Part shown: positions 1 through 64,000 of the stretch, piece after piece | How positions within the stretch are numbered: position 1 is the first letter of the stretch | Layout of the letters: every line of letters starts with the position of its first letter | Assembly (NCBI GenBank): GCA_033675265.1 | Contig: JAUJYZ010001275.1 | Span: 88,029-152,028 of the forward strand | From: Actinostola sp. cb2023 | Taxonomy: Eukaryota; Cnidaria; Anthozoa; Actiniaria; Actinostolidae | Direction of reading: 5' to 3' | Length of the DNA stretch: 64,000 bases | The notes under the pieces: generated by a model | The model's input: only the letters and a program-made list of their open reading frames with translations | The model's database searches: none | What the model was told of the DNA's origin: nothing | Made by a program: the position numbers and the translations under genes

Positions 1-1548
1 AAGTTTGTCTGAGCATGCGCCACCACATCCAATCAAAAATCCTCACGAGCCTGCCATTATTGTTTATAGCGGTTATTCTTCGAAATGGACGCATTTGCCG
101 CCGAGTTTTACTTACAGATTTAATACGACAACAAAATTCACAAAGAAAACAACGTCCTTTATTCTTTCTTTTCTTATTTGTTAGCATAAAAAAAGTTATT
201 TTTGTTTTTTGTTTGTGAAATGCGCGCGCTATCACACAATCGATACGCCATGAAGCGCGCGCTCAAGAGATTTTTCGTTTGCTTTTCTCACTTTTTTCGC
301 CAAAAACATTGCGTTTTTCTTCTTATTTTCTACACAGATATCATTGAAAAGTTGTTGTGTGTTTCCCTATTTACTTTAGAAGTACTTTTCTTTCGTTTTT
401 AGTGTGTTTTCTTTTTCCAATGATAAAAAAAACGCCAAGTGGTCTTTGAGGGTGATATCAATTATTACTCGGGCCCTTCCGAAGGAAGTCCGAGTTAGAA
501 AATACACTTTTTTTTTTTTTTTTTTTTTTTTTCAGGTGATGGAATGAAGAAAAAATGCGAAGAATGCGATGTATTTGATCCTATCGAGTTTCAAGATTTC
601 TCATCATAGATCTTCAAGCTATTAGGTTCAGGATTGTAGTTGATCATTCCACGATGAAGCTAAGGCGCGTTTGCTTTTGTTATAAATGAAACGACATCTT
701 TCAGAGTGGGCCCACACGAATAGCCGTATGCTTTTGTCTGTGAAATGAGCCTGTTTAAAGCCCGTGTTTTATCGGCTGTTCTATAACGCCTTTCCACGAA
801 CTCGAACTCATATCCAAAAATGAATTGAGACAAAGGCGATCGAGCAAGGTCAATGTTCGAAAATCCGTGTTCTTTTCAGTAAGATGACAGTTGTAAAGTG
901 ATCCTTATCTGAGTCATACATCTATTACGCGACCTAATTTTAGAACCGTTGATTTAAAACCGAATTTCCACGCTCAAAACAGGTCAGTGAACGGCAAAAA
1001 TACAATCGAAATCAAAACGTCCTTAGATTTTAGGGATCTATTATAGAAGAAGACGCTCAATGACGAGGGAGACTTGTGTCTGACTCATAGATAAAGATCT
1101 CCGCGGACTCTTGTTATAATTAAACTCACGACCAACGCCGTACAACGGTCATGTATAACTCCATCTATTGACAGAAAGCTATATGTACAGAAGTCATGCA
1201 AACAGTCGAGCCAGTCGAGTTATTTTCAGTAACTCATGATGGATGTTTATTTTATTCCACGTTTGAAAAATTCAGAAGGAAAAGGAATCGTAAAAATCGT
1301 ACTTCAAAACTACATCAAAGCATTTAAGGCAAGTAAGGTCAATGTTCGTAAATCGAGATCGTATAGCCCTTCATCTGGCAGACATATAGTCTCCCTCGTC
1401 ACGCAACTGTCAGTCATTGTCATGTCTCTCCTCACGCAACTGACATTGTCCTTTTCATAAGCCCGAGTGTACGCTCATTGAGCGTCTTGTTGCTCAATGT
1501 TCACATCCCGAAAACGGGATGTGGTGACGCATGCGCAGACAAACTTCC
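1..1548. mobile_element. TIR element, about 1.55 kb, left end at or beyond window edge
   Basis: The first 30 bases and the reverse complement of 1517-1548 match with about two mismatches; both begin AAGTTTGTCTG and contain GCATGCG and CACCACATCC. This makes a ~30-bp terminal inverted repeat. No transposase is visible, so it is non-autonomous. A second repeat (467-1468) sits inside it. The target duplication cannot be tested because the left flank lies outside the window. The short ORFs inside show no recognisable domain. Confidence 0.5.
467..1468 (+). repeat. Dispersed ~1-kb repeat R1, copy 1
   Basis: Begins ACTCGGGC and ends GCCCGAGT (8-bp inverted ends). It shares long stretches with 38860-39800 in the same orientation, for example the segment near 1250-1330 that matches 39340-39410, and the ends around GAGTGTACGCTCATTGAG. 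Non-coding. Family unknown; a non-autonomous DNA element is likely. Confidence 0.55.
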
Positions 1549-1834
1549 CTGGACCCACTTTTATCGTCTCTCTCTAGCCCAGCCCCTCTCTTCTGCTCTA
1601 TGCCGCGCGCGTAGATAAAATTTAAAATTGGGTCCAGTTCTGGACTAATCAAAGCCGTGCGTAACGGCCTGCGCGACCTCGCCTTATATGATCTGACCAA
1701 TCACGTTCCGTTCTAAAGATAGATTGATTCTAAAAATAGAATTAACGGGGCACATGATGGGTCAAGAGCCCAATACCAGGGATTCCTTCTCTTACCTCAT
1801 TTTCTCTTGTTGAACTATAATAATAATAATAATA

Positions 1835-2566
1835 CAGTTGAACCCTGCTATCTCGAACTCGGTTATCTCGAACTCCCCGCTATCTCGAACACAAACCCAT
1901 TTCCCTTGGATTTGTCCCTGTTTGTTCAGTCATTTACTATGGGCTATCTCGAACTCGGTTATCTCAAACTCCCCGCTATCTCGAACACAAACCCATTTCC
2001 CTTGGATTTGTCCCTGTTTTTTCAGTCATTTATTATGGGCTATCTCGAACTCGGTTATCTCGAACTCCCCGCTATCTCGAACACACAAAACCCATTTCCC
2101 TTGGATTTTCCCCTGTTTTTTTCAGTCATTTATTATGGGCTATCTCGAACTCGGTTATCTCGAACTCCCCGCTATCTCGAACACAAACCCATTTCCCTTG
2201 GATTTTCCCCTGTTTTTTTCAGTCATTTATTATGGGCTATCTCGAACTCAGTTATCTCGAACTCCCCGCTATCTCGAACACAAACCCATTTCCCTTGGAT
2301 TTGTCCCTGTTTGTTCAGTCATTTACTATGGGCTATCTCGAACTCGGTTATCTCGAACTCCCCGCTATCTCGAACACAAACCCATTTCCCTTGGATTTTC
2401 CCCTGTTTTTTTCAGTCATTTATTATGGGCTATCTCGAACTCGGTTATCTCGAAAACATCAATTGAAAATATCAGTGAAATGACACTGACCCGGTTATCT
2501 CGAACCCCCGCTATCTCGAACTAATTTTCCTTTCCCTTCAGAGTTCGAGATAGCGGGGTTCTACTG
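1835..2566. mobile_element. pogo/Tigger-like MITE with internal tandem repeat
   Basis: The left end CAGTTGAACCCTGCTATCTC and right end (reverse complement CAGTAGAACCCCGCTATCTC) form TIRs flanked by TA on both sides (1833-1834 and 2567-2568), as in Tc1/mariner-pogo elements. About six tandem copies of a 96-100-bp unit fill the interior (about 1857-2460); each contains GGTTATCTCGAACTC and CCATTTCCCTTGG. The open frames across it come from the repeat and are not genes. Confidence 0.75.
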
Positions 2567-2784
2567 TAAATACTTTATTTATCTTATCTATCTGAACTTG
2601 TTCTTTGGTTCTACATCATGCTAATTTGAATCAGAAATGTATCTTAATACAACTTTAATTAAAAACAATTGTGTACAAAATAATTGAAGAATAACTTACA
2701 TTAATTTAACAATGTTCTGTTTCTGTATACAGCTGTATACATGTAAGACCGTTGAACTCAACTTTTGATAATAGTGGTGTTGAA

Positions 2785-3255
2785 GTTTACACTCTAATAT
2801 ACTATGATTTTATGCTATTTTGCACCAGAAACCAGACACATCTCTCGTGGAAAGTGTCAAGTGTTTTTTCATAAATATTTTTTTAGATGATCACCACTCT
2901 CTGTTTGTGTATTGGGCTTCCTGTGTCTTAAACCCGCATACAAACGTACTCTATAGCCATGAATCCTGTCCTTTTTATATCTTGAATTTCTAAAACTGCT
3001 TTCAAAATAATAAAAGATCAATATCTATTTGAGTCCTGTGTGTCATTTAGTATTTAGAACGGCTTTTAGCGAGTTTTACTCGCCTCCGAGAGCCGAATAC
3101 TTTGAGATCGATATTCGTCTGGGAAATCACAACAGACCGCCATGAAAAACCTGAAACAATCGTTATGAACAAACACTTTGACACTTTGCACGAGAGATGT
3201 GTCTGGTTTCTGGTGCAAAATAGCATAGAATATAACAGTATATTAGAGTGAAAAC
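2785..3255. repeat. Inverted-repeat MITE-like element
   Basis: About 80 bp at 2785-2865 recur inverted at 3170-3255, including the text ACCAGAAACCAGACACATCT and its complement. Arms surround about 300 bp of non-coding AT-rich sequence. No target duplication recognised. Confidence 0.5.
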
Positions 3256-3266
3256 TGCACATGGAT

Positions 3267-3796
3267 CAGGGGCGTAGCTAGCCGGACGCAAGGACGCAAA
3301 TGCGTCACTCGAAAAAAAATTGATGAAAAAAAGTAGCTTCTCTTAGAAAAAAGAAAAAGTGAAAAGAAAAAGAAAAAAAACCAAAGAATCAAGCAAATAA
3401 AAAACAAAATATTATCACCCTATGGATTGTAAGTATTAGTTATTCGTGCTTGAAATTGGGCTTTTTCAAGCATATAATTATTCGGAGTTCGTAAATTAAA
3501 GTAGAAGTTGGTAAGATATGTATGGAAACTATTTTCAGAAGGCAGGAAATGCTATTTCAGAGACCCTATACATCAAAACTTTTAAGGGGAGCATGCCCCC
3601 GAACCCCCCTAGCAGCTCGCGACTTCACCGCTCGTCAGATTCGATTACATCGAACCAAAGTTATAGAAAAAATAGCAGGTGCTAAATTCAGTGAAGTCAG
3701 AAGTACATAACTAGTTATGTACTTCTGGTGAAGTGTATACATTTCGTGAATTTCACAATTTTGCGTCACTCCGAAAAAATCCTGGCTACGCCCCTG
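3267..3796. mobile_element. TIR MITE, hAT-like ends
   Basis: Begins CAGGGGCGTAGCTAG and ends with its near complement CTGGCTACGCCCCTG. CAGGGG-type ends suggest the hAT superfamily. The flanks share TGGAT (3262-3266 and 3797-3801), shorter than the 8 bp expected for hAT, so the class is tentative. No transposase. Confidence 0.55.
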
Positions 3797-3884
3797 TGGA
3801 TGACTTGTCGAAAAACCATCGGGTACATCGTGGCGATGATTTTCGATCACCTGACTAGTTCCGAACACTATCCGAATTACACAC

Positions 3885-5590
3885 TTACATATTCACTACC
3901 ACGCGTACATTGTTCGTCACTACCACGCGTACGTTGTTCGTCACTACCATGCGTACATTATTCGTCACTACCACGCGTACGTTGTTCGTCACTACCATGC
4001 GTACATTGTTCGTTACTACCACGCGTACGTTGTTCGTTATTACAACGCGTACGTTGTTCGTCACTTCCACCCGGCCCGAGTAACTAGTAATTGTTTCAAA
4101 TTTTAGTGTCATAATCAATGCTCTATAATCTACCACGCGTACGTTGTTCGTTACTACCATGCGTACGTTGTTCGTTACTACCACGCGTACGTTGTTCGTT
4201 ACTACCATGCGTACGTTGTTCGTTACTACCACGCGTACGTTGTTCGTTATTACAACGCGTACGTTGTTCGTTAATACCACGCGTACGTTGTTCGTTAATA
4301 CCACGCGTACGTTGTTCGTTATTACAACGCGTACGTTGTTCGTCACTTCCACCCGGCCCGAGTAACTAGTAATTGTTTCAAATTTTAGTGTCATAATCAA
4401 TCCTCTGTAATCTACCACGCGTACGTTGTTCGTTACTACCATGCGTACGTTGTTCGTTACTACCACGCGTACGTTGTTCGTTACTACCATGCGTACGTTG
4501 TTCGTTACTACCACGCGTACGTTGTTCGTTATTACAACGCGTACGTTGTTCGTTAATACCACGCGTACGTTGTTCGTTAATACCACGCGTACGTTGTTCG
4601 TTATTACAACGCGTACGTTTTCGTCACTTCCACCCGGCCCGAGTAACTAGTAATTGTTTCAAATTTTAGTGTCATAATCAATCCTCTGTAATCTACCACG
4701 CGTACGTTGTTCGTTACTACCATGCGTACGTTGTTCGTTACTACCACGCGTACGTTTGTTCGTTACTAACATGCGTACGTTGTTCGTTACTACCACGCGT
4801 ACGTTGTTCGTTACGTTACCATACCATGCGTACGTTGTTCGTTAATACAACGCGTACGTTATTCGTTAATACAACGCGTACGTTGTTCGTTACTACCACG
4901 CGTACGTTGTTCGTTACTACCACGCGTACGTTGTTCGTTAATACCACGCGTACGTTGTTCGTTAATACAACGCGTACGTTGTTCGTTACTACCACGCGTA
5001 CGTTGTTCGTCACTACCACGCGTACGTTGTTCGTTACTAGCACGCGTACGTTGTTCGTTACTACCACGCATACGTTGTTCGTTATTACAACGCGTACGTT
5101 GTTCGTCACTACCACGCGTACGTTGTTCGTCACTACCACGCGTACGTTGTTCGTCACTACCACGCGTACGTTGTTCGTCACTACCACGCGTACGTTGTTC
5201 GTTATTACAACGCGTACGTTGTTCGTCACTACCATGCGTACGTTGTTCGTTACTACCACGCGTACGTTGTTCGTTAATACAACGCGTACGTTGTTCGTTA
5301 CTACCATGCGTACATTGTTCGTTACTACCACGCGTACGTTGTTCGTCACTACCACGCGTACGTTGTTCGTCACTACCACGCGTACGTTGTTCGTTACTAC
5401 CACGCGTACGTTGTTCGTTAATACAACGCGTACGTTGTTCGTTACTACCACGCGTACGTTGTTCGTTACTACCACGCGTGCGTTGTTCGTTAATACAACG
5501 CGTACATTGTTCGTTACTACCACGCGTACGTTGTTCGTTAATACAACGCGTACGTTGTCCGTCACTTCCACCCGGCCCGAATAACTAGTA
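3885..5590. repeat. 21-bp minisatellite with ~281-bp higher-order unit
   Basis: Consensus unit ACGCGTACGTTGTTCGTTACT, with both ACGCGT and CGTACG palindromes. Blocks are separated by a conserved spacer starting CCGGCCCGAGTAACTAG at about 4073, 4353, 4634 and 5572. The first three spacings are ~281 bp; the last block is expanded to about 870 bp. The unit is seven codons long, so several frames on both strands stay open by chance. Confidence 0.9.
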
Positions 5591-5774
5591 ATTGTTTCAA
5601 ATTTTAGTGTCACAATCAATGCTCTGTAATCTTGCTGCATGGCCTTGTATAATAACTTCAACTTAATTATTCACACTATATAGGTAATTTATAAGTCCAT
5701 ACAGCAGGGACCATCTAGAGAAAATCGACCGTCTACAGGGACCGTGTACAATCTTTTTGGCTAAAAGTGTGTGT

Positions 5775-5795
5775 GTGGGGGGGGGGGGGGGGGGC
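5775..5795. repeat. Poly-G run
   Basis: A run of about 17 G after a short GT-rich tract. No gene is visible in 5591-5950. Confidence 0.8.
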
Positions 5796-5954
5796 AAAGC
5801 GGAGAGAGTAGAGGAGTACAGAATAGGACAAAACGCTCAAATCACCAAATAAACGACAAAATACGACTTCTGAAGAAATGTTATGTTTATTGCAATCAAA
5901 TTGTCACCCTTTTAAGCAATTTAAAATGTTACGCAAAACCACTAACTAAGAAAA

Positions 5955-6145
5955 TAAATAAATAAATAAGAAAATAAGAAAATAAGTAAATGAATGAATG
6001 AATGAATGAATGAATGAATGAATGAATGAATGAATGAATGAATAAATGAATAAATGAATAAATGAATAAATGAATAAATGAATAAATGAATGAATGAATG
6101 AATGAATGAATGAATGAATGAATGAATGAATGAATAAATAAATAA
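5955..6145. repeat. Tetranucleotide microsatellite (AATG/AATA)n
   Basis: About 190 bp of AATG units with interspersed AATA and AAAT variants. The long open frame on the minus strand is a repeat artefact. Confidence 0.95.
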
Positions 6146-6773
6146 GAAGGCTGGTTTGGCCAGCCGAAATACCGGCGTACATAATAAACATGTAACTCTA
6201 CAGTGTGTCAGCTGTTCTTAGATTTTTACTAAATAAGAGCTTGGATTGCCTGTGCTATGACAAGCATTTCAATACCAGTATTGATTTGTAGCATTTGATT
6301 AATAATGCAGCTTGAATCCAGTTGCTAATGACTGTTTCGGTGGATATTGCCATTCATTGAATGCTCAATTGCTTAATAATAAAAGAACATCGAGGATCAA
6401 TATCACGAGAACTAGAAAGAGTTGTTTTAACTCCATATTAAGACATCAATTGATGGTTCATTGACTTCATATTATAATGAAAATTGCATTTGATTAATAA
6501 TATTATTAGTTATTGTTTATGATTTGATAGTAACTGTATATCAATATCTAAAGGTAATGTATGGTTATCATATTCTTTATTTTCCTCTTCTTTCCAATAA
6601 CATAAATACTGATTTCTTCGATTTTCTATGTCCCGGATGAATGGATGCACAGATTTAAATAAAGACACGATGACGACGAGTGATCATGATCGATACGATC
6701 CCTTACTCGTTTAGATTACAATTTTCTACAGAGGAATGGATGAACATGTATTATTTCGAGTTATATAATAACT
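6146..6773. other. AT-rich intergenic DNA, nothing recognised
   Basis: No open frame, RNA-like fold or repeat boundary that I can support. Confidence 0.6.
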
Positions 6774-7052
6774 ATGATATAACGCACGCTCTGATAGGCC
6801 AAAGGATGCGTATTCCGCGTGCTCTATGAGAGCACACAGCACGCGCGCGCAGATATTCAAACATTTTTGTAACGAACAAAATTGAAAACTTGCCTTAAAA
6901 TCATATTGTATTTTATAAAAGAAATAGAAAACTTGTCCGCTGTGCTATGTGCAGATTTATAGCACTTGGGGACTGATCAGAACACTCGAGAAGTGTTGAG
7001 AAGCACTGCGCTACACGTTGTGCTTCTCCTAACACTTCTCTCGTGTTCTGAT
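6774..7052. repeat. Dispersed repeat with terminal hairpin, copy 1
   Basis: Starts near TATGATATAACGCACGCTCT and includes CCAAAGGATGCGTATTCCGC, both found again near-identically at 22812-22865. It ends in a hairpin at about 6979-7048, with arms AACACTCGAGAAGTGTTGAG and its near complement. Non-coding. Confidence 0.5.
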
Positions 7053-7059
7053 CACAGGT

Positions 7060-7912
7060 AGCCCAACCATTGCTTTTGAGGCTCTAAATAATTCAATAAG
7101 CATGATATTTGCGTCTTTTTTTGATGGGTTTCCTGTGGTAGAGCGCACGCGCGCAATGCGTATTATGTCGGGCTCCCTGTGCTGAGTAACGTCCTATGTT
7201 GGGCTTCCTGTGTGAGTCCCGTGACACGCGCCCGCAGAGAGTGTATATTGAAACAAGGTATGAAACTACAGTCACGTGACATACGTTTTTGCTCCTATTT
7301 TTGTCAATGTTACGTGAAAGTTTTCTTCGAATAACTAAACTTTAGCGTATTCTCGAAACACTCCATAAGTGTCAGTCGTCTAACTTCACCGTACGTACGC
7401 TAAGAAACTTAATTTTCAAATTTTGAGCGTCGTGGCCTGATGTGCGGTGCACTTTAGTGGTGCACTTTTCCGTGAAACATTCAGATTTTACCTTCGAGAG
7501 AACATCGACAAGCGCTCGGCAAATCTGAACTATGCTCTTTTTTGCAAGTTTTAATATTTATATGTTCACTAAACATAAGCTAGTCAAAACATCTACAATA
7601 TACTTTATTTTTTCTATTTTGACTTTTATAAAGTTTTTGTTTTGTGTTTTGATTTCTATCGATTAGAATGCTTTAAAATCGTAAAAATGCATATTGAAAC
7701 AGTTTCAATAGTTTCTCTGCGGACGCGTCTTACAGGACGCGGACGTATACAGGAAGCCCAACATAGGACGTTACCCAGCACAGGGAGCCCGACATAATAC
7801 GCATTGCGCGCGTGCTCTACCACAGGAAACCCATCAAAAAAGACGCAAATATCATTTTATTGAATTATTTAATAATTTAAATATTTAGTAGCCTCAAAAG
7901 CAATGGTTGGGC
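7060..7912. mobile_element. TIR element with ~165-bp inverted ends
   Basis: 7060-7230 recurs inverted at 7745-7912. The arms begin AGCCCAACCATTGCTTTTGA and include GATGGGTTTCCTGTGGTAGA. The middle is AT-rich and non-coding. No convincing target duplication. Confidence 0.65.
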
Positions 7913-8859
7913 TGCATGTGATAGTTACGGCAAAATGGCTCGGATTTGCTTCATCTCCCGAGTTATGTTTTATTTAGTTCTCCAGGACGCTCCTTGATAA
8001 CAGCCTATGCTGACGAGCCTGGTAAAATATGTCAGTTTATTATTATTATTGTTATTATTTGCATGAAAAATCCACGACTTAAACTTTTTTCCCTCAAATG
8101 CAAACAATAAATATGGCAAAGACAATAGCGATTAATTTCGAGCTCTTTCAGTTCAGCTATAGAACACATTCCATTTTTCAGTTTCACGGGTTTATCTGAT
8201 TGCAATCAAGTTGTTTCGGGGGTTCCGTTAGTTCGGTGATTTGCCGAGGTGCTGGTTTAGAGGGCCACCATTCGATCGGTTGCTGACTTGAGGAAATACA
8301 ACTGAACATATCTTGTTTACTAGTCCTACGCTGCCGTCAGTTAGTTCCGTCACGCAGCATGACAGACTCTAAACGGCTGCGTAGCATGCTCGAGAACTCC
8401 AGCGGTCGTTTCATCCGAGCCATTCTGATTCTCGAGCATGGCTGCGTACTTGCTTGAGCCCACAAAGTATTTGTCTTATTGGATTTGTATGCATGTGAAA
8501 AGTTATCAGAGAGCATTAATTTAAAAAAACTAAAATTGCAGAAAACTACATGATCTATGATTAAATTTTACTGAGCATAAATCGCGAATAAAAAGAATCA
8601 CAACAGAAGACGTGGTTGTTTAAAGTGTATTTATAAATATTCCATTTTGTGACATTAGTTGTTGAGCCTCTTAACTCCATTGTCAACTGTCCAATTGAGA
8701 CAAAGAGTAAGACAAAGCAGTCACACCACGAAGTATATACATAGTTAATAATAACTATGCACGAAGTGAATACATACATATAAGGGTGTGTAATTATCAC
8801 AGTGCACGTTCAGCTGCAGTATACGGTTTACAGCACTTGTGAATAAAGTTTTGAATAAA
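7913..8859 (+). other. Upstream region of the gelsolin-like gene
   Basis: Contains a short TTA/TTG microsatellite near 8039-8060 and an imperfect inverted repeat around 8370-8450 (GCATGCTCGAGAA / TTCTCGAGCATG). This presumably holds the promoter and 5' UTR of the downstream gene, but I see no certain TATA box or start site. Confidence 0.35.
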
Positions 8860-8943
8860 ATGGCAAGAGGTTTGGTCAAGCAAAAGGACTACGACTGGCA
8901 AGACAGTAATCTCGCTTTGTTTGGCTCCGATGTCGAGAAGAAC
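8860..8943 (+). CDS. Gelsolin-like gene, exon 1
   Basis: ATG in the context AAAATGGC, 28 codons ([18 protein letters not shown] at the start), donor AAC|GTGAGT. Phase 0. The N-terminal extension before domain 1 resembles that of short gelsolin-like proteins. Confidence 0.85.
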
Positions 8944-11900
8944 GTGAGTTGAAAAGAAATTTATGTTGTGGAGTCAATTTCAGTTGAACTCGAAACACGT
9001 CACCGTCTCTCACTTGCTTGCAGGTCAAGAAAGAATCTGCATCGACCGAACTTGCTTGGCAGTCAGCGGGAAAACGTGTTGGATTGCAAATCTGGCGAAT
9101 TGAGAACTTTAAGGTCAGACCTGCAATGCAACTAACTATAGTTTGTTCACGCGAACTTTGAAGTAAAATATATCACTCATTGAAAAGCACCTTTGATAAG
9201 AACTCGGACTTATATCTTTAGAATAAGATATCATAGTTAATTGTGTTGAATCGATTGAAATTAATATCATATTTAATAGGAATATTTCCAATCAAACTGG
9301 TTCCGCATCTGTAACTTGAGGGTGTGCCAGTAAGAAATCAAGCCGTCGATCAAGAATCAAAACTTTACAATTCTTGAACAAAATTACGAGTTTATTTCTT
9401 CATTATATACGGTATGTTTGGTTTAATTTTTAAGCAAGCAGGTTGAATCTTGTTCCAAGCAAGCTCAGTTACATATTGTGGTCTAGATAGTTCTTTATGT
9501 AAATGATTATTATCCAGAAATAAAAAAGCAAAGAAATTCAGTTGTAAAAACGAGTAATTAACTTGCACAAAGCTGCCAGGGGATTATGTTCTGATAAATA
9601 TCAAATTGATGTCGAACACAGAGTGTCGAACAATATTTATAGTCAACAATTCTTTACATTGTGTTTATAATAATCACTGACGTTTGTATCTCAGTTTCAG
9701 CATTATCATGAAAGGTATTCACACTGATATTGTCTGTTGTCGCTGACAAAAGTGATTAAGTACATTCCTTTGTGTAATCGTATATTTTATAATGATTTTA
9801 GCATCAAACTGACCCGCGGTCACGGAATACACACAGACGTAGTCGAATGTTCGATTCCATCGAATCCAATCGAACTCAATCGAATCGAATCATTCGATTG
9901 CGTTCGATTGCGTAAAATCAATCGAACGCAATCGAATTCACAGAATTTTCCAACAATATATCGAATACTAGACTGATTCCCAAAATCGGTCCCAGTTCGC
10001 TCTCTGTCGATCCTGTTTTGCTATGGAAAAGGAGCGAAAACAGCGACTAATCGGTACAACGAGACCTGATCATAATATCAGTGTTGCATGCCCGGGTTTT
10101 AAACATTTTAAAAACTTACATTTTTCAGTTCATTGTGGAATATTACAATCAATTCAAGAAAATCAAGAAAACCGTAGTCTCCCTCGCATCCGTTTTTAGT
10201 TCGGCTGTCGTTAAAACGCGGGCTGCGGACTGCGGGCTGCGGGCAGCGGGCTGCGGGCTGCGGACTGTAGAATTGGTAGAACTAAGAAACTGAAACGAAA
10301 TAAAAAATAAATAAATGGAAAAATAAAAGTTCATTCAAATTAAACCGGCACCGGGTATGATAGCTCTTAAATTCAGCAAGAGAATATGAAATTCAGTCAT
10401 TACCTGACAAAGTAAATCACTCATCACTACACAGACCCTGAAATTTTATATACGCCGTAGCACATAGACATAAGGGGCGGACCATTTGATCGTTGATGGG
10501 GGTGGGGGTTAAATCCCAAAAAAAATATCGAGCAAGCACTTCCACCTTTAAAAAAATATCGTGCAAGAACAAATGCATCAAAAAAAAGATCGTGCATTAT
10601 TGTGACACCAACTTCAGCTTATTTTAAATTTGGTAGACCTAAATTTGAATGTTCATGCATTTTTTTCGTCTCCAGATTCGGGTATTGATTGTTCATATGG
10701 GATACCTGTGTACTCTGCACGGGACAGGTCTTGAACTTTCAAATTCAAAACCTAGCGTACAATTTAAAATCATTCAAATATAAATATATAAAAAAAAGAA
10801 ATCTAAGACAAAATCGTAAAACTGACTAGTGAAATTATGAAATCCGGATCCTGAATCATCGGCGAGTCAAACACCAAGGAAATGTCACTTCAGGGAGTGT
10901 GTATATGTATAATATTATTGTATTTAGAAGCAGCCCCAGTGAACAGTCTCTCAAACAAAATAAACTACAAAAAAAACTGAGTGATCAGCATTTTACTATT
11001 ATATATTTGTGTATAGCGAGAAAATCCGCTGGAAAACGAAGAAAATGGTATTTCCAAGGCTCTATATTTCAAAATTTCCCCTGACCCCCCTAGAAGCGCG
11101 CGGCTTTGACACTTGTTTCTCTATGCGTAGTGGAAAAAAGCATGCTACGCCTCTGGAAAGTATTGCAACGCGAGCATTGAATACTTCATAATTATATATT
11201 TAACTAATATCCGCTTTATAATATAAAACTAGTTTTAAACAGGCTTTATTTCTGTTTTGTTTTCGCTGCTCCGTACTTCTATAATAATAATAATAATAAT
11301 AATGTTTATTGCTTATATTGCGCATTTTAACATTTGAATATGATCAAATGCGCATTACACAACACTGGAAATAATTATATACAAATGATAAAAAATGTTC
11401 AAACCTTACTAATTTACGAAAACTACCCCCCCCCCCCCCCCCCCCCCCCTAAACTATAATAATGCACGCTCAACAACCAATCAAATCGCGCATTCTTGAG
11501 AGGTACACATAGTTTATATTATAAGCTTATACTCCCTATAATTTTTCTGTTTCAGTGGAAATTTCACCGTTCATTGATTGATGGCATGTAAATTTAATAA
11601 ATCATGATGTAAGTAGAACAACAGACTGTACAAATAATAAAATAAAATAACAAAGGTAATTTATTATACAAATTTCAATATTATCAATTTGGCAATAATT
11701 AATAGATATTGGCAAACAAAAATAACTTTGGTTAAAAAAAATATCGTGCAAGGGCCTAAGGCAGTGAAAAAATATCGTGCAACATGAAAAGGTGAAAAAA
11801 AAATATCGACCATACTTTAAATCGCCCCCACCCCCCATCAAAAATCAAATGGTCCGCCCCTAAGCGGGTTCCCGTCGAGCGGTTACTGATCTTCGAAGCA

Positions 11901-14900
11901 TCCTGGATGTATTCGAATTTCGACAGCAAATGAAATCCGACTAACTAAAACAGCCAAATAATAACGGAGAGCTTGGACTGAATGAAATCCCTACTTCTGA
12001 ATGGACTTTACGATGAGCCTGCAGCGTGAAAAAGTATACTGAAGATAGTCACGTAAATAACAGTGAAAATGGCGTATGTATATCAATCATATCAAGCCGG
12101 TTGCGGCGGAGTATTAGTATATAAACGCATACGTATGAAGACGATTTCTAAAGGAGTAATTTACTTTGTCAACTAATGACTGACTCAAACATAGAATAAA
12201 CATCCAGAATGTTTCCTGCAGTTTCTTACATCTTCCTAAATATGCATGAACAACTTCTCTGGGGCCATTGTCATTTGCAACTTTTTCTAGTAGCGTTACA
12301 TCATTGACCCATGTTCTCTTTATCTTTATGGTATATGCGTACGAGATTACATTCTATTAGGTGCGGAAATCGACATCAATCAGTTCGATTGTGTACGATT
12401 TTATTCGATAAACGTGTACGATCACGTTCGATTGTGTTCGGAAATCGAATTCACATTTTTTGTTTCGTTCGATTACGTTCGATTTCCGAATACAATCGAA
12501 CTCAATTACCGTATTTCCTCAAATAAACGCCCAGCCTCAAATAAACGCCTCCCTCCAATAAACGCCCCCTCTTCAGGAGAAACCCCTTTAATATACGCCT
12601 CCCTCTTTTAAACGCCCCCTACTAATAAACGCCCCCCCCCCCCCCCCATAGAGGACGCCTACCCCCATAGAGGGGCGTTTATTAGAGACATCCACTCGAA
12701 AGGGGGCGTTTATTAGAGTAGACACGAAAAACAAACACTTATGTTTTTCATCGTATTGTTGATGACTCGGAAAACGTTTCCGAGGCAAAATTTGGAGGTT
12801 TGAAATATACGCCCCCCTCATTTTATCGCCTCCCTCTAGAGGCAATACGGTACTCAATTGAGTTCGATTTAATTTTAATATCCGAACATTCGATTGACTA
12901 CGCCTGGAATACACACAGCAGTCAAGAATACTTATCCACTACTTCAAGAAACGAGTGGAGGACTGGGAACGAGTTTTTTTATAATTTATCTAATTAAGAA
13001 ATGAACCCCATCACAAGAAAGAGCATGTCAGAATTAGTAAGTTTCAGGACAAGTAGTAAATGAACTGCAGACATTATATAAACTGAAAATATTACAAAGA
13101 AGGACAAGTGTACGGTGGCCCGTTAGGGACACTTGTAATACAATTTATTTATTTTCGTGCAATTTAATTATTATTATTTTATTCCTCGCTTCAAAATGTT
13201 ATATCTTATTTTTGCACTTTTGTTTTAAAAACATACATGTATACAAATCGTCAATCTCGACTTATAACTGTAGATCTCGACTTATAAGTGTAGATCTCGA
13301 CTTATAACTGTAGATCTCGACTTATAAGTGTAGATCTCGACTTATAACTGTAGATCTCGACTTATAAGTGTAGATCTCGACTTATAACTGTAGATCTCGA
13401 CTTATAACTGTAGATCTCGACTTATAACTGTAGATCTCGACTTATAAGTGTAGATCTCGACTTATAACTGTAGATCTCGACTTATAAGTGTAGATCTCGA
13501 CTTATAACTGTAGATCTCGACTTATAACTGTAGATCTCGACTTATAAGTGCTATCTGGGTGTGTATGTATATGGCGTTCAATTCTGTAAATTCAGAACGA
13601 GGCTGCAGCATCCGTTCAGCATGGCGGCCATCTGGGTTTGCATCGTTTCAAACGCTGTTCTTCCTCCTTAGGATACAGCCAGCATACCAGAGATTCTTTT
13701 ATTGAGCAGTAATTTAAATTTGATTATGCTGAAATATTAGCATTTCTTTGTATCTTTCATAGCCAGAACCTTTCACTGAGATAGAAGCGAATTCTGTCTA
13801 GAAAAGGATTGTCCAGACGGCGAACTCAAATTAAGCAGTTTCAATGAATTAGTTGTGTTAAATGGTAGTGGTGCATAATGGCAGTGGAGACCTAGTGGAG
13901 CAGGAGCTAGATAGAAGTGCGGGAAGCTTGTTAATTAGGTTATCGTCCGATGCATCAAAGACTAAGTTTGGCCATACGGCTTGCTTGTGACTGAACAGAT
14001 AATCAAATCCTAGCTTTAAATACTGCTCAATATATAGAGATTATTACATGTTAAGATCATGATATCGTTTTTATTCACGAGATTTTAATGACAAATCACG
14101 AACGAGCGAGTCTTCGAGCGAGTGAGTGATTTGTCATTAAAATCGAGTGAATAAAAACAATATAATGATCTTAACATGTCCTAATTTGTTTATTACACAT
14201 TAAGCATTGATATACAGTACTGATAAGGTTTAAAGCAACTTTATTAAAATCACTAGTAAATAAAGTCATTGTTTGCTCACCGAAAGCAACATTTCCTTGA
14301 TATATCCATCGACTACTTCGAAATGTATTTTCTAACGGTTTGGAATGCACATTAGCACGGTATGTTGTGTCAAGGCGTTGTCAGTGTCACACTGCTATGG
14401 TGTACCTTAGGGAATAAGGAGTATATAATGAGTAGGTCCGCTAGTTGATGCCACTCGAAGGTATCTCTAGCTATCTTTCATCGTAAAATTTATTGTTACG
14501 TTCTTCGCACAAACTTACTGATATAGCAATAAACGAGATGCCCCGTTCCTGTAATAATTGTTACATGTGTCATGTAAAATAGTTTGAAAATGATTTGTAT
14601 TCGTTCGGAGATAGAATACAAGTACTGCTCTTCTTTGTCGCTTAAAATGATCCGAATAAGTTTACGTCTTCATTGGTCTTCCAAACAGTGTTTTTGCTCT
14701 CATTTTCTTCAAAGACCAGATGAACATGAAGCCGCTTCACCTGTCGATAGAAAAAAGCGGGAATGCAAACGCGCTCGCGTCATGTACAAATTATATAAGA
14801 GGGAATGTGATTGGCAGTGTAATCTCTAACGAAGAATTTGATTGGACAATTCTATCCCGTGAAGTGATATCATATTTTTTCACTAGTGATTGATATGATA

Positions 14901-17900
14901 TCACTTCACCGGATATCGATTTTATTTACGGCTTTATCACACTGATATCAATGCTTAATGTGTAATAAAAAAGAATATCTGGTATGCTGGCGCTGTATCA
15001 GGCTGTAGCATATTGAGGAAGAACAAAGGCACAAACTCTAGCCGAGTGCGCACGGAGATGACAACCAAACAAACAGTGCAACGTCATCAAAGGCACAAAC
15101 TCTAGTGAGTGCGCACGGAGATGGCAACCAAACAAACAGTGCAACGTCATCAAAGACCAGATGGCCGCCATGTTGAACGGATGCAGCCTCGTTCTGAATT
15201 TGCAGAACGCATATGCATACACACCTCGCACTTGATATGTCGATATTTACAGTTATAAGTCGCGATCTACAGTTATAAGTCGCGATCTACAGTTATAAGT
15301 TGAGATCTACAGTTATAAGTCGAGATTTACAGTTATAAGTCGCGATCTACAGTTATAAGTCGAGATCTACAGTTATAAGTCGCGATCTACAGTTATAAGT
15401 CGAGATCTACAGTTATAAGTCGCGATCTACAGTATAAGTCGCGATCTACAGTTATAAGTCGAGATCTACAGTTAGTTTACGATTTGCATTTATGTATGTT
15501 TTTAAAACAAAAGTGCAAAAATAAGATATAACATTTTGAAGCGAGGAATAAAGTAATAATAATTAGTTTGCACGGGAAAAAAAATTGTATTACAAGTGTC
15601 CCTAACGGGCCACCGTACTACAAGTGCCATCTAATGATATAATATTTACAAGTAAAAATCCCAGATACATAAATGGAATAAAAGTCTATCAGAATTAAAA
15701 AGAATTGCCTTGAAATAACTATAACTAAGAATCTTGAAACTCGATACGAACAAATACTTTGGATTTTGACTTTTGACCTGAAACTCGAGTAAAATGAACT
15801 GACACAAACTGACAATATAGTCGTTTTCGTAAACCAATCAAAAAGCGTGCAGATGCGTGCATCTCATCCAATCAAACTCTTTCAAAACGGCACGGCACGG
15901 TAACTATCCGCTCGTACGAAAATGACTCTAACAGTAATAACAACAACAATAGCTGACTAACAACGAAGACAACCCACAAAAGTATGCGGAAATAATGGCA
16001 GTTAATGTAGTTGTTTGTTTTAGATCAAAGCATGGCCAAGAGACGACTACGAATAATGGCAGTTAATGCAGTTGTTTGTTTTAGATCAAAGCATGGCCAA
16101 GAGACGACTACGGCAAGTTTTATGATGGCGATTCCTACATCATCTTGAATACTTACAAGGAAGACGATGGCGATGTAATTTCTTATTGTAAATGTGATTA
16201 CAGTGCAAGCAGGACTGAAGATATTGTCATTTCTCACGGGCGGATTTAGAGTGGGGCGAAGTAGGCGCTTTTGATCCTTGTGCTCGAGTCACTAGTGCAA
16301 ACCAGACACGCTACATACAAACATACACTCATACATACATATCCTTTATTTCGCTGCCATCCAATCCCCGCAATGCGTCTAATATTGTTATTCAATGACA
16401 ATGACAATACTGGCAAAGCGCTGAAATGACTTTTTCTTTTTTCCAACTTGCTTGTAAGTACACTTTAATGGATAAAAACATAGCATATTTTGATCTATGT
16501 TGATTTTAATGATCGTTGCAGGCCTTTGCTTTGGCTCCCGCAGCCTTCTCTCACACCTAGAGTATAAATAGAGTTATGTTAGCTGAACCATATCTTATGT
16601 TTACCGCGTTTCTTATTTGTTTTACAGGCGCTTCTTTATGATGTTCATTTCTGGATCGGCACCAACTCCACACAAGATGAATATGGCACAGCAGCCTACA
16701 AGACTGTAGAACTGGACACCTTTGTGAGTTGGTTTGCTATACAACAGCTTAATAATATTTTTTGTGATTTGTGTGATATTAATAATAACGATGATGATGG
16801 TAGTGATGATGATGGTAGTGATGATGATGATGGTGGTGATGATGATATGGTAGTGATGATGGTGGTAGTGATGATGATGGTAGTGATGATGATATTAATA
16901 GTGGTGATGATGATGGTAGTGATGATGATGGTAGTGACGATGGTAGTGACGATGATGGTAGTGATGATGATATGGTAGTGATGATGATGATAGTAGTGAT
17001 GATGGTAGTAATGATGATGGTAGCTGATGATGATGGTAGTGATGATGATATGATAGTGGTGATGATATCACCTTCTCAGACTGTTTACAGCTCCTAGCTG
17101 ATGACAACGATGTTGGTAATCATAGTGATGGTACTGATGATGGTGAAAAGTATAGCGATAATAGTGCAGTGTCATACTAGAGGGTTTCACTGAAAGGTTC
17201 ATACAGTCTCAACCCTCTATTAAGCGGTTACCCTCTGTTAAGCGGTCACTTTCACTTTCAAATTCCAGGAAATCTGGAGAAACGGGTCACAAACTGCTCT
17301 AAGCTAAACAATATAAATCAGTGTTTTATTGACAATACATTTGTCTTCAAATCACAGCTTGATGATAAAGCTGTACAGCATCGAGAGGTGATGGGTCACG
17401 AATCAGACCGATTCAAGAGCTACTTTCAAGTATTAACGACAATGAAAGGAGGGTAAGTACCTCATATGAGAGACCGTTAGTGATGCTGGGACTACAGGTT
17501 CCACATATAAACAGATGGCATCAAAGACGCACAAAAGAAACGAGATACGCAAAGTAATGTTCAAATGATGTCAATATATTCAGCCAATTGATTTATTCCG
17601 GGGAGTCTGGGAGAACTTCCGGGGGTCGGGGGGGGGGGGGGGGGGGTCAGGGGGGGGGGGTCAGGGGGGGTCAGGGGGATCAGGGGGGGGGGGGGGTACT
17701 CCCATGTGAAAGGGGCGGGGATGATCGTCGGACAATTGGAATAAAAACTCTAAAGGAGGCCATTATGGGTGTGGCTTAAACTTTATTTGACCCCTAACCA
17801 ACACTGTATGACGGTTTCTTCGCTTGCATTGGTGTTCCGTCATAAACACACTAACCAAAGCTGTATTTTACACCATTAAAAGAGACGTCGATTATCCCCA

Positions 17901-20900
17901 ACCCTTTCACATGGAAGTCCCCTCGGGTGATATATATATCTCGTTCCCAAAATTTTCTTTTTTTTCTTGAATTGTTTTCATGACATCAAATAGGTAAACT
18001 TCTAAAGATCCTAAATTATAGCGTAATTTGTCGCTTGGTATTTCTGTCATTTCATATCTCAGATGCAAATCTGGCTTTAAGAAAGTTTTGCCAACCGCGT
18101 ACGAGTCACGTCTGCTTCGTGTTAAAGGAACGACGGTAAGCCGTACACCATGTAATTGATGTGTTTTTTTATAATTTACTGAACTTCATGTAGAGTGCAA
18201 TTTAGACAAGTGTGAAATAGTACTAATTTTAAATATTACTAAATAGTGCTATTTCTATTGTTTTCTATTGTTTCATTAGTGCTATTTAGTACTAATTAGT
18301 TATTTAGTTTTCAAGCTTTTCTAAATTGCACTCTACTGTTTATAAATTTTAATTAAAATAAACAAAGACACTGTCACGGTGATGATTTTCATTGTATTTT
18401 GCTCATTAATTATTCATGATTTTTTAAAGATAGTTTTAGAAGATGGTAGTAATGATAATGATGCATACAGTTATAATAATGAAAACTGATAACAGTAACA
18501 TTCAATATGTTGTTGTACGTAGGTGCCATGTTATAATAAAGATACGCTTCTTCTACGTAAAGGATTTAATATATCCGAGCTTTCGGGCCCATGGCCCATC
18601 ATCAGAGAATGAAGGCAATTCAAACGAACTTTCAGTTAGCGTAGAAAACACTGACAAATGACAAACGCGTTGCTATGCACGCGCACAGTAAAGTGATAGC
18701 ATTCTTTTGCCGTTGAACTCTTTGATAGCGCGCGCTAATTCTAATAATTCACACTAATGCCGTAAAAGAGGAAAATAATTATTTGGAATGGTTCTGCCAC
18801 AGTCTCTATTAAAAATTGCGTTCTTATTTTTGGCAATTAACCAAGCCTCCGTCCATCTTCGTTTCGTCCAGTTGTTCTCACTGGCAAGTATCCTCGTGTC
18901 TACCCAAGAGATGTCATGGTTGTTGGTGTTTGTGTAATGGGGCGACTAGTATTACTTTGGTAGAGACTTTTATTCTTCTTCGAGGTTCGCTCTTCTCTGA
19001 GCTTAATCTTACATGTAGTAAGTTTATATAATCGTAAACTATACAAGATGAGTGATTGACGTTTGTTGTCAATCACTGTCTGAACTATAGCAGGAAGTGC
19101 AACATCATTGGTTGCAATGATGTTGAAGTTCCTGGCTAATCTAAGTAATGAGGAGAAGGTAAACAAGTTGAGAACGATAGTTCTATCAAAAGGAGGTATG
19201 TTATTTCGGTAGCAAAAGTAGATAAATCTTATATCACTAAATAGTAAAAATGCTTCTGCATCTGTTAGTACAGAAATATTCTTATGTCAAATGATGACTA
19301 ACTCAGAGTAGACTAGTGAAGATTGTACGGGTGTTGTCCTTGTGATATGCAAGGGGGAGGATCTAGGGAAGCTAAGGGGGCACGCCTACGGCAGGTGTAC
19401 CCATTTCGTAGTACGTGGCTCCTTGTGCAACGTACGTGGTTTCAGGTGTGCTAAGGTATAAAACAAGGTCAACACTAATTTAGAAAATAGGAAGCTTACG
19501 AAATCTAGCATCTTCACATTTGCGTGCTCTGATATTGCTGAACTGTCTGTTTTCGCCAACCTAACATTAGCCATGTGCTCCTTCTGCCTTGTCTTTAACG
19601 CTCTTCCTGTTTCCCCTATATACACAGCCTCACAGTTACCACAGGGGATTTCATACACCACACCTGTCTTCTTTTCTAAAGGAACCTCGTCTTTCGGTTT
19701 TGAGAGCAACTGCCTTAACGTAGTTAGAGGTTTAATGGCCGTTTTGATGTTGTAACCTTCTAAGACTCTCTTTATTCTCTCCGTCGTTCCTTTGACGTAT
19801 GGTATTGTTGCAAAGCCACAATGCTCTTGTTCTTGTTTATTTGGGTTTTTGGGCCTTAGAGGATGCATGTGTGACGAAATTGATGCATTTCATAACCATC
19901 TTAACTCACAAGATCCCAACATCAAGTTTACGATTGAAAGATACTCTCACGAGGGCTTACCGTTTCTGGACACCTTGAATACAGTAAATGATGATGGAAG
20001 TATTAATATTACAGTCTACCGCAAAAAGACCCATACGGATAGATATCTGAACTTTGAGAGTCATCATCCAGCACAACACAAAGCTTCTGTGATTCGAACG
20101 CTGAGTGATAGAGCTAATTCCATCCCAACTACTGATCAAGACAAACGCAAAGAAAGAGAGCACGTGTTTAAAAGCCTCTGCTTTGACAATGGTTACACAA
20201 AGCGTTTTATTAGGACACACATGCATCCTCTAAGGCCCAAAGACCCAAATAAACAAGAACAAGAGCACTGTGGCTTTGCAACAATACCATACGTCAAAGG
20301 AACGACGGAGAGAATAAAGAGAGTCTTAGAAGGTTACAACATCAAAACGGCCATTAAACCTCTAACTACGTTAAGGCAGTTGCTCTCAAAACCGAAAGAC
20401 GAGGTTCCTTTAGAAAAGAAGACAGGTGTGGTGTATGAAATCCCCTGTGGTAACTGTGAGGCTGTGTATATAGGGGAAACAGGAAGAGCATTAAAGACAA
20501 GGCAGAAGGAGCACATGGCTAATGTTAGGTTGGCGAAAACAGACAGTTCAGCAATATCAGAGCACGCAAACACCAACAACCATGACATCTCTTGGGTAGA
20601 CACGAGGATACTTGCCAGTGAGAGCAACTGGACGAAACGAAGATGGACGGAGGCTTGGTTAATTGCCAAAAATAAGACTGAACGCATTTTTTAATAGAGA
20701 CTGTGGCAGAACCATTCCAAATAATTATTTTCCTCTTTTACGGCATTAGTGTGAATTATTAGAATTAGCGCGTGCTATCAAAGAGTTCAACGGCAAAAGA
20801 ATGCTATCACTTTACTGTGCGCGTGCATAGCAACGCGTTTGTCATTTGTCAGTGTTTTCTACGCTAACTGAAAGTTCGTTAGAATAAGCGACTTGCACTA

Positions 20901-23900
20901 AGAGGTCACGTGACCCCAACTCCCTTAAATCGAACAGCAGTGTCAAAATGAACTCCAGAAATGAGAAGAGCAGCTCGAAATTAGTAAAAGGGCGAAGTTT
21001 CAGGGCATAATGTCTGACACAGGAGAAATGAGAATACAAATAAAATCCATCGTTTTCTAAGATTTTGTTTGGAAAATGCATTGGATGGCATGACTCTTGC
21101 CATCCAACGCATTTTCCAAACAAAATCTTAGAAAACGATCGATTTTATTTTTAATGTCATTTTTCCTGTGTCAAACATTATGCGCTGAAACTTCGCCCTT
21201 TTACTAATTTCGAGCTGCTCATTTCATTTCTGGCATTTTGACATTGCTGTTCGTTTTATGGGAGTTAGGGTCACGTGACCTCTTAGTGCAAGTCGCCTAT
21301 TGCCTTCATTCCCTGATGATGGGCCATGGGCCCGAAAGCTCGGATATATTAAATCCTTTACGTAGAAGAAACGTATCTTTATTATAATAGTAACATTGTT
21401 AACATTGTATTGTTGCAGAAAATTCAGTAAAAACAAACGTGCAATTGTTCTTTGATTTCTCTCCCAACTAGATAAGAAATTGTATAGTTGAAGAAGTTAA
21501 GTTGTCCAAGGGGAGTTTGGACTCAAACGATGTGTTTATACTGGACATGGGTACTCGCCTTTATCAGGTATTGCCGTCTATTCAACAAATTAACAACCTT
21601 CTAAATTGCCAAAAATCTCTACCGTCCTCAGGAACCTAGCCTGCGCTCGCATCCAAACTAAACCACGGTATAGTCCGTCAGCGAATCAGTGCATGATTCC
21701 TTGTTCTGGACCCGCAGCATAGTAGCACGATTATATATAATAGTTTCTGATTGGCTATCGCCAATTATCATTCTTACGCGTGTCCTGATTGGTTGTGGTA
21801 CTCGCGCTATGTTTATTTTCAAAATGGCATCCACCTTTACTTGTAGCGAGGATATATGGACACAGCATTTACAGCCGTACATGACCAGTTTGAATTGGAA
21901 AGTCTTTATCCAGACCAACGACAGGCTATAAGAGCATTCGATCTTGAGGGAAATAAACGGCCCATAACAAACGTTCAGGTGAACCAAACACAACAACATA
22001 GTTCCCGTGTAAGACTTGTTGTATCGTTTCTTCGTCCTCCCCTCCAATGGATATAGCTGGAATGGCTAGATAACATAATACAGGGCCCAATCTGAAGATA
22101 GATTGCGAGCCGACTCGGTAGTCAAACTCACCGAGTGAACGAGCCGACGAGCGGAACTGAAATAAATATTCCAAGACACTTCTATTTATACATTATCGTT
22201 TTCAGTCAAATACTCCGCTGGAATTCCCATATTGCTAATAAAAAGAACCTGGTCGTCCGTTAAGAATTAGCAGTACTGCTAAATCGATTGACACGTTAAA
22301 AAAGTAATTTATTTATAAAGTAATTACAACAACAACACTTGAACCACCGGCACGAGGTTTACGGTGGAGTACATCCGCTACTATGAGAAGACACTGGAAT
22401 GTCATAGATACTAGCCGTAGCCTGTGGGGAGATTTACAGACACGTTGTTTTTCTCAAAGAATGTTCTTATAGCCTGTCATCGGCTGTAAATGCTGTGTCC
22501 ATATCCGGGGTCCATATATCCTCGCTAAAAGTAAAGGTGGAGGCCATTTTGAAAATAAACATAGCGCGAGTACCACAACCAATCAGGACACGCGTAAGAA
22601 TGATAATTGGCGATAGCCAATCAGAAACTACTATATATAATCGTGCTACTATGCTGGGGGTCCAGAACAAGGAATCATGCACTGATTCGCAGACGGACTA
22701 TACCGTGGTTTAGTTTGGATGCGAGCGCAGGCTACAGGAACCTAGCCTTTGAATAACAGTCTCATAAATCTGTAAAATATAGAGACCGTCTTTATTGATT
22801 ATTATGAAATAACTATATGATATAACGCGCGCTCTGATTGGCCAAAGGATGCGTATTCCGCGTGCAGTACTTGCAGTTTTAGAACACTACACTCGAGAAG
22901 TGTTGAGAAGCGTGCTTGTCCTATAGGATAGCTTATATGAATCAACAACAACAAGTATGAGGCACGAGATTCCAAGACCATTGATTTTATTGATATTCAT
23001 TACAGATCTTAATTATGTCGCGCACGACGTCAACCTAATTGTAGACTTAATGATTTTTCTCAACAAGAACAAATAAAGTTACTGATAAAGTATATGACGC
23101 ATAATGTCAGAGATTACAGGACTATAAACATAGATTAAAAGTGATGATCGAATTGCTGTCCGTCGATCAGGGACGATTCTCTATTGCGATTATGTCCCGA
23201 CTGTTCTATTGTTTGTTCTCAGTGGAATGGTAACGCATGTGATAAGGATGAAAAGTTTAAGGCAACTCAAGTATGCCAGGAAATCAAGGTAACTAGCCCC
23301 CTCTTCTCTTCATTCATTCGTTTCTTTATTATTCATTCATTGATTAAATAAATAGATTATTTATTGTTTTATTTTAATGGATTCTGCGATAATATGAATC
23401 TACAATTACCACAATGCTTTGCTCATTTTCTTTTGTTAGATAATTAGCACCAAGTTGTCTTACTATTCTCATGAAGGAATAAAAATCAGGATAAGAAAGA
23501 AAATTCCCAAAGCATTCTGGTAGTTGTAGTGTAGATAACGCCATCATAGAAATCGCCATATTTCCATGAATACATTCCAACACATTCATTCATTCAATTA
23601 TTTTGGATTCATTCATTCAGTTAGTGTTTTGATTGGTTCTCTTATCATTATTGTTTTCCTTTGTTAACGGTTTATATATCTATTTTAATATTAAAAAGGT
23701 AGTGATCATCATATATAGGGCGTTATTCTCGGCACACATTAATATTATGGAAACGTTTATAGGCGAACTGTAATTGATTCTCAGAAAGACCTATGACCTA
23801 CAACGCCGAGAACAACATGGCACTAGCTGGGAGCATATACTTAATTGCATAATCGTTGTCGGGTTGAAGGCATAAATCATAGAAGCTGAGACCGCAAGGA

Positions 23901-26900
23901 TGGATGGGAAATCAGTTCATGACCCACATTACATACAGATATATTCAATGTTCTCGTAGTTTTGAAGGTATATGAGCTATTTAACTAAGATCCTACAAGT
24001 CTGCATAAAAAGGTCGATGATTTGACGGTGTTATTTGAGAGTTTTAATTTCCCAGAATTCCTTTTGGTCATAGCTTTCATGATTTTCAACCCGACAACGA
24101 TTATGCAATTAGCTATTTACAATCCTCCATCCTCTCTCCCAATCAACTTCGTTCTGTTTCTAACTTATCTAACTGATGTTCCATAATTATTGATGATACT
24201 TTTTCCGTAGAGTGAGCGCGGTGGCAAGGCCAAGGTTGATGTCTACGGTAGGTGTCTCCGGCTCACAATAATTTGTAATAATTTGTAATCGAACTCCCAT
24301 AGACTCGCAGGGTAAGGAGAAGCCACGGGAATTTATAAACCAGAATACCATGCTATAAAATGCGGTAAAGTTAAATGTACTTTAACACAAAAGCGACTGC
24401 TCTAAGCTGTACGACAGTAGGTTATTGGACATACACACTTTATCTGGTCACGTTAGTCGTTATTTTACCGCAAGACACCCGTGTAAATATATGTCCTTCC
24501 AACGTGACAGTTCAAACATATAACATACTAAAATGTGACAGTTAAAGGAAAAAGGAAAAATAAAAAAGGAAAACATTTCCGTTTGTCATGCAGACACATA
24601 TATAAAGTGGCGACGTGCCTTCCAATCAGCCCTCCTTCTCTTTGATTGATTGATCGATTGATTAGTGGGTGGGTGGATTGACTGATTGATCGATTGATTA
24701 GTGGGTGGGTGGATTGATTGATTGATTAGTGGGTGGGTGGGTGGGTGCATTAACTGATTGATCGATTGGTTAGTGGGTGGACGTATTGATTGATTGATCG
24801 ATTGATTAGTGGGTATATGTATTGATTGACTGATCGATTGATTAGTGGGTGGATGTATTGATTGATTGATTGATCGATTGATTAGTGGGTGGATATATTG
24901 ATTGACTGATCGATTGATTAGTGGGTGGATGTATTGATTGATCGATTGATTGATTAGTGGGTGAGTGGATTGACTGATTGATCGATTGATTAGTGGGTGG
25001 GTGGATTGATTGATCGATTGATTAATTGGGTGGATGTATTGATTGATTGATCGATTGATTAGTGGGTGGGTGGATTGATTGATCGATTGATTAATTGGGT
25101 GGATGTATTGATTGATTGATCGATTGATTAGTGGGTGGGTGGATTGATTGATCGATTGATTAATTGGGTGGATGTATTGATTGATTGATCGATTGATTAG
25201 TGGGTGGGTGGATTGACTGATTGATCGATTGATTAGTGGGTGGATGTATTCATTGATTGATCGATTGATTAGTGGGTGGGTGGATTGACTAATTGATCGA
25301 TTGATTAGTGGATGGGTGGATTGACTGATTGATCGATTGATTAGTGGGTGGGTGGATTGATTGATTGATTAGTGGGTGGGTGGGTGGGTGCATTAACTGA
25401 TTGATCGATTGGTTAGTGGGTGGACGTATTGATTGATTGATCGATTGATTAGTGGGTGGATGTATTGATTGATTGATCGATTGATTAGTGGGTGGGTGGA
25501 TTGACTGATTGATCGATTGATTAGTGGGTGGGTGGATTGATTGATTGATTGATTAGTGGGTGGGTGGGTGTATTGGTTGATTGATCGATTGATTAGTGGG
25601 TGGATGTATTGATTGACTGATCGATTGATTAGTGGGTGGATGTATTGATTGATCGATTGATTAGTGGGTGGGTGGATTGACTGATTGATTGATTGATTAG
25701 TGGGTGGATGTATTGATTGATCGATTGATTAGTGGGTGGATGTATTCATTGATTGATCGATTGATTAGTGGGTGGGTGGATTGACTAATTGATCGATTGA
25801 TTAGTGGATGGGTGGATTGACTGATTGATCGATTGATTAGTGGGTGGATGTATTGTGATTGATCGATTGATTAGTGGGTGGGTGGATTGACTGATTGATT
25901 AGTGGGTGGGTGGATTGATTGATCGATTGATTAATTGGGTGGATGTATTGATTGATTGATCGATTGATTAGTGGGTGGGTGGATTGACTGATTGATCGAT
26001 TGATTAGTGGGTGGATGTATTCATTGATTGATCGATTGATTAGTGGGTGGGTGGATTGACTGATTGATCGATTGATTAGTGGGTGGATGTATTCATTGAT
26101 TGATCGATTGATTAGTGGGTGGGTGGATTGACTAATTGATCGATTGATTAGTGGATGGGTGGATTGACTGATTGATCGATTGATTAGTGGGTGGGTGGAT
26201 TGATTGATTGATTAGTGGGTGGGTGGGTGGGTGCATTAACTGATTGATCGATTGGTTAGTGGGTGGACGTATTGATTGATTGATCGATTGATTAGTGGGT
26301 GGATGTATTGATTGATTGATCGATTGATTAGTGGGTGGGTGGATTGACTGATTGATCGATTGATTAGTGGGTGGGTGGATTGATTGATTGATTGATTAGT
26401 GGGTGGGTGGGTGTATTGGTTGATTGATCGATTGATTAGTGGGTGGATGTATTGATTGATCGATTGATTAGTGGGTGGATGTATTCATTGATTGATCGAT
26501 TGATTAGTGGGTGGGTGGATTGACTAATTGATCGATTGATTAGTGGATGGGTGGATTGACTGATTGATCGATTGATTAGTGGGTGGATGTATTGTGATTG
26601 ATCGATTGATTAGTGGGGGTGGGTGGATTGACTGATTGATTAGTGGGTGGGTGGATTGATTGATCGATTGATTAATTGGGTGGATGTATTGATTGATTGA
26701 TCGATTGATTAGTGGGTGGGTGGATTGACTGATTGATCGATTGATTAGTGGGTGGATGTATTGATTGATTGATCGATTGATTAGTGGGTGGGTGGATTGA
26801 CTGATTGATCGATTGATTAGTGGGTGGGTGGATTGATTGATTGATTGATTAGTGGGTGGGTGGGTGTATTGGTTGATTGATCGATTGATTAGTGGGTGGA

Positions 26901-29900
26901 TGTATTGATTGACTGATCGATTGATTAGTGGGTGGATGTATTGATTGATCGATTGATTAGTGGGTGGGTGGATTGACTGATTGATTGATTGATTAGTGGG
27001 TGGATGTATTGATTGATCGATTGATTAGTGGGTGGATGTATTGACTGATTGATCAATTGATTAGTGGGTGGGTGGATAGACTGATTGACTGATCGATTGA
27101 TTAGTGGGTGGATGTATTCATTGATTGATCGATTGATTAGTGGGTGAGTGGATTGACTAATTGATCGATTGATTAGTGGGTGGGTGGATTGACTGATTGA
27201 TTAGTGGGTGGGTGGATTGATTGATCGATTGATTAATTGGGTGGATGTATTGATTGATTGATCGATTGATTAGTGGGTGGGTGGATTGACTGATTGATCA
27301 ATTGATTAGTGGGTGGATGTATTGATTGATTGATTAGTGGGTGGGTGGGTGTATTGATTGATTGATCGATTGATTAGTGGGTGGGTGGATTGACTGATTG
27401 ATCGATTGATCGATTGATTAGTGGGTGAATGTATTGATTGATTGATTAGTGGGTGGGTGGGTGGATTGGTTGATTGGTCGATTGATTAGTGGGTGGATGT
27501 ATTGATTGATTGATTGATTAGTGGGTGGGTGGATTGATTGACTGATCGATTTCTACTTTAGATGAAGACGGCATATCCAGGGAACATCCATTTTACAAGC
27601 TTTTGGGTGATAAACCTGGAGAAAAAGGGGTGAGGAAAATATTAAATAAAAACATATGTTGTCTTTATCACACTAAATTTGTGATTTTTATCAAGATGAA
27701 AAATATCCGAAATCGGTTAACGTTTTGTTCCTCAAAACAACGATCGATTTAAAATGAGACCCATAGGCGCCTGCACCTTAAGATATCCACTTGGTTTAGG
27801 ACACTATGGGACCATACATTAAAGGGGAACTGAAGACAAAATTTATTTTCTCAAGAAAGTTAGATATGACTTATATTAGCATTACCTGAGTATTAATTTT
27901 TGCAAATCTTTCTTAGATATCATCATAATTTCAAATATTTTTGTTTGTTACGTCGTTTATGGGGAATATTAAAATCCGTTCACCACATTTTCTCGGGTAC
28001 AAGAAAATACAATGCACTTATAATTACTCTATATTGTGACTGCATTTTCCCTTGGGATAGGTGACGTCAGACATGGGGAATAATTACTGAAGTGAGCCGC
28101 GCTCAATTCAGCGGTAATCCATGTCTTTAATTTTTACAATTCAAACTCAAGTGTCTTCTCCATAAAAATAAAAACAATTGGAAATTCACTTAGAAAATGT
28201 TTGTTCACAACATTCTCTTTGTTTCTATTTAAAGATAAATTTAGGCTTCAGTTCTCCTTTAAGTGTTTTGTTGTAACTCTCAACTCAAATATAGAACTTT
28301 AGACTTGAATTTCTTCTTCTGTTCTCAATGCGAAACGTTTTATCGCGGACATGACTGCAAATTCTCCGCGGAGTTAATGAGTTTTGTTCCATGACACGTG
28401 ACACGTTCTTGACCAATCGAAAGAGCCGCTTGAGTTGAGGGGTATAATAATAAATACTTAATGACTGGTCCCGAGGGAAACAGGTAAAGTAGTATAGCCG
28501 GAGTCAAAATGATACCACCTCCCTCTGGGAGCCTCCCCGAGAGCTCGGACAGTCCCAGAGGGGTTTAAAAGCTGGCTTAGAAATTTCAGCCAAAAAACCT
28601 CACTACGCGCCCCTCTCGGTTTGTCACTGGACCTAGAAATTCCACACCGACTGCCCGTTTGTGTTTTGATGTTGTTGTGGGCGCGCTTCGACGACAACGA
28701 GTCTTGGGCGATTGCAAGGACCGCTTGTTTGCCCGTCAAACGAGTAACTTCGCTGTTCAAGGCTGCCACAACGGCAGGTAGTCGAGCCACCCAGGTAACC
28801 GACCTCTGACCCTCGGAGAGCAGCATCTCCTGGGCGTATTGGTGTCCAAACAAGCGCTCGGACGGCGTTCGATTCCAACGCTCGACAATTGCTTGGTCTC
28901 GATGGATGTCAACATGCCCCCTTCGGATGAGGCCCCGTGTTTCTCGAGCAGCGCGGAAACCGCGCCCATGAACTCTCGCCCGGGGTCGATCTGGAGCAAC
29001 TTTGGCCAGTCCAGAGGGCTTCGCTTGTAGATCCTTTCGAGAACGGCCGCGAACTCTATGCTCTCTTTCGTAGCCAGAGGCTCAGCCTCTTTGTAGCGCC
29101 AGGCAACGTCGACCAAGGTCAACGCGTACTTGTATAGCTTTCGACCCCGTCAAGAGCGATAGTGGGGCAAGAAGAGCAGATCGGCTTGGTGGACCTCGTT
29201 CGGCATCGTGACGTCGAAACGCGGCCGCAGCACATGTTTCGGCGCTGGGAGGTAGATCTGCCACAAGGCCTGCTTCTCGGGCCACGCCCGAGCAACATCT
29301 TCGGAGACAGCAGCCGCGGCAGCGAGATGCTTTCCCGCTGCGAGCCCTTTCCAATAGCCCTGTGGGCTGTAGTATATGGCTGAGAGTTTCGACATGTTGC
29401 ATGTTTTTGTCGCGATCCGAGTCTAACAGGCCCGAAAAATTCGGGCTGCTTACAGAGCCTTCGAAATCACCCATGCCCCGGCGAGCCCGGCGCTCGAAAA
29501 GTGCTCGAGCCATTCCCCGAGGCGGGGTAGCAAACCGCGCGGTATCGCTCATATTGAAGCGAAAGCCTGGTTAATCGCCTTTTTTAAACACTGGTAAATT
29601 CTGAAACACGCCTCCCCAAACACAGGATCCTCCCGCATATGCTCAGCGATACGCTCGGACATGCAGGTAAAGCTCGTTTGATCCTCCGGCGGTGGGTGCT
29701 CAATATCGGTCATTGTGAGGAGATTCGTTTCGTTCTATCACAGACGGTAGCGACTGTCTAATAGCCTGTGCGCTTTCCGCTGGAGAACTGCCAACACCTC
29801 TTTTCGTGAGTGCTAGCTGTGACAAGGGGGAGAGTCTGGTGTTTGCGAGCGGCCCGCGGGAACACGAAAATGGCCAGCCCGAAAATTCGCGGAGGAAGGC

Positions 29901-32900
29901 TTACAGAACCTTCGAAATCACCCATGCCCCGGCGAGCCCGCCCGCCCCAACGAAGACCAGTTCGCCAGTCCTCTTGGCCCGAGAGGGTTTGTAGCAGTTC
30001 GACCACCTAGGCTCGGCTCCGACACTCGGTTCAAGGTGCGCCCGAGCATACAAGTCGAGCGCCTTGTCCGCGTCGCGCATGCCGGCTGCGGCCTGCTGCC
30101 GAGCGATCGCTCGTTGTTCCTCCCAGTCGCGTCGCGCTTGTCTGGTTTTCTGATAGGCACCCAGGTCCGCCTGGTAGGACTCTCAAGGGCCTTGTTATGC
30201 CGCTTCCTCTCTGCCGCTCTCTTTTCCGCGCCATCCCCGCCCCGTTCGAGGTAGTGAACAGCGATTGACCCTCCGGAGAAAGCGGCGGCGTTAATGGCGG
30301 CCGACACCGCGATCATCACCAGCGCCGAGGCCATCTAGCAAGGAAATATCTTCTCCTTCTGTAGGTACGACCGAAGAGCAATGCCCGCAGACAGCGCATC
30401 GATCCAAAGCCGCTCGCGCCTCTTTGTTAATGGCGGCGAGCCTTAGTCCTGCCTTGACCTTTAGGTTTTTTGACCTTTCGCGGCCGAGCTTTCGGAAGGG
30501 GTGTGGTGACGTTGTCTTCAGGGGCTGCTTGGTCGCTCATCTTGTATATTGGAACTAGGTGCCATCTCTTCAACTCGCCGCTCCACATGGGTGCTTACAG
30601 TCATGGCAGAGGACGCGAACGCGAGAAAGGGTGACAGGCGGTTGGAGACGAGGAAGTGCGCGGAGCCGTTCGAGAGCTCTGTGGTGACTAATACGTCCTC
30701 TTGCAACTTTACAACCAGTGCTTCCTCGTTACACTTAAGCGATATCCAACATGTGGTAACAAAAATCCTAACATTTTACAAGCGACTCTGAGCACCCCAC
30801 CAATAGCCTGTTTTCGCAACCGTTGAGCAAATATGGCCTCGTATCTAGCGTGCATGCGGGAAACCTCGTCGTCCGACATGCGCTCTACGTCACCTAGTGC
30901 AAGTGGTTTCCCAAGGAACTCCACGGAAGTCCCCGCCGCCGCGAGGACGCGGAGGTTTTCCCGCTGCAGCGAAGCCGGTGTGGTGTCGCTGGTGGGCTTG
31001 TCGACCCCAGCCTCGGCCAATACTTCGTCCAAGAGGTCAGTCATTTTTTATCGAGGTGGGGGGTATCTCCAATTCGCAGCCGAACGGGTAACGCAGCGCA
31101 AAGCAATCTTGCCAAGCGCCGCCCTCTCTTCGGAGGAAATCCCTGCTCCATAGTTCTCCCAACGCATATCTTTGGCCGAGCTGGTGTAGAACGCCACAAC
31201 TGCCGCGACGTTTTCGCGCAAGGCTTTTGCCACACTCGAATACTGCTGTGTCAATAGCCAAACGCTTTGATGTCGGTGTCTGCCCGAGAAGGCGAGGCGA
31301 ATGACCTCGGAGGACTACCGTTTGACATCCTTGGCAAATGCGCAGTCGTCGAGGATAAACAAAGTCTCGCCCTCATCGTAGAATTCAGAACACAGCTGCA
31401 AGAGCTTATCTAACTCGCTCTCGTTGGAGGCGTCAGGCATGAATGCGATGACATCGGGATCGCCCTTGGCAAAGCCTTTGTAAGTCGTGTTGTAGGCGAG
31501 CGTCGGACGGATCAAGACGATATGGTTGAACTTGCCGCGCAGAGACCCTCGAAGGGTGACAACGACATAGCAAGACTTGCCGCACCCCTTGGGGCCGACG
31601 ATGAGCATGTGTCCGGGGGGATCCATTACTTATACAACCTCTCCTCCCCTAGTTCAAATGCGGCCTCGGACAGGATGAACAAGTGGAGATTGCAGTTGCC
31701 GGTACCCCCCGAGCGGTGGATGCGATACTGAATGTTTTCCCCAGCTCCTTGAGCCTGGCGACCGTCTCCGTGGACGGTATGGTACCGAGCAGCACGCAGG
31801 TCCATAAACATCGCATACTTGTCCACGGCGAATTTGGCGGGGCGAACTGCATCCTTCCCCAAGAATCATTCGGCGCCAGACAAGGCCGCTCTCCAGAGGT
31901 CGCTCGGGAGCATCCCATCCGGGTAGAGGACGTTGAGCTGCCCATCGAGATCAAACTCCACCTTGGTGATGCCGGGATCGACAAAGGCCTCGCTGTCCCG
32001 TCCTCCCGCGAGGAAGGGGGCAACGAAGAGCCCGAGGACGCCAACGAAACTCTTGCGTTGGATCTGGATGGTGTCCGACAGGAGCGTCTTTGTTGCTCGA
32101 TCGAAGGGGATCGTGGCGTGGTGGACGACGTGGTTGTACACATTCCGAGGTGGCGTCGGGAGATCGACAGGGTCGTCCGGTCGGAGGACCTGGTACTCCA
32201 GGCGAATGTCGGACAATTGATATGACCCCACCTTCGTCGTGTCGTACCCGACCACCACATCCTTTGCAAGGGCAAGGGTCAACTCGATGCGAATCTGGGG
32301 GAGGTTGGCGGTCGGGAGAGCCCCGTGGTTGCGAAACAGCTCGAGGGCTCCACTACCGACCAGTGGGATGCGTTATTTCGGAAAGGTGTTGGTGAGGGCG
32401 ACGTCAGCTGCGACGCTGTTTTTGTCGCCAGAAGCGGAACGGTGCTTGTTGACCTCCGCGGTCTGGATGCCCTGCTCCACGAGTTCGCTCCGCTCTTCCG
32501 CCGATCGCCACAGATCGCCACAGATCGCCACAGATCGAAAGCCAAGGATACCAGAGATAGTTGGTGGGCGCGAATGCGACGACGCGTGGGGCACCTCTCA
32601 GAAACTGTCCGCAATAAATTATGGGATTCGCGAGGTGACCAAGAGATGTGGCGTGGAATGCGCGAGGAATATATCGAGATGAGGGAGAACCCCAAGGAGG
32701 GAGAGCAAGAAGACCCGCTGGTGGTTACCGCCCGGGATAAGCTTCACCGATTATTCCCAGCCACAGCCGATCACACGGAGGACTTCCCTCTCACCAACGC
32801 TCCCGATCACGGCATCGAGATACGGGTCCGAAGCAAAAAAGGGGGGTGGTCACAATCTCAAAAGCTGTTCACCAAAGAGGGCGCGATTCGGGCTAACGTA

Positions 32901-35900
32901 AAAAATCTTTGGGGGTTCAACCTCGCCACATCTCCGGCCGAGCTCGTGGAAGAGAACGATGCTCAAATCCAAGCAAACGTGACGACAAACCGGGCAGATA
33001 ATATCGCCTTGTCCGAACCCCATATCAGCGAAGCTGACGAGGCAGTCATCAGCGAGCGGGTGGAACAACGAGTGGAGGAGAACGAAGCACTCGAGCAAGA
33101 GAACGCGACTATTGAAGAGCACATGACTCTCAAGGAGCGCGTTAAACGGATTTTCAAAAAATACGGGGTGATGGTCCTTGGCGTTGCCCTTGCGGCAGGT
33201 GCGGTAATTGGGGCCATCGTGGAAGTCTTAACCAAACAGCTCGCCGCGGTGGCGCGAGGTTATGGGAACGAGCTGAAGACGATCGGGAAAAAACTCGGAC
33301 AGCTTCTCCCGGGCGCCATCGCCGCGATTGCGAGCTTCTTGTTTCGAACGGCCGGGGAGACAATTGGCTTCCTCGCGAAAAACGCGTGGCTATTGATCGT
33401 AGCGGGCGTCGTTTGGCTCGTTGAACGAACGAAGAAGGCTCGCTAACGAAACGCCCACCAGCCGATCCCAGCGGCGAGAAGCCCAACTGTGGCGAGATTT
33501 GTTTCGTGAGCCCCCAGCTTCGATGGCTGTGAAGCGATGTGTGGCTTCGTCTGAGCGACATGTGGCTTCGCCTGTGCCGCGGGCTTCGTTGGCTGTGGCT
33601 TCGCAACAACAGGCTGTGCCCCCACCATCGGAGCTGTATGTTCAGGAAGACGGCGGAACACCTCGTTGTTAACACCGTCGTTAATGCCGAAGTGCATCGA
33701 TGGGGTCGTGCGCTTCAACCCGTTGTTCTAACCGAAGACGCTCTCACGGTTGATCACGAGATGGCTAGGGAGAAGCCACAGCCCCGGGGATATCGCGAGG
33801 TCCAAACGGGTTCTCCCGTCGATAACCGTTCTCTGGAATCGTCGCACGGAGGATGGGATAGTTTCTTTGAGCGCATCCTCGAAGAGCGATGCAAATACCC
33901 GCTGGGTCTCGACAGCCCCTCCGGAAAGCCTTTTATCGACGATGTTTGTACGAGTGCTCGCCTGTGCCACGACAACGGAATAGACGAAACCCTCGATACT
34001 TCGATTCAACCGCCCAAGTCCAACTTTTGTTAGACCAAGCCCCCTTTTTGGACAAAACCAGTTATACTGCGCCCGGCTCTTGTGAGTCGACGTGTAGTAG
34101 GCCCCTCGCCACAGCACGCCATACTCGTCGGATTCCGTGCTCTGACCCTTGAATCGCATGTCGGGAGGATACGATAAGCCAAACTCCCTGCAAAGGGCGT
34201 GTAAGCCGGCCTCGGAGATGTTGTTTGTTCGGAAATGGAGGGCATCCTCCCAAGGTGGAGAACAACCCAGCTGAGTCAGTATCTGCCGAACGGTGAAGAG
34301 GGTGTGAAAGCGTAGGAAGCCTGCCACCTGCGTATCCGGCTCTAGATGGTTCCATGCCACGCCACAACCTGCCGTCGCGCACCACACCGTAAGGTTGAGC
34401 TGCTGCGACCAGAGATGAAGGTCAGGACCGCTCAGCCACGTACTAACCTCTGACACTGTCGAGGTGCTTGGCGGTGTCTCTTGAAAGGGGTCGGGGAGGT
34501 GAATGGAGAAGGACTCCTGAGGTTTATGCCGAGCTCTTTCAGGGTAAGGTCCGCGTCGGCGGCCGGATAAGGATATCGTCCCTCTTTTCGGAGAGAGAAT
34601 GCCTGAGGAAACCTTGGGGGTGGTTCCCAGGGCGTCCCAAGAGCGTTTAGAAGCGCTTTTTCGATCTCGGGGTCGTCGTATTGGTGTATCCTTTCCCCCG
34701 CCCCGATCCTCCCAACGAAGACATCATAGCCCATTCCTCGGTAGTTGAAAGTAACGAACGTGGGGCTGAAGGAGAATTTCGATACGGCCGTGTGAGGATA
34801 TGCCTTCAGGAACAGCTCTCTCGTTTCAACCATGTTGAAGCCGTATAAACAACCCCGTATCTACTTTCAAAATGGTTGTCCTGTTCCTTGAAAGCGCTTC
34901 CGCCGACTTCGTCGTGACCCTGGAGAGCCCCATCTCCTATCCAAGGTGGCTCCTCCTCCACAGCGTCAGTGTGCCCCAAACCCGTGTCCTCCGCGAAGAG
35001 GGGAAAATTCTAACAGAGGTTCGCGGCGCCAGTGAAAAGGGTGAAAATGAGTTCAAGGACCTCACCATTCAACCGAAAGCTCCCCTTCTAACCATTCCGG
35101 CTGGTTACACCCTTTCGAGTGTCCAAGCAGCAATCTCTCTAGGTACTCCACCTGCCCAGATCGTGGCTTCGAAAACCGGGTACACCCTTGTGGTGGCCCC
35201 CGGCGCCAGCCCCAACAAGCCTCTACGACAGCTTCTGGGAATCTCCGAGGCTGCGAGTGGAGAATCGTTAGTTATAAACTGGCCCGCAGTCGAGAGTGCA
35301 TGGCTCCATTGTGACCTTGTGGACGTCGAGAGTGTTGCCCAAAAACGAGAGGACACACACGTCACAAAACGCGCGGCTATCCTAGGTGGGGTAGCTGGAA
35401 ATGGGAGCAACAGGTTGACCCTTAAAAAAACACACACCCCATTCGGGTTCGAGCCAGGGCTGTTGCTCGCGTTCACAACATCCACTTCATCCACTCATCC
35501 ACGGGTGAGGGTATGTAACATGGCGAGTGATTCTATGTACGAGACCGGTGGTATCTACCCACAGCTCCAAGCTGTCGCCCCGGGCGCTGCTTCGCAAGAC
35601 TTCCGACTGAAAGCTGTTGCCGATGTCCAGATGGCCATCGAGACCGAGCTCACTACGAGCAGGTTTTGAAAAAGTATAAACGAGCCCGATCGGGGCTCAC
35701 GCAGTGCGCGTTCGTGACTGGCAGTGTGACAGTCGCTCTGTCCGGCGGAAGCCTCGCCAGTGCTCTGACCGGTTTCAGGCTCGTTGTGGGGGTTCCCCTA
35801 GCCGGGGTTGCAACAATCCTCGGGCTCGTGTCGGGCAGCTGTACAGTTGTTGCTCAGCGGTTGGAGGGCAAAATCTCGAAGCACGAACGAACCACGACGC

Positions 35901-38900
35901 TCGCGAGAAGTTCGCTGTCGACCGTCATCGACCTCGTCTCGAAGGCTCTCCACGACGGCCGGATCTCGATCGAGGAATTCTCTTTGATCTCTTCCGAGCT
36001 GCAGAAGTTTCGGCAACAAAAGGCCGACATTCGAGCAAAACCTGTTGTTGCGACACAGGAAGCCCAAGCGATCCTCGGCGAAACGCCGGCCGAGATCGAA
36101 AAACGGATTCGAGGAGAGCTTTTAAACAGACTAGAATCCGAATGAGCTGCGAAAAAAATATCGGGGGTGTTTTCCTTTCATTTGAGAAGATAAAAAAAGC
36201 TACTCCGTAGCGGAGTCGAACACCGGACCTCTCGATTCAAAATCCGTCGTCTAAACCACTCGATCATGGTGCCACTAGACAACTTCCGGCGACATTTTAG
36301 GGTTTTTAATCCGGTGTCTCGCAAAAATGGTAATTCATATAAAAGACTAACTCTCCCGCCTACGTCAATGTCTCAACGTTGTGGCCTAGTGGTTTAGACA
36401 CCTGTCTCGAGATCTGAGGGTAATCTCGGGGCGCGTGTTCGACTCCGCTCGACTGCGGGGTTGAGATCCTCGACATATAGCGAATCCCCTCCGCTATATG
36501 CCGTTGAAGACCGGCAGTCCTTCGAGACCTATGTAAAACCGGTCGGAATAGAAATTCGAGAGATCGAGATGGCACTCGTAGAGGCAAATGTGAAATGAAA
36601 TTGGAAATTCGAGAGACCGCGATGGTACTCGGAGAGGCAAATGAGACCCAAAGAGAACCGGCCGACGACAAAAAAACTCACTAGGGAGAAGCAAAGTGGC
36701 TGGCATGAATGAAAGTGGCTAAAAGTCCCTAGTGGGTTTCTGGTGGGCCCACCAGTTTTTTTCTTCTTCCTAGTGATAATAATAATAATAAACTTTATTT
36801 TACAAGGGAAAAACATATTACAGCTTCAGCTGAAAAACTTATGGCCCTTCTAATCTAAAAATATAAATATAATCTTAAAAAATATATATATATATATATA
36901 TCCTAATATCTATCCTAATCTAAAACCTAATGCTAATATATACATATGACATAATATTGATAGATTCATAAAATATAAAATTTATAAAATTTAATCGACT
37001 ATGAAATGATCAATTCCTTCATACTGGTTAATTATAAAATTACGAAAAGAATTCTTAAATAAGCGATTTTTTCTTTGAGGTCCTTAGTTGCTGGGGATTT
37101 CGATTGCCGCCAGTCGCGCAAATTCCCTTTGAAACATCCTCTGATCGCGATGAATGAGTTTCCGTTTTTGTTTCCCGTATCCACAGAGCCCACAGAGCTC
37201 GAGCGAATTGCACACCCCCCTACCACAAACCCGACACGGTTTCGTGCAAGATTCATTGCGCATGATGGCCAGATGGAGGCCGCAGTACTTCCACATACAC
37301 CTCCGTCCGCAGAGCTTTGTTGAGCTCAAAATCAGCCACTGACATGAATCCTTACCTGTGGGCATACTGTGGCAAGTTTTGATATACTCGATATATCGGA
37401 GGGTCTAAATGTGAGCCCATATCCCCGCATCGAAAAAAGATGCGCACAACATGTAATCAGAGCCATCTCTTCTTCAAGCGCTTTGTCCTGTGGACGCCCC
37501 TCCGGGGCATACATTACGAATTCCTATGGAGTCTTGTAATATAAGTGGTCCGTCTCATGGTGAAGCCCCTCGCTCAAACAGCGTTGGCAGAGCATTAGAC
37601 GATAAGAGCACCGGCGACATAGATAGCAGTCAAGTCCGCAATCCTTGCAGGTGAGATAGAATTGTCCGTAGAACGCCGCTCGAGTGATAAGCTCACGCCG
37701 TCTGCAGAATGGCGCCCTTTCGATCGAAGACTTAATAAAGCGCCACCCCCTCTCAGATCGGGCGCGGACAATATCCCGCCAGCCCAGCCCGAGTTCTTGG
37801 AGATAGAAATCTGGGAGCCCTGACTGGAGCCCAAGATCAGTCGCCAGCACCACCTTACGAGCCAGCGATACGAGCGGCTTAACGGGGCCGGTGAGAGGCG
37901 CCTCATGGCTGATGATTTCGTAGTTCTTCTTCCAAATCAATAGTTGCATAGATGTCGGCATACTGACTATCCGTCGATATGCTGTATATACTGCTGTCGA
38001 TATGCCTTATATACCCACTTGTCTAATATAAATTTCACGCGCGTGCCCGTTGTCGTCAAAGCGCGCCCACAACAGCATCAACACACAAACGGGCAGTCGG
38101 TGTGGAATTTCTAGGTCCAGTGACAAACCGAGCGGGGCGCGTAGTGAGGTTTTTTTGGCTGAAATTTATAAGCCAGCTTTTAAACCCCTCTGGGACTGTC
38201 CGAGCTCTCGGGGAGGCTCCCAGAGGGAGGTGGTATCATTTTGACTCCGGCTATACTACTGGTAATTTTGTTTCCCGAGAATCTCAATGTTTTCCGAGAA
38301 GTCGAAGTTGTTATATCCCCATAGTCAAACACTGAAAAAAAAATTAATAATAAATAAATAATAATAATGCCATTGTTGTTGACAACGGCGCCACAATTTA
38401 TATTCTCCATCGGTTTTGACCTGATCACTTGCGTTTATTCCCCTCTCACGCTTCTATCATGTGAACTTAACGCCCGCGCGGGACGCGCCCGCCACGTGAC
38501 GTGCTCTCGACCAATGAGAAAACAAGTTTGACTATGGTTATATAACAATATCCGCCATACCATGCCATTATTAAGACATGTGCTTTTTCATCAGAATGAC
38601 GGTGACTACAATACATTCACTAAAACCCTTCTCAGGTAAGCATCGATGTTATGAACATGTGTCATACCAAATATGGACAAAACAGCAAATAATAAGGATT
38701 AATGGTCTGTAAACAAGGCTGAAGAATGTTTGCAAATACCTTAGACTATGTCACGTGTTGTTATTTGCGACACTATTAGCGTAAACATGGAGAAACAACT
38801 GGGAAACATAAACTTTGTGTGCTAAATTCACTTAAGGCCCTGTTACACGCGCACTTTTTACTCGGGCACTTCCGGAAGAAGCCCGAGTTATAAATTGCGC

Positions 38901-40788
38901 TTTCTTTTTATTTTTCGTAGTACACAAAATGCGAAGTATGTGATCGTATCGGTACATAAAATGCGAAGTATTTGTTCGTATCGAGTTTCGAGATTAGAGA
39001 GCGCGTATTGAATTAAATCCGAAGTATTGTTCGTATCAAGTTTCAATATTGTATTGTACAAGAGGGAAGCCATGTTACTCAGTCGAAGGAAAGAAATACG
39101 CTCATTTCACACACAAACACGCTGTTCGTAGTAGACCCGATAGGCCCACACTAAAAGATGTCGTTGTTAAGGGTTCCGAATGATTTTCGGACACATCGAG
39201 GCAAAAAGACAGCAGCGTCGTCGAGCATCGTCAGATCATAGTCTGAATCGATGAATCGTCTGGATGCTCTCTGGATGTTAAAATACGAAGTTAGGGGATG
39301 ATTTTGGTTATTCGACCGATTTTCCTCAATTGAAGGTTATTTTATTCCAGGTTTGAAAAATTCAGAATGTAAAGGAATCGTAAAAATCGTACTTCAAAAC
39401 TTCATCAAAGCAAATACTAGGCCGTCATCAATCTGTATGCCACGGAAAGCAAGGTCAATGCTAAAGTACAAAATTCGCGGATAATTTTGGAGGACTTTTA
39501 TTTGACCAATGTTCCTCAACGTCGGCCTGGACATTCTTGTTTCACATACAAACGCATACGCCGATTCGTGTGGGCCCACTCTGAAAGATATCGTTTCATT
39601 AACAAAAACAAACCGCGCCTTCATTACAACGAACAAACGAAAGACGTTATCAGAACCATCTGACCATGAATATGCAACCTCAACTGGACGTCCCAAGTAT
39701 GTACTGCAGACGGACGATTCGGAGATCTTTATCTATGCTCACCGACACATAGTCTCCCTCGTCACGCAACTGTCATTGTCATTGTCATAATGCCCCGAGT
39801 GTACGCTCATTGAGTGTCTTGTTTTCGTGAACTTGCCTCGCAAAACAAATTTTGCAAGTTGCACGTGCGTTTTTATCGTGAACACCCTCTTTTGCAACTT
39901 TATTTTTATTTTTGCAAGTTGCACGAGAAGTTGATTTGGTTTCTACTTTCTGCAACAAATTTGTACAAGTTGTACTAAAAAATTTACGCATGACATGGTT
40001 TGTGCAACTTGCGTGGCTACAATTAGAGCGCTATCCAATCAGGAGTGAGGAAAATATAAACAGCGTACCGACCTGTTTTTTTTTTGCGAAGCTGATTGCA
40101 ACAAAAAATTGACGTGTAACATGACGGTTGCAACTTGCAACATTGTTTTTGCGAGGCAAGTTGCACGGAAAAGTGGGCCTTTACTTCAAATTTTGAAATA
40201 TAACATCACTATTCAAACTTATTGCAGTATTGAAAATGACGCGTCCCATAAAACAGTCCCACAATTCCCTGCAAACATCAACTCTGAAATGGCTAATGTT
40301 TGGTTTGTTAGGTATTCACAGCCCGTCCCAGGCAGACCAGCCCAACTTAACGAAGTTGCCAAAGGCAGACTCTCAACAAATGCTTTGGACTCAAAAGACG
40401 GTAAAACACTGTATTCGAGTGTAGTTTATAACGGCATGGAACTGGGCACGTGCACTGGGTTCATACAATCATGGATAGATATATCAAGTATTTTATATAA
40501 CGAACGAGCGAATTATCGGACGATATGTAATAATAAAGAAGGGAGCACAGTATGATGGGAAGACCATCGATCCCCATTTCTATAATCTGCCTAATTTGAA
40601 GCATGTGTTATCGATCGAGGAAAATGCGTGACTGGTGAAGGAATTGATTGGTCTTCTAGCGTGTGCAAATATTAACTTGTTTTTTTTATGAAACAGTCTT
40701 TCTTTTGGACACTGGACGAGAACTGTTTGTCTGGATTGGTTCCAAGGCGAGCATTGAAGAGAAGAGGACATCCTTGCAAACTGGTCAT
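8860..40788 (+). CDS. Gelsolin-like actin-binding protein, 13 in-frame exons (3' end uncertain)
   Basis: Exons: 8860-8943, 9024-9113, 16085-16174, 16628-16723, 17358-17452, 18063-18135, 21472-21567, 23223-23288, 24211-24247, 27562-27629, 38595-38635, 40312-40400 and 40697-40788. They total 1017 nt, or 339 codons, with matching phases and no internal stop. The product reads as three gelsolin repeats. Domain 1 has the core [16 protein letters not shown], then [19 protein letters not shown] and [16 protein letters not shown] (Ca/actin contacts). Domain 2 has [19 protein letters not shown]. Domain 3 has [20 protein letters not shown]. Three-domain members of this family (severin, fragmin, gelsolin-like proteins of invertebrates) are about 360-370 aa and sever or cap actin filaments in a Ca-dependent way in the cytoplasm; those roles are family knowledge. 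About 20-30 C-terminal residues are missing from the certain exons. Introns range from 80 bp to about 11 kb and hold most of the mobile DNA described here. Confidence 0.92.
9024..9113 (+). CDS. Gelsolin-like gene, exon 2
   Basis: Acceptor CTTGCTTGCAG; 30 codons ending [11 protein letters not shown], the first strand of domain 1. The donor AAG|GTCAGA is weak. Phase 0. Confidence 0.88.
9830..9960. repeat. ATTCGATTG / CAATCGAAT-rich repeat in intron 2
   Basis: Short imperfect units of TCGAATCGAATC and CGTTCGATTGCG in both orientations. Similar text recurs at 12340-12500 and 12865-12900, so this intron holds several copies. The rest of 9114-9830 and 9961-10473 shows nothing I can support beyond a short CTGCGGGCTGCGG repeat at 10213-10265. 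Confidence 0.55.
10474..11860. mobile_element. Non-autonomous PIF/Harbinger-like element
   Basis: Ends GGGGCGGACCATTTGAT and its complement, flanked on each side by TAA (10471-10473, 11861-11863); a 3-bp TWA duplication is the hallmark of PIF/Harbinger. Subterminal motifs of the form AAAAATATCGTGCAAG occur about three times at each end, in inverted orientation. A C-run (about 11427-11449) and an (AAT)n tract lie inside. No transposase, length 1387 bp. Confidence 0.75.
12508..12851. mobile_element. hAT-type MITE
   Basis: Starts ACCGTATTTCCTC and ends GAGGCAATACGGT, with a perfect 8-bp duplication ACTCAATT at 12500-12507 and 12852-12859. The interior repeats AATAAACGCC-type motifs in both orientations. 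Non-coding. Confidence 0.85.
13111..15617. mobile_element. Foldback-type element with tandem-repeat TIRs
   Basis: The ends TACGGTGGCCCGTTAGGGAC and their complement begin arms of at least 600 bp. Inside the arms lie minisatellite tracts: ATCTCGACTTATAACTGTAG units at 13249-13552, and their complement with GCGATCT variants at 15238-15476. A further inverted match joins 13560-13710 to 14970-15225. ACAAGTG occurs at 13104-13110 and 15620-15626, a possible duplication two bases out of register. Smaller hairpins lie at 14050-14180 and 14860-14905. No transposase. Confidence 0.75.
15991..16112 (+). repeat. 61-bp tandem duplication of an exon 3 splice acceptor
   Basis: 15991-16051 and 16052-16112 differ by one base. 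Each copy has the polypyrimidine tract, TTTTAG acceptor and the first 28 bases of exon 3. Splicing to the upstream AG (16022-16023) would read [10 protein letters not shown] and then TAA. Confidence 0.93.
16085..16174 (+). CDS. Gelsolin-like gene, exon 3
   Basis: Acceptor TTGTTTTAG; 30 codons, [12 protein letters not shown] to EDDGD; donor GAT|GTAATT. The acceptor and first 28 bases of the exon are duplicated immediately upstream (acceptor at 16022-16023), see 15991-16112. Confidence 0.9.
16628..16723 (+). CDS. Gelsolin-like gene, exon 4
   Basis: Acceptor TTTGTTTTACAG; 32 codons carrying [15 protein letters not shown], the most recognisable part of domain 1; donor TTT|GTGAGT. Phase 0. Confidence 0.93.
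16788..17165. repeat. (GATGGTAGT)-type trinucleotide-rich minisatellite in intron 4
   Basis: GATGAT, GGTAGT and related units for about 380 bp. Open frames through it are repeat artefacts. Confidence 0.9.
17358..17452 (+). CDS. Gelsolin-like gene, exon 5
   Basis: Acceptor CAAATCACAG; 95 nt with [16 protein letters not shown] and [10 protein letters not shown]; donor GG|GTAAGT. Ends phase 2 and joins exon 6 in frame. Confidence 0.92.
17618..17697. repeat. G-run repeat (GGGGGTCAGGGG)n in intron 5
   Basis: Long G tracts separated by TCA. A potential G-quadruplex region on the sense strand of the transcribed gene. Confidence 0.85.
18063..18135 (+). CDS. Gelsolin-like gene, exon 6
   Basis: Acceptor TTTCATATCTCAG; 73 nt encoding [20 protein letters not shown] and the linker into domain 2; donor ACG|GTAAGC. 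Phase 0 at its end. Confidence 0.9.
18192..18334. mobile_element. Hairpin MITE, TA target, copy A
   Basis: GAGTGCAATTTA and its complement at the two ends, flanked by TA. Near-palindromic interior with TTAGTGCTATTTAGTACTAA. Shares its central motif with 43107-43250. Confidence 0.65.
18571..18609 (-). ncRNA. Hammerhead ribozyme core, left Penelope arm
   Basis: On the minus strand: CTGATGA, stem II TGGGCC/GGGCCC with an AT loop, then GAAA and GCTC before the expected cleavage point. Hammerheads in Penelope termini are established. Stem I is weak (UCU/GGA), so activity is uncertain. Confidence 0.6.
19386..19868 (-). pseudogene. Penelope-like endonuclease fragment (GIY-YIG), left arm
   Basis: Reads [20 protein letters not shown], then TGR and [12 protein letters not shown]: a zinc-linked GIY-YIG nuclease as found at the C-terminus of Penelope-like reverse transcriptases, where it nicks target DNA. 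It is nearly identical to the right arm until about 19530, where the sequence diverges (internal deletion relative to the right arm), so the end is not native. Truncated at 5'. Confidence 0.75.
19869..20694 (+). pseudogene. Penelope-like reverse transcriptase C-terminal part plus GIY-YIG endonuclease
   Basis: Open for about 275 codons. It begins after the RT palm ([20 protein letters not shown] is the region just past the catalytic motifs). The thumb and linker region follows, then [20 protein letters not shown] and ETGR of GIY-YIG, ending NKTERIF and TAA. The frame is also open leftward to 19792 across the inversion junction, but that part is antisense of the other arm. A 5'-truncated retrocopy, not a working gene. 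Confidence 0.8.
20881..21297. repeat. ~200-bp-arm palindrome
   Basis: 20881-21083 is repeated inverted at 21105-21297 with few differences, both containing AGAGGTCACGTGACC and AAATTAGTAAAAGGGCGAAG (or complement). The centre is GGATGGCATGACTCTTGCCATCC-like, so almost no spacer remains. Confidence 0.85.
21309..21348 (+). ncRNA. Hammerhead ribozyme core, right Penelope arm
   Basis: Same core as the left arm: CTGATGA, the GGGCC stem II, GAAA and GCTC. Here stem I can form UCC/GGA. The flanking sequence to about 21385 matches the left arm. Confidence 0.6.
21472..21567 (+). CDS. Gelsolin-like gene, exon 7
   Basis: Acceptor TCTCTCCCAACTAG; 32 codons with [20 protein letters not shown] and MGTRLYQ, the core of domain 2; donor CAG|GTATTG. 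Phase 0. Confidence 0.92.
21637..22734. mobile_element. hAT-like element with ~280-bp TIRs and helicase fragments
   Basis: TAGCCTGCGCTCGCATCC and its complement mark the ends, with a perfect 8-bp duplication CAGGAACC at 21629-21636 and 22735-22742. 21637-21930 recurs inverted at 22460-22734. The interior carries RecQ-helicase-like coding scraps on both strands and no transposase. Confidence 0.85.
21856..21950 (+). pseudogene. RecQ-type DNA helicase N-terminal fragment
   Basis: Reads [17 protein letters not shown], the pattern that precedes Walker A in RecQ-like helicases (a Q-motif equivalent). The expected GKS motif does not follow. A second scrap on the minus strand (about 22060-21950) reads [14 protein letters not shown], resembling the 'SPE' segment between the Walker B and later motifs. 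Broken pieces captured by the surrounding element. Confidence 0.55.
22812..22925. repeat. Dispersed repeat, copy 2 (partial)
   Basis: Near-identical to 6774-6990: CTCTGATTGGCCAAAGGATG, then GCGTATTCCGCGTGC, then the ACTCGAGAAGTGTTGAGAAG hairpin arm. A related fragment lies near 46240-46370. The remainder of intron 7 shows nothing I recognise. Confidence 0.5.
23223..23288 (+). CDS. Gelsolin-like gene, exon 8
   Basis: Acceptor TTTGTTCTCAG; 22 codons, [19 protein letters not shown] then EIK, the helix of domain 2; donor AAG|GTAACT. Confidence 0.9.
23289..24210. other. Intron 8, no feature recognised
   Basis: AT-rich with short ATTCATTC tracts near 23310-23345 and 23585-23620. No open frame of interest. 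Confidence 0.6.
24211..24247 (+). CDS. Gelsolin-like gene, exon 9 (37 nt)
   Basis: Acceptor CTTTTTCCGTAG; reads [12 protein letters not shown] and ends phase 1; donor ACG|GTAGGT. It matches the end-of-domain-2 segment seen between the helix and the FYKLLG motif in gelsolins. Confidence 0.88.
24641..27555. repeat. Intron 9 minisatellite, ~2.9 kb
   Basis: Units of about 35-40 bp built from TGATTGATCGATTGATTAGT and GGGTGGATGTAT or GGGTGGGTGGAT. Variant blocks recur, e.g. the one with GCATTAACTGATTGATCGAT at about 24745, 25390 and 26232, showing higher-order duplication. It ends a few bases before the acceptor of exon 10. Confidence 0.95.
27562..27629 (+). CDS. Gelsolin-like gene, exon 10
   Basis: Acceptor ATTTCTACTTTAG directly follows the intron-9 minisatellite. 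Reads [20 protein letters not shown] then EKG; donor GGG|GTGAGG. Phase 0. Confidence 0.9.
27630..28487. other. Intron 10, left part, no gene
   Basis: Host intronic DNA up to the virus-like insertion. No coding or RNA feature recognised. 28380-28440 resembles 38490-38530 in containing CACGTGAC and GACCAATC/GACCAATG text, suggesting promoter-like repeats on both flanks. Confidence 0.4.
28458..29395 (-). pseudogene. Retroviral-type (rve) integrase, broken
   Basis: The start at 29395 gives [17 protein letters not shown], then the core with HQADLLFLP (first catalytic Asp), then [13 protein letters not shown] (second Asp), followed in another frame by VERWNRT, where the catalytic Glu lies, and [11 protein letters not shown] and [11 protein letters not shown]. 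This is the DDE fold that inserts Polinton/Maverick DNA into the genome. Two breaks are visible: an in-frame TGA at 29150-29152 and a one-base frameshift near 28925-28937. The third segment runs without a stop through the whole left TIR to 28458, outside the element, so the C-terminus is encoded by the TIR or has been truncated by it. The first gene at the left end, transcribed outward. Confidence 0.88.
28488..28699 (+). repeat. Left terminal inverted repeat
   Basis: Pairs with 38048-38260. Differences seen: a few substitutions (e.g. CTTAGAAATT/CTTATAAATT, GTTTTGATGTT/GTGTTGATGCT) and one A-run length change. The end AG...CT agrees with Polinton-type ends. Confidence 0.95.
29450..29552 (-). 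pseudogene. Short ORF ending in a duplicated membrane-segment tail
   Basis: ATG at 29552 overlaps the stop of the 54-aa ORF. After about 20 codons a change of frame would lead into [12 protein letters not shown] and TAA at 29450-29452. That tail is a near copy of the end of the gene at 29901-30334, so it looks like a partial gene duplication with a frameshift, lying just ahead of the integrase. Confidence 0.4.
29549..29713 (-). CDS. Small 54-aa ORF
   Basis: ATG at 29713; begins [15 protein letters not shown], ends with an amphipathic stretch [18 protein letters not shown]. Its TGA overlaps the ATG of the next ORF (ATGA at 29552-29549), as expected for coupled translation or dense viral packing. 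No family recognised. Confidence 0.45.
   Translation of the reverse strand: MTDIEHPPPEDQTSFTCMSERIAEHMREDPVFGEACFRIYQCLKKAINQAFASI
29901..30334 (-). pseudogene. Small membrane/coiled-coil protein, one frameshift
   Basis: ATG at 30334 gives an N-terminal hydrophobic segment ([19 protein letters not shown]) followed by a charged, Glu/Arg/Ala-rich helical part. The reading frame changes near 30178. The second frame is again charged and helical and ends with a Gly/Ala-rich hydrophobic tail and TAA at 29901-29903. So it seems to have two membrane segments around a soluble helix, about 144 codons in all. No family recognised. The upstream ORF's TAG (30335-30337) directly abuts its ATG. Confidence 0.55.
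30335..30540 (-). pseudogene. Small basic protein, frameshifted
   Basis: ATG at 30540. The first frame is Lys/Arg/Pro-rich ([17 protein letters not shown]) and stops at TAA 30427-30429. Helical coding-like text continues in other frames ([12 protein letters not shown], then [13 protein letters not shown]) to a TAG abutting the next gene's ATG. The basic N-terminus could bind DNA, like a core protein, but that is only inference. Its ATG overlaps the end of the upstream ORF. Confidence 0.4.
30518..31044 (-). pseudogene. Unknown conserved-looking protein, one frameshift
   Basis: ATG at 31044 ([17 protein letters not shown]) lies inside the end of the ATPase gene (ATGACTGA). The first frame contains [20 protein letters not shown] and ends just after 30709. 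Coding-like text resumes in another frame from about 30750 ([20 protein letters not shown]) and stops at 30518, overlapping the next ATG at 30540. The C-terminal half is moderately hydrophobic. About 175 codons in total. No family recognised. Confidence 0.5.
31037..31626 (-). pseudogene. A32-like (FtsK/HerA-type) DNA-packaging ATPase, broken
   Basis: ATG at 31626. Walker A is GPKGCGKS at residues about 10-17 and Walker B is [10 protein letters not shown] near residue 95. A downstream [15 protein letters not shown] segment fits the sensor region and arginine motif of viral genome-packaging ATPases, which load DNA into preformed capsids. There is an in-frame TAG at 31315-31317 and a one-base frameshift near 31100. 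The reading continues to TGA at 31037-31039. The family's usual length of about 200-250 aa fits. The capsid gene's stop overlaps its start as TAATG (31628-31624). Confidence 0.85.
31626..32594 (-). pseudogene. Probable double-jelly-roll major capsid protein, broken
   Basis: The readable parts are about 320 codons. The N-terminal part includes [23 protein letters not shown] lies in frame at 32373-32375. The middle (32282-31866) is beta-rich with [18 protein letters not shown] and [21 protein letters not shown] one-base frameshift near 31865 then leads to the tail [20 protein letters not shown]. This beta-strand pattern, the position directly upstream of the packaging ATPase and the tail resemble capsid genes of Polinton-type elements. 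The assignment is by context and pattern and needs structure prediction. The start is uncertain, because the ORF's 5' part contains a 10-bp repeat and overlaps a plus-strand gene. Alternative: another structural protein, with the true capsid gene missing. Confidence 0.55.
32502..32538. repeat. 10-bp tandem repeat (CAGATCGCCA)
   Basis: Just over three copies of GATCGCCACA between the diverging capsid and plus-strand genes. It may be a promoter-region expansion. Confidence 0.85.
32574..33446 (+). CDS. Coiled-coil protein with C-terminal membrane segments (~290 aa)
   Basis: The frame is open from 32325 to TAA at 33444-33446. I place the start at the ATG at 32574 ([18 protein letters not shown]), because the upstream part overlaps the capsid gene and the 10-bp repeat. 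There is a charged N-terminal half, then a Glu-rich coiled-coil-like stretch near residues 140-185 ([20 protein letters not shown]). Two or three hydrophobic segments follow: [20 protein letters not shown], then [11 protein letters not shown] and [15 protein letters not shown]. It ends with basic residues. Probably a virion membrane or internal protein. I know similar uncharacterised proteins only as parts of animal Polinton-like elements. Its stop overlaps the stop of the convergent gene. Confidence 0.75.
   Translation: MRRRVGHLSETVRNKLWDSRGDQEMWRGMREEYIEMRENPKEGEQEDPLVVTARDKLHRLFPATADHTEDFPLTNAPDHGIEIRVRSKKGGWSQSQKLFTKEGAIRANVKNLWGFNLATSPAELVEENDAQIQANVTTNRADNIALSEPHISEADEAVISERVEQRVEENEALEQENATIEEHMTLKERVKRIFKKYGVMVLGVALAAGAVIGAIVEVLTKQLAAVARGYGNELKTIGKKLGQLLPGAIAAIASFLFRTAGETIGFLAKNAWLLIVAGVVWLVERTKKAR
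33443..33718 (-). CDS. 91-aa tail-anchored protein with Pro/Ala/Lys repeats
   Basis: ATG at 33718. A short N-terminal part ([20 protein letters not shown]) is followed by repeats of the [14 protein letters not shown] type, then a C-terminal hydrophobic anchor ([16 protein letters not shown]). The TAG shares bases with the TAA of the plus-strand gene (CTAA at 33443-33446). Intact. The Pro/Ala repeats resemble flexible stalks; function unknown. Confidence 0.65.
   Translation of the reverse strand: MKRTTPSMHFGINDGVNNEVFRRLPEHTAPMVGAQPVVAKPQPTKPAAQAKPHVAQTKPHIASQPSKLGAHETNLATVGLLAAGIGWWAFR
33728..34456 (-). CDS. 242-aa protein of unknown function, intact
   Basis: ATG at 34456. The N-terminus has [20 protein letters not shown] and [20 protein letters not shown]; the middle has [17 protein letters not shown], and [16 protein letters not shown] follows. 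Rich in Trp and aromatic residues, with no transmembrane segment, so probably a globular structural protein. It starts inside the end of the upstream 133-aa ORF (25-base overlap) and ends 9 bases before the tail-anchored gene. I recognise the general pattern from uncharacterised proteins of animal Polinton-like elements but cannot assign a role. Confidence 0.7.
   Translation of the reverse strand: MSEVSTWLSGPDLHLWSQQLNLTVWCATAGCGVAWNHLEPDTQVAGFLRFHTLFTVRQILTQLGCSPPWEDALHFRTNNISEAGLHALCREFGLSYPPDMRFKGQSTESDEYGVLWRGAYYTSTHKSRAQYNWFCPKRGLGLTKVGLGRLNRSIEGFVYSVVVAQASTRTNIVDKRLSGGAVETQRVFASLFEDALKETIPSSVRRFQRTVIDGRTRLDLAISPGLWLLPSHLVINRESVFG
34432..34833 (-). CDS. 133-aa protein of unknown function
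   Basis: ATG at 34833 ([20 protein letters not shown]). Contains [20 protein letters not shown], beta-like, then a Pro-rich region and a basic C-terminus ([18 protein letters not shown]). The last residues overlap the next gene and may reflect a late frameshift. Divergent from the 265-aa gene, with only 38 bp between starts. Confidence 0.6.
   Translation of the reverse strand: MVETRELFLKAYPHTAVSKFSFSPTFVTFNYRGMGYDVFVGRIGAGERIHQYDDPEIEKALLNALGTPWEPPPRFPQAFSLRKEGRYPYPAADADLTLKELGINLRSPSPFTSPTPFKRHRQAPRQCQRLVRG
34834..34871. promoter_or_regulatory. 38-bp bidirectional promoter candidate
   Basis: The sole space between two divergent starts, containing CCGTATAAACAACC. The same GTATAAAC occurs at 35674-35681, at the start of the 159-aa gene, so it may be a TATA-like late promoter of the element. 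Confidence 0.4.
34872..35669 (+). CDS. 265-aa candidate vertex/minor capsid protein, intact
   Basis: ATG at 34872. Beta-rich N-terminal domain with [20 protein letters not shown], an extended middle ([18 protein letters not shown] and [17 protein letters not shown]), then a second beta-like region ending in [20 protein letters not shown]. No membrane segment and no enzyme motif. Position among structural genes and the strand pattern suggest a single-jelly-roll vertex (penton-like) or fibre-type protein; this is inference. TGA at 35667-35669 overlaps the next frame. Confidence 0.6.
   Translation: MVVLFLESASADFVVTLESPISYPRWLLLHSVSVPQTRVLREEGKILTEVRGASEKGENEFKDLTIQPKAPLLTIPAGYTLSSVQAAISLGTPPAQIVASKTGYTLVVAPGASPNKPLRQLLGISEAASGESLVINWPAVESAWLHCDLVDVESVAQKREDTHVTKRAAILGGVAGNGSNRLTLKKTHTPFGFEPGLLLAFTTSTSSTHPRVRVCNMASDSMYETGGIYPQLQAVAPGAASQDFRLKAVADVQMAIETELTTSRF
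35666..36145 (+). CDS. 159-aa membrane protein with C-terminal helix, start unclear
   Basis: The frame begins at a TTG that overlaps the stop of the 265-aa gene (TTGA); no ATG is available near the apparent N-terminus, and the frame is also open upstream. The start may therefore have been lost by mutation, or the gene may once have been made by coupling or fusion. Begins [12 protein letters not shown], then a Gly/Ala/Val-rich hydrophobic hairpin (residues about 18-65: [20 protein letters not shown]), then helix [20 protein letters not shown], and a charged C-terminus ending LLNRLESE. Probably an internal or membrane virion protein. Confidence 0.65.
   Translation: MKKYKRARSGLTQCAFVTGSVTVALSGGSLASALTGFRLVVGVPLAGVATILGLVSGSCTVVAQRLEGKISKHERTTTLARSSLSTVIDLVSKALHDGRISIEEFSLISSELQKFRQQKADIRAKPVVATQEAQAILGETPAEIEKRIRGELLNRLESE
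36212..36288 (-). tRNA. tRNA-like sequence, minus strand (degenerate)
   Basis: A-box-like TGATCGAGTGG and B-box GTTCGACTC at normal spacing, followed by a hairpin ACTCCG/CGGAGT and a run of seven T, a Pol III terminator. The acceptor and T stems do not pair well, so it is more likely a tRNA-derived promoter or pseudo-tRNA than a working tRNA. A resemblance to Ser/Leu-type tRNAs is suggested by the GTGGTTTAGAC D-arm. Confidence 0.35.
36380..36455 (+). tRNA. tRNA-like sequence, plus strand (degenerate)
   Basis: A-box TGGCCTAGTGGTTTAGAC and B-box GTGTTCGACTCCGCT. It shares both boxes with the minus-strand copy at 36212-36288. Stems are poor. It could be the head of a SINE; no terminator occurs before the T run near 36755. 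Confidence 0.35.
36460..37083. other. Non-coding spacer with AT-rich insertion
   Basis: 36540-36650 holds two imperfect copies of AATTCGAGAGA plus TCG/CCGAGATGG text. From about 36770 to 37060 the sequence is AT-rich, starts with (ATA)n followed by AACTTTATTTTACAAGGG, and is unlike the GC-rich element, so it is probably a later transposon insertion. Confidence 0.5.
37084..37365 (-). CDS. Cys-rich zinc-binding protein (C-terminal part)
   Basis: Cys pattern [13 protein letters not shown], then [13 protein letters not shown] and LCGLCGYG, consistent with two treble-clef or ribbon zinc sites, followed by a basic helical tail ([20 protein letters not shown]). The upstream frame at 37332-37514 overlaps by 34 bases and may be its 5' part after a frameshift. 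A nucleic-acid-binding or regulatory role is likely by analogy only. Confidence 0.6.
   Translation of the reverse strand: MPTGKDSCQWLILSSTKLCGRRCMWKYCGLHLAIMRNESCTKPCRVCGRGVCNSLELCGLCGYGKQKRKLIHRDQRMFQREFARLAAIEIPSN
37332..37514 (-). pseudogene. Short ORF, probable 5' part of the Cys-rich gene
   Basis: ATG at 37514 ([20 protein letters not shown]). It lies 9 bp after the stop of the 145-aa gene and overlaps the next frame, so a frameshift near 37350 could join the two. No domain in itself. Confidence 0.4.
37524..37961 (-). CDS. 145-aa Cys-rich zinc-binding protein, intact
   Basis: ATG at 37961. The N-terminal two thirds are helical ([20 protein letters not shown]). The C-terminus has [20 protein letters not shown] and [16 protein letters not shown], with CxxC pairs and His residues fitting a RING- or B-box-like zinc cluster. 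First gene inside the right TIR, transcribed away from it. A transcriptional or host-interaction role is possible but not shown. Confidence 0.65.
   Translation of the reverse strand: MPTSMQLLIWKKNYEIISHEAPLTGPVKPLVSLARKVVLATDLGLQSGLPDFYLQELGLGWRDIVRARSERGWRFIKSSIERAPFCRRRELITRAAFYGQFYLTCKDCGLDCYLCRRCSYRLMLCQRCLSEGLHHETDHLYYKTP
38048..38260 (-). repeat. Right terminal inverted repeat
   Basis: Reverse complement of 28488-28699. Immediately followed by GGTAA, the right copy of the target duplication. Confidence 0.95.
38261..38594. other. Intron 10, right flank
   Basis: Starts with the GGTAA duplication and the right half of the target hairpin (TGTTTCCC, paired with GGGAAACA at 28475-28482). 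Contains an (AATA)n tract near 38340-38368. No gene before exon 11. Confidence 0.6.
38595..38635 (+). CDS. Gelsolin-like gene, exon 11 (41 nt)
   Basis: Acceptor GTGCTTTTTCATCAG; reads [13 protein letters not shown] and ends phase 2; donor CAG|GTAAGC. It joins exon 12 in frame to give the LLRYSQ entry to domain 3. Chosen because it is the only short segment here that satisfies both phases with good splice sites. Confidence 0.75.
38860..39800 (+). repeat. Dispersed repeat R1, copy 2, in intron 11
   Basis: ACTCGGGC start and GCCCCGAGT end; matches 467-1468 in the same orientation. It appears inserted in another MITE whose ends may be near 38833 (TTAAGGCCC) and 40184 (GGGCCTTTA). Confidence 0.55.
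39815..40190. repeat. TTGCAAGTTGCAC-rich MITE remnant
   Basis: Repeated TTTTGCAAGTTGCACG and complements, ending GTTGCACGGAAAAGTGGGCC. With 38833-38859 it may form one interrupted inverted-repeat element. Confidence 0.4.
40312..40400 (+). CDS. Gelsolin-like gene, exon 12
   Basis: Acceptor TTTGGTTTGTTAG; 89 nt with [20 protein letters not shown]; donor ACG|GTAAAA. Ends phase 1. Confidence 0.88.
40697..40788 (+). CDS. Gelsolin-like gene, exon 13
   Basis: Acceptor TTTATGAAACAG; 92 nt, [18 protein letters not shown] to SLQTGH, the core of domain 3; donor CAT|GTAAGT. Phase 0. Confidence 0.93.
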
Positions 40789-41560
40789 GTAAGTATTAGT
40801 CTGTAGACAGGAGGTGAAGGGATGTGGAGACGGGAAGAGAGAAGAAAAGGAATAAACAGGCTCTCCCTTCTTTCCCATCCCCTTCCATTCAGTGTAAGAA
40901 CCAATATGATCGTCTTTTGCACTAGCAATCTTGCCTCAATGCAATAACTGCAGAGAGCTTTATTACAAGCAATATGTTGCATACAATTTTAAATCGTGTG
41001 AGCATGCCAGCCTTCTAGTAACGTGATCCGCACAAATTGGTAAGTTAAACGAGACTTACCTGTAAGTTGAAGTTTGACTGAGATTCTGAATGATGTAACA
41101 GAATATCTTTTTAACGGTGAATAGTTTATTTTGGATGAGTGTGAAAGAAACTAAGCGGCCTCCTCGCCTTATAGTCGCTCTCGGTCATACACAGCTATTT
41201 CAAAAAAGGTTGGTGAAGGTTTTGTTGCATGTTACATACCAAACCGTAAATGTATTGTGGATCATATGTAAAAAATGTCAGCATGCACATACAGAAGAAA
41301 ATATGCCAGTTCCATATTGCGAAGACAAAGTTTGGGAAAATTCCCCGAGTCCATATTGTTGTGACCTTTCGCTGATTCCATTCACATCGCCCATATTGCA
41401 TTTCGGGCTTGGTATGCAAGATGCAACAAAATCTTCATCAACCTATATAGCTGTATACAACATTAATCACAGGAATCCATAACCAGGAAACAACTCAGTC
41501 AGGTTGTTCGATAAATGTATAAAATGAAAAACCAAAACAACGTAGGTAATAAAATATTTG
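40789..41560. other. Intron 13, left part, nothing certain
   Basis: One open frame at 41117-41482 shows no known domain and unremarkable composition, so I do not call it a gene. Confidence 0.5.
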
Positions 41561-41609
41561 ATTTGTGTGATATTTCGACTAGCCAAACTAGTCTTCATCA
41601 GGTACAAAT
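41561..41609 (-). ncRNA. Hammerhead ribozyme (type I, minimal stem III)
   Basis: On the minus strand: stem I ATTTGT, AC, CTGATGA, stem II GACTAG/CTAGTC, GAAA, TATC (cleavage after C), AC, and stem I partner ACAAAT. All three conserved blocks and a perfect 6-bp stem I are present. The short stem III is typical of retroelement hammerheads, which often act as dimers. Confidence 0.85.
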
Positions 41610-41776
41610 GGATAGTTTACATGGTTGTAATATATATATAGCACAAGCGGAAATGACAAAACTGATAAAAAGATATATAGTGTAAAGTTACAAGCGGGTG
41701 ATAAAAGAGATAAAAATAAACTTAATACATATAAAATAGAAAATAAATGGCTGAAAATATGAAATGAATGGGGGGA

Positions 41777-42064
41777 TTAATAAGTTTCGTCGCGTTTGTT
41801 AAGGCCGTTAGGTTCAAGAGTGTTAGCTTTGGTTATAAGATAAGCTTCTCTACCCTTGCGAATAGAGTCACGGGAAGAAAAGATTTGTTGTATAGGAATA
41901 AGTAAAATGTCAGAAGCAGAGTGATTATTAGAAAGAAAATGTTCTGAGACGATAGTAGGTTTAGATCTGGAATAGGGTTTGTCAATGGGTCGTCGATGTT
42001 CATTAAATCGGTCTTTAAGTTTACGTTTAGTTTCACCAATATTGTAAATACTACTTATAAACAC
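41777..42064 (-). pseudogene. Penelope-like GIY-YIG endonuclease fragment
   Basis: 95 codons: IYNIGETKRKLKDRFNEHRR, then TIVSEHFLSNNHSASDILL, ending GLNKRDETY and TAA. The Glu-Thr and Arg spacing fits the GIY-YIG core of Penelope elements. The preceding YIP..C part is cut off near 42064. Confidence 0.7.
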
Positions 42065-42278
42065 TGTATATGAGATTACACGACGATTAGAGTGCCACGA
42101 TATTAATTATAATTGCAACGAAATTAATATTTAATTATATTAATAAATTAAGACTTTCTTCTGTGTAGAACTATCTAAACCAAACTCAACATCCATTGGC
42201 CGCTATCAGTTGTTTCGCTGAAGGCAATGAAAGCAAAGGTTTCAACGATGCTTTTAATTGAATCAAGATTGGATTTCC

Positions 42279-42532
42279 GGTGAGTATGCAAACTCAGTGT
42301 TATACTATTGGTACTCTAGGGTACGTAGTCTAAGCACTACTTCACTGCGTCCCGCGAGGGTGAGTATACAAACTCAGTATTATACTATTGGTACTCTATG
42401 GTACGTAGTCTAAGCACTACTTCACTGCGTCCCGCGAGGGTGAGTATACAAACTCAGTGTTATACTATTGGTACTCTAGGGTACGTAGTCTAAGCACTAC
42501 TTCACTGCGTCCCGCGAGGGTGAGTATACAAA
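42279..42532. repeat. 80-bp tandem repeat, 3.2 copies
   Basis: Copies start at about 42279, 42359, 42439 and 42519 and are nearly identical. Each begins GGTGAGTAT, a strong splice-donor-like sequence, and contains GGTACGTAGTCTAAGCACTA. Confidence 0.95.
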
Positions 42533-43010
42533 AGAACGATTGCACGTAACCAATGTTTAACATGCAAATGAGTTGGTGAGTAAAATAACATGCTAATGAG
42601 GTGTACGCGTGGTTACACGCTTCCCGGAATCAGCTAAATTTCTCAAATTGAAATATAATATTTAAAGACAAAAATTCGTGGGCAAACATTCGTTTGAGTT
42701 CTTGAGCAGCGGCAGCAATCTAGTTTACTAAACTTGTAAATCAAAAATAGTCAGAAGAAGGCAGTTCACATATGAAGTTTGAATTTGGAGTCATGAATTT
42801 TTAAAATTATTATCTTTCGATTGTTGAGATATGTGAGCCGATTAATAATTGTTTCTATGTGCCCACGAATGTTTGTCTTTAAAATTATATTTCAATTTGA
42901 GAAATTTAGCTGATTCACGGAAGCGTGTAGCCACGCGTACACCTCATTAGCATGTTATTTTACTCACCAACTCATTTGCATGTTAAACATTGGTTACGTG
43001 AAATCGTTCT
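42533..43010. mobile_element. Foldback element with ~150-bp arms
   Basis: AGAACGATT and complement at the ends. The arms share CCAATGTTTAACATGCAAAT and TAGCTGATTC-type text. Directly abuts the 80-bp repeat. Confidence 0.75.
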
Positions 43011-43106
43011 AAAGAAGGGTATACACAAAGAAGCCGCCTCATTATCTATTGTTTGAAATGAGAATGGCTTATGATTAGCACGACGTCTGAACTAGGCCTT
43101 TTAAAA

Positions 43107-43250
43107 GGTGCAAACACTAATTAAAGACGTGAAACAGTGCTAACTTTAATTAGCACTAAATAGTGCAATGTCTTTTGTTTTCTATTGTTCCATTGGTGCT
43201 ATTTAGCACTAAATAGTTTGTACTGTTTCACGGTTTTAGTGTTTGCACTC
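43107..43250. mobile_element. Hairpin MITE, copy B
   Basis: GGTGCAAACACTAA and complement at the ends, with an interior like 18192-18334 (TTTTCTATTGTT, GGTGCTATTTAGCACTAA). Confidence 0.55.
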
Positions 43251-43340
43251 TATATATAGACATATCAATTGAATACATTGAGTAGAGTATACAATCTAGA
43301 CGAGCACACACGTCACTATCTCTTGTTGTTGATCTTGCAG

Positions 43341-43394
43341 GTCAACAGGACATCACGTGACAATCTTCAACGAATAAAAACACCTTTGATATAA
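43341..43394 (+). CDS. Candidate terminal exon of the gelsolin-like gene
   Basis: A good acceptor (TGTTGATCTTGCAG) is followed in the required phase 0 by 17 codons (VNRTSRDNLQRIKTPLI) and TAA, with AATAAA at 43395-43400. This would make a 356-aa protein. The peptide does not look like the usual end of domain 3, so the true last exon may be elsewhere, or the usual tail may have been lost. Confidence 0.3.
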   Translation, partial: VNRTSRDNLQRIKTPLI

Positions 43395-43708
43395 AATAAA
43401 GTAACACATGTGAATTAGTTAAAACAAGCTGTTTAAGGGGGCTCTTACCTCTGTACCAGGCTCCGTTGCTATGGAGATGTTTTAATAATACTAATAATAC
43501 TAATACTAATAATACTACTAATAATACTACTACTAATAATACTAATAATATAATGCTTTTAGTGTCGTTATCAACAAACCTCATGGGCCAAATATAGAAC
43601 ATGGGAGCAAATAAACATTTTATTATAGTTGATGACGCGATCATGTGATGTTGATGACGTCACTTTTTAAAATTAAGCAAACAAATGCGACTGTTTATGC
43701 ATAAGACT

Positions 43709-43886
43709 TAAAGCCCAGACACACGATGCAACTTTTCTTGCAACATTGCGCGCAACAAGGTTTTTCTTTGGGTGTCACACGATGCAACGTTGCGCGCAAC
43801 AGTTGCAGAAGTAGAACTCGATCCTACTTCTGCAACTGTTGCGCGCAACGTTGCAAGAAAAGTTGCACCGTGTGTCTGGGTCTTTA
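43709..43886. mobile_element. Palindromic MITE
   Basis: TAAAGCCCAGACACACGATG and its near complement at the right end. Central GTTGCGCGCAAC repeats and AAGTAG/CTACTT make a near-perfect hairpin of about 178 bp. Confidence 0.8.
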
Positions 43887-46527
43887 GAAGCCTGGTCGTT
43901 AGACTATTATCAAATAAGGAGTAACTAATACGGTTAACCGTAAAAGTAAAATGTAGGCTTGGTATATAGGAAAGACCCCTCTGATCATAATGGAAATCCT
44001 TTGCACAATAGATTGGATACAAAGCATTCTCTTGTTATAGAGGGAATAATCTTTCAGGAACTCGGCATTGTCAGTTCTCGCGCGGTCCAAAATGGCCGAG
44101 TGAGGACTGTGTCTGAGACCAAATCAACACATAGCATTTTTCCGATTCAATTGGACTCCAATTGGACTAATGTGCAAACAAGGCAACGAATCACTTGCAA
44201 CCATTATATCAATGAAAAAATGAACAATTTAATATATATCATTATACACTCTTCCCGTTCCCCCTCCCCCCCATTCTTTCTGCCTATCATCAATCTTCTG
44301 CTTTGATAACACTTCTCTCTATTTACCCCATACGTTTCCCGCGAATTTAGCGAGCCGTTCCTTCTCTTCCCTTTGTTTTCTCCATTCCTCCAATAGCAAT
44401 TATTCATCAAATGAATCAGTAAACATAATGAGTAGTTTGTGTATTGATATTAAGGTTAGCACTGGTTTAATATTTTTGGTACTTAATCGATATCGTTAAT
44501 TAATAGAATAAAATGAGAAGCCTCGAGTATAGTACGTTTTGCTTGACTCTCCCCTTTCCTCGATCACACACGCCATTTCTTTCTTCTCTCGCCTCTTTCT
44601 CTCAAACTCATTAATAATTCATAAGGACAAAACAAAGGAAATCACTACCGTGAAGGAGGTTAGGAAATGTATTCTTAATTAGCATAAAATTCGGCCAAAT
44701 TTAGCTTTGAATTTCCCCATTTATTAATCATTAATGAGTTTGAGAAGTCATTCCAAAGCCTCCAATTCGGAGTAGACGGGATTACCAGTCCTTGCAATCA
44801 GTTCCAGGAAACCCCCTCTAGTCCTCATTCTCGGCTTTGAAGACCTTTCAAACACTACTAGCTTCAAACACTGATGAACTGTGAAATATTTCATCAGTGT
44901 TAGGTTCTTAATCTCGACAAATAAAGCTCACTCAGCAGTTTGGAAATTTGTCTGCGCTTGCGTTAATATGATGGTCGTGTGGATTTCCTATGTTAGTAAA
45001 ATGGCACCTTTTTTGACGTTAACAAGAACAAAAAAAGAATGATCAATGAATAAATGATCACAAAGATTTCAAAGAATGAGAAGTTTTATATTCAAATTTT
45101 ATTTATGTTGACATTGAATCTCTGTGATGGGTAGATATGAAATGCGAAAGAAATTTTCGAATTTGGATTTTTATTCCTGCCGAAAACACGATTTGAACGT
45201 CGAACCGCGCCCTTTCGGGTTGACCGTTTTTAGGGAGAATGGAAACTATATAGTGACGAATGTTCGGGAACGATCAGTAGCCATTGTCACTGGTATGTTT
45301 TTGAGTACAGTCGTCTGCGCTAAACCGGCTAGAACTTGTTGCTAGTCACGAATAACCCATCGGGCTACTCTGGAGAATAGAAGTTTAGAAAGAAAAAGGA
45401 ACTATGATAGCGACGACAGTAGCGTGATTTCATAATTTAGACAGCGTTCCGACTTGTAGCTAAACAACACGACTTGATTGTTATGGAGATAAATGACAAA
45501 ACAGGTCACGTGACTCAGCAACGAATATATTTATTATTGATTATCTCCAAAACAAAAAAATAAGGACATCCATACAAAGCCCAGTTTGAAAGACATTTAC
45601 ATACTTAATTTATTGACACAATTTTCGTTCTGCTAAAAAGTCTCTAATTGGCCCATTTTAAGTTGAATTTTTCATACATCTGTAATCACGTGTTTCGTCA
45701 CGTGACAAACCATATGCGAATGCGATAATAACCCAATACAATAAATTGAATTTTTAATAATTTACGGGACTACAACTGCTGACCAAGTTTCAGCTATAAA
45801 ACTTTAATAGCATTGAAGTAACAACAAAAAAAAGTTTTATATACTCATTTCATGTTTCAGCAATAGTCCCTTTTCGCGTTCACAGATCCCGTTGTAAAAC
45901 CGCTGGATTTATTGACATCAGACGCATTTGTACAGGATTAGCCTTAAGTCAGTGTAAATTATTCACAAATTTCAACGAGAACACGAATAAATGTTGATGG
46001 TAACAATAGAAATATCCCAATGGAGGGATACTAAGTGTTGTTCTCGCATCATTTGTATTTTCTCTGTTCTTTTTATATCTGTTTATTCGTCTTCTTTTGC
46101 CATCTTTCATTTCTGGTGTTGCATTTTCAGGAAACTGAGGAGAAATCTTAGAAAAAGAAAAAACTCATTTAAACATCATTTATCTGGTTATTATTTTACA
46201 CTATATTACTGCCATTTTTGTGTTATATTGGACTTCATAAAATATATAACGCGTGCTTTCATTGGCTGGCTATCGTGTTTATATCAGAAGAAGACGACAC
46301 ACACTCGCATAAAAACATGGTCAATTGTGTCTATATACTGTAATCTAAACACTCGAGAAGCAAGAGAAACACTTCTTCGCGTCATCTTCCTAGTCTTTGT
46401 TCTCCCTAGCCTATGTTGCTGGCGGTCTGCATTTTTTGGGGAGGGGATGCGACTGCTACCGCTATAATGATACAATAATAAAAATAATAAATACACTAAA
46501 TTACTACATCCTATCGCTGCTTCAACT
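43887..46527. other. Non-coding region, no gene recognised
   Basis: AT-rich. Open frames at 43959-44306 and 45991-46467 show no domain. A fragment similar to the 6774/22812 repeat lies near 46240-46370. The true last exon of the gelsolin-like gene may hide here, but I could not find one. Confidence 0.45.
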
Positions 46528-46598
46528 CTAGGTCTAGGTCTAGGTCTAGGTCTAGGTCTAGGTCTAGGTCTAGGTCTAGGTCTAGGTCTAGGTCTAGG
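46528..46598. repeat. (TAGGTC)n hexanucleotide repeat
   Basis: About 11-12 perfect units. It is not the animal telomere repeat. Confidence 0.95.
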
Positions 46599-47435
46599 TT
46601 TTCGGCGTGCATACAGTTCTGGTAATCGACGAGTTATTTGTGATCGATCGCGAAAATACTATCCATCACAAAATGTCGGTCGACTAAGAAAAACGTCTTC
46701 AATCAAAAAACGAACGAGCACAGAATCTCGGTCGACTAAGAAAAACGTCTTCAATGAAAAAACTAACGAAAACAGAATCTCGGACGACTAAGAAAAGCTT
46801 GTTCCTTCAACAAACTGCAGCGATCAGTTTTTGTGCACAATACAGCTTTTTTGCGACAAACCAGGTTTTTGTCACTAACCGAATTTTTGTGACTGAACGA
46901 ATTTTTTTGTGGTGTGGAAAGGGTTTTCGGCGTCGATACAGTTCTGGTAATCGGTGAGTTTTTTGTGATCGATGTCGAAAACACTATCCATCAAAAAATG
47001 TCAGTCTACTAAGATAAACGTCTTCAATCAAAAAAACTATCGAGCACAGAATCTCGGTCGACTAAAAAAAACTTCTTCCTTCAAAAAACTGCAGCGATCA
47101 GTTTTTGTGCACAACAGCTTTTTTTGCGACAAACCCAGTTTTTGTCACTAACATAATTTTTGGGACTGAACGAATTTTTTGTGAACTACATAGTTTTTGC
47201 GGTGGGAAGAGTGTTCGGCGTCGATACAGTTCTGGTAATCGGCGAGTTTTTTGTGATAGATCTCAAAAATACTATCCATCACAAAATGTCGGTCGACTAA
47301 GAAAAACGTTTTCAATCAAAAACTAACGAGCACAGAATCTCGGTCTACTAAGAAAAACGTCTTCAATCAAAAAAACTGTCGAGCACAGAATCTCGGCCGA
47401 TTAAGAAAAACTTCTTCCTTCAAAAAACTGCTTTT
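46599..47435 (-). repeat. Complex satellite family S1, inverted block
   Basis: Contains AATCTCGGTCGACTAAGAAA and TTTTCGGCGTCGATACAG-like text: the reverse complement of the array at 50001-64000. About 840 bp, bounded on the right by the AACCGGTT array. Confidence 0.85.
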
Positions 47436-50000
47436 ATAAACCGACCAACCGGTTTTTGAATCCGCCCAAACCGGTTCAGCTGGTTCTTCAACCGCTCAAA
47501 CCGGTTTTTGAAACCGCCTAAACCGGTTTTACTAGTTTTTGAAACCGCCCACACTGGTTTCTGAAACCCATCAAACCGATTTTTGAAACTGACCAAACCG
47601 GTTTTACTGGTCATTGAAACCCACCAAGCCGATTTTTGAAACTGACCAAACCGGTTTCAGTGCTTTTTGAAACCGACCAAACCGGTTTTTGAATCCGCCC
47701 AAACCGTTTTTTGAAACAACCCGAACCAGTTAAGTTGGTTTTTAAACCGCTCAAGCCAGTTTTTGAAACCGCCTAAACTGGTTGATTAGTTTTTGAAACC
47801 ACCCACTCCGGTTTCTGAAACCCACCAAGCCGGTTTTTGAAACTGACCAAACCGCGGTTTCAGTGCTTTTTGAAACCGACCAAACCTGTTTTTGAAACCA
47901 CCCATACCGGTTTTTTTAAACCATCCGAACCAGTTAAGCTGGTTTTTAAACCGCTCAAGCCGGTTTTTGAAACCGCCTAAACTGGTTGATTAGTTTTTGA
48001 AACCACCCACTCCGGTTTCTGAAACCAACCAAGCCGGTTTTTGAAACTGACCAAACCGGTTTTACTGGTCATTGAAACTGTCCACACCGGTTTCTGAAAC
48101 CCACCAAAGCGGTTTTTGAAACTGACCAAACCGGTTTCACTGCTTTTTGAAACCGACCAAACCGGTTTTTGAATATGCCCAAACCGGTTTTTGAAACCAT
48201 CCGAACCAGTTAAGCTGGTTTTTAAACTGCTCAAACCGGTTTTTTAAACCGCCTAAACCTGTTTCACTAGTTTTTGAAACCGCCCACACCGGTTTCTAAA
48301 ACCCACCAAACCGATTTTTGAAACTGACCAAACCGATTTTACTGGTCATTGAAATCCACCAAACCTGTTTTTGAAACCATCCAAACCGGTTTTTGAAACT
48401 GACCAAACCGATTTTACTGCTTTTTGAAACCGACCAAACCGGTTTTAAATCCGCCCAAACCCATGTTTGAAACCATCCGAACCAGTTAAGCTGGTTTTTA
48501 AACCGCTCAAACTGGTTTTTGAAACCGCCTAAACCTGTTTTACTAGTTTTTGAAACCGCCCACACCAGTTTCTGAAACCCACCAAACCGGTTTTTGAAAC
48601 CGACCAACCGGTTTTTGAATCCGCCCAAACCGGTTCAGCTGGTTCTTCAACCGCTCAAACCAGTTTTTGAAACCGCCTAAACTGGTTGATTAGTTTTTGA
48701 AACCACCCACTCCGGTTTCTGAAACCAACCAAGCCGGTTTTTGAAACTGACCAAACCGGTTTTACTGGTTATTGAACCGCCCACACCGGTTTCTGAAACC
48801 CACCAAACCGGTTTTTGAAACTGACCAAACCGCGGTTTCAGTGCTTTTTGAAACAGACCAAACCTGTTTTTGAAACCACCCAAACCGTTTTTTTTAAACC
48901 ACCCGAACCAGTTAAGCTGTTTTTTAAACCGCTCAAGCCGGTTTTTGAAACCGCCTAAACTGGTCGATTAGTTTTTGAAACCACCCACTCCGGTTTCTGA
49001 AACCAACCAAGCCGGTTTTTGAAACTGACCAAACCGGTTTTACTGGTTTTTGAATCCGCCCAAATCATTTTTTGAATCCGCCCAAACCGGTTTTTGAAAC
49101 CATCCGAACCAGTTAAGCTGGTTTTTAAACCGCTCAAACCGGTTTTTGAAACCGCCTAAACCTGTTTCACTAGTTTTTGAAACCGCCCACACTGGTTTCT
49201 AAAACCCACCAAGCCGATTTTTGAAACTGACCAAACCGATTTTCCCTGTCATTGAAATCCACCAAACCTGTTTTTGAAACCACCCAAACCGGTTTTTGAA
49301 ACTGACCAAACCGATTTTACTCGTTATTGAAGCCGACCAAACCTATTTTTGAAACCACCCAAACCGGGTTTTGAAACCACCCGAACCAGTTAAGCTGGTT
49401 TTGAAACCGCTCAAGCCGGTTTTTGAAACCGCCTAAATTAAACTGGTTGATTAGTTTTTGAAACCACCCACTCCGGGTTTCTGAAACCAACCAAGCCAGT
49501 TTTTGAAATTGACCAAACCGGTTTTTGAAACTGACCAAACCGATTTTACTGGTTGTGGAAGCCGAAAAAAAACTGTTTTTGAAACCGACCAAACCTGTTT
49601 TTGAAACCACCCAAACCGGTTTTTGAAACCACCCGAACCAGTTAAGCTGTTTTTTAAACCGCTCAAGCCGGTTTTTGAAACCGCCTAAATTAAACTGGTT
49701 GATTAGTTTTTGAAACCACCCACTCCGGGTATCTGAAACCAACCAAGCCAGTTTTTGAAATTGACCAAACCGGTTTTACTGGTCATTGAAGCCGTTCACA
49801 CCGGTTTCTGAAACCCACCAAAACGGTTTTTGAAACTGACCAAACCGGTGTCACTGCTTTTTGAAATCGACCAAACCGGTTGTTGAATACGCCCAAACCG
49901 GTTTTTGAAACAACCCGAACCAGTTAAGCTGGTTTTTAAACCGCTCAAACCGGTTTTTGAAACCGCCTAAACCGGTTTTACTAGTTTTTGAAACCGCCCA
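47436..50000. repeat. AACCGGTTTTTGAAAC satellite array S2
   Basis: Units of about 20-24 bp (AAACCGGTTTTTGAAACC then GACC/GCCC/ACCC), arranged in larger variants marked by CGAACCAGTTAAGCTGGTTT (47725, 47924, 48203, 48476, 48904, 49104, 49383, 49633, 49915). Open frames arise from the repeat. Confidence 0.95.
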
Positions 50001-53000
50001 CACTGAAGACGTTTTTCTTAGTCGACCGAGATTCTGTGCTGGTTAGTTTCCACCGCAAAAGCTCTGTAGTTCAAAAAAATTGGCTCAGTCACAAAAATTG
50101 GGTTTGTAAAAAATCTTGGTTAGTCGCAAAAAAGCTGTATTGCACAAAAACTGATCGCTGCAGTTTTTTGACTGAAGACGTTTTTCTTAGTCGACCGAGA
50201 TTCTGTGCTGGTTAGTTTCCACCGCAAAAACTCTGTAGTTCAAAAAAATTCGCTCAGTCACAAAAATTGGGTTTGTGAAAAAATCTTGGTCAGTCGCAAA
50301 AAAGCTGTATTGCACAAAAAAAACTGATCGCTGCAGTTTTTTGACTGAAGACGTTTTTCTTAGTCGACCGAGATTTTTTGTGCTATATAGTTTCCGACCG
50401 CATCTGTAGTTCAAAAACTCGCTCATCACCAAACCACAAGTGTATCGAAAAACTGATATAACCCTTAGTCCTGTGCTCGTTAGTTTGTTGCAAAAACTAT
50501 GTATTTCACAAAAAATTCGTTTTTTGAAGGAAGAAAATTCGGTTAGTCGAAAAAATTCTTGGTTAGTCGAAAGTGTTTTGCACAAAAAAAAGACGTGTTT
50601 TTCTTAGTCGACCGACATTTTGTGATATATAGTATTTTCGAGTTCGATCAGAAGAAACTCGCCGATTACCACAAGTGTATCGACGCTGATAACCCTTGCC
50701 ACAGCAAAAACTATGTAGTTCCCAAAAAAATTCGTTCATTAACAAAAATTCGGTTAGTGAAAAAACTTGGTTAGTCGCAAAAAAGCTGTATTGCACAAAA
50801 ACTGATCGCTGCAGTTTTTTGAAGGAAGAAGTTTTTCTTTGTCGAACGAGATTCTGTGCTCGTTAGTTTGTTGATTGAAGACGTTTTTCTTACTCGACCG
50901 AGATTCTGTGCTGGTTAGTTTCCACCGCAAAAACTCTGTAGTTCAAAAAAATTCGCTCAGTTTTTTGAAGGAAGAGTTTTTCTTACAACAAAAATTCGGT
51001 TAGTGAAAAAAACTTGTAGTTTAGTCGCAAAAAAGCTGTATTGCACTGTATTGCAAAACTGATCGCTGCAGTTTTTTGATTGAAGACGTTTTTCTTAGTC
51101 GACCGAGATTCTCTGCTCTTAGTTAGTTTGTTGATTGAAGACGTGTTTTCTTAGTCGACCGATATTTTGTGATAGATAGTATTTTCGAGTTCCATCAGAA
51201 GAAACTCGCCGATTACCACAAGTATATCGACGCCGAAAACCCTTTCCACAGCAAAAACTATGTAGTTCACAAAAAAATGCGTTCATTAACAAAAATTCGG
51301 TTAGTGACAAAAACTTGGTTTGTCGCAAAAAAGCTGTATTGCAAAAAAACTGATCGCTTCAGTTTTTTGTTGAAGGTTCTTCTTAGTCGACCGAGATTCG
51401 TTCTTCTTAGTCGACCGAGATTCTGTGCTCGTTAGTTTTTTGATTGAAGACGTTTTTCTTAGTCGACCGAGATTCTGTGCTCGTTAGTTTGTTGATTGAA
51501 GACGTTTTTCTTAGTCGACCGACAATTTGTGATAGATAGTATTTTCGAGTTCGATAAGAAGAAACTCACCGATTACCACAAGTGTATCGATGCTAAAACC
51601 CTTTCCACAGCAAAAACTATGTAGTTCACAAAAAAATGCGTTCATTAACAAAAATTCGGTTAGTGACAAAAACTTGGTTAGTCGCAAAAAAGCTGTATTG
51701 CACAAAAACTGATCGCTGCAAGGAAAAGTTTTTCTTTGTCGAACGAGATTCTGTGCTCGTTAGTTTGTTGATTGAAGACGTTTTTCTTAATCGACCGAGA
51801 TTCTGTGCTCGTTAGTTTGTTGATTGAAGACGTTTTTCTTAGTCGACCGAGATTCTCTGCTCGTTAGTTTGTTGATTGAAGACGTGTTTCTTAGTCGACC
51901 GAGATTCTGTGCTCGTTAATTTTTTGATTGAAGACGTGTTTCTTAGTCGACCGACATTTTGTGATAGATAGTATTTTCGAGTTCGATAAGAAGAAACTCA
52001 CCGATTACCACAAGTGTATCGACGCTAAAACCCTTTCCACAGCAAAAACTATGTAGTTCACAAAAAAATTCGTTCAATAACAAAATTAGGTTAGCGAAAA
52101 AAACTTGGTTAGTCGCAAAAAAGCCGTATTGCACAAAAACTGATCGCTGCAGTTTTTTGAAGGAAGAAGTTTTTCTTTGTCGAACGAGATTCTGTGCTCG
52201 TTAGTTTGTTGATTGAAGACGTTTTTCTTAGTCGACCGAGATTCTGTGCTGGTTAGTTTCCACCGCAAAAGCTCTGTAGTTCAAAAAAATTGGCTCAGTC
52301 ACAAAAATTGGGTTTGTAAAAAATCTTGGTTAGTCGCAAAAAAGCTGTATTGCACAAAAAACTGATCGCTGCAGTTTTTTGACTGAAGACGTTTTTCTTA
52401 GTCGACCGAGATTCTGTGCTGGTTAGTTTCCACCGCAAAAACTCTGTAGTTCAAAAAAATTCGCTCAGTCACAAAAATTGGGTTAGTGAAAAATTCTTGG
52501 TTAGTCGCAAAAAAGATGTATTGCACAAAAACTGATCGCTGCAGTTTTTTGAAGGAAGAAGTTTTTCTTAGTCGACCGAGATTCTGCGCTCGTTAGTTTT
52601 TTGATTGAAGACGTGTTTCTTAGTCGACCGACATTTTGTGATATATAGTATTTTCGAAAGAAACTCGCCGATTACCACAAGTGTATCGACGCCGAAAACC
52701 GTTTCCACAGCATAAACTATGTAGTTCACAAAAACATTCGTTCTCTAACAAAAATTCGGTTCTCTAACAAAAATTCGGGTAGTGACAAAAAACTTGGTTG
52801 GTTTTCGCAAAAAAGCTGTATTGCACAAAAACTGATCGCTGCAGTTTTTTGAAGGAAGACGTTTTTCTTAGTCGACCGAGATTCTGTGCTCGTTAGTTTT
52901 TGATTGAAGACGTTTTTTTGAAGTCGACGAGATTTTTTTTTTAGTCGACCGAGATTCTGTGCTCGTTAGTTTTTGTTGATTGTCGACGACGTTTTTCGTT

Positions 53001-56000
53001 AGTCGACCGAGACGTTTTTCTTAGTGTGCTCGTTAGTTTGTTGATTGAAGACGTTTTTTTTAGTCGACCGAGATTCTGTGCTCGTTAGTTTGTTGATTGA
53101 AGACGTTTTTCTTAGTCGACCGAGATTCTGTGCTCGTTAGTTTGTTGATTGAAGACGTTTTTTTTAGTCGACCGAGATTCTGTGCTCGTTAGTTTGTTGA
53201 TTGAAGACGTTTTTTTAGTCGTGATAGATAGTATTTTCGAGTTCGATAAGAAGAAACTCACCGATTACCACAAGTGTATCAATGCTAAAACCCTTTCCAC
53301 AGCAAAAACTATGTAGTTCACAAAAAAATTCGTTCAATAACAAAATTAGGTTAGCGAAAAAAACTTGGTTAGTCGCAAAAAAGCCGTATTGCACAAAAAC
53401 TGATCGCTGCAGTTTTTTGAAGGAAGAAGTTTTTCTTTGTCGAACGAGATTCTGTGCTCGTTAGTTTGTTGATTGAAGACGTTTTTCTTAGTCGACCGAG
53501 ATTCTGTGCTCGTTAGTTTTCACACCGCAGTAGTTCAAAAAAAACTCACAAAAAAGTTCAAAAAAAAAATTCGCTCAGTCACAAAAATTGGGTTAGTGAA
53601 AAATTCTTGGTTAGTCGCAAAAAAGCAGTATTGCACAAAAACTGATCGCTGCAGTTTTTTGAAGGAAGAAGTTTTTCTTAGTCGACCGAGATTCTGTGCT
53701 CGTTAGTTTGTTGATTGAAGACGTGTTTCTTAGTCGACCGACATTTTGTGATATATAGTATTTTCGAAAGAAACTCGCCGATTACCACAAGTGTATCGAC
53801 GCCGAAAACCGTTTCCACAGCAAAAACTATGTAGTTCACAAAAAACATTCGTTCTCTAACAAAAATTCGGTTAGTGACAAAAACTTGGTTTCGCAAAAAA
53901 GCTGTATTGCACAAAAACTGATCGCTGTTTTTTTTTTTTGAAGGAAGAAGTTTCTCTTAGTCGACCGAGATTCTGTGCTCGTTAGTTTGTTGATTGAAGA
54001 CGTTTTTCTTAGTCGACCGAGATTCTGTGCTCGTTAGTTTGTTGATTGAAGACGTTTTTTTTTTTAGTCGACCGAGATTCTGTGCTCGTTAGTTTGTTGA
54101 TTGAAGACGTTTTTTTTTAGTCGACCGAGATTCTGTGCTCGTTAGTTTGTTGATTGAAGACGTTTTTCTCTTAGTCGACCGAGATTCTGTGCTCGTTAGT
54201 TTTTTGATTGAACGTTTTTTTTTTAGTCGACCGAGATTCTGTGCTCGTTAGTTTGTTGATTGAAGAAACGTTTTTTAGTCGTCGACCGAGATTCTGTGCT
54301 CGTTAGTTTGTTGATTGAAGACGTTTTTTCTTAGTCGACCGAGATTCTGTGCTCGTTAGTTTGTTTGTTGATTGAAGACGTTTTTCTTAGTCGACCGAGA
54401 TTCTGTGCTCGTTAGTTTGTTGATTGAAGACGTTTTTTCTTAGTCGACCGAGATTCTGTGCTCGTTAGTTTGTTGATTGAAGACGTTTTTCTTAGTCGAC
54501 CGAGATTCTGTGCTCGTTAATTTTTTTTGATTGAAGACGTTTTTCTTAGTCGACCGACATTTTGTGATAGATAGTATTTTTTTCGAGTTCGATAAGAAGA
54601 AACTCGCCGATTACCACAAGTGTATCGACGCCGAAAACCCTTTCCACAGCAAAACTATGTAGTTCACAAAAAAATTCGTTCAATAACAAAAATTAGGTTA
54701 GTGAAAAAAAAACTTGGTTAGTCGCAAAAAAGCCGTATTGCACAAAAACTGATCGCTGCAGTTTTTTGAAGGAAGAAGTTTTTCTTTGTCGAACGAGATT
54801 CTGTGCTCGTTAGTTTGTTGATTGAAGACGTTTTTCTTAGTCGACCGAGATTCTGTGCTGGTTAGTTTCCACCGCAAAAGCTCTAGTAAAAAAAATTGGC
54901 TCTTGGTTAGTCACAAAAAGCTGTATTGCACAAAAACTGATAAGTTTTTTGAAAAGACGTTTTTCTTAGTCGAGTCACAAGTGTTTGTTTGTAAAAAATC
55001 TTGGTTAGTCGCAAAAAAGCTGTATTGCACAAAAAACTGATCGCTGCAGTTTTTTGACTGAAGACGTTTTTCTTAGTCGACCGAGATTCTGTGCTGGTTA
55101 GTTTCCACCGCAAAAACTCTGTAGTTCAAAAAAATTCGCTCAGTCACAAAAATTGGGTTAGTGAAAAATTTTTGTTTAGTCGCAAAAAAGATGTATTGCA
55201 CAAAAAAACTGATCGCTGCAGTTTTTTTTTTGACTGAGTTTTTTCTTTTTTCTTAGTCGACCGAGATTCTGTGCTGGTTAGTTTCCACCGAAAAAAACTC
55301 TGTAGTTCAAAAAAATTCGCTCAGTCACAAAAATTGGGTTAGTGAAAAATTCTTGGTTAGTCGCAAAAAAGATGTATTGCACAAAAACTGATCGCTGCAG
55401 TTTTTTGAAGGAAGAAGTTTTTCTTAGTCGACCGAGATTCTGCGCTCGTTAGTTTTTTGATTGAAGACGTGTTTCTTAGTCGACCGACATTTTGTGATAT
55501 ATAGTATTTTCGAAAGAAACTCGCCGATTACCACAAGTGTATCGACGCCGAAAACCGTTTCCACAGCATAAACTATGTAGTTCACAAAAACATTCGTTCT
55601 CTAACAAAAATTCGGTTAGTGACAAAAACTTGGTTTTCGCAAAAAAGCTGTATTGCACAAAAACTGATCGCTGCAGTTTTTTTGAAGGAAGAAGTTTCTC
55701 TTAGTCGACCGAGATTCTGTGCTCGTTAGTTTGTTGATTGAAGACGTTTTTTTTTAGTCGACCGAGATTCTGTGCTCGTTAGTTTGTTGATTGAAGACGT
55801 TTTTCTTAGTCGACCGAGATTCTGTGCTCGTTAGTTTGTTGATTGAAGACGTTTTTTTTAGTCGACCGAGATTCTGTGCTCGTTAGTTTGTTGATTGAAG
55901 ACGTTTCTCTTAGTCGACCGAGATTCTGTGCTCGTTAGTTTGTTGATTGAAGACGTTTTTTTTTGATTTGTGAAGACGTTAGTAGTCGACCGAGATTCTG

Positions 56001-59000
56001 TGCTCGTTAGTTTGTTGATTGAAGACGTTTTTTTTAGTCGACCGAGATTCTGTGCTCGTTAGTTTGTTGATTGAAGACGTTTTTCTTAGTCGACCGAGAT
56101 TCTGTGCTCGTTAGTTTGTTGATTGAAGACGTTTTTCTTAATCGACCGAGATTCTGTGCTCGTTAGTTTGTTGATTGAAGACGTTTTTCTTAGTCGACCG
56201 AGATTCTCTGCTCGTTAGTTTGTTGATTGAAGACGTGTTTCTTAGTCGACCGAGATTCTGTGCTCGTTAATTTTTTGATTGAAGACGTGTTTCTTAGTCG
56301 ACCGACATTTTGTGATAGATAGTATTTTCGAGTTCGATAAGAAGAAACTCGCCGATTACCACAAGTGTATCGACGCCGAAAACCCTTTCCACAGCATAAA
56401 CTATGTAGTTCACAAAAAAATTCGTTCAATAACAAAATTAGGTTAGCGAAAAAAACTTGGTTAGTCGCAAAAAAGCCGTATTGCACAAAAACTGATCGCT
56501 GCAGTTTTTTGAAGGAAGAAGTTTTTCTTTGTCGAACGAGATTCTGTGCTCGTTAGTTTGTTGATTGAAGACGTTTTTCTTAGTCGACCGAGATTCTGTG
56601 CTGGTTAGTTTCCACCGCAAAAGCTCTGTAGTTCAAAAAAATTGGCTCAGTCACAAAAATTGGGTTTGTAAAAAATCTTGGTTAGTCGCAAAAAAGCTGT
56701 ATTGCACAAAAAACTGATCGCTGCAGTTTTTTGACTGAAGACGTTTTTTTCTTAGTCGACCGAGATTCTGTGCTGGTTAGACGTTTTTCCACGACCGAAA
56801 AAACTCTGTAGTTCACAAAAAAATTCGTTCATTCACAAAAATTGGGTTAGTGAAAAATCTTGGTTAGTCGCAAAAAAGCTGTATTGCACAAAAAACTGAT
56901 CGCTGCAGTTTTTTGACTGAAGACGTTTTTCTTAGTCGACCGAGATTCTGTGCTCGTTAGTTTCCACCGCAAAAACTCTGTAGTTCAAAAAAATTCGCTC
57001 AGTCATGAAAAAATTGGGTTAGTCGACGCCGAAAACCGTTTCCACAGCAGCAAAACTATGGTTACAAAACATTCGTTCTCTAACAAAAATTCGGTTAGTG
57101 CAAAAAAGTCGCAAAAAAGCTGTATTGCACAAAAACTGATCGCTGCAGTTTTTTGAAGGAAGAAGTTTTTCTTAGTCGACCGAGAAGTTGATTGAAGACG
57201 TTTTTCTTAGTCGACCGAGATTCTGTGCTCGTTAGTTTGTTGATTGAAGACGTTTTTCTTAGTCGACCGACATTTTGTGATATATAGTATTTTCGAAAGA
57301 AACTCGCCGATTACCACAAGTGTATCGACGCCGAAAACCGTTTCCACAGCATAAACTATGTAGTTCACAAAAACATTCGTTCTCTAACAAAAATTCGGTT
57401 AGTGACAAAAACTTGGTTTTCGCAAAAAAGCTGTATTGCACAAAAACTGATCGCTGCAGTTTTTTGAAGGAAGAAGTTTCTCTTAGTCGACCGAGATTCT
57501 GTGCTCGTTAGTTTGTTGATTGAAGACGTTTTTTTTAGTCGACCGAGATTCTGTGCTCGTTAGTTTGTTGATTGAAGACGTTTTTCTTAGTCGACCGAGA
57601 TTCTGTGCTCGTTAGTTTGTTGATTGAAGACGTTTTTTTTAGTCGACCGAGATTCTGTGCTCGTTAGTTTGTTGATTGAAGACGTTTTTCTTAGTCGACC
57701 GAGATTCTGTGCTCGTTAGTTTGTTGATTGAAGACGTTTTTTTCTTAGTCGACCGAGATTCTTGCTCGTTAGTTTGTTTGATTGAAGACGTGTTTTCTTA
57801 GTCGACCGAGATTCTGTGCTCGTTAATTTGTTGATTGAAGACGTTTTTCTTAGTCGACCGACAATTTGTGATAGATAGTATTTTCGAGTTCGATAAGAAG
57901 AAACTCACCGATTACCACAAGTGTATCAATGCTAAAACCCTTTCCACAGCAAAAACTATGTAGTTCACAAAAAAATTCGTTCAATAACAAAATTAGGTTA
58001 GCGAAAAAAACTTGGTTAGTCGCAAAAAAGCCGTATTGCACAAAAACTGATCGCTGCAGTTTTTTGAAGGAAGAAGTTTTTCTTTGTCGAACGAGATTCT
58101 GTGCTCGTTAGTTTGTTGATTGAAGACGTTTTTCTTAGTCGACCGAGATTCTGTGCTGGTTAGTTTCCACCGCAAAAGCTCTGTAGTTCAAAAAAATTGG
58201 CTCAGTCACAAAAATTGGGTTTGTAAAAAATCTTGGTTAGTCGCAAAAAAGCTGTATTGCACAAAAAACTGATCGCTGCAGTTTTTTGACTGAAGACGTT
58301 TTTCTTAGTCGACCGAGATTCTGTGCTGGTTAGTTTCCACCGCAAAAACTCTGTAGTTCAAAAAAATTCGCTCAGTCACAAAAATTGGGTTAGTGAAAAA
58401 TTCTTGGTTAGTCGCAAAAAAGATGTATTGCACAAAAAACTGATCGCTGCAGTTTTTTGACTGAAGACGTTTTTCTTAGTCGACCGAGATTCTGTGCTGG
58501 TTAGTTTCCACCGCAAAAACTCTGTAGTTCAAAAAAATTCGCTCAGTCACAAAAATTGGGTTAGTGAAAAATTCTTGGTTAGTCGCAAAAAAGATGTATT
58601 GCACAAAAACTGATCGCTGCAGTTTTTTGAAGGAAGAAGTTTTTCTTAGTCGACCGAGATTCTGCGCTCGTTAGTTTTTTGATTGAAGACGTGTTTCTTA
58701 GTCGACCGACATTTTGTGATATATAGTATTTTCGAAAGAAACTCGCCGATTACCACAAGTGTATCGACGCCGAAAACCGTTTCCACAGCATAAACTATGT
58801 AGTTCACAAAAACATTCGTTCTCTAACAAAAATTCGGTTAGTGACAAAAACTTGGTTTTCGCAAAAAAGCTGTATTGCACAAAAACTGATCGCTGCAGTT
58901 TTTTGAAGGAAGAAGTTTCTCTTAGTCGACCGAGATTCTGTGCTCGTTAGTTTGTTGATTGAAGACGTTTTTTTTAGTCGACCGAGATTCTGTGCTCGTT

Positions 59001-62000
59001 AGTTTGTTGATTGAAGACGTTTTTCTTAGTCGACCGAGATTCTGTGCTCGTTAGTTTGTTGATTGAAGACGTTTTTTTTAGTCGACCGAGATTCTGTGCT
59101 CGTTAGTTTGTTGATTGAAGACGTTTATCTTAGTCGACCGAGATTCTGTGCTCGTTAGTTTGTTGATTGAAGACGTTTTTCTTAGTCGACCGACAATTTG
59201 TGATAGATAGTATTTTCGAGTTCGATAAGAAGAAACTCACCGATTACCACAAGTGTATCAATGCTAAAACCCTTTCCACAGCAAAAACTATGTAGTTCAC
59301 AAAAAAATTCGTTCAATAACAAAATTAGGTTAGTGAAAAATTCTTGGTTAGTCGCAAAAAAGCTGTATTGCACAAAAACTGATCGCTGCAGTTTTTTGAA
59401 GGAAGAAGTTTTTCTTAGTCGACCGAGATTCTGTGCTCGTTAGTTTGTTGATTGAAGACGTGTTTCTTAGTCGACCGACATTTTGTGATAGATAGTATTT
59501 TCGAGTTCCATCAGAAGAAACTCGCCGATTACCACAAGTATATCGACGCCGAAAACCCTTTCCACAGCAAAAACTATGTAGTTCACAAAAAAATGCGTTC
59601 ATTAACAAAAATTCGGTTAGTGACAAAAACTTGGTTTGTCGCAAAAAAGCTGTATTGCACAAAAACTGATCGCTTCAGTTTGTTGAAGGAAGCTGTTCTT
59701 CTTAGTCGACCGAGATTCTGTGCTCGTTAGTTTTTTGATTGAAGACGTTTTTCTTAGTCGACCGAGATTCTGTGCTCGTTAGTTTGTTGATTGAAAGATT
59801 CTGTGTTTTTTTTAGTCGACCGAGAATTTGTGCTCGTTAGTTTGTTGATTGAAGACGTTTTTCTTAGTCGACCGACAGTTTTTTGTGATAGTGTTTTTCT
59901 TTTTCGAGTGTGATATATAGAAGAAACTCACCGATTACCACAAGTGTATCGACGCTAAAACCCTTTCCACAGCAAAAACTATGTAGTTCACAAAAAAATT
60001 CGTTCATTAACAAAAATTAGGTTAGTGAAAAAAACTTGGTTAGTCGCAAAAAAGCTGTATTGCACAAAAACTGATCGCTGCAGTTTTTTGCTGAAGAAGT
60101 TTTTTTAGTCGACCGAGATTCTGTGCTCGTTAGTTTGTTGATTGAAGACGTTTTTCTTAGTCGACCGAGATTCTGTGCTCGTTAGTTTGTTGATTGAAGA
60201 CGTTTTTTTCTTAGTCGACCGAGATTCTGTGCTCGTTAGTTTGTTGATTGAAGACGTTTTTCTTAGTCGACCGAGATTTCTGTGCTCGTTTTTTTTTGAT
60301 TGAGACGACGTTTCTTAGTCGACCGACATTGATAGATAGTATTTTCGAGTTCGATAAGAAGAAACTCGCCGATTACCACAAGTGTATCGACGCCGAAAAC
60401 CCTTTCCACAGCAAAAACTATGTAGTTCACAAAAAAATTCGTTCAATAACAAAATTAGGTTAGCGAAAAAAACTTGTTTGGTTAGTCGCAAAAAAGCCGT
60501 ATTGCACAAAAACTGATCGCTGCAGTTTTTTGAAGGAAGAAGAAGTTTTTCTTTGTCGAACGAGATTCTGTGCTCGTTAGTTTGTTGATTGAAGACGTTT
60601 TTCTTAGTCGACCGAGATTCTGTGCTGGTTAGTTTCCACCGCAAAAGCTCTGTAGTTCAAAAAAAATTCGCTCAGTCACAAAAATTGGGTTTGAAAAAAA
60701 TCTTGGTTAGTCGCAAAAAAGCTGTATTGCACAAAAAACTGATCGCTGCAGTTTTTTGACTGAAGACGTTTTTCTTAGTCGACCGAGATTCTGTGCTCGT
60801 TAGTTTTTTTTGATTGAAGACGTTTTTCTTAGTCGACCGAGATTTTGTGCTTGGTTAGTCGCAAAGAAAGTTTACCACACCGCAAAAACTGATCGCTGTA
60901 GTTTTTGACTGCAAAACGTTTTTTCAGTCGACGAAATTCTGTGGTTAGTTTGCAAAAACTTAGTTCACTTGGTTTTGTTAACAAAAAGTCTTTCGAAAAA
61001 AAAGAGTTAAAAAAGCTTTATTTACAAAAACTGATCGCTGCAGTTTTTTGATTGAAGAAGTTTTTTCTTAGTCGACCGAGATTCTGTGCTCGTTAGTTTT
61101 TTGATTGAAGACGTGTTTTTCTTAGTCGACCGACATTTTGTGATAGATAGTATTTTCGATTTTCGATAAGAAGAAACTCGCCGATTACCACAAGTGTATC
61201 GACGCCGAAAACCCTTTCCACAGCAAAAACTATGTAGTTCACAAAAAAAAAATTCGTTCTTTCGGTTAGTGACAAAAAATTCGCAAAAAAAGCTGTATTG
61301 ACACAAAAAACTTGGTTTTTTTAGTCGCAAAAAAAACTGATTGCACGCAGTTTTTTGAAGGAAGACTTAGTCGACCGAGATTCTGTGCTCGTTAGTTTTT
61401 TGAAGACGAATTTTGTGCTCGTTAGTTTTTTTTAGTCGACCGAGATTCTGTGCTCGTTAGTTTGTTGATTGAAGACGTTTTTCTTAGTCGACCGAGATTC
61501 TGTGCTCGTTAGTTTTCCACCGCAAAAACTCTGTAGTTCACGTTTTGGCTCAGTCAGGGGTTAGTAAAAAATCTTGGTTAGTCGCAAAAAAAGCTGTATT
61601 GCACAAAAAACTGATCGCTGCAGTTTTTTTGAAGAAGACGTTTTTCTTAGTCGACCGAGTTTTTCTTAGTCGACCGAGATTCTGTGCTAGTAGTCGACCG
61701 AGATTCTGTGCTCGTTGTTGATTGAAGACGTTTTTTCTTAGTCGACCGACAATTTGTGATAGATAGTATTTTCGAGTTCGATAAGAAGAAACTCGCCGAT
61801 TACCACAAGTGTATCGTGCGAAAACCCTTTCCACAGCAAAAACTATGTAGTTCACAAAAAAATTCTTAGTCAATAAAAAATTCGGTTAGTGAAAAAAACT
61901 TGGTTAGTCGCAAAAAAGCTGTATTGCACAAAAACTGATCGCTGCAGTTTTTTGAAGGAAGAAGTTTTTCTTAGTCGACCGAGATTCTGTGCTCGTTAGT

Positions 62001-64000
62001 TTTTTTGATTGAAGACGTTTTCTTAGTCGACCGACATTTTGTGTTAGTTTGTTGATTAGACGTTTTTTTTTTCGACCGATTCGACGAAACTCGCCGATTA
62101 CCACAAGTGTATCGACGCCGAAAACCGTTTCCACAGCAAAAACTATGTAGTTCAAAAAAATTCGTTCTCTAACAAAAATTCGGTTAGTGAAAAAACTTGG
62201 TTAGTCGCAAAAAAGCTGTATTGCAAAAAAAAAAACTGATCGCTGCAGTTTTTTGAAGGAAGAAGTTTTTCTTAGTCGACCGAGATTCTGTGCTCGTTAG
62301 TTTTTTGATTGAAGACGTTTTTCTTAGTCGACCGAGATTCTGTGCTCGTTAGTTTGTTGATTGAAGACGTTTTTTCCGAAAAAGACTCTGTGCTCGTTAA
62401 GTTTGTGTTCAGTCAAAAAATTGGGTTAGTTCAAAAAACTTGCTCAGTTTCACAAAAAAAAAGCTGTATCGACCGGTTAAAAATTCTGTGCTCGTCAGCA
62501 AAAAAGCTGTATTGAACAGTTTTTTTTCGCTTGAAGAAGTTTTTTTTCTTAGTCGACCGAGATTCTGTGCTGGTTAGTTTCCACCGCAAAAACTTTCTGT
62601 ACTCTTAGTCGACCGAAAAAAAATTCGTTCAGTCACAAAAAATTGGTTTTTTAGTGAACCGAGATTCTTGGTTTAGTCGAAACGTTTTTTTGTATTGCAC
62701 AAAAACTGCTCGCTGCAGTTTTTTGATTGAAGACGTTTTTCTTAGTCGACCGAGATTCTGTGCTCGTTAGTTTGTTGATTGAAGACGTTTTTCTTAGTCG
62801 ACCGACATTTTGTGATAGATAGTATTTTCGAAAGAAACTCGCCGATTACCACAAGTGTATCGACGCCGAAAGTTTTTCCACAGCAAAAACTATGTAGTTC
62901 ACAAAAAATTGCGTTCATTAACAAAAATTCGGTTAGTGACAAAAAACTTGGTTAGTCGCAAAAAAGCTGTATTGCAAAAAACTGATCGCTGCAGTTTTTT
63001 TGAAGGAAAAAACTCTTAGTCGACCGAGATTCTGTGCTCGTTAGTTTGTTGATTGAAGACGTTTTTCTTAGTCGACCGAGATTCTGTGCTCGTTAGTTTC
63101 TTGATTGAAGACGTTTTTCTTAGTCGACCGAGATTCTGTGCTCGTTAGTTTGTTGATTGAAGACGTTTTTCTTAGTCGACCGAGATTCTGTGCTCGTTAG
63201 TTTGTTGTTTGAAGACGTTTTTCTTAGTCGACCGACAATTTGTGATAGATAGTATTTTCGAGTTCGATAAGAAGAAACTCACCGATTACCACAAGTGTAT
63301 CAATGCTAAAACCCTTTCCACAGCAAAAACTATGTAGTTCACAAAAAAATTCGTTCAATAACAAAATTAGGTTAGCGAAAAAAACTTGGTTAGTCGCAAA
63401 AAAGCCGTATTGCACAAAAACTGATCGCTGCAGTTTTTTGAAGGAAGAAGTTTTTCTTTGTCGAACGAGATTCTGTGCTCGTTAGTTTGTTGATTGAAGA
63501 CGTTTTTCTTAGTCGACCGAGATTCTGTGCTGGTTAGTTTCCACCGCAAAAGCTCTGTAGTTCAAAAAAATTGGCTCAGTCACAAAAATTGGGTTTGTAA
63601 AAAATCTTGGTTAGTCGCAAAAAAGCTGTATTGCACAAAAAACTGATCGCTGCAGTTTTTTGACTGAAGACGTTTTTCTTAGTCGACCGAGATTCTGTGC
63701 TGGTTAGTTTCCACCGCAAAAACTCTGTAGTTCAAAAAAATTCGCTCAGTCACAAAAATTGGGTTAGTGAAAAATTCTTGGTTAGTCGCAAAAAAGATGT
63801 ATTGCACAAAAACTGATCGCTGCAGTTTTTTGAAGGAAGAAGTTTTTCTTAGTCGACCGAGATTCTGCGCTCGTTAGTTTTTTGATTGAAGACGTGTTTC
63901 TTAGTCGACCGACATTTTGTGATATATAGTATTTTCGAAAGAAACTCGCCGATTACCACAAGTGTATCGACGCCGAAAACCGTTTCCACAGCATAAACTA
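50001..64000 (+). repeat. Complex satellite family S1, 14-kb array to window end
   Basis: Three interleaved modules. Module A: ~52-bp monomers with TTAGTCGACCGAGATTCTGT and GTTAGTTTGTTGATTGAAGA. Module B: ~250 bp with TGTGATAGATAGTATTTTCG, GCCGATTACCACAAGTGTAT and TGATCGCTGCAG. Module C: starts GGTTAGTTTCCACCGCAAAA. Blocks are duplicated at long range, e.g. a variant run near 51780-52330 recurs at about 56130-56690. Some stretches near 60850-62700 are scrambled. No gene is credible here. Confidence 0.92.

Follow-up and report, generated by a model that had tools for sequence, protein, structure and literature searches.

A decayed Maverick/Polinton-type copy in a sea anemone that most likely lost its polymerase gene by internal deletion

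Results

The sea anemone Actinostola sp. cb2023 is host to a 9.8-kb copy of the Maverick (Polinton) type that has no PolB gene. We are confident that it is a decayed Maverick/Polinton-type copy from which PolB was most likely lost by internal deletion, since several relatives in the same genome have PolB beside the integrase gene. The copy thus represents a known kind in fossil form, with two deletions: one took the slot between the left terminal inverted repeat (TIR) and the integrase gene, in which relatives hold PolB, and the other the beginnings of the capsid gene and its neighbour. The element spans positions 28488-38260 (9.77 kb) of the window, the stretch of 64,000 nucleotides analysed here. 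Its features are as follows (C674, C78 and similar names denote relatives in the same genome):

28483..28487: left target duplication, GGTAA, direct repeat with the right copy
28488..28700: left TIR, starting with AGTAGTATAG
28701..29422, minus strand: remnant of an rve integrase, with a stop in frame at 29150 and a frame change at about 28.92 kb
29904..30334, minus strand: relative of a 143-aa ORF of C674, in two frames split near 30182 (about 30.18 kb)
30536..31044, minus strand: relative of a 180-aa ORF of C674, in two frames split near 30.73 kb
31048..31629, minus strand: remnant of an A32/FtsK-like packaging ATPase, with a stop in frame at 31315
31626..32531, minus strand: probable major capsid protein remnant, equivalent to residues 113-415 of the C674 relative
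32531..32532: deletion junction 2, with a short GATCGCCACA tandem repeat
32532..33446, plus strand: homologous part of the '373-aa' ORF, homology beginning at about 32532
33443..34833, minus strand: gene of about 450 aa in pieces of 133, 242 and 94 aa, frame change at about 34.44 kb, stop at 33728
34872..35669, plus strand: 265-aa ORF, open, matched on 20 further contigs of this genome
35666..36145, plus strand: 159-aa ORF, open, adjoining the 265-aa gene in relatives
37084..37404, minus strand: 106-aa Cys-rich ORF, with relatives in C78, C1393, C483, C1506 and C674
37524..37961, minus strand: 145-aa Cys-rich ORF, with relatives in C78 (85%) and C1171 (36%) only
38048..38260: right TIR, ACTACT at its end
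38261..38265: right target duplication, GGTAA, direct repeat with the left copy

Both the 213-bp TIRs and the 5-bp duplication of the preliminary description were confirmed. The arms (28488-28700 and 38048-38260) differ by 5 mismatches and 1 indel and have the (AGT)2//(ACT)2 end motif found in Maverick/Polinton elements, and GGTAA stands at 28483-28487 and 38261-38265. Within the element, GC content is 56-58% over the stretch from 29 to 36 kb, 42% at 36-37 kb and 50% at 37-38 kb; it is 32-45% in 1-kb steps of the flanks before 28 kb and after 39 kb. The integrase, the A32-type ATPase, the probable capsid gene and eight more ORFs have relatives elsewhere in the Actinostola genome. As to an adenovirus-like protease, no significant Pfam protease match was obtained with 18 ORFs of the window and nine ORFs of C674 and C852, a search that a divergent protease could escape.

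The rve integrase proved genuine, though broken. The Pfam rve family gave an E value of 0.021 in the window piece (below the cut-off) and of 5.2e-9 in C674 (above the cut-off), with C852 also above the cut-off, and the core of the window integrase is 77-79% identical to those of C674 and C852. Its C-terminal ∼100 residues are absent: homology stops at about residue 200 of the 304 residues of the C674 protein, where the gene meets the left TIR, and we refer to this point as deletion junction 1. At the same position, relatives run on through the integrase tail of about 100 residues and then into PolB. Seven PolB pieces, used as queries, revealed no PolB remnant at 28.0-38.8 kb (best E value, 0.16), in agreement with the earlier statement that this copy has no PolB. 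A DNA search with 28488-28760 found the integrase-TIR junction once in the genome; only about 60 bases of this query are interior to the TIR, so strongly diverged copies of the junction may escape it. The spacer at 36.15-37.08 kb, previously considered as the place for the missing polymerase gene, is the wrong gap, as the slot lies at the left TIR in relatives.

The A32-like ATPase was likewise verified, with Pox_A32 above the Pfam cut-off in both the window piece (E value, 2.9e-5) and C674 (3.5e-8). The evidence for a capsid-like gene is weaker. Capsid_N was found below the Pfam cut-off (E value, 0.017) in the 415-aa capsid relative of C674; the window piece and C852 gave no Pfam match, and a capsid profile had no match in the PDB. 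The window gene lacks its first ∼112 residues and is interrupted in frame by stops at 31866 and immediately above 32372. At junction 2, where both the capsid gene and its divergent neighbour lack their starts, the capsid and 373-aa homologies meet directly at 32531/32532. The capsid start absent from the window is present in the sibling C148, whose 265-aa gene is 79% identical. Among the matches listed, 84 capsid relatives stand at 38-41%, and 45 of these 84 have a type-1 PolB match within 5 kb.

Decay extends over much of the element. Five in-frame stops lie in four genes (integrase, ATPase, capsid gene and 242-aa gene) and frame changes in the integrase, 143-aa-type, 180-aa-type and 242-aa genes, together affecting six genes of the window. 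Recoding of stop codons was considered and rejected because more than one codon is involved: TGA and TAG occur as in-frame stops, and the capsid gene has TGA and TAA. The '373-aa' ORF lacks about 30 N-terminal residues compared with C1506, and the '242-aa' ORF is a fragment of the ∼450-aa gene, for which a profile search returned only chance-level matches (E values of 0.26 and up). Relatives of the 106-aa ORF lie on the same side as in the window in C78 and C1393 and by the left TIR in C483, C1506 and C674. Two roles assigned earlier gained no support: the 265-aa ORF, proposed as a vertex gene, had no Pfam or NCBIfam match, and the 145- and 106-aa ORFs, proposed to bind zinc, are Cys-rich by eye, the former with a sub-threshold match to Lar (E value, 0.047). 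The two AlphaFold models were unusable (pLDDT of 39 and, for the 265-aa ORF, 33).

PolB is common near relatives of these genes. A PolB match lies within 10 kb at 10 of the 20 non-window loci with the 265-aa gene. Ten of the 20 loci have a capsid match at up to the same distance, and 7 of these ten have the PolB match too; the other three, C115, C730 and C1082, have no PolB within 10 kb. We read the surroundings of 13 loci and found the integrase in seven, with PolB adjoining in six of the seven and C1171 as the exception. PolB adjoins the integrase in C330, C852, C674 and C483 and an integrase remnant in C1506, and lies near the integrase in C1187; where read, the two genes are tail-to-tail and PolB occupies the slot between left TIR and integrase.

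DNA_pol_B_2 was above the cut-off in C330 (E values, 5.9e-10 and 1.8e-7), one of four pieces of the C483 polymerase gave a Pfam PolB match below the cut-off (0.0043), and the PolB pieces of C674 and C852 had no Pfam PolB match; the polymerases of C674, C852 and C483 are therefore named PolB through homology. PolB of C852 matches that of C330 at 82%, and PolB of C674 matches that of C483 at 63-70%; the latter matches DNA_pol_B_2 loci at 34-47% over short stretches. IMG/VR scans gave one relative only, the viral contig L044, in which a single 1313-aa PolB-like ORF matches PolB of both C483 (E value, 6e-16) and C330 (1e-61); this ORF has no Pfam match, and the capsid and penton candidates of L044 (other long ORFs, chosen by eye) did not match proteins of the window element. 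We also observed that capsid proteins 89% alike occur with two PolB types 29-30% alike in the same slot.

The fullest relative that we read, C674 (about 17.5 kb), has PolB, integrase, ATPase and capsid genes; its TIRs agree at 97.7% of 219 columns, and its 5-bp duplication is TCAGC. Its order is left TIR, 106-aa-type gene, PolB (shortened internally), integrase, two small genes, ATPase, capsid gene, the 373-, 450-, 265- and 159-aa genes, and right TIR. C483 (10,653 bp) has TIRs, the duplication AATGA, PolB, integrase, ATPase and capsid genes, and C17 is complete in TIRs and duplication with PolB only as an N-terminal fragment. Five copies (window, C483, C1506, C17 and C674) are thus complete by TIR and duplication, which is 5 bp in all and has one mismatch in C1506. 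Four of the five lack gene blocks that differ from copy to copy, and no deletion junction was seen to be shared by any two. PolB was not found in the closest branch of the window copy (C148, C78 and C1171); the first two are fragments that do not include the integrase side, and in C1171, which retains most of the integrase (residues 1-276 of 304), no PolB match follows.

Discussion

Judging from its gene families, the full element would replicate through its PolB, be packaged into capsids by its ATPase, and integrate by action of its integrase on the AGTAGT ends. Deletion 1 would have taken out the integrase tail and PolB, bringing the rest of the integrase up against the inner end of the left TIR, and deletion 2 would have cost the capsid gene and its divergent neighbour their starts. 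The preliminary description had considered a non-autonomous deletion derivative, and the window copy fits such a derivative within the Polinton family: both ends and the duplication are kept, interior blocks of its siblings are missing, and PolB lies between left TIR and integrase in relatives. The test named earlier against a polymerase-less lineage, that PolB should regularly occur between the same neighbours in intact relatives with these genes, goes against that lineage: relatives do have PolB by the integrase, though few of them are intact themselves.

The other reading proposed earlier, a distinct polymerase-less lineage whose replication depended on a host or helper polymerase until decay set in, we consider very unlikely. 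No PolB was found in the window or its closest branch, and the many PolB genes elsewhere in the genome (at least 151 type-1 matches, with 150 of 373 candidates scored) could have served as helpers. However, the integrase breaks off at the TIR in the way expected of a deletion, and the junction was found once in the genome. PolB is present in relatives further removed (C1393, C1187, C674 and others), and a PolB match lies within 10 kb of half of the other 265-aa loci. PolB may nevertheless have been lost before the closest branch spread, because C148, C78 and C1171 show none. Hardly credible is an assembly artefact or misjoin that dropped PolB: all contigs come from one draft assembly, but homologous sequence abuts both sides at both junctions, and both TIRs are in place together with the duplication.

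Internal deletion, the preferred reading, could have preceded or followed insertion, and either order fits. If deletion 1 came first, movement would have needed enzymes of PolB-bearing siblings. This special case, a deletion in replicating viral DNA followed by integration with the help of full siblings, is a possibility that we hold tentatively. The intact TIRs and duplication of the window agree with it, as do the different blocks missing from four of the five end-complete copies and the shortened PolB of C674, but a deletion after integration gives the same picture, and those five copies show no common junction. More speculatively, and in our view improbably, the integrase-side slot could be an exchangeable replication cassette, holding either PolB type or none beside near-identical capsid and integrase modules, with copies that lack PolB but have intact ends acting as natural satellites, moved in trans by siblings that have PolB.

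The siblings reveal where the PolB gene belongs and thereby close the claim of a polymerase-less capsid virus. They also show that an actinostolid anemone has a diverse family of PolB-bearing Polintons, in which several copies kept their ends and were deleted differently. With two PolB types at one place beside closely related capsid modules, polymerase exchange in animal Polintons could readily be put to the test here.

PMC8097293 describes vertebrate Mavericks/Polintons with (AGT)2//(ACT)2 ends, TIRs of 46-1,447 bp, 6-bp target duplications, intact elements of 12.7-24.6 kb and 96% of loci degraded. By that account, the window copy resembles them in end motif, TIR length, rve integrase and ATPase, and its relatives in having PolB and being mostly degraded. 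It differs in its 5-bp duplication, its gene order, its size (9.77 kb; C674, about 17.5 kb), and the lack of PolB and of a recognised protease. The 72-element Polinton set outlined in PMC4028283 takes in Nematostella and Hydra and has split capsid genes in 13 of the 72; likened by description, our copy shares a cnidarian host, a probable capsid gene and its splitting, whereas its capsid piece has diverged too far to give a significant match in Pfam or the PDB. Polinton-like viruses without pPolB, as portrayed in PMC11071308, mostly have no rve integrase and another replication protein instead; the window copy is like them in having no standard PolB, but it has an rve integrase and no recognised replication protein. 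Adintoviruses and meldviruses, DNA viruses of animals presented in a preprint (PMC11071296), share the rve integrase with the window copy and are unlike it in having PolB. They include mixed Alpha/Beta hexon-PolB pairings, which the two PolB types found here resemble by description.

Several relatives of the window element carry PolB beside the integrase

The best reading of the window element is that it is a decayed, internally deleted copy of a Polinton. The 265-aa ORF had 31 matches in the host genome, one of them the window's own; the other 30, some weak (E up to 9.5e-4), lie on 20 further contigs. At 13 of the 20 loci we read the surrounding sequence, 10 as stretches of 20 kb and 3 as pieces of 3.3-3.5 kb (L017, L019, L020). 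Most of the 13 were incomplete, and their remaining genes stood mostly in one order: integrase, 143-aa, 180-aa, ATPase, capsid, then the 373-, 450-, 265- and 159-aa genes. This order is complete on contigs C674 and C330 and largely so on C852 and C483. Outside the window, the 145-aa gene turned up only in C78 and C1171. The predicted protein of an Actinostola gene model (P0001) combines a GPCR with the beginning of the 265-aa viral gene; this is likely an annotation artefact over a broken viral copy.

An integrase was found in 7 of the 13 loci (C1171, C1187, C1506, C330, C483, C674 and C852), and PolB adjoins it in all except C1171. The C330 PolB scored above the DNA_pol_B_2 cut-off; those of C674, C852 and C483 were named through homology, because the pieces in the first two had no Pfam match and the C483 match was sub-threshold (E 0.0043). 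Genome searches with two PolB types placed PolB no more than 10 kb from the 265-aa gene, among the matches listed, in at least 10 of the 20 loci (C852, C674, C330, C483, C1506, C1393, C1187, C1014, C328 and C1180). Among the same matches, none lay within 10 kb of this gene in C1171, C17, C148, C777, C237, C115, C329, C225, C730 and C1082; at C115, C730 and C1082 a capsid match does lie within this distance, and C17 carries an N-terminal PolB fragment. The preliminary description had left two readings of the element, and the position of PolB next to the integrase in six of seven integrase-bearing loci favours a non-autonomous deletion derivative over a distinct polymerase-less lineage.

Judging from their gene families, full relatives would replicate through PolB, package their DNA and integrate. 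Four further copies lie between 5-bp duplications and carry TIRs with the AGTAGT end motif.

Further copies with both ends
C483: 10,653 bp; duplication AATGA; lacks the 373/450 block
C1506: 10,597 bp; duplication TGATC/TGACC (one mismatch); lacks integrase core, ATPase and capsid
C17: 13,376 bp, of which a nested inverted-repeat insert makes up 5.4 kb; duplication CCTAA; lacks most of PolB through capsid
C674: ~17.5 kb; duplication TCAGC; has every gene of the common order, PolB and a 106-aa-type gene

The C674 PolB is internally shortened, and no ends were detected for C852 and C330 in the sequence stretches searched. The complete 10.6-kb C1506 copy (C1506:610309-620905, L037/L038) has a partial tandem duplication of the 265-aa gene, and its TIR extends into the 106-aa-type gene, so that each end bears a piece of it. 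At C674:300477-300520 (L041) the left TIR has a tandem repeat of its outer end (~20 bp), of which the outer copy fits the 5-bp duplication.

Deletions and decay in the window copy

The host is an actinostolid sea anemone with a genome of 424 Mb, and the window's contig, C104, has 152,028 bases.

28488-38260: element bounded by inverted repeats of 213 bp, with 5 mismatches and 1 indel

GGTAA flanks the element as a direct 5-bp repeat, and the GC content is 56-58% across 29-36 kb and drops towards either end. To its left lies a 2.9-kb array of a 36-bp unit (24642-27551), with TTGA and GTGGGTGG runs and a GC skew of ~0.8. Two kinds of satellite repeats of 52-53 bp form long tracts at 46667-63880, with larger nested periods of ~170-300 bp.

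The window integrase matches the C674 protein to residue ~200 of 304, the last ~15 weakly, and ends at the left TIR; the integrases of relatives continue for ~100 residues and are followed by PolB. No PolB remnant was detected in the window element (best E 0.16). At a second junction, 32531/32532, capsid homology beginning at C674 residue 113 and 373-aa homology beginning at C1506 residue 31 stand back to back, adjoined by a short tandem repeat, GATCGCCACA. The sibling on C148 retains the capsid start missing from the window but lacks the remaining capsid gene.

The stretch across the integrase-TIR junction occurred once in the genome in a DNA search, and a single copy fits a deletion of PolB before integration or after it. 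It is possible that PolB was lost before the closest branch (C148, C78 and C1171) spread, as PolB was likewise not found in these three; however, two of them are fragments without the integrase side.

The integrase (rve) scored E 0.021 in the window, below the cut-off, and 5.2e-9 in C674; the ATPase (Pox_A32) scored 2.9e-5 and 3.5e-8, respectively. The capsid is so named because of a sub-threshold Capsid_N match (E 0.017), seen only in the 415-aa C674 relative, its position next to the ATPase and its full-length homology to 84 listed genome loci; Capsid_N did not match the C852 protein, and a PDB search gave no match. The full-length homology (38-41%) extends to at least 84 loci, at least 79 without an inner stop, and at least 45 of the 84 or more have a type-1 PolB match within 5 kb (median ~2.2 kb), all lower bounds from the best 100 of 346 capsid and the best 150 of 373 PolB candidates. 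The anemone's Polinton population is large and seems young.

Five in-frame stops of mixed type are spread over the window's integrase, ATPase, capsid and 450-aa genes, and the frame changes in the integrase, 450-, 143- and 180-aa genes; the 265-, 159- and 145-aa frames are open. The 242-aa ORF, one piece of the 450-aa gene, matches an Actinostola GenBank protein (P0003) at 99% over 77% of the ORF. An uninterrupted relative of the 450-aa gene (P0006, 392 aa, 46%) lies on a JGI contig of 5,359 bases; the family may occur outside this genome. P0011 (130 aa, ENA contig of 1,101 bases) shares 98% identity and its end point with the window capsid piece; the match suggests that the broken copy was sampled or transcribed elsewhere.

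Two PolB types in one slot

C674 and C852 have capsids that are 89% identical and integrases that are 80-81% identical, and PolB regions with only 29-30% identity. By PolB, C852 pairs with C330 (82%) and C674 with C483 (63-70%). Capsid similarity ranks C674 with C852, then C330, then C483, and this conflict with PolB type points to a polymerase exchange between otherwise close elements, as far as sequence comparison can tell. One or the other type occupies this same position next to the integrase in C674 (L029/L041), C852 (L024/L042), C330 (L031) and C483 (L033). At its N-terminus, the PolB region is still shared between C483 and C852 over ~100 residues (56%), a likeness that hints at an exchange within the PolB gene or beside it.

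Comparison with known Polintons

Titles and abstract openings yielded no literature on this Actinostola family, which is not to claim its absence from print. In the portions of the sources consulted, Polinton-like viruses without PolB are described (PMC11071308), adintoviruses are reported to have mixed polymerase-capsid pairings (PMC11071296), and Polintons of cnidarians and split capsid genes are reported (PMC4028283). The consulted part of PMC8097293 describes vertebrate Mavericks, which the window element resembles in the AGTAGT//ACTACT motif and TIR length; degraded copies are prevalent in both, whereas the duplications are 6 bp in Mavericks and 5 bp in the Actinostola copies.
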